A stretch of DNA of 27,467 bases from the IMG/VR virus record IMGVR_UViG_3300008114_001782, positions 1-27,467 of that record. One strand, given 5' to 3'. The stretch is from a virus. Numbering within the stretch: position 1 is the first letter of the stretch; every line of letters begins with the position of its first letter. The notes under the pieces were generated by a model. The model was not told the DNA's origin, did no database searches, and saw only the letters and a program-made list of their open reading frames with translations. The position numbers and the translations under genes were made by a program. Below are positions 1-27,467 of the stretch, piece by piece.

Positions 1-47
1 TATTTTGGTGCGCTAGTATTAGCGTCTGTGTTTGACCATAAAGGCAT
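1..47 (-). CDS. Virion-type protein, N-terminal fragment
   Basis: Only the first 15 codons are inside the window; they begin MPLWSNTDANTSAPK. A strong Shine-Dalgarno sequence (AGGAG, within 55-60) precedes the ATG at 47, and a late-promoter-like box lies further upstream at 78-85. From memory, a start of the type M(A/P)LW..TD....APK is common in structural proteins of aquatic T4-like phages, and the neighbouring virion-type genes agree with that. Too little sequence is present to assign a role. Confidence 0.6.
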   Translation of the reverse strand, partial: MPLWSNTDANTSAPK

Positions 48-77
48 TTTATTTCTCCTAAAAATTGTTTTACTTGT

Positions 78-85
78 TATTTATG
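78..85 (-). promoter_or_regulatory. Late-promoter-like box CATAAATA
   Basis: On the minus strand this reads CATAAATA, matching the NATAAATA form of the T4-type late promoter described for cyanophages and differing by one base from T4 TATAAATA. It lies just after the stop codon of the 396-aa gene and about 30 nt before the next start (47). ATAAATA occurs often by chance in AT-rich DNA; placement in a short spacer ahead of a virion-type gene is the main support. Confidence 0.45.
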
Positions 86-1276
86 TTAATGATCTCTGTC
101 ATCTCTGGTTTTTAGCATTACTGGGTTTGGTTCAAATTTATCGTCTGGATTAGTTTTTTTCTTAACTAATTTTTTGATAATTTCAGTTTTGCGAGATTCT
201 GAAATAGTTTCTTCACTTACTGATTTCCAACCACCACCCTTAGACTTATACCATTTCGAAGCCCAACCGTTTGCATAAGCTGAAGGATATACATCAAATT
301 TGGAACGAGCTAAAGATTTGGCCTTTGACCACAAAGAAGGATTTGTTGGAACATTCTTTTCTTCTAACTGTTCCATTTCTTCTTTAACGTGGCCATACTT
401 TTTCTTGTACCAGTTAGGCATACCACTCTTTTGACGGAAATATCTTACTGTTGCCGAATCATTTGCTTGGTCACGATATTTGTTCTCGGATTGTGGACTG
501 TGTCCTTTCATTGCTTCAGCAGCAGCATGTGCATCTTTAGCAATACCAATCAACTCAGCATTAGACTTTTTATGATACTCATGACCTTCTAATGGATGTC
601 TTTGTGATGGACGACCTTCTGAAAGTTCCACTTCTTCTTTGTTGTATTTCTTTTTCAAATACTTTTCAACCTTACGTTCATATTCACCTTTTGGTTTCTT
701 AGGAACAGGTTTACTATGTGGTGAAGGAACATAAGATTCGACTTTGTACTTCTTTTTGATTTCAGATTGTTTCGCAATTCTTTCTTGGTCATCTTTAATA
801 TCATAAGCCTTACCTAATTCTTTATAGTAATCAGGGTGTGGTAAACCAGATTTTTTACGCAAGTCGGAATGTCTTTGTGCCAATGTATCTGCAACAGATT
901 CATTCATTTCTGCTGTCAAATAGTTAGCGACAGTAGAAATATAATCTTCTGCTATAGTAATTTTATTTTGACACCATTCTGGAAGATTATCTGCATCGCC
1001 GATCATATCATGTAATCTTTTAGCATTTGCCATGATTGAACGTAAGTCTGATTTGGCCATATCACCTTCACGGTCATATTCACCTTCATCATACTTGTCT
1101 TTCTTTTCTTCTTGCATAGCTCTTTTCTTTACATGCTTTACTTGTTGTTCCCATTCTTTTTCACCAACAGTATAATGTTCTTCATCATCTTGAGATCCTC
1201 CCTTATGAGGTTTGTCATGGGAAGGATCTAGTTTAGCAAATCGAATGGATTTAAAAACATCCGAAAACTTTTTCAT
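86..1276 (-). CDS. Modular virion-associated protein with acidic EEVE motifs
   Basis: A 396-aa, highly charged protein (Lys/Glu-rich) without membrane segments or a recognisable enzyme motif. Modules: a charged N-terminus starting MKKFSDVF, which is only a weak match to the leader on the 917-aa and 127-aa proteins; a helical stretch around 98-122 containing EDYISTVANYL; a segment 235-283 with SNAELIGIAKDA; and a C-terminal segment 308-350 with KFDVYPSAYANGWA. From memory, the last two recur in many environmental T4-like phage proteins. They are separated by acidic motifs EEVELSE (214-220) and EEMEQLEE (299-306), both ending in a possible (L/I)-x-E prohead protease site; ISE at 358-360 is another. 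AAGGA within the end of the upstream gene serves as ribosome binding site. Structural or internal head protein is inferred. Confidence 0.7.
   Translation of the reverse strand: MKKFSDVFKSIRFAKLDPSHDKPHKGGSQDDEEHYTVGEKEWEQQVKHVKKRAMQEEKKDKYDEGEYDREGDMAKSDLRSIMANAKRLHDMIGDADNLPEWCQNKITIAEDYISTVANYLTAEMNESVADTLAQRHSDLRKKSGLPHPDYYKELGKAYDIKDDQERIAKQSEIKKKYKVESYVPSPHSKPVPKKPKGEYERKVEKYLKKKYNKEEVELSEGRPSQRHPLEGHEYHKKSNAELIGIAKDAHAAAEAMKGHSPQSENKYRDQANDSATVRYFRQKSGMPNWYKKKYGHVKEEMEQLEEKNVPTNPSLWSKAKSLARSKFDVYPSAYANGWASKWYKSKGGGWKSVSEETISESRKTEIIKKLVKKKTNPDDKFEPNPVMLKTRDDRDH
359..382 (-). repeat. EEVE-type motif unit (EEMEQLEE)
   Basis: Encodes residues 299-306 of the 396-aa protein. It is the most diverged copy of the acidic motif shared among the virion-region proteins and ends in L-E-E followed by Lys. 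It sits directly before the KNVPTNPSLW module, as expected of a module boundary. Confidence 0.55.
617..637 (-). repeat. EEVE-type motif unit (EEVELSE)
   Basis: Encodes residues 214-220 of the 396-aa protein, ending in L-S-E followed by Gly. This agrees with the T4 gp21 cleavage rule (L/I)-x-E before a small residue. A Lys-rich stretch precedes it and a new module follows. Confidence 0.65.
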
Positions 1277-1278
1277 AG

Positions 1279-2529
1279 TTAGTCCTTCATCGCGTTTTTG
1301 GTTGCAGTTGCATACATTACCGACTTAGCATCTTTACCATATCTGTCTTTGAAACCTTGAATACCTTTTTTCATTGACTTTACAATTTCTTCACGCTTAT
1401 TCATTTCAGCACTAGTCATTGAACGCTCTTCGATATTATCAATTTGCACGTTATTGATTTCATCAGCATCATACATTTCAAGTTCAACTTCTTCTTTAGA
1501 TAAACGAGTAACTGCTTTACCAATACCAGCAAGGCGTTTTTCTTTTCTTGCATGTTCTTCATCTGAATATTTTGATGCTGCGGCTTTTACTCTTGGATTT
1601 TTCGCAGCCGAACTTCTAAATGCAAAACTGGTTGAACCAGAAGCGCTTTTTGTAGCATCATCACTGGCTTTCTTTACATAAGAACCAAGTGTTCCTTTAG
1701 ATAGTTCATCAATCTGTTCAACTTCTTCCATTCTTACACCCTGAGATGCAGGCTTTGCTACACCTTTATCGTTACGAATTTTACCTTCAGATTTTGCTTG
1801 TGCAACTTCTACTTCTTTTTTATATTCGTCTTGTGATGGTTCTTCGATCATAAGATTTTCAACTAAAGATTCCACACCATGATTAATATAAAGATCCAAC
1901 ATTTCTGACATTTTCTTTTTTTTCGCCATATGTTCACCTTTACCAAGAACTGCTGAAGAATCTCTAGCTCTTCTTGAAGGCGACTTTAAATCCTCATCTG
2001 GTTCTTCTTTATACTTACGAGTGTAAACAGTACCAGTAGAGATTTTCTTTTTCTCGAATGGACTTTCTTTTGCGGCCATACGTTTCTTCGCATCAGCTAC
2101 AGTTGGAAATGCTTCGTCCATTTGTTCAACTTCTTCGTTCGTTTTTTTGCCGTAGTAATTGTCTTTGTACATACGTGATGTTGCCTTACGCAGACCTTTT
2201 GTACGATCTTTTGATTTGTCAGCAATTGCTTTGTTTACATATGAACCAAGTGTTTTTCTGCCTGCTGGTGTATCACCAACTTCATCTAATTGCTCAACTT
2301 CTTCTTTCTTCATGTCTTTCTTTGCACGAAGAAGTTTAAAGTCGTGTGCATCAACTTTACCATTCTTATTGGCATCAATCTTGTGTTGATTGCCTTTAAG
2401 TTCTTCATTGGCCATGATTGAAACAACAGCACCCTCAACAGATTTGGTATTAACCTCATTCTTTGGCGGTTCTGTTTTGATTTGCGCTGCAGCTGCAGCA
2501 ATTTCTTTTGTTAATTTATCTTGAAACAT
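1279..2529 (-). CDS. Modular virion-associated protein with EF-hand-like loop and EEVEQxDE repeats
   Basis: A 416-aa charged protein. Residues 52-63 form a canonical EF-hand or dockerin-type calcium loop (DANKNGKVDAHD, ligand positions 1, 3, 5, 7, 9 and 12). The motif EEVEQ(L/M/I)DE occurs at 76-83, 132-139 and 268-275, with a shortened EEVEL at 346-350. Two copies of a TLGSYV(N/K)KA segment (93-101 and 280-288) follow the first and third motif, so motif and module are duplicated together. The C-terminus (378-416) carries EEIVKSMKKGI and AKSVMYATATKNAMKD, which I recognise as recurrent in aquatic phage proteins. CAGGAG lies 6 nt before the start codon at 2529. The gene follows a virion gene and precedes the 396-aa gene by 2 nt. 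A role as internal head or structural protein matured by prohead protease is inferred. Confidence 0.7.
   Translation of the reverse strand: MFQDKLTKEIAAAAAQIKTEPPKNEVNTKSVEGAVVSIMANEELKGNQHKIDANKNGKVDAHDFKLLRAKKDMKKEEVEQLDEVGDTPAGRKTLGSYVNKAIADKSKDRTKGLRKATSRMYKDNYYGKKTNEEVEQMDEAFPTVADAKKRMAAKESPFEKKKISTGTVYTRKYKEEPDEDLKSPSRRARDSSAVLGKGEHMAKKKKMSEMLDLYINHGVESLVENLMIEEPSQDEYKKEVEVAQAKSEGKIRNDKGVAKPASQGVRMEEVEQIDELSKGTLGSYVKKASDDATKSASGSTSFAFRSSAAKNPRVKAAASKYSDEEHARKEKRLAGIGKAVTRLSKEEVELEMYDADEINNVQIDNIEERSMTSAEMNKREEIVKSMKKGIQGFKDRYGKDAKSVMYATATKNAMKD
1705..1728 (-). repeat. EEVEQIDE motif unit
   Basis: Encodes residues 268-275 of the 416-aa protein, followed by LSKGTLGSYVKKA. It shares the DNA word GAAGAAGTTGAA with the other copies; I-D-E fits the (L/I)-x-E cleavage rule, although Leu follows rather than a small residue. 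Confidence 0.65.
2113..2136 (-). repeat. EEVEQMDE motif unit
   Basis: Encodes residues 132-139 of the 416-aa protein, followed by Ala-Phe. It is the second copy in this protein, with the same DNA word GAAGAAGTTGAA. M-D-E then Ala is close to the prohead protease consensus. Confidence 0.65.
2281..2304 (-). repeat. EEVEQLDE motif unit
   Basis: Encodes residues 76-83 of the 416-aa protein, just after the EF-hand module, followed by Val-Gly and then the first TLGSYV segment. L-D-E fits the T4 gp21 cleavage rule. Confidence 0.65.
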
Positions 2530-2551
2530 TTGAGTCTCCTGTTAGTTTTTG

Positions 2552-3862
2552 TTATCTTGTGACTTCTTCCCAATCCATCGATGCGTATATATCAGAACCA
2601 TTAACTGATGCTGCCACGCATAATGTGAGTTCGAAGGGTGTATTGGTCAATCCATCTCTTTCTAATTGAAATTTGAATAGTGCTTCTCTAAGAATATCCA
2701 CTGGTATAGAACTTTGTGTAGTAGAAGTCGTAAAGCCTGATGCTAATATTCTTCCACCCGAAATTGTTGCTGCACCTAATTTGTATTCAACAGCCGAATT
2801 AACTCCTGCACTTTCCCATGTTCCACCTGTTGTTGTACCACCAGCCCTGAGTTGCCAGTTATAATATGAGTTGTTAGTTAAGGCTAATAAAGATAGTGCA
2901 GTAATAATGGCAATTGCATCTGTTCTAGCGGATTTCAATCTCAAAGAAATGAGATTATAATATGTTCCAGCAACGGCCAAATCAATTGGGCTAGTAACTG
3001 GTGTGCCTATGGCTTGCTGCGATCCAATCAATTCATATCCACCTTCAGATATAATGGACGAGCAAATCTGTTTGAGTGTGGAATTACTTGCTGTAATACC
3101 TGTGTTCTTGATTTCATAACGTAACGGTAAAGATGCCGTTGTCATATAAGGAACAGTATTCCTATTGTCATTGTGAAATACGTGGGCAGGAACCATTTTA
3201 CCATCAACCACAAATCCACAACGAACATCACCAACACCCAACCACTCAACATCCATCCAAAGAATATTTGTCTTACTTACATCAATGCCACCAGCATGTT
3301 CAGCACCACCACTTTGAGATGAATAACCCGTGCCGTCAAACTTGTCTATACTCCAATCTGTTTGTGCAACTTTTGTTTCTGTAATTGTCCCTGTTGTATT
3401 ACTTCTCAGCACAAAATAGTTTGTTGCACCATCATTCTCAAAATAGATACCGTTCTCAGCACCATAGTAACCAACTCTCTGACGAACATTTGCTTTAGGT
3501 GTTTCCATAGCAAATGACGACATCATCAACAAAGACTTACCTGGTTGATATGAAAACACTCTTGTTGTCTCACGAATGACTTCGGCATTTGCTGTAGTTC
3601 CCACAGTCATCACAATCATACTTTGATTGTTTACAAAAGCATATGAACTATTTCCTGCTGTATTTGATGTTGACCACAGTCCGTTGTCAGCAAAACGGTG
3701 CGAACTATCAAAAAGAGTAAATGGTTGTGATAGACGAAGGCGACCAAACGCATCTGTCATTGTGCCCGATGGTGTAAGACGATCAGACATCATATTCACT
3801 TCATAACGAGTGAATACTTGTCCTGAATCTATCTTGTGTAAGTCGGTTCTAAATTGTGCCAC
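2552..3862 (-). CDS. Putative virion structural protein
   Basis: A 436-aa protein with the composition of a beta-rich virion protein: many Ser, Thr, Gly and Asn, few Lys, no membrane segment. The N-terminal segment around residues 26-60 contains DAFGRLRLSQPFTLFDS, which I recognise as a signature of a widespread family of structural proteins in environmental phages; its exact place in the particle is not known to me. The middle (about 60-260) resembles a jelly-roll-like beta domain, an inference from alternating hydrophobic strands only. The gene starts at 3862, directly after the stop codon of the 127-aa gene, and is followed by a 22-nt spacer holding the next ribosome binding site. Composition differs clearly from the Lys/Glu-rich neighbours, so it is probably not an internal cargo protein. 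Confidence 0.75.
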   Translation of the reverse strand: MAQFRTDLHKIDSGQVFTRYEVNMMSDRLTPSGTMTDAFGRLRLSQPFTLFDSSHRFADNGLWSTSNTAGNSSYAFVNNQSMIVMTVGTTANAEVIRETTRVFSYQPGKSLLMMSSFAMETPKANVRQRVGYYGAENGIYFENDGATNYFVLRSNTTGTITETKVAQTDWSIDKFDGTGYSSQSGGAEHAGGIDVSKTNILWMDVEWLGVGDVRCGFVVDGKMVPAHVFHNDNRNTVPYMTTASLPLRYEIKNTGITASNSTLKQICSSIISEGGYELIGSQQAIGTPVTSPIDLAVAGTYYNLISLRLKSARTDAIAIITALSLLALTNNSYYNWQLRAGGTTTGGTWESAGVNSAVEYKLGAATISGGRILASGFTTSTTQSSIPVDILREALFKFQLERDGLTNTPFELTLCVAASVNGSDIYASMDWEEVTR

Positions 3863-4246
3863 TTAGCAATTCCACTTTCTTAAAGATAATGCTTTTCTTG
3901 TTGGACGACCTTTTTCATCCTTCATAGGACCTGGCATGCCACCCATACGAGCGCAAAAAGATTTACGGCGATTCGCTGCTTTAGAACCTGGTTTTAGTTT
4001 TGATGGTGGTGTAGTCACAGCCATCGATAGTTTTGAACCTGGATTTTCACGGCGATATGATTCAATACCTTTACGATTTAAACCACCTTCAGGATTTTTT
4101 CCTTCTTTACGTTGCCAAGCAGGCGATGCTTCATCAAGTTCGACTTCTTCTTTTACACAGGAACCTGGTGAATAAGGTTTTTTACCAGGCACAAGTTTAT
4201 GACCTGGCCAGCATCTTTCTTCTAAAAAACTTTTAAACGATTTCAT
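3863..4246 (-). CDS. Small basic protein with capsid-targeting-like leader
   Basis: A 127-aa protein beginning MKSFKSFLEE, close to the T4 internal-protein capsid targeting form (MKTYQEFIAE from memory), with L-E-E at 8-10 as a possible processing site. A Cys-containing segment follows (Cys12 and Cys30, with GKKPYSPGSC), then EEVELDE (33-39) before Ala-Ser. The rest (41-127) is a basic domain with GKNPEGGLNRKG, NPGSKL and SFCARMGGMPG and a terminal Cys127. I recognise this domain as recurrent in phage proteins (possibly the DUF6321 family; name from memory, function unknown). The ATG overlaps the stop of the 917-aa gene (ATGA), implying coupled translation. If cut at both sites, an 88-residue basic domain would be released; its charge would suit DNA contact inside the head. 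That last step is inference. Confidence 0.72.
   Translation of the reverse strand: MKSFKSFLEERCWPGHKLVPGKKPYSPGSCVKEEVELDEASPAWQRKEGKNPEGGLNRKGIESYRRENPGSKLSMAVTTPPSKLKPGSKAANRRKSFCARMGGMPGPMKDEKGRPTRKALSLRKWNC
4130..4150 (-). repeat. EEVE-type motif unit (EEVELDE)
   Basis: Encodes residues 33-39 of the 127-aa protein, followed by Ala-Ser. L-D-E before Ala is one of the best matches in the window to the T4 prohead protease rule, and it separates the Cys-rich N-terminus from the basic domain. Confidence 0.65.
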
Positions 4247-6996
4247 CCTATTGGCCTTTTTGATTTGAATGTTGTTAAATTAATACCTTTTCTTTTTAAC
4301 TCACCTTCTTTTTGATCGCCAATTGAAGATGTTGTTTCATCACCGGTCATTTCTACTGTAGTAACTTTATGGGATCTCTTTTTAATTTTTTCACCCATGT
4401 CTCTACCAATACTTTCACCAGCTCCTGCCATTGATACACCTGGTTCAATACCACGATCTATTTCGTTGATTTGTTCTTCTGACCAGGTTTTCTGCCTCTG
4501 CCTGATTTCTGAGAGTGTGATTTTTGTTCTTGTTTCTTTGGCGCCGGCTTCTTGGATGCTGGTGCTTTCTTTTCTTTCTTCGGTGCCTCTTGAACTGGTT
4601 GTTCCTGAACCGGTGCTTCCACTGGTGCTGAGTACTGTTCCACTCTCTGTGAGAAGTCCTGGTTTGGAGCTGTCGATGCTCCCTCTAACCCGTGTCTGTT
4701 TGGATTCTTCAATCCAATTCCGAATAGTTCCTTTAAAGCTTTTAACATCTTCAATCTCCTCTTTTAGTTTAATTACATAACCATTTTTATGTTTCAAAAC
4801 GGTACCTTGTTTAGTGTGTGCTTCTTTTGCTGCAGCAGAACGCAACATGAAAACTCTAACTCTACCCTGTTTATCTTTTAATAAATTATGTTGACTTTCA
4901 TCAAGCATATCTTGAACCATATCATTAGTGATCGTGGTGTTTTCCATTTTTTCACCAAAAGGTTGCATAAATTTGCCTAGTGTTACTGCATCACTCTTTG
5001 AATCTGATAACGCATACGATTCTTCATAAGTCACTTCATTATTATTAAATGTGTTAAAGAAATCTTTTACTTCATCAACTGTATCACCTGTAATTGAAAC
5101 GGTTACAGCTTCAGATAGTTTACCTTTACCGAAGTTTGATACGTTTACTGGTTTGCCACCTTTACCACCTCTGTCTGCAACAGGGTCGTGTTTACGTTTC
5201 GCAGCAACTGCTGATGCTCTTTCTTTCTTACTTAACTTAGCACGCTTTTCATTTGACATACATTTTGGTTTTGGTTCACCAGGTTCACGAGCGCAAGGAC
5301 CAATTGCTTCACCTTTGCTATTAATTCTTTTCCATCCACCCTCTGGATGTTTTGGATCAAACCACTTACGTAAATCTTCTGAAATGAAATTTTCAAATTC
5401 TGTATCGATAGTCATATCTTCTTTAAATATCTTATTAAACTCAGAATCTTTTTTCTTCAATGATGTACTTGGTGATGATCCTGGTGTTGGTAATTTTGGT
5501 TGTTCAGGTTGTTTATCTGTAACTGCAACTAATTTATCATGCACTGATCTATGTGTTGTCTTGCCATTTTTACCATAACGACCAAATCCATAATATTGTA
5601 ATCCTAATCTTTTTGCTTCTTCAGCAGCATTAGAACCATGTGGTGCAACTTTTTCAACACCATCTTTTGGTGGTTTTAAAGTGTCTTTTTGTTGCAATTC
5701 ATTTGCTACCCACTCTTGTGCAGCAGGAGATTGTGGAGGCTGTGCAACAAACTCTTTAACATTTTTAAAGAGTTGCATCATTTCCATTTTCTTTTGTTTT
5801 ACAACTTCAGGTGGTGCTTCACGCAAATCTTCAGAGTTATCAAACTCCATATATTGATCAGCAAATAATTTAGCATATTCTGTACGTGCGTTTTGTACAT
5901 TATCCCATTTTTCTTTACGAATAGTTTCAGGTACAGTTCTACCACCTCTTTGACCACGTTCAATATTTCTTTGTGCAGATACTTCATCATTTGTGTTGAC
6001 AAGAATCATTGAAGTATCATAACCCAATTCTTCTAGTTTAGATTTAATTTTTTTTACTTTTTCAGTATCGTCACCTGTACCATTGATGATTAGTCCGTTT
6101 CTACCCTGTAATGCTAATCTCTGACGCAATTCAGTTACAGACTTTGCTCTACCTCTTACAATATCTCTCGCTTCAGTTTCATTTTCAGGCATTCTTTTAT
6201 CAAGACCTTCTTTGTCCATCAAAAATTCTAACGCCTTATCAGAATTAATTTCAGTTAGGCCATGACCATCTAATGTGTTACTTAAAACATAGTCTTTACC
6301 TGAACCTGGACCGCCTGCTAAAAATACTGCTTTAAAAATACTTTGATCATGAACTCCTTCAACAAGAAGTTCTTCGAATTCTTCATTAATACTTTCTTTG
6401 ATGTTCATACCTTTACGTACATCATTATACATATCTTTTACATAATCGATTGACATTTTTGATGGTGCGCCTTTTTTAAAAGTTTTGAAGTCGCCTTTTG
6501 CGGCTGCATCACGCATCTTTGATGCAGAGATACCTTCTACACCTTCCGAATCTGGATCACGTTCACCAGCAGATTCTACACCAATATATTTGAAATTAAA
6601 TCTAGCACCTTTATGTGTACCATTATATTTGTTAAGTAATTTTACATATTCGAGAGCGCGATCAGAACCCGCGACCATATGCAGGTGTGTTACACCTTGT
6701 TTGTATAGTTTCTCCGCATAATCAAAAAACGTGGGAGATTCACTAGATGCGGCTACAAATTTGGTATCAGGAAATGCACGTTTAGCGTGTTTCATTTTCT
6801 GTTGCACTGTAAGGGGATTTTTCTTTGTATCCTGAGAATGAGACAGGACGATATGATGTGAACCACCAAATTGCTTGGCGATTTTTTTGACTTCTTTGAC
6901 TACTTTTTCATGACCGTTTGTAATCGGATTCATTCTTCCGAAAGCCATGACAGCGTGCTTTTCTTTCTGTTCTAATAGAAAGTCTTTAAATTTCAT
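4243..6996 (-). CDS. Multidomain cytidylyltransferase-like / P-loop kinase protein with capsid-targeting-like leader
   Basis: A 917-aa protein. It begins MKFKDFLLEQ, a capsid-targeting-like leader with L-L-E at 7-9. Residues 14-190 form an HxGH-superfamily nucleotidyltransferase (AFGRMNPITNGHEKV with NGH at 27-29; ISASKMRDAAAKGD at 156-169). Residues 220-390 form a P-loop kinase, Zeta-toxin or polynucleotide-kinase-like (Walker A GGPGSGKD at 228-235). Further modules: 455-490 with YYGFGRYGKNGK; a Cys-containing basic domain 540-620 (GGWKRINSKGEAIGPC, DPVADRGGKGGKP); 630-750 with RVRVFMLRSAAAKEAH; a Ser/Thr-rich stretch 765-825; and a C-terminal segment 835-917. Possible (L/I)-x-E sites fall between modules at 211-213, 538-540, 627-629 and 698-700. 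GGAGAG is the ribosome binding site and a TATAAATA late promoter lies upstream. A head-packaged polyprotein is inferred. Codon use in 765-825 is unusual because another ORF overlaps there. Confidence 0.75.
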   Translation of the reverse strand: MKFKDFLLEQKEKHAVMAFGRMNPITNGHEKVVKEVKKIAKQFGGSHHIVLSHSQDTKKNPLTVQQKMKHAKRAFPDTKFVAASSESPTFFDYAEKLYKQGVTHLHMVAGSDRALEYVKLLNKYNGTHKGARFNFKYIGVESAGERDPDSEGVEGISASKMRDAAAKGDFKTFKKGAPSKMSIDYVKDMYNDVRKGMNIKESINEEFEELLVEGVHDQSIFKAVFLAGGPGSGKDYVLSNTLDGHGLTEINSDKALEFLMDKEGLDKRMPENETEARDIVRGRAKSVTELRQRLALQGRNGLIINGTGDDTEKVKKIKSKLEELGYDTSMILVNTNDEVSAQRNIERGQRGGRTVPETIRKEKWDNVQNARTEYAKLFADQYMEFDNSEDLREAPPEVVKQKKMEMMQLFKNVKEFVAQPPQSPAAQEWVANELQQKDTLKPPKDGVEKVAPHGSNAAEEAKRLGLQYYGFGRYGKNGKTTHRSVHDKLVAVTDKQPEQPKLPTPGSSPSTSLKKKDSEFNKIFKEDMTIDTEFENFISEDLRKWFDPKHPEGGWKRINSKGEAIGPCAREPGEPKPKCMSNEKRAKLSKKERASAVAAKRKHDPVADRGGKGGKPVNVSNFGKGKLSEAVTVSITGDTVDEVKDFFNTFNNNEVTYEESYALSDSKSDAVTLGKFMQPFGEKMENTTITNDMVQDMLDESQHNLLKDKQGRVRVFMLRSAAAKEAHTKQGTVLKHKNGYVIKLKEEIEDVKSFKGTIRNWIEESKQTRVRGSIDSSKPGLLTESGTVLSTSGSTGSGTTSSRGTEERKESTSIQEAGAKETRTKITLSEIRQRQKTWSEEQINEIDRGIEPGVSMAGAGESIGRDMGEKIKKRSHKVTTVEMTGDETTSSIGDQKEGELKRKGINLTTFKSKRPIG
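4458..4748 (-). CDS. Overprinted small basic protein inside the 917-aa gene
   Basis: A 96-aa ORF in the +1 frame of the 917-aa gene. It starts with ATG at 4748, preceded at 7 nt by GGAG (4756-4759) in the context AGAGGAG; a TTG six bases upstream is an alternative start. The N-terminus MLKALKELFGIGLKNPNRHG reads like a short amphipathic helix, followed by a Pro/Ala/Gln/Lys-rich low-complexity tail (APVEAPVQEQPVQEAPKK, then KKPAPKKQEQK) ending GRGRKPGQKNKSTK. Codons in this frame resemble the rest of the phage (GCA, CCA, GAA, CAA, AAA), whereas the main frame over the same DNA is rich in AGC, ACC, ATC and GCC and codes for an uninformative Ser/Thr stretch. This argues that the small ORF is really used. 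Function unknown; the tail suggests nucleic-acid binding. Confidence 0.5.
   Translation of the reverse strand: MLKALKELFGIGLKNPNRHGLEGASTAPNQDFSQRVEQYSAPVEAPVQEQPVQEAPKKEKKAPASKKPAPKKQEQKSHSQKSGRGRKPGQKNKSTK
4756..4759 (-). promoter_or_regulatory. Ribosome binding site of the overprinted ORF
   Basis: GGAG within AGAGGAG on the minus strand, 7 nt before the ATG at 4748. It is encoded by the Lys-Glu-Glu-Ile codons of the main frame and is as strong as the sites used by undisputed genes of this phage. Confidence 0.5.
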
Positions 6997-7027
6997 ATCT
7001 CTCCGCCTCTACAGCAGTTGATTTTGT

Positions 7028-7492
7028 TTACTTCTTATTTATAATATCTTGGTATTCAAATGGCCGATCAGTGCATACTCCAAAAGGTTTTTTTGACATA
7101 ATTTCTTCTGGTTTCCAGTACCATTCGGGCATAACCATTATAGTTAAACTTCCTAAAGGATCCTTACCTGGATAAGCCCAAACATATCTATAGTTCGTTA
7201 GTGTATAATCATCTTTATGGTGCCAGAAGCAATGTAATGATTTTGAAAGACATAATTCTAAAGCGTCTAAATCTTTGCAATGTATCCAGAGGTATTTTTT
7301 ATTTTCATTTAAAAAATCTAAATCAGTTTCATATTGAGGTTCATCATGACCAAAATATAATTTTTCGTCTTGCATCCTTAAATCAACTTCTACAGAAAAT
7401 CCATGTTGAATTGCTTCTTCAATAGATTCTGGTTTATTTTCTATAGAAGGATCAGGTCCATATAAATTAGCTCTGTGAGATATTATAAGCAT
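7028..7492 (-). CDS. Short glycerophosphodiester phosphodiesterase-like protein
   Basis: A 154-aa protein of the PLC-like phosphodiesterase/GDPD TIM-barrel superfamily. Catalytic signatures are in order: His6-Arg7 in ISHRANL, Glu18-Asn19, Glu35 and Asp37 in VEVDLR, and His49-Asp50 in GHDEP. Enzymes of this family hydrolyse glycerophosphodiesters using metal bound by these residues. It is much shorter than usual bacterial GDPDs (about 240 aa or more), so the C-terminal half of the barrel is reduced or missing; this compact form could act on a phosphodiester in a glycan or be non-hydrolytic. It is the last gene of the glycan cassette and overlaps the methyltransferase gene by 10 nt. The TATAAATA box for the next transcription unit lies in its last codons. 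Confidence 0.7.
   Translation of the reverse strand: MLIISHRANLYGPDPSIENKPESIEEAIQHGFSVEVDLRMQDEKLYFGHDEPQYETDLDFLNENKKYLWIHCKDLDALELCLSKSLHCFWHHKDDYTLTNYRYVWAYPGKDPLGSLTIMVMPEWYWKPEEIMSKKPFGVCTDRPFEYQDIINKK
7036..7043 (-). promoter_or_regulatory. T4-type late promoter TATAAATA
   Basis: A perfect minus-strand TATAAATA, the T4 late promoter core recognised by gp55-type sigma. It overlaps the final codons of the GDPD-like gene. Transcription would begin a few bases downstream, giving a leader of roughly 30 nt that contains the GGAGAG ribosome binding site of the 917-aa gene (start 6996). The position is right for a shift from the glycan cassette to late virion genes. Confidence 0.65.
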
Positions 7493-8157
7493 GTGATTAT
7501 ACCTAAATTTTCGCCTTGAGGATAAGGCAATTTAATATCTATATCTTTATTAAATAATTCTATACATAAATTATGAACTTCTTGTGTGCAACTCCATGGG
7601 TATATATCATGAAAAACAAATACAAACTTTTCATCTAAGTGTTTATGTATCTCTTTAATATCTTTAATCATCTGATCACCAAAATGCCCTGCATCAAGAA
7701 ATACGAAATCTAATTTCTGATCAAAATGTTTATTGATTATACTATCAACATCATCGGGTGACCAACCTATTTCCGCGAACATAGTACCTCTAAGATTGAA
7801 CGTATCGATAAGATAGTTCACACTTTTATATCCATCTGACTTATCGTAAACTTCTTTTTGAAAATGTTCGTATGTACCAGCATTATCATATTTTTCTTCT
7901 ATATATGCATCCATGGTTACAAATTTTCCACCGGTCTTTTTAAATGCTGTACCTATCGCTGTACCTGAAATACCAAAAGCAGTTGCGAGTTCAAAACCTC
8001 TTTGTAAATTATTTTCAACTATAATATTATGTAGAAAGTCAAACTCTTGTTGCATGATACTATAAGGCACCGAATGTCCTACCATTTTAATATGGCCTCG
8101 GCCACTTGGTTCATATCTAATCGGACCATCATTTAGTTTTAGGATTTCATTCAGCAT
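7483..8157 (-). CDS. Class I SAM-dependent methyltransferase-like protein
   Basis: A 224-aa protein with a Rossmann-type methyltransferase layout: motif I as FELATAFGISGTAIG (55-69), an acidic residue after strand 2 (Asp83 in VTMDAYIE), and a motif with DFVFLDAGHFGDQM (150-164) typical of the Methyltransf_24/cephalosporin-hydroxylase-like group, followed by FVFVFHDIYPW. The His and Asp of DAGH and HD resemble metal-dependent O-methyltransferases of that group. The substrate is unknown; its place among glycosyltransferases suggests a sugar or a small glycan precursor. It overlaps the upstream gene by 11 nt and the GDPD gene by 10 nt, implying coupled translation. Confidence 0.65.
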   Translation of the reverse strand: MLNEILKLNDGPIRYEPSGRGHIKMVGHSVPYSIMQQEFDFLHNIIVENNLQRGFELATAFGISGTAIGTAFKKTGGKFVTMDAYIEEKYDNAGTYEHFQKEVYDKSDGYKSVNYLIDTFNLRGTMFAEIGWSPDDVDSIINKHFDQKLDFVFLDAGHFGDQMIKDIKEIHKHLDEKFVFVFHDIYPWSCTQEVHNLCIELFNKDIDIKLPYPQGENLGIITCL

Positions 8158-8875
8158 TTATTTTATCCATTTCTACATAAGCACCCTTTGGTGTGTGCAT
8201 TAATGTTTTGTTTATATTAAATTCTTTCCAGTTAATTCCTATATTTCTTATATGTTGTTCAGTTATTACATGAGGACATAATAAATTTGTTTGTGCATAC
8301 AATTCTGAAATAAAACAAATTACTTTCGTAAAGAACATCATCTGTCCTACACTACCAACTTGCATTAGGTCACCTGTTCCTTGACCTAAATGATTTCTGT
8401 GTGCAATCGTATAAAATGTTCCCATTTCAAACTCAGGAAGATCCTCATGAAATACCATGTCAGGCCGCATACGAATCACCAAATCATAATTACCCTGTAA
8501 CTGTGCCATATGTTTTTCAACCAAAGAAAATCCTTGATGCATCTTATAATACATTGATAGTATATTCTTAGGTCTATGTGCAAAATTTTTGAAATAGGTT
8601 CCACAATGTTCGAAGTGTTTGTTGAAATCGTTCCAATATTCTTTTACAAAGTATAAAGGCTTGTAAGCATCAATAACATCTTGATCTACTATTTCTGGAG
8701 TACCTTCAAAGAAACCTTTTTCATTTTGTTTATCACCTGGAATCCACCAACCTTCTTCATCCCATGTATGAATAAAAATATCAGGGTTATACCGATCAAT
8801 AATTTTTTCTTTAAAATTTGGAAATACTTGTTTCCAACATCTCAAATGTCCTGTTAATACGACAGCGACTCTCAT
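8147..8875 (-). CDS. Glycosyltransferase-like protein (GHLR...RMRPD family)
   Basis: A 242-aa protein beginning MRVAVVLTGHLR, with PDIFIHTWDEEGWW (31-44), a central YKMHQGFSLV and DLVIRMRPDM (131-140). This set (GHLR start, D-I-F-I-H-T-W, R-x-R-P-D) is typical of a glycosyltransferase-like family seen in bacteria, viruses and phages next to sugar genes; the family name is not recalled with certainty. The RxRPD segment occupies the place of the DxD metal site in GT-A enzymes. Its ATG overlaps the stop of the HAD-nucleotidyltransferase gene (ATGA). Likely role: transfer of a sugar onto a phage or host glycan. Donor and acceptor unknown. Confidence 0.6.
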   Translation of the reverse strand: MRVAVVLTGHLRCWKQVFPNFKEKIIDRYNPDIFIHTWDEEGWWIPGDKQNEKGFFEGTPEIVDQDVIDAYKPLYFVKEYWNDFNKHFEHCGTYFKNFAHRPKNILSMYYKMHQGFSLVEKHMAQLQGNYDLVIRMRPDMVFHEDLPEFEMGTFYTIAHRNHLGQGTGDLMQVGSVGQMMFFTKVICFISELYAQTNLLCPHVITEQHIRNIGINWKEFNINKTLMHTPKGAYVEMDKINAE

Positions 8876-10248
8876 TCTTTATAGTTCTCCAAAAAGTAAT
8901 TTAAATCTTCTGGTGTTCCTATTCCCCACATTCTTTCAATGTGTTTAGTTCTGATTTTCTTACCATCACCAATCGCTTCGTTGAATACAGGACAAACATA
9001 GAATTCATTATTGACACGAATGTTCTTCTGTATCATTTGTTCAGCATACTTAACATAATCTTTACCATGTTTCCAATAGTAAATACCCACAGTAGCAATA
9101 TTTGAGATAGGTTTCTTTTCTGCAACTTCAGATACAAATCCATTCTCATCTAATTTTGCAAATGACCATTTTGGATGGGTGGCTTCAAATGTGACAATAC
9201 CACCATCAATACTGTCAGCACCAAATGCATACAAACACTCGTTAGAATTCCACTCTACAAATTGATCTGAGTTGGCCATCAATAGTGGTTCATCATTATC
9301 AATCAATTCTTTCGCTAGTAATGTTGTACATGCAGCACCTTCAGTAATACCATCAACTTGAACAATATCACAACCAGGCGCAATTAAATTTAATAGTTGT
9401 TTGAGGTTATACTTTTCATAATGTTCTTTCTGAACTAGAAAAATAAAATGAGCATCAACATTCAGATTTTCAACAACAACTTGAATCATTGGCTTCCCAC
9501 GAACTTCAATCAGAGGTTTAGGAAAAGTGTAACCTGCTGCAGCGAATCTACTACCAGCACCAGCCATAGGTATCAATACATTCATTTTTTTATTTCTCCA
9601 TGGTATATTTGTTTTCTTGACACCATTTAGTATATCAATAGCATCTTGTATTTTATCACTTGTTAAATCGAAAGAATCTTTTAAAGGTATTAGATGAGCA
9701 CCAGAATTTAAAGCACCTTCTCGACCAATATGACTATCTTCAAATATAACTGTTGTTTTTGGTAATGCATTTAAAACTGTCATACATTGCCAGTACATTT
9801 CTGGATAAGGCTTAGGTCTCCTTACATCTTCATTACTGACATAGTAATCAACATATTCTAACACACCTATTGATATTAAAGCAAGCTTTACTGTCTCACG
9901 AATGGAGTTACTTGCAACAGCAATTTTAAATCCTTGCTTTTTTAATTCACTGAAATATCGTATTAAGTTAAGACTTTTTGGAAATTGTTTAATTAATTCG
10001 AATGTGGCAGTTTGTTTATCTTGCCAAACTTGATCGTAAACGCTTGTTGGTAGACCTTTTCTTTCGGTCAACATCTCTAGTTTTCTTGTTGTGTTTAAGC
10101 CATCAAAAACACTTAAGTGTTCTTCACGCTGAATTACAAATTCTTCGCCGACTTTTAACAATGCATCGTTTAATGCATGATAGTGCAATTCTCTTGATTC
10201 GATCAATACTCCATCTAAATCGAATATAATTAATTTATTTCGCATCAC
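8872..10248 (-). CDS. HAD phosphatase fused to sugar-phosphate nucleotidyltransferase
   Basis: A 458-aa two-domain protein. Residues 1-210 are a HAD hydrolase of the beta-phosphoglucomutase/Gph type: DxD nucleophile at Asp10 and Asp12 (FDLDGVLIES), VASNSIRET (111-119), Lys146 in RRPKPYPEM, and VIFEDSHIGREGA (167-179). Residues 222-458 are a GT-A nucleotidyltransferase: MNVLIPMAGAGSRF (222-235) with PKPLIEVRGKPMI (243-255), then NSDQFVEW and a C-terminal GIGTPEDL. The first domain could dephosphorylate or isomerise a sugar phosphate and the second could make an NDP-sugar for the neighbouring transferases. The join contains a good internal ribosome binding site before Met222, so the second domain may also be made alone. 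Start is GTG at 10248 or ATG at 10245, both after AAGG. Confidence 0.8.
   Translation of the reverse strand: MMRNKLIIFDLDGVLIESRELHYHALNDALLKVGEEFVIQREEHLSVFDGLNTTRKLEMLTERKGLPTSVYDQVWQDKQTATFELIKQFPKSLNLIRYFSELKKQGFKIAVASNSIRETVKLALISIGVLEYVDYYVSNEDVRRPKPYPEMYWQCMTVLNALPKTTVIFEDSHIGREGALNSGAHLIPLKDSFDLTSDKIQDAIDILNGVKKTNIPWRNKKMNVLIPMAGAGSRFAAAGYTFPKPLIEVRGKPMIQVVVENLNVDAHFIFLVQKEHYEKYNLKQLLNLIAPGCDIVQVDGITEGAACTTLLAKELIDNDEPLLMANSDQFVEWNSNECLYAFGADSIDGGIVTFEATHPKWSFAKLDENGFVSEVAEKKPISNIATVGIYYWKHGKDYVKYAEQMIQKNIRVNNEFYVCPVFNEAIGDGKKIRTKHIERMWGIGTPEDLNYFLENYKE
9596..9599 (-). promoter_or_regulatory. Internal ribosome binding site in the fusion gene
   Basis: GGAG in the context GGAGAAATAAAAAAATG on the minus strand, 10 nt before the in-frame ATG at 9585 that begins the nucleotidyltransferase domain. 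GGAGAAATAAA is also the leader of the genes starting at 47 and 16825, so this looks like a retained gene start inside a fused ORF. Confidence 0.5.
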
Positions 10249-10858
10249 GATGTACCTTATTATGTCTTACTATACTTTTTCCGTTACAAACATATCTGTA
10301 TCTATGTCTTATTCTCAACGACCATTCAACATCATCTGATTGACCCCATCCAAGTTCTTCATTGAAAGGATTATCAATAACTAATTGTGTTTTAGCTACA
10401 GTAAATCCTCCAGATTGGTACATATAATGTACATGACTCCAATCATCATAATGCACTGAAGTATATGTCGGAAAGATAGGAGAATCCCAAGTAACCCAAT
10501 CGGTAAAATGTCTCTTACCATTAATTAAATATTGAGAACAAGAACAAATATCCCAGTTATTACCGAATTTCAAAAAATTATTATACCAATCTTTGTCGAA
10601 AACAAAGTAATCATGCATCAAAACAATATTTTGATAATTGGCGGCTCGTGCTAAAAGATTTTTCTTTCTTGTTATCCACCCAGGCCTTACACTATCTTCA
10701 AACCAAATATATCTTTCTTTTTCAGCACCTTCTCTTTTTTGTTCGCCAATCACAAGAACTTGATAATTAGGAATATTCAGTGCATGTATCGAATCTATAA
10801 CTTCTCTCAGTTGAGTTTCATTATCATATTTCGTAAGTATACCAAATGTAAAATCCAT
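10235..10858 (-). CDS. GT-A glycosyltransferase, family 2-like
   Basis: A 207-aa protein beginning DFTFGILTKYDNETQL, the usual opening strand of a GT2-type nucleotide-binding domain. MHDYFVFDKDW (81-91) sits where GT-A enzymes carry the metal-binding DxD, here in the HDY variant. A QSGGFTVAK segment follows (148-156), then GWGQSDDVEWSLR (170-182), matching the W-G-x-E-D-x-E acceptor and catalytic-base region of galactosyltransferase-like GT2/GT7 enzymes. It is short for the family but both key regions are present. The ribosome binding site is GAGG 8 nt upstream; the start overlaps the stop of the GT4 gene by one base and the end overlaps the fusion gene by 14 nt. Confidence 0.7.
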   Translation of the reverse strand: MDFTFGILTKYDNETQLREVIDSIHALNIPNYQVLVIGEQKREGAEKERYIWFEDSVRPGWITRKKNLLARAANYQNIVLMHDYFVFDKDWYNNFLKFGNNWDICSCSQYLINGKRHFTDWVTWDSPIFPTYTSVHYDDWSHVHYMYQSGGFTVAKTQLVIDNPFNEELGWGQSDDVEWSLRIRHRYRYVCNGKSIVRHNKVHRDAK

Positions 10859-11814
10859 TATACTAACCTCATTATATCATCAACAGTATTTTTAATCATA
10901 TGATTTAATGTAACATACTCATATGCCTCATCTATTTTATCTTGTTTTACACCATCAAAATCAATCAAATATTCTCTCAGTTGATTGTCATTGTCATATG
11001 TAAAACCAAACTCTTTCATTAAGTTTGCTCCGGCGATTCTTCGAGAAGCCCAAGGTGTTTTGTTCAGCATCGATTCTAGTAATACCAATCCAAAACCCTC
11101 ACTAAAGGAGTGCATTATATAAAGATCGGCATCTTTTATTGCCGATAGAACCTCAGAACGATCATCAATCATCATAGGTTTAACAAATTCAGATTCTTCT
11201 GGCATTATGTTATGTCTATTATCATAACCAGTTAAAATCAAAGTCGTATCAGTTCTTCCAACCTCATTAAAAACTTTTACAAGTTCCTTCATTGCTTTAT
11301 TTGGCCAGAATCCACCACAAGAGAGAAACATATATTTTGTTTTTATATTATATTTTTCTCTAAACCCAGAAACACCCATAGATATTTTTTCATCTATACC
11401 ATGAATAACACGAACACATTTATTCATCTTGTTGTGTTTCTTTAAAAGATCATAATCTTCGGGAGCAGAACATCCGAGATACTTTACTTGATCCATAGCG
11501 TGCATGTAGATAGGACTTTCAGATGGTTTTATGATCATGAAAAGAATAGGTGAAGGTATTCTTTGAGAATTAACTAAAACAAAATCTTGTAACCCAACAT
11601 CACCACCATGAACGATAATCAAATCAAAAATTTGTCCCAAAATATTCGCATCAGAAGTTACACGAACGCCATTCAAATCACCCTTGTGTTCACCAGTAAA
11701 AACCCAAACTTCATGTCCTCTTGAAACACATTCTTCTGCCATGTCTCGAACATAATTTTCAGACCCGCCAGGATAAGGAGCATAACGATGTACTACAAAT
11801 AACAAACGCTTCAT
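10858..11814 (-). CDS. GT-B glycosyltransferase, family 4-like
   Basis: A 318-aa protein with a GT4 layout. The N-terminal Rossmann domain opens LLFVVHRYAPYPGGSENYV (4-22), with the Gly-Gly loop at 16-17 and EECVSRGHEVWVFTG (27-41). The C-terminal domain opens FLSCGGFWPNKA (163-174) and carries the donor-binding EX7E motif (Glu239 and Glu247 in SEGFGLVLLES). It is shorter than typical GT4 enzymes (about 350-400 aa), mainly in the N-terminal domain. GT4 proteins are retaining transferases using NDP-sugars. The ATG overlaps the stop of the preceding gene (ATGA), within a cassette of coupled glycan genes. Confidence 0.8.
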   Translation of the reverse strand: MKRLLFVVHRYAPYPGGSENYVRDMAEECVSRGHEVWVFTGEHKGDLNGVRVTSDANILGQIFDLIIVHGGDVGLQDFVLVNSQRIPSPILFMIIKPSESPIYMHAMDQVKYLGCSAPEDYDLLKKHNKMNKCVRVIHGIDEKISMGVSGFREKYNIKTKYMFLSCGGFWPNKAMKELVKVFNEVGRTDTTLILTGYDNRHNIMPEESEFVKPMMIDDRSEVLSAIKDADLYIMHSFSEGFGLVLLESMLNKTPWASRRIAGANLMKEFGFTYDNDNQLREYLIDFDGVKQDKIDEAYEYVTLNHMIKNTVDDIMRLV

Positions 11815-12644
11815 GCAAATTTTTCCTCAAGTGCTTTCCTCATAGAAGGCACTCTATCATATTGATGCACGATATAGAATTCTTCACCCTTAGATGTTGT
11901 TACAACTCCATTCTCTAGTTTAGGTTTTTCTTCCAGTAAAACAGGACCAAATTGAGAAGCTTTTGTAGGATCTCCAGTTGTTCCTAATTGTGCTGCCCAT
12001 CCTTCTTCAGAACGGGTGTATTTACTTAGAGAGGTATAAGGATTTTGACTAATCATAAAATTGAAAGTTGATTGGTCACAAATGGGTATCGGACGATTTA
12101 AGCATGACACAAAAATGTTTAGTGCCAAATCACGAATAGCATAACCGTGTCCAGCCAAAACACCTACATTAAATATTTCATTATTTTTAAACTGGTCGTA
12201 AATATATTGACCAAATGTTTCTTTTAGATTTTGATCACCCCAAGGTTCGTCTTTATACCGAATACTTTCAGATGCAAAGATTAAGTTTTTATTCACACAT
12301 TCTTTTTCTAAAAATTCTATTGGATTTTTTTGAAATATTACATCTTTAACATCAGTGGTAATCACATAACGATAGTCTTTATTTTTTAAATAATTGTATA
12401 TGTGCAAAAATCTTTCTGTGTGAACAGGCATATTTGATGAGTAAATTAAATTACCCTCAACATCTTTATTAAAACCTATAACACTGAATCCCGATTCTAC
12501 AACCTTATTAACAGTATCTTTGTCACAATTCATAAGAATCATGACTTTATCACCTTGAAATCCGGATTTATTGATAGAATTGATCCAATATTTTAGTTTG
12601 GACCAATCATAGTTGGTAGAACATCCTATAATCAAATCACGCAC
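11811..12644 (-). CDS. Glycosyltransferase-like protein with TTDVKD motif
   Basis: A protein of about 277 aa with an N-terminal alpha/beta nucleotide-sugar domain and a DxD-like motif, YVITTDVKDVIFQKNP, with the two Asp three residues apart. NVGVLAGHG, CDQSTFNF and a C-terminal FYIVHQYDR follow. This order (TD..D, N-x-G, DQ, HQ) is that of GT8-like or DUF616-like GT-A transferases; no closer family is named with confidence. GTG at 12644 is chosen because AAGGAG (12652-12657) lies 7 nt upstream; the in-frame ATG at 12650 would be only 1 nt from it. This is the first gene of the glycan cassette, separated by a short AT-rich spacer from the HAD gene. Confidence 0.65.
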   Translation of the reverse strand: MRDLIIGCSTNYDWSKLKYWINSINKSGFQGDKVMILMNCDKDTVNKVVESGFSVIGFNKDVEGNLIYSSNMPVHTERFLHIYNYLKNKDYRYVITTDVKDVIFQKNPIEFLEKECVNKNLIFASESIRYKDEPWGDQNLKETFGQYIYDQFKNNEIFNVGVLAGHGYAIRDLALNIFVSCLNRPIPICDQSTFNFMISQNPYTSLSKYTRSEEGWAAQLGTTGDPTKASQFGPVLLEEKPKLENGVVTTSKGEEFYIVHQYDRVPSMRKALEEKFA

Positions 12645-12663
12645 AATCATTCTCCTTAAATAA

Positions 12664-13539
12664 TTATATATTTTTTACGTATTTCTTAAACCTCTGAACT
12701 TTTTGTCCTGGTGTATCTTCTATATATCTACGTGTAAGTTCTGGTCTACCCCATTCACCGGCACCGGCCTTAGATACAAATTCTTGTTCTTCATTTATAC
12801 CGCCGATTCTTTCTACTGAGCCGTCTGGTTTCGCAAAATATGCCTCAAACTTTACATCTGTAAAATCTTTTTTCAAACGCAAAAATTCTTTTAGGTTCGC
12901 CATACTATCATCGAATAAACGAACATGGGAGAATTTACCTTGTTTTAAATAATTATATATTATAACATACTTAGCATGTGCAGGCGACAGCTTTGATAAT
13001 TTACCAGCGCGTTCGACTCTTATCTTGTCTATATCTAAACCATATTGTCTAAATGTATCCAAAAATGTTTCTTTGTCATCAAAGTCATTACGTGCAGTCA
13101 AAATAATCATCTGACTACCCGGTTTATTTACAACATTACGGAGTATTGCTTTTGCCTTAGCAAACATTTTGGCAATAGGCTTTGATTCTTCTTTAAACTT
13201 TTTTGCATCACGAAATTGGCGATAATCAAATTCTTCACCTTTCTTTAATTGATAGGTATTAAATTCTTGATTATTTAATTCACGAACAACTTTACCATCT
13301 TTCTTCACAGCAATCTTTGCAGTCGTATGAAAGAGTGTATCATCAATATCGAATATAGTTAAACCAGAACCAGACTTCGTAAAATCTTTTTGTTCATTCA
13401 TCGACTTGAACATTTGAATTCTTGATTCTTGTTTCCTAACCCATTCGTCAGAAGGTTTACCCTCACCTCTGTAATAAGCAAGTGGTCTCTGTGTTTTTTT
13501 AGAAACTAAAGCCCACTTACCATCTACTTGTTTTAACAT
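12664..13539 (-). CDS. HAD-superfamily phosphatase
   Basis: A 291-aa protein. The N-terminal 50 residues contain GKWALVSKKTQRPLAYY and PSDEWVRKQESRI, a segment I recall from other phage proteins. The HAD domain follows: IFDIDDTLFHT with the nucleophile and acid/base Asp two residues apart (near residues 64-66 from the ATG), MIILTARNDF (motif II, Thr), a Lys-rich region, and LFDDSMANLKEF (motif III/IV). This pattern is close to phage HAD phosphatases and the 3'-phosphatase part of T4 polynucleotide kinase; substrate unknown. The ATG at 13539 overlaps the iscU stop (TGATG); a TTG one codon upstream is less likely. If it acts with the kinase and ligase-like proteins nearby, end repair is conceivable, but it lacks the capsid-targeting-like leader. 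Confidence 0.75.
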   Translation of the reverse strand: MLKQVDGKWALVSKKTQRPLAYYRGEGKPSDEWVRKQESRIQMFKSMNEQKDFTKSGSGLTIFDIDDTLFHTTAKIAVKKDGKVVRELNNQEFNTYQLKKGEEFDYRQFRDAKKFKEESKPIAKMFAKAKAILRNVVNKPGSQMIILTARNDFDDKETFLDTFRQYGLDIDKIRVERAGKLSKLSPAHAKYVIIYNYLKQGKFSHVRLFDDSMANLKEFLRLKKDFTDVKFEAYFAKPDGSVERIGGINEEQEFVSKAGAGEWGRPELTRRYIEDTPGQKVQRFKKYVKNI

Positions 13540-13928
13540 CAAGCTGCCTTTGCTAAATTTTTATCTTTATAATCTTTTATAGCTGCTTTGATTGCATCTT
13601 CCGCCAGAATCGAACAATGAATTTTGACTGGTGGTAATGCAAGTTCCTCAGCAATTTGGGTATTCTTGATCGCCATCGCTTCATCAATTGTCTTGCCTTT
13701 AACCCACTCGGTGACAAGCGACGACGATGCAATCGCCGAGCCACAACCATACGTCTTAAATTTCGCATCAGTAATTACTCCGTCATCAACTTTAATTTGC
13801 AACTTTAAAACGTCACCGCAAGCTGGCGCACCAACTAATCCTGTACCAACAGTCGTGTCACTTGTATCTAACTTTCCTACGTTTCGTGGATTCTCATAGT
13901 GATCCATCAATTGACTAGAATAAGCCAT
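13539..13928 (-). CDS. iscU: Iron-sulfur cluster scaffold protein IscU
   Basis: A 129-aa full-length IscU. All functional residues are present: Cys37 and Asp39 in GAPACGD, Cys62 in YGCGSAIASSS, and His104-Cys105 in HCSILAEDA; the LPPVK chaperone-recognition motif (98-102) is intact. IscU assembles Fe-S clusters with cysteine desulfurase IscS and hands them on with HscA/HscB; none of those partners is in the window, so it would work with the host machinery. The sequence is nearly collinear with the E. coli protein as I remember it, with one residue deleted near position 49, and is of the beta/gammaproteobacterial type. It has more GCG and TCG codons than its neighbours, suggesting fairly recent acquisition from a host. 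It lies 2 nt after the 40-aa membrane peptide gene. Confidence 0.95.
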   Translation of the reverse strand: MAYSSQLMDHYENPRNVGKLDTSDTTVGTGLVGAPACGDVLKLQIKVDDGVITDAKFKTYGCGSAIASSSLVTEWVKGKTIDEAMAIKNTQIAEELALPPVKIHCSILAEDAIKAAIKDYKDKNLAKAA

Positions 13929-13930
13929 TT

Positions 13931-14053
13931 TTATTCACCAGTTTTTTTAAACATTCCCATTACTTTTGCCTGCAAATTTTTTGCAAACTGTGGTTGTGGA
14001 AAATTCCAACCAATAAATGCACCGATTAGTAACCAGAAAAGTGTCTCTAACAT
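13931..14053 (-). CDS. Small membrane peptide (40 aa)
   Basis: A 40-aa ORF starting at the ATG at 14053, preceded by a strong AAGGAG about 6 nt upstream, and ending 2 nt before iscU. The N-terminal half (LETLFWLLIGAFIGWNF) is a single hydrophobic helix; the C-terminal half is basic and amphipathic (AKNLQAKVMGMFKK), suggesting N-out, C-in topology in the inner membrane. I recall similar short peptides in aquatic T4-like phages. Function unknown; holin-like or membrane-anchor roles are possible but nothing here shows them. It fills what would otherwise be a 136-nt gap. Confidence 0.7.
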   Translation of the reverse strand: MLETLFWLLIGAFIGWNFPQPQFAKNLQAKVMGMFKKTGE

Positions 14054-14064
14054 GTTAGTCTCCT

Positions 14065-14337
14065 TTATCCTCTTGTTAGTTTTAAAATCTTTTGTATTTG
14101 ATCCTCAACTAATTTTTTTCTATTTGGCCAATATATGTATTCTTTATCTGCGGTCTGCAACAACTTAGTAAAAAAAGGTAATACTAATTTTTCCACTTGT
14201 TGAAGTCTTGCCTGAAATTCTTCAGCAGTATCAGCCTTCTCATTTATAACTGCGTTATATTCTTCTTCAGATACAGCAGAGAAACCAAAATCATCATCAC
14301 CGTATTCCTGTAATATTTTATTTAAATCGTATGCCAT
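14065..14337 (-). CDS. Conserved phage protein of unknown function (90 aa)
   Basis: A 90-aa acidic N-terminus (DDDFGFSAVSEEEYNAV) followed by a predicted helical region (about 35-90) with a coiled-coil-like pattern, AEEFQARLQQVEKLVLPFF, and YIYWPNRKKLVEDQI near the end. From memory this type, with YW(P)NR near its C-terminus, occurs next to virion or maturation genes of aquatic T4-like phages. GGAG within the last codons of the ligase-like gene lies 6 nt before its ATG, and the start overlaps that gene's stop (TAATG), so the two are coupled. No enzyme motif is seen. Confidence 0.65.
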   Translation of the reverse strand: MAYDLNKILQEYGDDDFGFSAVSEEEYNAVINEKADTAEEFQARLQQVEKLVLPFFTKLLQTADKEYIYWPNRKKLVEDQIQKILKLTRG

Positions 14338-15569
14338 TATTTACTCCAATTTTTTGCAGCATTAAAGTTCTGTTGAGAAAATTCTAGTCTATCAATTAAC
14401 TTTAATGCACCACCACTTAATCTATCTACTGCAACAAAACCTTCAGGTCCAGTAACTTTAAAACCATCTTCAGTATTTACAAAAGTGTTCACTGAAGATT
14501 TTATACTTTCAAGTTTTCTTACTATCATTATCTTTGCATCTACAATTAGATTCATTAGATCAAATATTGCTGCAAGCTGTGACGCACTACTTCTATAAAA
14601 TCTTATCAATTCAGATTTTTCTGCGATTCGTTTTTTCTTTGTATCTTCTTTTTTCGCAGCAAGTATTTCTTTGTTTAGTCTATCTTCTACCCAACGAATT
14701 AATTCTGTTACATGTTTTTGTGTATTGGTTATCTTTTGACCAGCTCTAACTTTTGTATTATTGAATGTTTTGATTTGCGTATTTAAAACATCTGAAGATG
14801 ATATTCTATTTAGAATCAAAGGATTGATTGTTTGAAATATTCTACCCGCTTGAGATAAAACACCTGTAATCATTTTTGTTTCTGTCTCAGTGAATGTTGC
14901 AGTGCCTGAAGCATCAACAAATGAAGCATCTCTAAACCAAACATCTTTGGTCTGTTTTAAATTGCCTATATCAATATTGAAAGAAGCTTTCAATGTGTCC
15001 ATAGTTCTACCGGAATATGATGTATGAAAGACGATACCCATTTGAGCTGCTGACATTTTCGAAGCCATAACTGAATCAGTAGGCACAGCATAAACGATTG
15101 TATTGGGTTGAAACGTAATATATGATTCACCATCTATACTTTGACTTTGTATATCGCCTTTAGAGAATAACATATCACCTTGCAATATACCTTTTATTTC
15201 CAACTTAGGTAAAAATGCTAACGCTGTTTTTAATTTTTGATTTAGACCTTCGCCAGGATGATTCTTGTCAATGTCATCATCAGTATAATTTAATTTTCCA
15301 TCTTTATTAAAAACAGACTTGGTGCCGACAAAAAACTTTCCGTTTTCTGGATTAATACCACAAATTACAGCAGGAGCTCCATCCCATTTTGTAGTTACAT
15401 TTACTTTTGATTGAGAATGTCCAGCTAACATATCACGTAATGAGCGAAGAAAATCGATAGACTCTCTCGCACCTTTTACTCCACGATTTAAGATATTATC
15501 TTCTAAATGTTCTAAGTGAAGGTTAGCTCCTTCTTTCTTAGATTCGGTTAAATATTCTGAGAATTTCAT
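14337..15569 (-). CDS. Ligase-like covalent nucleotidyltransferase candidate with capsid-targeting-like leader
   Basis: A 410-aa protein beginning MKFSEYLTES, a capsid-targeting-like leader with L-T-E at 7-9. TTKWDGAPAV (59-68) holds K61-x-D-G64, motif I of ATP-dependent DNA/RNA ligases and capping enzymes. GILQGDMLF (127-135) could be motif III, MGIVFHTSY (177-185) motif IIIa, PEGFVAV (375-381) motif IV and ALKLIDR (388-394) motif V; order and residues fit, but a long helical insert (about 230-365) separates IIIa from IV, which is unusual. I recall this protein as a phage family of unknown function (possibly DUF6267). Ligase or adenylyltransferase activity is inference. The start overlaps the stop of the 419-aa gene and no clear ribosome binding site is present, so translation is probably coupled. 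Confidence 0.65.
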   Translation of the reverse strand: MKFSEYLTESKKEGANLHLEHLEDNILNRGVKGARESIDFLRSLRDMLAGHSQSKVNVTTKWDGAPAVICGINPENGKFFVGTKSVFNKDGKLNYTDDDIDKNHPGEGLNQKLKTALAFLPKLEIKGILQGDMLFSKGDIQSQSIDGESYITFQPNTIVYAVPTDSVMASKMSAAQMGIVFHTSYSGRTMDTLKASFNIDIGNLKQTKDVWFRDASFVDASGTATFTETETKMITGVLSQAGRIFQTINPLILNRISSSDVLNTQIKTFNNTKVRAGQKITNTQKHVTELIRWVEDRLNKEILAAKKEDTKKKRIAEKSELIRFYRSSASQLAAIFDLMNLIVDAKIMIVRKLESIKSSVNTFVNTEDGFKVTGPEGFVAVDRLSGGALKLIDRLEFSQQNFNAAKNWSK

Positions 15570-16825
15570 TTTGCGATTACAAACCTTCCAGATTTCTCGG
15601 TTCTACTTGAAGTATATTCTAAAAATTTTTGCACGACCTTTTCATTTAACTTTGTTTTTTTTGTATCATCTTCATTTGATTTAAACCAATTATAAATTAC
15701 AGGCATAATAGCATTTGAAACATATAATGCACTTAGAATTGCTCTTTCTTCATCATACATTTCTTTTGCCGGACTTTGTAATTTAACTCCAGGTTTAACT
15801 TTAAATTTTTTATTGGCTTTTTCTAACTCTGTTGCATATTTTCTTATACCTGCCTCAAAAGCTCTTTTCAATTCATCACCAAAACTTTTATCAACTTTAG
15901 AAATCAATTGAGCAATTAAAGGTATACCAACAACAGAACCCCCACGACCACCAGCTCCAGTAACTTCAATTTCACATTTTACAGCTTTGTTAACTCCATA
16001 ATTTGAACTATAAGGATCGTGACGAATTTTTAATTTATCTTTTTTGTCTTTACTAAAATAAATTTTAATGTCCCGAGTAACAGGTTTTGCTCTTGTAAAT
16101 TTTTTACTCCAATCACTTACTCCATAATATTTTATGGAACCAAGATATGTTTCTTCATCAGACCTTTTAAAATTTACTTTAACTAAATGTGCTTCATTTG
16201 AAGCCTTTTTTAATGATAAAGGTAATAAATCACCACTATCTACTAATTTTGAAGTTAATGTATTTAAATCTGTAAAATTATATGACTTTGATAGTTTTCC
16301 TTCTGCAAGAGTTACTGTTTTTAAGATTTCACTCTCGGCTTTTTTAGATACAAAATATATGTCTGCTGGACTCCATTTGTTTATGTCACCAAAATATGAT
16401 TTTTCGTTTTTATTGGCAATATCAAATAATGCTCCTATATTTTCCATAGCGTTTGCATTACGACCCTTTTCTTTAGCGCCGCCACGAACATAAATTATAT
16501 CTTGTAATCTTGGTGCTTTTATTTTAGAAAATTTAGAACTAATTGTTGTTATTTCAGCCATTAATTCGCGAGCAATATTTAAAGAAGATTCATACCAACC
16601 ATCTGCATCAATTAAAAATTTTTCTATTTGTTGTAAAGTAATTTGTGGCATATCTGTGGCTTTGTATGCCTCATCAATTATTTTACCGTAATGTTTTTTG
16701 AAAACTTGATAAGAAGGTAATTTCTTAGTAAGAAATTCGTTTTTTACCTTTGTGGCTCCAATTAAATCAGCAATAGCACAAAATAGTGCTTGTGCCGCTT
16801 CTCCTTCTTTTGGTGAATCTGCCAT
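15566..16825 (-). CDS. PD-(D/E)XK-like protein of unknown function (419 aa)
   Basis: A 419-aa protein with no signal or membrane segment. The N-terminal helix GEAAQALFCAIADL (8-21), then NKWSPADIYFV (149-159, Asp155) and DLLPLSLKKAS (199-209, Ser204-Leu-Lys206) follow the order of a PD-(D/E)XK nuclease core: helix Glu, strand Asp, then SxK. The 400-aa protein two genes upstream has the same arrangement. A Gly-rich GAGGRGG (292-298) and a basic C-terminal region follow. I do not recognise a named family; a nuclease fold is inference and a structural role is possible. CGGAGAAATAA is the ribosome binding site, and AATAAATA (16847-16854) lies just upstream. The start lies within the end of the 92-aa ORF. 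Confidence 0.6.
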   Translation of the reverse strand: MADSPKEGEAAQALFCAIADLIGATKVKNEFLTKKLPSYQVFKKHYGKIIDEAYKATDMPQITLQQIEKFLIDADGWYESSLNIARELMAEITTISSKFSKIKAPRLQDIIYVRGGAKEKGRNANAMENIGALFDIANKNEKSYFGDINKWSPADIYFVSKKAESEILKTVTLAEGKLSKSYNFTDLNTLTSKLVDSGDLLPLSLKKASNEAHLVKVNFKRSDEETYLGSIKYYGVSDWSKKFTRAKPVTRDIKIYFSKDKKDKLKIRHDPYSSNYGVNKAVKCEIEVTGAGGRGGSVVGIPLIAQLISKVDKSFGDELKRAFEAGIRKYATELEKANKKFKVKPGVKLQSPAKEMYDEERAILSALYVSNAIMPVIYNWFKSNEDDTKKTKLNEKVVQKFLEYTSSRTEKSGRFVIAK

Positions 16826-17045
16826 TTATTTCTCCGTATAATTTTATATTTATTCTACCACAATTATCGATCCATTGTTTATTGATAGCCGGATATAAAG
16901 ATACCAGTTCATGATATTTTTTATCTTTTACTATATCTTCAGGATTTCTATAATTTATATTATCATTTAAAGCTCGCCTGAAAATCCATGCAGAACCAAG
17001 TTCTTGCATCCTAGTAAGTTCTGCTGCAGAATAATTTTTAGCCAT
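16767..17045 (-). CDS. Small protein of unknown function (92 aa)
   Basis: A 92-aa ORF; residues 1-62 look genuine (SAAELTRMQELGSAWIFRRA, NPEDIVKDKKYHELVSLYP), with helix-rich composition and a form I recall from small proteins in related phages. The last 30 residues run through the ribosome binding site and the first 59 nt of the 419-aa gene and are atypical (TKRRRSGTSTILCYC). The natural C-terminus may therefore have been extended by loss of an earlier stop. AGGA about 8 nt before the ATG, and the start overlapping the 400-aa gene's stop (TAATG), support translation. Function unknown. Confidence 0.55.
   Translation of the reverse strand: MAKNYSAAELTRMQELGSAWIFRRALNDNINYRNPEDIVKDKKYHELVSLYPAINKQWIDNCGRINIKLYGEINGRFTKRRRSGTSTILCYC
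16847..16854 (-). promoter_or_regulatory. Possible late-promoter-like box AATAAATA
   Basis: Minus-strand AATAAATA about 22 nt before the start of the 419-aa gene, fitting NATAAATA. It lies within the 3' end of the 92-aa ORF. The motif is frequent in AT-rich DNA, so this one is weak. Confidence 0.3.
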
Positions 17046-18247
17046 TAAGGTTGTCCTAAAATTTTCATAGAAGTTAAAGGTCCATTATTATGTTTGACCT
17101 GTATACCAAACATCCTTTTACCATCAGCATGAACACTCATTAATGTTCCACCACTTTTATGAATCTCTAATTTTTTGGAATCTTTTATAGAATGATACAT
17201 TTCATTGTCAGATGGATCTTCTGTATGAGCAGTTGCATCTTTATCATAACCTCCTGTGCCATGTGTCTTAACATAAGGCAGTGCATGATCGGAATTTGCT
17301 TTAACAAAAGTTCTTAGTAAATGACTTTTTAAATTCTCATGCGACATTGATTGATAATGTTCATGTAGTTTATCACGAACACTACCGTTAACTTTTGTTG
17401 CGTGAGCCATTGCTTCATCATACTTCTTACTATTTCTATATGATGCAGTTCCTTTTTTACCTGCTACATCTGCTGCGCCAGCAGAAAGATTTTTATATCC
17501 TTTTTTCTTTAAAAACTGGTTTTGCAATTTATTAGCATGTGTTTCTAAATCTATACCTAAATCTTTACCAACTGAGCCTAATCCACCGTTATGAAATCCT
17601 ATTTTCTTAGCTGATGAGGACTTTAAAGATACACCAAAATATCCGTGCTTAGCATCTTTAGGTTTATTTTGAAAATGTGCTACAACATCAGAAGGGTTCT
17701 CTTGTTGAGTTGCAGGTATGCCTGTATGTTTTTCTATGTCGCCAGGTTTTGCTGTTAGATGTACATTTTTTATACCAGAATATCCATTTGATTTTGCATG
17801 TTCTAAGAAAGATTTTGCCTGAGCAGCTGCTCTATCATTTTGTCTACGAGCTTCTAATGGATCATGATTGTCCAACATTTCTTTATGATGATATGCAGCC
17901 TTCTTATGTTCATCATCAATCCAACTTGTATTGTTTAAATGATATGCAAACATCGCTTCATTGAATCCACCTCTGTGAGTATTGATGGCTGCAGCAGAAG
18001 ATTCTTCTAGATATTCTTCTTTTACTGTAGATTTACCTGATCCATGAATTTCGTTATGATGTTTTAAATGATAGGTTATTTCATCGGGTTCCATACCAAT
18101 GAAAGTATGAGATACCTCACCATATTTGTTTTTAAGATGGTGTACGTCACCTTTTCTATGTAAGGTGTATTTTCCTTTGGCAGGATGTTCAAATTCTTGA
18201 ACTTTTTTTCCTGTAGATTCAGTCAGAAAAGAAGATAGTGTTTTCAA
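17045..18247 (-). CDS. PD-(D/E)XK-like protein with capsid-targeting-like leader (400 aa)
   Basis: A 400-aa protein beginning MKTLSSFLTES, nearly the T4 internal-protein leader, with L-T-E at 8-10 before Ser. Residues 11-70 form a small His-rich domain; KEEYLEES (77-84) resembles the acidic linker motif of the structural proteins, and the main domain follows. This has FNEAMFAYHLN (95-105, Glu97), PSDVVAHF (185-192, Asp187) and YFGVSLKSSSAKK (203-215, Ser207-Leu-Lys209), in the order of a PD-(D/E)XK nuclease core, then GFHNGG and a C-terminal domain with YVKTHGTGG. A packaged nuclease is inferred; no family name is claimed. Start is TTG with GGGAG about 8 nt upstream; GATAAATA (18273-18280) suggests late expression. 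Confidence 0.65.
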   Translation of the reverse strand: MKTLSSFLTESTGKKVQEFEHPAKGKYTLHRKGDVHHLKNKYGEVSHTFIGMEPDEITYHLKHHNEIHGSGKSTVKEEYLEESSAAAINTHRGGFNEAMFAYHLNNTSWIDDEHKKAAYHHKEMLDNHDPLEARRQNDRAAAQAKSFLEHAKSNGYSGIKNVHLTAKPGDIEKHTGIPATQQENPSDVVAHFQNKPKDAKHGYFGVSLKSSSAKKIGFHNGGLGSVGKDLGIDLETHANKLQNQFLKKKGYKNLSAGAADVAGKKGTASYRNSKKYDEAMAHATKVNGSVRDKLHEHYQSMSHENLKSHLLRTFVKANSDHALPYVKTHGTGGYDKDATAHTEDPSDNEMYHSIKDSKKLEIHKSGGTLMSVHADGKRMFGIQVKHNNGPLTSMKILGQP

Positions 18248-18272
18248 GGTTAAATCTCCCTATTAATTGGTT

Positions 18273-18280
18273 TATTTATC
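18273..18280 (-). promoter_or_regulatory. Late-promoter-like box GATAAATA
   Basis: Minus-strand GATAAATA in the 33-nt spacer after the DruA-like gene, 26 nt before the TTG start of the 400-aa leader-bearing protein. It fits NATAAATA and marks the change from replication genes to putative cargo genes. Confidence 0.45.
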
Positions 18281-19396
18281 CTATCTAATAATGTCAATCT
18301 CTTTTTCGCCTGTCCAGACCTCTATTTCTGATCTAAGTCTATTCTCCGTCTTTAGTGTTTCAAAACGATTAACGGCTTTCTTTCTCCACCACTCAATAAC
18401 ATTCTTTAGATGAAACTTTTCGTAGTTTTCACCCGCAACCAGTTTAGTTGTTTTTCCATTAACATAGTCAACCATATTACTGAATCCATAATCAGATACA
18501 TAATATCGTTTCTGCTCGTTTAGATTCTTCGCATTTTCAATCGTTCGTTTAAACTTCTCACCTTCTGGTGTACCTCTCAGTATGACATTGATGTGTGACA
18601 CCATGGCATTTGATATCTTCAACTTTCTACTTGATGCGCCTTCTGGTGCCAGCGGTTCTCCAAGTATATTTTCCATATACTCTTTTAAATTTGTATAAGT
18701 TTCACCGTGTAACATAGGAAGAAAATCACTATCAGTTAAACCTTTGTATCGAATATAAGGTTTCATACCATCATATTGCGATACTGCTTTTGTTGAACCA
18801 TATAAACTTGTTGTCTCAAATAAACAAGTTGTCATATCATATTTCTTATTCAGCATTTCACGAACTTCATGTGTCGTACATATTGCAGCCATCAATTTAC
18901 CACCAAGATAATTGTAACCAAATGGCTGTGCTGGCACAATAACGAAACCCATAATAGCACAACGATTAAACATCTGTGCGCCACCATCAATTTGTGTGAA
19001 TACTTGTCCAAGCATTTCATTTCTCGGTTTACAGTTAATCACCGGAGAACCAAGGCGAATAAAACCAACCCACTTATTTGTTTTCTTTTCCAAAACAGCG
19101 AGTCTCAAACAACGACCAGGTATGCTAGTCATATTTGAGTGTGAAGAAATCATATTCAAATAAATGTCCCATCTTTCTTGTGGTAATTCCATTACTTCGA
19201 ATTCCATATCAGCAGGCGACATATTGAAGTTCGTAAACAAATCTTCTTCAGGTCCCATGCCAGGCAAAACAAATGGCCTTTCGGCCATTGAATTTAATTT
19301 CTGTTCTCTCATGTACTCATCAATTCTACTGAATCGATCAAAGTAGTTCGAGAAAACACTCGCACAATAGACGGCTTGTTCTTTAGTCAAACTCAT
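18281..19396 (-). CDS. DruA/DUF4338-like protein
   Basis: A 371-aa protein. The central part (about 90-230) matches from memory the pattern of DUF4338, the family of Druantia protein DruA: PGRCLRLAV (93-101), WVGFIRLGSP (109-118), AIMGFVIVPAQPFGYNYLGG (147-166), then CLFETTSLYGSTKAVSQYDG (191-210) with Glu194 and IRYKGLTDSDFLP (215-227). Before it is a segment with LPGMGPEEDLFTNFNMSPAD (44-63). Phage-borne members lack the rest of the Druantia system, as here, so a defence role is not implied. Its start overlaps the helicase stop (ATGA), placing it in the replication operon. A DNA-metabolic role is suggested by position only. Confidence 0.6.
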   Translation of the reverse strand: MSLTKEQAVYCASVFSNYFDRFSRIDEYMREQKLNSMAERPFVLPGMGPEEDLFTNFNMSPADMEFEVMELPQERWDIYLNMISSHSNMTSIPGRCLRLAVLEKKTNKWVGFIRLGSPVINCKPRNEMLGQVFTQIDGGAQMFNRCAIMGFVIVPAQPFGYNYLGGKLMAAICTTHEVREMLNKKYDMTTCLFETTSLYGSTKAVSQYDGMKPYIRYKGLTDSDFLPMLHGETYTNLKEYMENILGEPLAPEGASSRKLKISNAMVSHINVILRGTPEGEKFKRTIENAKNLNEQKRYYVSDYGFSNMVDYVNGKTTKLVAGENYEKFHLKNVIEWWRKKAVNRFETLKTENRLRSEIEVWTGEKEIDIIR

Positions 19397-20799
19397 ACTT
19401 TTAAACCACCAAAGTTTTTATTAAATTTACTTTCACGATTACCAAACGTGTTTAATGGAGGACTATCATCAGTTTGTCCCGAATCTGCGATACCATTTTG
19501 TGCATCAGGTTCAGCATCATATAATTTCATCTTCGATCTATCAATACCAATCACAAATCGTTTGAATGAATTAGGATCACCATAACGATTTTTTAATTGC
19601 TTCACCATAATTTGATTCAATTGTTCTAGTTCTTCAGTACTGATAAGTGCAAACATAAAGTCAGCAGTTGCAGGCAAACCAAAAGATTCGGAAGTATCTT
19701 CAAGACCAGGATCAGTATTTGTAAAACCAGAACGAGTTGTTTGTGTAGCAGAAACAATTGGTACAGCAAACTCAACAGCAAGACCTCTTAGTTCTTCAGC
19801 AATTGCTTTAATGTATGCATAACTGTTTACATTCGCACCAGGTTTAATTCTAGATGAAGCGCAGATGTTAAGATAATCAATAAAGACAATATCAGGTTTA
19901 AAACTCTTTTTCAAATGAAGTTCGTTCAACAAAGCTCTGAAGTGTAACGATGATGCAGCTGCCGTTGGATATTCTTTGATAATTAACTTACCATTCAGTT
20001 TAGTTTTCAGATGGTTGAACTTTCTTTCATAATCATCTTTTGTCATAGTCTTTAGTTCATCCATACTGACATTCAAAAGGTTTGCATCAATACGTTCAGC
20101 AATCTTTTCTTCAGCCATTTCAAGTGTAATGTACAATACGTTCTTACCTTGCGATAGACAAGAAGCTGCAACGTGACACATGAACAAGGATTTACCAACA
20201 CCAGTGCCAGCAAGTGCAATGTTGAGAGTTTTAATTGGTAGACCGCCTTTAGTGATCTTATTGAATAGGTCTAAATCAAAAGGAATTTTAGTTTCTTGTT
20301 TGTGATAAAAGTCATAACGAGCATCGAAATCATTTACATAATCATGACCAATGTGATTATCAAAAGAAACACCAAGAGCGTCACTCAAAAGTTTTGGTAT
20401 TTCACCTTTAGATTTATTATCTTCACCATTCTTATCAAGAATAGAAACAGAACTCATGATTGCATTATAGATGGCTTTATCTTGACAAAACTTTTCAGTC
20501 TGGTCGATCAACCAATCCATTTCAGACTTTTCGTTTCTATCACTGTTCAATTCTCTAAGCAAATCGACACAACCATTCACTTCGAGTTGTGTCAATTTTT
20601 TAGATTCGGTGAAATCAATTAATAGAGATTCGTATGTTGGAAGATTCTTGTATTCTTCAACATATGTTTTTATTTCTCTGAAAAATTTACGTTGATTATT
20701 TTCAGAAAAATATTCTTCTCTAATGAATGGCAATACTTTTCTTGTATAGTCCTCATTGAAAATCAAGTTCTTCAGAATGACGTTTTCTAGTTGTTTCAA
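19393..20799 (-). CDS. 41: Replicative DNA helicase, T4 gp41/DnaB type
   Basis: About 468 aa. The N-terminal domain starts KQLENVILKNLIFNEDY, aligning from memory with the T4 gp41 start (VEIILSHLIFDQAY). The RecA-like helicase domain has Walker A ALAGTGVGKSLF, VLYITLEMAEEKIAERI (H1a/H2 region of DnaB), Walker B PDIVFIDYLNIC and a strand ending IVSATQTTRSG (motif H3). It unwinds DNA as a hexamer at the fork with the gp43 polymerase of this operon. TTG at 20799 is chosen: GAGG is 9 nt upstream and this matches the family N-terminus. TTG at 20814 would add five residues. The start lies inside the preceding small ORF, so translation is coupled. Confidence 0.92.
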   Translation of the reverse strand: MKQLENVILKNLIFNEDYTRKVLPFIREEYFSENNQRKFFREIKTYVEEYKNLPTYESLLIDFTESKKLTQLEVNGCVDLLRELNSDRNEKSEMDWLIDQTEKFCQDKAIYNAIMSSVSILDKNGEDNKSKGEIPKLLSDALGVSFDNHIGHDYVNDFDARYDFYHKQETKIPFDLDLFNKITKGGLPIKTLNIALAGTGVGKSLFMCHVAASCLSQGKNVLYITLEMAEEKIAERIDANLLNVSMDELKTMTKDDYERKFNHLKTKLNGKLIIKEYPTAAASSLHFRALLNELHLKKSFKPDIVFIDYLNICASSRIKPGANVNSYAYIKAIAEELRGLAVEFAVPIVSATQTTRSGFTNTDPGLEDTSESFGLPATADFMFALISTEELEQLNQIMVKQLKNRYGDPNSFKRFVIGIDRSKMKLYDAEPDAQNGIADSGQTDDSPPLNTFGNRESKFNKNFGGLKV

Positions 20800-21088
20800 G
20801 TTTTTTTGCCTCAATTAAAATATAGTCTTGGAGTATGTCACCTAGTATTGTAACAAATTCTTGATTATCTGTCAAGTGTTCCTCGGCAAAATTCGCATAT
20901 TCAATCACATGGTAATTGAATTTTAACCTCGCAAAACCCTCATCCTCAAAGAATTGGGTTTGCGAGTAGGTGACAGTTACATTTTGATATTTACCACTGA
21001 GTATGGTAAAATAGGTATTCTCATCCCTAATGTCGATGAAATATTCAGGCCGCTTCGTCTGGTTGAAATTCAGGAGATTCAACATCAT
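20753..21088 (-). CDS. Small protein between uvsX and helicase (gp40 position)
   Basis: About 111 aa from the tandem ATG at 21088. The body (RPEYFIDIRDENTYFTIL, then YSQTQFFEDEGFARLKFNY) is beta-rich and soluble; the C-terminal 25 residues are charged and helical. In T4 the gene between uvsX and 41 is 40 (head vertex initiator); the position matches, but I see no convincing sequence likeness. The start is uncertain: GGGAG (21089-21093) abuts the ATG pair and suits a TTG at 21082 best, while ATG at 21118 would add a hydrophobic N-terminus (MKLLIAAFWE). The gene overlaps uvsX at its start and the helicase at its end, unusually deep overlaps on both sides. Confidence 0.65.
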   Translation of the reverse strand: MMLNLLNFNQTKRPEYFIDIRDENTYFTILSGKYQNVTVTYSQTQFFEDEGFARLKFNYHVIEYANFAEEHLTDNQEFVTILGDILQDYILIEAKKLETTRKRHSEELDFQ

Positions 21089-22109
21089 CTCCCAAAATGC
21101 TGCTATAAGTAATTTCATATCTCTTTCTCACATATTCTTTAAAGGATTCGTTCGTAAGAATATCAGACCAAAACTCTTTTGTTTGTGTATCACCGAATCG
21201 AACTTTGTCCATTATTTCACCAGTTTCGCGGTCAACTTTTGCATACCAACCGTTTGATGGTTTAGCAACAAAATTTCCTTCAAGTGCGATGTCAAGTAGA
21301 CCAGAATATTTTTGAATACCGCCATCAAATGAAACTGTGATTGGAATTTTAGATTTCTCACGAACATATCTGGACTTTTCAATGTTGATGATAAAATTAT
21401 ATCCCGTAATTTCTGTTCCGGTCTTTTCTTGTTGACGACCAAGAATCCAAATTGTATCTGCTGAGTAATAAGAACCTGTACCACCACCAACGATATCTTT
21501 CGGAAACATACCAATTTCTTTGTAAGTATGATTCACAACAACCATAGGAATATCTTTGATTGTTAAATGTGGCGTTACCATTCTAAACAAAGATTTCATT
21601 TGTTTAGCTCTAGTCATATCAGCAACAGATTTACCTTCTAAAGAATCTTCAATTTCTTTTTTAGATGCCAAGTTGCCGATAGAATCAAGAATAATAATGA
21701 CTCTATCACCCTTACCAATACTTTGCAATTGATTCATAATATCATGTTTCAATTCTTCAACATCTGTAATTGGTGTGTGTAAAACTCTGTCTGTGTCGAT
21801 GTTGAAGGTTTCAAAATATTTTTGTGGTGTGCCGAATTCAGAGTCGTAAAAAAGTACAACAGCATCTTCATATTTTTTCATATAAGCTGATGCCATTAAC
21901 AACGCAAAAGCTGTTTTAAAATGTTTCGATGGTCCAGCAAACATTGTAAGACCAGGTGTTAGTCCACCATCAAGTGAACCCGAAAGTGCCACGTTAATCA
22001 TAGGCACATCGGTTTGAATCATATCTTTTTCTGTAAAAAACTGAGACTTCGCAAGAATAGAAGTCTCTTTTATCGTTGAACTTTTCTTCAATTTTTCCAA
22101 TAAACTCAT
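21045..22109 (-). CDS. uvsX: UvsX RecA-like recombinase
   Basis: A 354-aa protein homologous to T4 UvsX. The Walker A motif GPSKHFKT (59-66) has the distinctive T4 form; ALSGSLDGGLTPGLTMFAG precedes it. AVVLFYDSEFGTP follows, Walker B is RVIIILDSIGNL (about 136-147), and VVVNHTYKE and a DNA-binding loop with GGGTGSYYSAD come next. The C-terminal tail is acidic (DDVESPEFQPDEAA), like T4 UvsX and RecA. It catalyses strand exchange in recombination-dependent replication and repair. A GGAG 7 nt before the ATG is its ribosome binding site, within the end of the membrane protein gene (4-nt overlap). Confidence 0.95.
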   Translation of the reverse strand: MSLLEKLKKSSTIKETSILAKSQFFTEKDMIQTDVPMINVALSGSLDGGLTPGLTMFAGPSKHFKTAFALLMASAYMKKYEDAVVLFYDSEFGTPQKYFETFNIDTDRVLHTPITDVEELKHDIMNQLQSIGKGDRVIIILDSIGNLASKKEIEDSLEGKSVADMTRAKQMKSLFRMVTPHLTIKDIPMVVVNHTYKEIGMFPKDIVGGGTGSYYSADTIWILGRQQEKTGTEITGYNFIINIEKSRYVREKSKIPITVSFDGGIQKYSGLLDIALEGNFVAKPSNGWYAKVDRETGEIMDKVRFGDTQTKEFWSDILTNESFKEYVRKRYEITYSSILGDDVESPEFQPDEAA

Positions 22110-22924
22110 GGCATTTCTCCAATTTTAGCAATCTTTGATTTAGGTATTACTTCATTATCATCTTTAGTAAACAATTCTACACTAGGTGCTGTAGAAGTGT
22201 CAATCTTTTTCTTTTTAATTACCTTTTTACTTTCAGTCGATGTTTCTTTATTCTCTCTTAATTTCCTATATGTTTGATTTGAAGCTACCAAAAGAAGAAT
22301 CGCAAGAGGATCAAAAACAATAATGATGATGATTATAACTGCACGTACAGCTTTATCTATGAAATTTGGATCATCTTTTGTGTATAAAGCCTCGGCAATA
22401 TACTTAATAGGACCTATTTCTGCCGCTAACTTATTTTCTTCTGTTAGTAAAGGTAACTTCTTATCATTAACTTCTTTTAATTCTTCTTGTGCTTCTTGTA
22501 TCTGTTTGTCTATCTTTCTTGATGCTGTTGCTGGATCACCTGCTCTTTTCAACAGATAATCAAGTCTTTCTTTGACGATTCTTTCCTGTTGTTCTAGTGT
22601 CTTTAATTGAACAGTATTCGCACCTAATACTACGTTCGTTTCTAGGTGGGCTTTAGAAAGATATCCAAAGATACCCATTGATGTAATGAGCATCAACAAT
22701 AGAACTGCAATCAAGAAATAATAACGCATCAAACGTATAGTTTCATTCCAGTTATTATATAACCAAGAAACGGTTACTAACTTTGCCATTTCTAAGATTG
22801 AACCCATGATAATAATAGGCCAAAAAGAACCTGGAAATATTTGAGCCAATCCTATTACAGAATAATATGCAGCAACACCAGATAAGGCTATCGCTGTTAG
22901 AAATGGAAAAATTACTTGTAACAT
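22106..22924 (-). CDS. Four-helix inner membrane protein with coiled coil
   Basis: A 272-aa membrane protein. Hydrophobic segments lie at about 3-27, 34-55, 68-90 and 194-216; a charged coiled-coil region (about 100-175, with QEAQEELKEVNDKKLPLL) lies between the third and fourth. The C-terminal tail is Lys-rich. The fourth segment is a run of Ile (VRAVIIIIIIVFDPLAILL). This architecture, next to DNA polymerase and uvsX, recurs in aquatic T4-like phages as I remember; the function is unknown. Membrane attachment of replication or superinfection exclusion are possible. The start overlaps the polymerase stop by one base. Confidence 0.75.
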   Translation of the reverse strand: MLQVIFPFLTAIALSGVAAYYSVIGLAQIFPGSFWPIIIMGSILEMAKLVTVSWLYNNWNETIRLMRYYFLIAVLLLMLITSMGIFGYLSKAHLETNVVLGANTVQLKTLEQQERIVKERLDYLLKRAGDPATASRKIDKQIQEAQEELKEVNDKKLPLLTEENKLAAEIGPIKYIAEALYTKDDPNFIDKAVRAVIIIIIIVFDPLAILLLVASNQTYRKLRENKETSTESKKVIKKKKIDTSTAPSVELFTKDDNEVIPKSKIAKIGEMP

Positions 22925-25479
22925 TATCCAAAGAAACTTTCAATAGAGTTTTGTTTTTCAACTTGCCAACCCATACAATCTAGAATAACTTTGACAGGTT
23001 CGACAAACGCTTTATCAAACTGCGTTTCATAATCAATGTAGTCAGACAAATTAAACTCTTTTGGTAATCTACCAGGATATGAAATCACATCTTCTTTAAA
23101 ATGATTTGGTACTTTCAGATAAGTAAACTTTAGTTTCTCACCTTCTTGTATCAAAGGATACTTTTTAGTTAAATCATATTGTTTCAAATAATGATTATAA
23201 AGAATTGCACCACGAACATGAATAGGTGTACCTTTCTTATACATCATTACTGAATCAGAATATTCGTTCAGACCATTCAGACCTCTAGGGAAAGAAATAT
23301 CTTCAGGAGGCAACTTCTTAAACTGTTCTCTGAAATTTAATATAAACTGTTGTACATCAGTCTCATCACCTTTCATCATCAACTGAATAACTTCTTTCAT
23401 CTTCTCACGAATCGCAGCAGGTGTAGATGACTTCACCATCTCAAGACCCATCACTTTGATTTGTGGTTCTTTATACTGAACACCTTCATTGTTATAAACA
23501 TTTAAGATGTATCGTTTCTTTGCGGTCCAGATTCCTTTATCAGAAAGTCCTTCACGTTTCATTTGCATTTTTTGGGCATATGCGTGAACATACGCAGCAA
23601 GGTCTTGATAACTCTTATCAATAAAAGGTTGTATTTTCTGTTCGCAGACTTTATCCATGAAGGCGATGATTGCATCAGGATTCGATTTGTCTTTATACAC
23701 CGTATTAACAAGCTCACCAAGACGGAGATAAATCGAGTCTGTGTCTGAGGCGATAACATAATCTTCATTCTGTGTTTTTAATAATTTATTTAAATATCCA
23801 TTTAGTGCTTTTTCAATCCAACGAATACTTAGTTGACCAGCCGTGGTGACACCCAAGGCCATACGCAAATCATAGAATCTAAAATATTGAGAACCTAAAG
23901 CACCATAAGCACTATTAAGTGATACTTTTTTAGCTAACTGTAGGTTGTCGTATCTGGCAACAAGGTTTTTAATTTCACGTTTTTTAGATTCGTCAGTTTC
24001 ATTTTCATAATCTTGTTTAGACTTCAACATTAACTTTTTAAATTTCTTCCGATCTTCATACATTTCTTCCAACATTTTAGGAAGAAAACCTTGTATATCA
24101 GTTCTAAAAAATTGTCCGTTAGGAGTTAAAGTAACATCTTTCAACTTATTAGTATCTATACTACCGTTTAAAAGACGATCAACATTTATAACCTGACCTA
24201 AAACATCACGCATTTCATCATCATAATCATCAGGTTCAATTAATGTCTCAGGTGAAATATTGTATTGCATCATCAAGTGAGGATACAAAGAGTTCAAATC
24301 GAATGATGCAACCCAATCATGTGCGCCGACTTGCGGCTCTTTAACATAGGCACCTTCAAAAGCCTCAGTTTTATTTTTTACTATTTTTGGTGGCACAATA
24401 ATCTTTTTTTCAAACAAGTAAGAATAGATTAGAGAATCCCACATTCTTGTTTGTGCAAAAATATCTTCATAGTTTGTCTTTGTATCGTATGCCAAAGTTA
24501 AACCAAGTTCAATTAGTTTTAATTTACTTTCAAGTTCAATGACAAGTTCAACGTCAACAATGTTATACTCAATAAACTTTTGAAAGTTTAAACGATAAAG
24601 TTGGTGAAGATTATCATATTCAGAGTAATCAATTTTTTTCTTACCAAGTTCTACGTGTGCGATATTATCAAGACGATACGATTCTTGTGACTTGCCACCA
24701 GGCGCATACCATTTGTACAACTCAATATAATCTAGTGTGGCTATTCCTGTTAAATCGTAAGAAGTAACATTTTTACCACGAATAACTTTTTCACGAGCAT
24801 ACACATTATTCCACGGCGAAAGTTTTCTTGTGACTTCTTCTCCGAGAATACGATTGAATCGATTTACAAGATAGGGAATATCAAAGAACTTAATATTCCA
24901 ACCAGAAACAACATCAGGATAATCTTTCTCCCAATCAGTTAGAAATGTTCTACATAATGTATATTCATCACGACATTTAATGTAGGTTACATTCTTATCT
25001 TTATTTGTTTCATCTTTTTCTTTATCATAATCACCACAACCATAAACGACCATATCACCATTCAAACTACGAATAGCGATAGCAGTAATTGGTTCTGTAG
25101 CCTTATATGGATCAGGAAAACCATTTTCAGATCCAACCTCAATATCGATGATACTTATTTTTAGTTCATCGATATTCCAGTCAATCATACCAGGTTGTGT
25201 CTCAGCGATAAATGCATATTCAAAACTAGAGTTGCCATATATCTTGAAGTTTTGTACTTCTTCATACCTTTTGGTGAAGTCGCGAGCTGAACGTATATTC
25301 TCAAACTTTTTAGGTTCGAGATTATCATTGAAAAGAGTTTTCCATTCTGTTGTTTTGTTGACTGGTAAAAACAAAGTCGGAGAGTATTCTATTTTTAGTT
25401 TAACTCTCCGACCGTTCTTTACACCTCGAAACAGAATATTATTTCCGTAAGTTGATACGTTGGTGTAGTATTGATTCAT
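22924..25479 (-). CDS. 43: Family B DNA polymerase, T4 gp43 type
   Basis: An 851-aa replicative polymerase with proofreading exonuclease. Exonuclease motifs: Asp112-Ile-Glu114 (Exo I, same numbering as T4), GWNIKFFD (193-200, Exo II), Tyr305-xxx-Asp309 (Exo III). Polymerase motifs: SFDLNSLYP (392-400, motif A, Asp394), KKVSLNSAYG (517-526, motif B) and SDTDSIYL (578-585, motif C, Asp579 and Asp581), then KKRY (654-657). The last residues QNSIESFF (843-850) form a PIP-box-like sliding-clamp binding motif. Length is slightly less than T4 gp43 (898). It starts directly after the Sm-like gene and has no strong ribosome binding site, so coupling is likely. All catalytic residues are present. Confidence 0.97.
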   Translation of the reverse strand: MNQYYTNVSTYGNNILFRGVKNGRRVKLKIEYSPTLFLPVNKTTEWKTLFNDNLEPKKFENIRSARDFTKRYEEVQNFKIYGNSSFEYAFIAETQPGMIDWNIDELKISIIDIEVGSENGFPDPYKATEPITAIAIRSLNGDMVVYGCGDYDKEKDETNKDKNVTYIKCRDEYTLCRTFLTDWEKDYPDVVSGWNIKFFDIPYLVNRFNRILGEEVTRKLSPWNNVYAREKVIRGKNVTSYDLTGIATLDYIELYKWYAPGGKSQESYRLDNIAHVELGKKKIDYSEYDNLHQLYRLNFQKFIEYNIVDVELVIELESKLKLIELGLTLAYDTKTNYEDIFAQTRMWDSLIYSYLFEKKIIVPPKIVKNKTEAFEGAYVKEPQVGAHDWVASFDLNSLYPHLMMQYNISPETLIEPDDYDDEMRDVLGQVINVDRLLNGSIDTNKLKDVTLTPNGQFFRTDIQGFLPKMLEEMYEDRKKFKKLMLKSKQDYENETDESKKREIKNLVARYDNLQLAKKVSLNSAYGALGSQYFRFYDLRMALGVTTAGQLSIRWIEKALNGYLNKLLKTQNEDYVIASDTDSIYLRLGELVNTVYKDKSNPDAIIAFMDKVCEQKIQPFIDKSYQDLAAYVHAYAQKMQMKREGLSDKGIWTAKKRYILNVYNNEGVQYKEPQIKVMGLEMVKSSTPAAIREKMKEVIQLMMKGDETDVQQFILNFREQFKKLPPEDISFPRGLNGLNEYSDSVMMYKKGTPIHVRGAILYNHYLKQYDLTKKYPLIQEGEKLKFTYLKVPNHFKEDVISYPGRLPKEFNLSDYIDYETQFDKAFVEPVKVILDCMGWQVEKQNSIESFFG

Positions 25480-25782
25480 TTAAGATAGTGTAGACGCGAT
25501 TTGAATTCCTGATCCGAAAATTCTATTATATTGATTTTCTAAATCAACAATAGGATGATTGATAGTAAGAATGTCACTATTGTTCACTTTAATCCCTGTT
25601 TTAAATTCTTCACTATACTCTAAAAAAGGAGAGAAGGCAATACCACCCTCAGGATTAGAGGCTGAAGGAGGAATAGAAACCACTTGAACTGGTTCTTTTA
25701 TCAAAATACCGATATCACCCTCGTCTACAACTTTTGCGAGAATGGTATGATTTGTTTTGAAAGTAATTAATTTAATTGTCAT
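25480..25782 (-). CDS. Small beta-barrel protein, possibly Sm-like
   Basis: A 100-aa protein, MTIKLITFKTNHTILAKV..., with alternating hydrophobic strands and a conserved-looking C-terminus NQYNRIFGSGI. From memory, related 90-130-aa phage proteins with a start like this and a YN..FGSGI end have been described as Sm-like RNA-binding folds, typically near the polymerase. The core (strands to about residue 35, then VQVVSIPP, and PFLEYSE) fits a small beta barrel. RNA-binding is inferred from remembered family only. The start overlaps the upstream stop by one base (TAATG), with GGAG 11 nt upstream. Confidence 0.6.
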   Translation of the reverse strand: MTIKLITFKTNHTILAKVVDEGDIGILIKEPVQVVSIPPSASNPEGGIAFSPFLEYSEEFKTGIKVNNSDILTINHPIVDLENQYNRIFGSGIQIASTLS

Positions 25783-26006
25783 TATACTTTTATCTCCATT
25801 TTAGAATCATAAACATCAAGTGTTAACCACCTTTTTGGGAAGAGCATTTCTCTACCCATAAAATCCTTCATATCATAAGTTGGATCATCAACCAATCCAA
25901 TAAGTTCAACCATATCATCGTATTCACGATGAACTAAATCATACTTATAAGCTTTAGGAAGCTTTGGGTTATCACTCAATAGTTTTTTGATTACTTCATT
26001 TAGCAT
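25782..26006 (-). CDS. Hypothetical protein (74 aa)
   Basis: A 74-aa protein with an amphipathic N-terminal helix (NEVIKKLLSDNPKLPKAY) and a beta-rich remainder (MVELIGLVDDPTYDMKDF, RWLTLDVYDSKMEIKV). It is not recognised. A strong ribosome binding site, GAGGAG, 6 nt before the ATG and tight packing between two supported genes make it a real gene. It could be a small replication accessory protein, but only position suggests that. Confidence 0.65.
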   Translation of the reverse strand: MLNEVIKKLLSDNPKLPKAYKYDLVHREYDDMVELIGLVDDPTYDMKDFMGREMLFPKRWLTLDVYDSKMEIKV

Positions 26007-26016
26007 TTATTGCTCC

Positions 26017-26385
26017 TCACTTATTAACAAACTTACTGAAATTAGGTGGTTGCCACCCTTCTGGTTTTAAAACTTTACCATCTTCACGTTTTAAAACTCT
26101 TTGTGTTTCTCTATCTATTTTTTTAAGATTACTTAATGCACCTTCATCCCAAATTTTATTACAAGGCCAACCTCGGGACAACATGTAGCCAACAATAACC
26201 CATATTGTATCAAAACATGCGTCAATTGTCAAGACATCATCGTTTAATTGCCTAGCATCTAAAAATTCTTGGTATTCTTCTTTGATTAAATTCAAATATA
26301 ACTCTGCCTGCAATGAGTTTTCTTCGCCAATGGTTTGACCTGCGGCAGACATGAAAGTTGCAACATCAGTAAAAATTTTAGTCAT
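26017..26385 (-). CDS. MazG/PRA-PH-like nucleotide pyrophosphohydrolase
   Basis: A 122-aa all-alpha NTP-PPase of the MazG/HisE superfamily. The first metal motif is IKEEYQEF (34-41, Glu36, Glu37 and Glu40); the second includes Asp55 and Asp59 (TIDACFDTIWV). The C-terminus, REDGKVLKPEGWQPPNF, is typical of the phosphoribosyl-ATP-PPase-like phage group, with the DGKV...P.GW.PP signature. Such enzymes hydrolyse NTPs or dNTPs to monophosphates, and phage versions are proposed to tune the host (p)ppGpp or nucleotide pools. Its start overlaps the cytidylyltransferase stop (ATGA), within the nucleotide-metabolism genes. Confidence 0.85.
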   Translation of the reverse strand: MTKIFTDVATFMSAAGQTIGEENSLQAELYLNLIKEEYQEFLDARQLNDDVLTIDACFDTIWVIVGYMLSRGWPCNKIWDEGALSNLKKIDRETQRVLKREDGKVLKPEGWQPPNFSKFVNK

Positions 26386-26840
26386 AATGTTTTCCTCATT
26401 TCAGATTCATAAGTTCTTTGCCTCAATTCAGAAGAACTGAATCTATGTGTCCTTGAATTGTAGTATGTTCGTATACCTCTTGCATCACAAATGTCTTTAC
26501 CTGTTAGGTGTTTATCTTTATATTCTACACCACAAATTCTGATAGTAATAGGAAGAAACATCAACAAATCTTCTAAATCTTTTTCTGTTTCATATACAAC
26601 AATCTCATCTACAAACTTTACAGCAGATAACTGAACATATCTTTCCACAATGCTTTGAACTGGTTTATTTTTTGTTCCAGGTCTATCAATCGTTGGATCA
26701 GTTTGTAATCCTATAATCAAGTAATCACAAACTTGTTTACATTCTGCAAGCATTAATATGTGACCTGCATGAAGAAGATCAAAAGTAGAACAAGTAAAAC
26801 CTACAGGTTTTCCTATCATATTATCAGGCAACACTAACAT
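26382..26840 (-). CDS. HxGH cytidylyltransferase (TagD-like)
   Basis: A 152-aa nucleotidyltransferase of the cytidylyltransferase-like superfamily. VGFTCSTFDLLHAGH carries the HxGH motif and SSSELRQR takes the place of the C-terminal (R)ISTT/TTxxI signature; LIIGLQTDPT follows. The closest family type is glycerol-3-phosphate cytidylyltransferase (TagD), which makes CDP-glycerol, but pantetheine-phosphate or other transferases have the same fold, and the specificity is not determined here. ATG at 26840 is preferred because AAGGTG (26847-26852) lies 6-7 nt upstream; a GTG at 26849 would overlap that site. Together with the GDPD-like gene it might belong to a phosphoglycerol branch of the glycan genes. 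Confidence 0.8.
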   Translation of the reverse strand: MLVLPDNMIGKPVGFTCSTFDLLHAGHILMLAECKQVCDYLIIGLQTDPTIDRPGTKNKPVQSIVERYVQLSAVKFVDEIVVYETEKDLEDLLMFLPITIRICGVEYKDKHLTGKDICDARGIRTYYNSRTHRFSSSELRQRTYESEMRKTL

Positions 26841-26855
26841 ATTTTTCACCTTATT

Positions 26856-27371
26856 TTAATTCTCAAGACTATAATTATCTGAAATTTTCATTACCTTTAT
26901 ACCACACTTTTCTAAAAATTTTAAACCACTATCATCCCTATATGTTTCTTTATAAAAGACTCTAGTTATTCCAGACTGATGTATTAACTTAGCGCAGTGT
27001 ATACAAGGTGCATGAGTAACAAATAGATAAGAACCTTCAGTTGAATTCGTGGATTTGGCCACTTTAGAAATGGCATTTGATTCTGCATGAATCACTTCAT
27101 CTCTTGTAACAGTATTGTATCTTTTACCACGTTCTTCATGTGGCCACCGTTGTTCTATTTCTTCTACAGTTAATGTATCTACAACATCAGAAGGCATGTA
27201 CTCTTTTCTTTCACAAGTATTTACCCAACCTGATGGCATGCCGTTGTAACCTATACCTATGATAGTATCTTCCTTGACGATAACAGCACCAACTTTCAAT
27301 CGTTCAGCTGAAGATAGCTGTGCATAAACTTCAGCCACTTTCATATGAGCACGAATGAATTTTTGTTTCAT
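26856..27371 (-). CDS. dCMP deaminase
   Basis: A 171-aa zinc-dependent cytidine/deoxycytidylate deaminase. HAE (95-97) supplies the zinc His and catalytic Glu, and APCIHC (121-126) the zinc Cys123 and Cys126. RLKVGAVIVKEDTIIGIGYNG (24-44, in parts) is the nucleotide-binding start typical of ComE/T4 Cd-like dCMP deaminases. It converts dCMP to dUMP, feeding thymidylate synthesis; phage versions raise dTTP supply, consistent with the AT-rich genome. No thymidylate synthase is in the window. The ATG overlaps the stop of the preceding ORF (ATGA). Confidence 0.93.
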   Translation of the reverse strand: MKQKFIRAHMKVAEVYAQLSSAERLKVGAVIVKEDTIIGIGYNGMPSGWVNTCERKEYMPSDVVDTLTVEEIEQRWPHEERGKRYNTVTRDEVIHAESNAISKVAKSTNSTEGSYLFVTHAPCIHCAKLIHQSGITRVFYKETYRDDSGLKFLEKCGIKVMKISDNYSLEN

Positions 27372-27467
27372 TCTTCAGTCTCAACCTGAACAACTTTATT
27401 TTTATTTTTTCTTTTTTCTCTTGGGGGTTCAATTGATCCTAAGATAATACCACTTATCATTAGGTTT
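27368..27467 (-). CDS. C-terminal end of an unknown ORF
   Basis: An ORF open to the window edge, ending VQVETEE at the stop that overlaps the dCMP deaminase start. An ATG at 27460 in a TAATG context would give a complete 30-aa peptide: a hydrophobic start (MISGIILGSIE) and a basic stretch (EKRKNKNKV). Whether it is a small gene or the tail of a longer one cannot be told from this window. Confidence 0.45.
   Translation of the reverse strand, partial: NLMISGIILGSIEPPREKRKNKNKVVQVETEE

What the first reader, a model, noticed from the sequence alone, without database searches (positions are those of the whole stretch)
14337..15569. Leader-bearing protein with ligase/capping-enzyme motifs
Seen: KWDG (61-64), GILQGDMLF, PEGFVAV and ALKLIDR in the order of motifs I, III, IV and V of covalent nucleotidyltransferases, with a long helical insert before motif IV. 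Known: K-x-D-G is the adenylated lysine motif of ATP-dependent ligases. Inference: an unrecognised ligase-like family that may be packaged in the head and could seal genome ends or nicks on entry.
Basis: inference. Interest (0 to 1): 0.7.

Follow-up and report, generated by a model that had tools for sequence, protein, structure and literature searches.

The report
Head-targeted, ligase-like phage enzyme family
A protein of unknown function found in nearly all T4-like viruses of marine cyanobacteria looks like a very divergent relative of the enzymes that seal broken DNA or RNA, and in this virus it carries a tag that probably packs it into the virus head, which matters because most of these viruses are thought to have no such sealing enzyme.

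Summary
The gene is real: minus strand 14337-15569, 410 aa, a full-length member of Pfam DUF6267 / PHROG 455, both of unknown function. It occurs in about 98% of T4-like cyanophages and in related phages.

A predicted structure of a natural short form (Syn9 gp183; pLDDT 89) has covalent nucleotidyltransferases as its top 31 PDB neighbours: tRNA, RNA and DNA ligases and capping enzymes. No single E-value is below 0.04, so this is a new, very remote branch.

No OB domain follows motif V, and motif III has D instead of E. The architecture resembles RNA ligases such as Rnl1 and RLIG1 more than DNA ligases. Yet 21 of 23 DUF6267 genomes tested have no recognisable DNA ligase, and the gene sits in the replication cluster.

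The leader MKFSEYLTE matches T4 capsid-targeting sequences. A strict leader pattern hits five ORFs in phage S-CREM2, and all five are in its published virion proteome. Head packaging is therefore likely in this clade, but not in leaderless cyanophage members.

Best reading: a new family of covalent nucleotidyltransferase, probably a polynucleotide ligase, targeted to the head here. Activity is untested.

The parts
14337..15569 (-). DUF6267 / PHROG 455 protein, 410 aa, predicted covalent nucleotidyltransferase (ligase-like)
   Evidence: Pfam PF19782 E 2.1e-113; PHROG 455 E 1.7e-111; fold search of short-form homologue
15543..15569 (-). Leader MKFSEYLTE, residues 1-9: capsid-targeting sequence with gp21-type L-x-E cleavage site
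   Evidence: M-x-F-x-x-[FY]-[LI]-x-E in 76/78 clade members; T4 IPII/IPIII MKTYQEFIAE; pattern predicts virion proteins in S-CREM2, 5 of 5
15372..15389 (-). Motif I K61-W-D-G-A-P66 (predicted nucleotidylated lysine K61)
   Evidence: Invariant K, D, G, P in 323 homologues
15309..15335 (-). Motif Ia candidate FFVGTKSVF (residues 79-87, K84 invariant)
   Evidence: assignment inferred from order and spacing
15165..15191 (-). Motif III GILQGDMLF (127-135, Q130 and D132 invariant)
   Evidence: (strand 128-136)
15090..15107 (-). Motif IIIa candidate PNTIVY (155-160)
   Evidence: Invariant P155, N156, Y160; assignment inferred
14508..14888 (-). Helical insert, residues 228-354, mostly absent from short-form homologues
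14427..14447 (-). Motif IV PEGFVAV (375-381, E376 invariant)
   Evidence: aligns with T4 Rnl1 IEGYVAV
14388..14408 (-). Motif V ALKLIDR (388-394, K390 and R394 invariant)
14065..14337 (-). Small 90-aa gene overlapping the DUF6267 stop by 1 nt; conserved partner in this clade only (77/80)
15566..16825 (-). Upstream variable-cassette gene, 419 aa, overlaps the DUF6267 start by 4 nt; D...SLK pattern suggests a PD-(D/E)xK-type nuclease (inference)
   Evidence: (PHROG 1462)
16767..17045 (-). 92-aa N-terminal remnant of another cassette gene that is intact (373-378 aa) in relatives
17045..18247 (-). Further variable gene, 400 aa, with capsid-targeting-like leader (L/M)KTLSSFLTE and an SLK motif
12664..13542 (-). 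HAD-family phosphatase, weakly like polynucleotide kinase/phosphatase families; a clade-specific neighbour (54/80)
   Evidence: (PHROG 415 E 1.2e-4)
4243..6996 (-). Leader-bearing multidomain protein: NMNAT-like nucleotidyltransferase (residues 1-210) plus P-loop kinase (about 220-375). Its nucleotidyltransferase homologue adjoins or is fused to DUF6267 in the other clades

Best explanation
DUF6267 is a new, very divergent family of the covalent nucleotidyltransferase superfamily and most likely a polynucleotide ligase. K61 would be nucleotidylated (AMP from ATP is the default guess). The nucleotide would be held by motifs Ia, III, IIIa, IV and V and passed to a 5'-phosphate, after which a 3'-OH attacks to seal the break. 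The helical insert between motifs IIIa and IV takes the place of the OB or C-terminal domains of known ligases, probably as the substrate-binding part.

In this phage clade an N-terminal capsid-targeting sequence (MKFSEYLTE, predicted cut after E9) directs the protein into the prohead, so the enzyme would enter the cell with the DNA and act at the start of infection. Cyanophage members without the leader would act after expression beside the replication genes.

Substrate is undecided. My split is RNA ends about 0.35, DNA nicks or breaks about 0.30, with the remainder going to other acceptors or to the superfamily call being wrong. Shown here: conservation, predicted fold neighbourhood, leader. 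Inferred: activity, substrate, timing.
For: Catalytic-type residues invariant in 323 sequences. AF2 models are confident: full length pLDDT 85.6, pTM 0.80; short form 89.0, 0.84. PDB fold search of the short form: ranks 1-31 are all covalent nucleotidyltransferases, namely fungal tRNA ligase, human DNA ligases I, III and IV, archaeal DNA ligases, Naegleria RNA ligase, bacterial Rnl, trypanosome RNA-editing ligase, LigA and PCE1 capping enzyme.

hhalign against T4 Rnl1 aligns motifs IV-V only; 0 of 100 column-shuffled profiles reach the real score. IV-to-V spacing is 14 residues (11 in short forms), against 13 in RLIG1 (E240 to K253; PMC11494293).

Complementarity: 12 of 12 DUF6267 genomes in a first set lack PF01068, PF09414, PF09511 and PF01653, while T4 has the first three and no DUF6267. 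In a second set 9 of 11 lack PF01068 and none matches the two RNA-ligase families.

Packaging: 5 of 5 leader-pattern ORFs in S-CREM2 are virion proteins.
Against: No individual fold hit is significant (best E 0.044, TM-scores about 0.2), and the full-length model finds nothing significant in the PDB. Pfam and NCBIfam ligase models do not recognise any member. hhalign against T4 Rnl2 is at noise level (21 of 100 shuffles as good). Motif III has D, not the usual E. There is no OB domain, so a classical DNA ligase is unlikely. Two DUF6267 phages (Stenotrophomonas phage DLP_6 and S-CRM01) also carry a PF01068 DNA ligase, so DUF6267 is not a simple replacement for gp30. The leaderless DUF6267 protein of S-CREM2 is not in its virion list.
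Confidence: 0.58

Rival explanations
1. It is the DNA nick-sealing ligase of T4-like cyanophages and relatives, filling the role of T4 gp30, which is missing there; the helical insert clamps the DNA instead of an OB domain.
For: A 2010 review states that gene 30 homologues are not found in cyanomyoviruses, and that either distant homologues were missed or the host ligase substitutes (PMC2984593). DUF6267 is in 368 Synechococcus-named records against 376 with a T4-type polymerase hit, and 61 of 61 'Cyanophage' records. It sits next to uvsX, gp41 and gp43. 21 of 23 genomes tested have no DNA ligase.
Against: All known ATP-dependent DNA ligases add an OB domain (established knowledge); here only about 20 residues follow the motif V lysine. 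DLP_6 and S-CRM01 have both genes. Host ligase could suffice.
Confidence: 0.3
2. It is an RNA ligase that repairs tRNA or other RNA cut by host defence nucleases, acting with nearby kinase and HAD phosphatase domains.
For: Architecture without OB domain; top fold hits are tRNA and RNA ligases; only the Rnl1 profile rises above shuffles; a HAD phosphatase (PHROG 415, labelled polynucleotide kinase) lies 1.3 kb away in 54/80 clade loci, and a P-loop kinase is encoded in the window.
Against: The HAD neighbour is almost never found near DUF6267 in the other clades. RNA repair genes are usually sporadic, whereas this one is nearly universal. The P-loop kinase resembles zeta and nucleoside-monophosphate kinases more than polynucleotide kinase.
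Confidence: 0.35
3. It is a covalent nucleotidyltransferase with another acceptor: a protein AMPylator, a capping-type enzyme or a metabolite modifier, injected to alter the host.
For: The superfamily includes capping enzymes (PCE1 among hits). Other leader-bearing packaged proteins in relatives are host-takeover-type enzymes: SAM hydrolase, APH/ChoK kinase, cytidylyltransferase. T4 Alt is a packaged protein modifier (PMC9026906).
Against: The family is near-universal beside replication genes in leaderless clades, which fits nucleic-acid work better. No OB domain, which cellular capping enzymes have.
Confidence: 0.15
4. The motif series is convergent and the protein has an unrelated fold.
For: No significant sequence or structure match to any ligase.
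Against: 31 of 31 top structural neighbours among 350,542 PDB chains belong to one superfamily, and the motifs named beforehand from sequence are among the invariant residues.
Confidence: 0.1

Closest known systems
T4 RNA ligase 1 (Rnl1, PF09511) and fungal tRNA ligase Trl1
   Same: Order of motifs K-x-D-G, EG-[YF]-V and motif V lysine; only profile comparison above shuffles; Trl1 is the top PDB fold hit
   Different: Not recognised by PF09511; D in place of E in motif III; no Rnl1 C-terminal tRNA domain; about 125-residue helical insert between IIIa and IV
RLIG1 / C12orf29 minimal RNA ligase (PMC11494293)
   Same: Minimal nucleotidyltransferase core without OB domain; K-x-D motif I; motif IV to V spacing 13 against 11-14 here
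   Different: No sequence similarity detected by the tools used; helical insert; family confined to T4-like and related phages as far as searched
T4 DNA ligase gp30 and ATP-dependent DNA ligases (PF01068)
   Same: Superfamily-level fold neighbourhood; phylogenetic complementarity in 21 of 23 genomes
   Different: No OB domain, no sequence match; co-occurs with PF01068 in DLP_6 and S-CRM01
T4 internal head proteins IPII/IPIII (capsid-targeting sequence)
   Same: N-terminal 9-10 residues match MKTYQEFIAE in the residues that matter for targeting and cleavage (positions 4, 7, 8, 10; PMC9026906)
   Different: Mature part is a predicted enzyme unrelated to IPs; leader one residue shorter; packaging not measured
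Cyanophage virion cytidylyltransferase (T4-GC190)
   Same: Leader-bearing enzyme packaged in virions (PMC3037559; PMC10665884); the related domain adjoins or is fused to DUF6267
   Different: HxGH-type nucleotidyltransferase, another fold; experimentally detected in virions, unlike DUF6267

Membership tests
DUF6267 (PF19782) / PHROG 455 | Profile match over the full model | tested here: met
   E 2.1e-113, model positions 1-376 of 376; PHROG 455 E 1.7e-111
Covalent nucleotidyltransferase superfamily | Motif I K-x-D-G lysine, invariant | tested here: met
   K61, D63, G64 in 323 of 323 sequences with residues there
Covalent nucleotidyltransferase superfamily | Motif III acidic residue, motif IV E-G, motif V K, in order | tested here: met
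   D132 (D instead of the usual E), E376-G377, K390 invariant
Covalent nucleotidyltransferase superfamily | Nucleotidyltransferase fold | tested here: inconclusive
   Top 31 PDB neighbours of the short-form model are all of this superfamily, but best E is 0.044 and TM about 0.2
Covalent nucleotidyltransferase superfamily | Catalytic residues meet in one pocket | not testable with these tools
Covalent nucleotidyltransferase superfamily | Lysine-nucleotide adduct | not testable with these tools
   Needs an adenylylation assay
ATP-dependent DNA ligase (PF01068) | Profile match and OB domain after motif V | tested here: not met
   No ligase Pfam match among the listed matches of 61 members; the protein ends 20 residues after K390
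Rnl1 (PF09511) / Rnl2 (PF09414) | Profile match | tested here: not met
   No match listed for any member; hhalign to Rnl1 0/100 shuffles as good but E 0.012 for one pair, Rnl2 at noise
NAD+-dependent DNA ligase LigA (PF01653) | Profile match; Ia, OB, HhH and BRCT domains | tested here: not met
   No PF01653 in 12 DUF6267 genomes; domains absent
T4-type capsid-targeted internal protein | N-terminal leader with hydrophobic/aromatic positions and L/I-x-E cut | tested here: met
   MKFSEYLTE; 76/78 in clade; pattern hits 5 ORFs in S-CREM2, all in virion list
T4-type capsid-targeted internal protein | Presence in the virion and cleavage after the leader | not testable with these tools
   No virion proteome of a leader-bearing DUF6267 phage was found

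The most novel reading that the evidence does not exclude
DUF6267 could be a phage NAD+-using polynucleotide ligase outside the LigA family, whose neighbouring or fused NMNAT-like domain turns the released NMN back into NAD+ with ATP. That would explain why the two are adjacent in most clades and fused in S-PM2. In leader-bearing clades the pair would be injected with the genome as a self-contained repair kit. Nothing here tests nucleotide choice; this rests on adjacency, fusion and known NMNAT chemistry.
Probability: 0.1. Interest if true: 0.88.

Novelty: new variant of a known kind. Interest (0 to 1): 0.68.

Why it matters
T4-like cyanophages and pelagiphages are among the most abundant viruses in the sea. 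A published review notes that cyanomyoviruses keep the T4 replisome but have no recognised DNA ligase (and mostly no RNase H), and asks whether distant homologues were missed (PMC2984593). DUF6267 is a near-universal, unassigned gene of exactly these phages with a predicted ligase-type core, so the question becomes testable with one adenylylation and sealing assay. The leader rule gives a cheap way to list enzymes that these phages carry into the cell. If true, it would also add a family to the covalent nucleotidyltransferases with a new insert domain and possibly new substrate scope.

Tried and rejected
Sequence search of PDB with the protein and with the profile: only coiled-coil-type matches to the helical insert.

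Fold search with the full-length model: nothing significant, dominated by the insert; solved by folding a natural short form.

hhalign against T4 Rnl2 and gp30: noise.

Idea that the upstream nuclease-like gene is co-packaged with DUF6267: rejected as a general rule, since only 7 of 262 upstream ORFs carry a leader.

Idea that DUF6267 strictly replaces DNA ligase: weakened by DLP_6 and S-CRM01, which have both.

Hits in bacterial genome assemblies: mostly contigs of metagenome-assembled genomes that could be phage; not taken as cellular homologues.

PADLOC scan of the gene and neighbours: no defence-system match.

Sealing of genome ends on entry: considered unlikely, because T4-type genomes are terminally redundant headful products without cohesive ends (established knowledge).

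Full report
What is there. The window is a 27,467-base record from a T4-like phage (DNA polymerase, UvsX-like recombinase and primase-helicase genes at 19393-25479), with the genes of interest on the minus strand. The finding is the ORF at 14337-15569, minus strand, 410 aa. It is a full-length member of Pfam DUF6267 (E 2.1e-113) and PHROG 455 (E 1.7e-111), both without assigned function. No paper in the held library mentions DUF6267. Annotated phage records with a homologue number 468, mostly Synechococcus and Prochlorococcus phages, plus Methylophilales, Pelagibacter, Vibrio, Stenotrophomonas and Pseudoalteromonas phages; the listed matches are nearly all called hypothetical. In the published T4-like gene clusters it is T4-GC 71.

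Checking the observation. Across 323 full-length homologues the residues K61, D63, G64, P66, K84, Q130, D132, E376, G377, V379, K390 and R394 never vary where a residue is present. The single exception is a truncated or mis-started ORF, gapped at most of these columns and misaligned at D132. The helical insert is real: helices at 228-354 in the model, mostly missing in natural 313-326-aa homologues such as Syn9 gp183.

Fold. AlphaFold2 on the 59-sequence alignment gave a confident model (pLDDT 85.6, pTM 0.80), but Foldseek against PDB found nothing significant, with T4 DNA ligase only at rank 48. The insert dominates the query, so I folded the natural short form Syn9 gp183 with 61 sequences (pLDDT 89.0, pTM 0.84). 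Its first 31 PDB neighbours are all covalent nucleotidyltransferases: fungal tRNA ligase, human DNA ligases I, III and IV, archaeal DNA ligases, Naegleria RNA ligase, bacterial Rnl, trypanosome RNA-editing ligase, LigA and PCE1 capping enzyme. No single hit is significant (best E 0.044; TM about 0.2), but 31 of 31 from one superfamily in a library of 350,542 chains is not a chance ranking. I read this as remote membership, about 0.85 likely.

Which kind of nucleotidyltransferase. No ligase model of Pfam or NCBIfam is among the matches listed for the members. Profile-profile comparison with T4 Rnl1 aligns only motifs IV-V, but its score exceeds all 100 column-shuffled controls; Rnl2 is at noise. 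The IV-V spacing of 14 residues (11 in short forms) is close to the 13 of RLIG1 (PMC11494293). The protein ends 20 residues after the motif V lysine, so there is no OB domain, which classical DNA ligases and cellular capping enzymes have (established knowledge). Architecture therefore favours an RNA-ligase-like enzyme, while context favours DNA work. DUF6267 lies by uvsX-gp41-gp43 in several clades, and twelve DUF6267 genomes have no PF01068, PF09414, PF09511 or PF01653 match, while T4 has the first three and lacks DUF6267. In eleven further genomes two (Stenotrophomonas phage DLP_6 and S-CRM01) do have a PF01068 ligase. In that second set nothing rang for PF09511, controls included; the model did find T4 Rnl1 in the first set. 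A 2010 review states that gene 30 homologues are not found in cyanomyoviruses and that distant homologues may have been missed (PMC2984593). I leave the substrate open, RNA 0.35 and DNA 0.30.

Leader and packaging. T4 IPII and IPIII start MKTYQEFIAE; residues 4 and 7 govern targeting and 8 and 10 processing (PMC9026906). The window protein starts MKFSEYLTE, and homologues show M-x-F-x-x-[FY]-[LI]-x-E with free variation elsewhere. It is present in 76 of 78 own-clade genes, 45 of 76 in the Melnitz clade by a strict pattern (many others there are near misses), and none in the S-PM2, Syn1 and Syn9 clades; background is 69 of 2,383 ORFs. To test what the leader means, I scanned the S-CREM2 genome, whose virion proteome is published (PMC10665884). 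A strict pattern hits five ORFs: SAM hydrolase, APH/ChoK-like kinase, cytidylyltransferase, ORF13 and ORF136. All five are in the virion list; 52 of about 221 annotated features are detected, so five of five is about 7e-4 by chance. The cytidylyltransferase cluster T4-GC190 was also found in S-SM1 virions (PMC3037559), and the S-SM1 ORF after DUF6267, of that type, has the leader. The leaderless DUF6267 of S-CREM2 (58914-59762) is not in the list. So the leader is a capsid-targeting signal in these phages, and packaging of the window protein is likely but not measured. Three other window genes carry the same leader: 3863-4246, 4243-6996 and 17045-18247.

Neighbourhood. An NMNAT-like nucleotidyltransferase is next to DUF6267 in the Melnitz, Syn1, S-PM2 and Syn9 clades (66/80, 78/80, 55/63, 35/36 loci) and fused to it in S-PM2. 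In the window that domain is 8 kb away, joined to a P-loop kinase. The gene directly upstream of DUF6267 is exceptionally variable: among pairs whose DUF6267 is 80-90% identical, 776 of 1,170 have no detectable similarity upstream, while the helicase control never falls below 30%. About half of those upstream genes share a D...SLK pattern seen in PD-(D/E)xK nucleases (124 of 255 against 16 of 679 control ORFs), and 90% of the largest upstream family do. The nuclease reading is inference, and no family model supports it. The window itself shows cassette turnover: a 92-aa remnant of one upstream gene abuts a complete different one.

Verdict. Packaging is supported for this clade. The enzymatic activity and substrate are untested. 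It is a new family of a known kind, in nearly every T4-like cyanophage, with a clear and simple test.

Noticed in passing
S-CREM2 (OR473000), loci L480-L488; window 3863-4246, 4243-6996, 14337-15569, 17045-18247: A short leader pattern, M-x(1-3)-[FLY]-x-x-[FYM]-[LIFM]-x-E, hits exactly five ORFs in S-CREM2 and all five are in the published virion proteome. It looks like a general predictor of head-packaged enzymes in Kyanoviridae.
   Followed up: partly
window 15566-18247; upstream of DUF6267 in most loci: The gene just upstream of DUF6267 is a hypervariable cassette, often with a D...SLK (PD-(D/E)xK-like) pattern, swapped even between phages whose DUF6267 is over 95% identical.
   Followed up: partly
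window 16767-17045: 92-aa remnant of a cassette gene that is intact (373-378 aa) in L006-L011, L017 and others, abutting a different complete cassette gene at 15566-16825 whose best match is in L029 (83% identity).
   Followed up: partly
L356 (HTVC008M) 1962-3086: A gene between DNA polymerase and UvsX in Pelagibacter phage HTVC008M matches Pfam DruA (Druantia protein), E 1.8e-10.
   Followed up: no
S-CREM2 ORF12, 7704-10313: The published virion-associated Cas9-like nuclease has a leader-like stretch (RFASFMAEA) shortly after its annotated start, suggesting a mis-annotated start codon or an internal head-targeting signal.
   Followed up: no
window 13539-13928: IscU/NifU-like iron-sulphur scaffold gene (by eye from the sequence) between the HAD phosphatase and DUF6267 neighbours; found in 17 of 80 clade loci.
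   Followed up: no
window 86-2529: Two proteins with repeated EEVEQ(L/I/M)DE-type segments, perhaps head core or scaffold-like.
   Followed up: no
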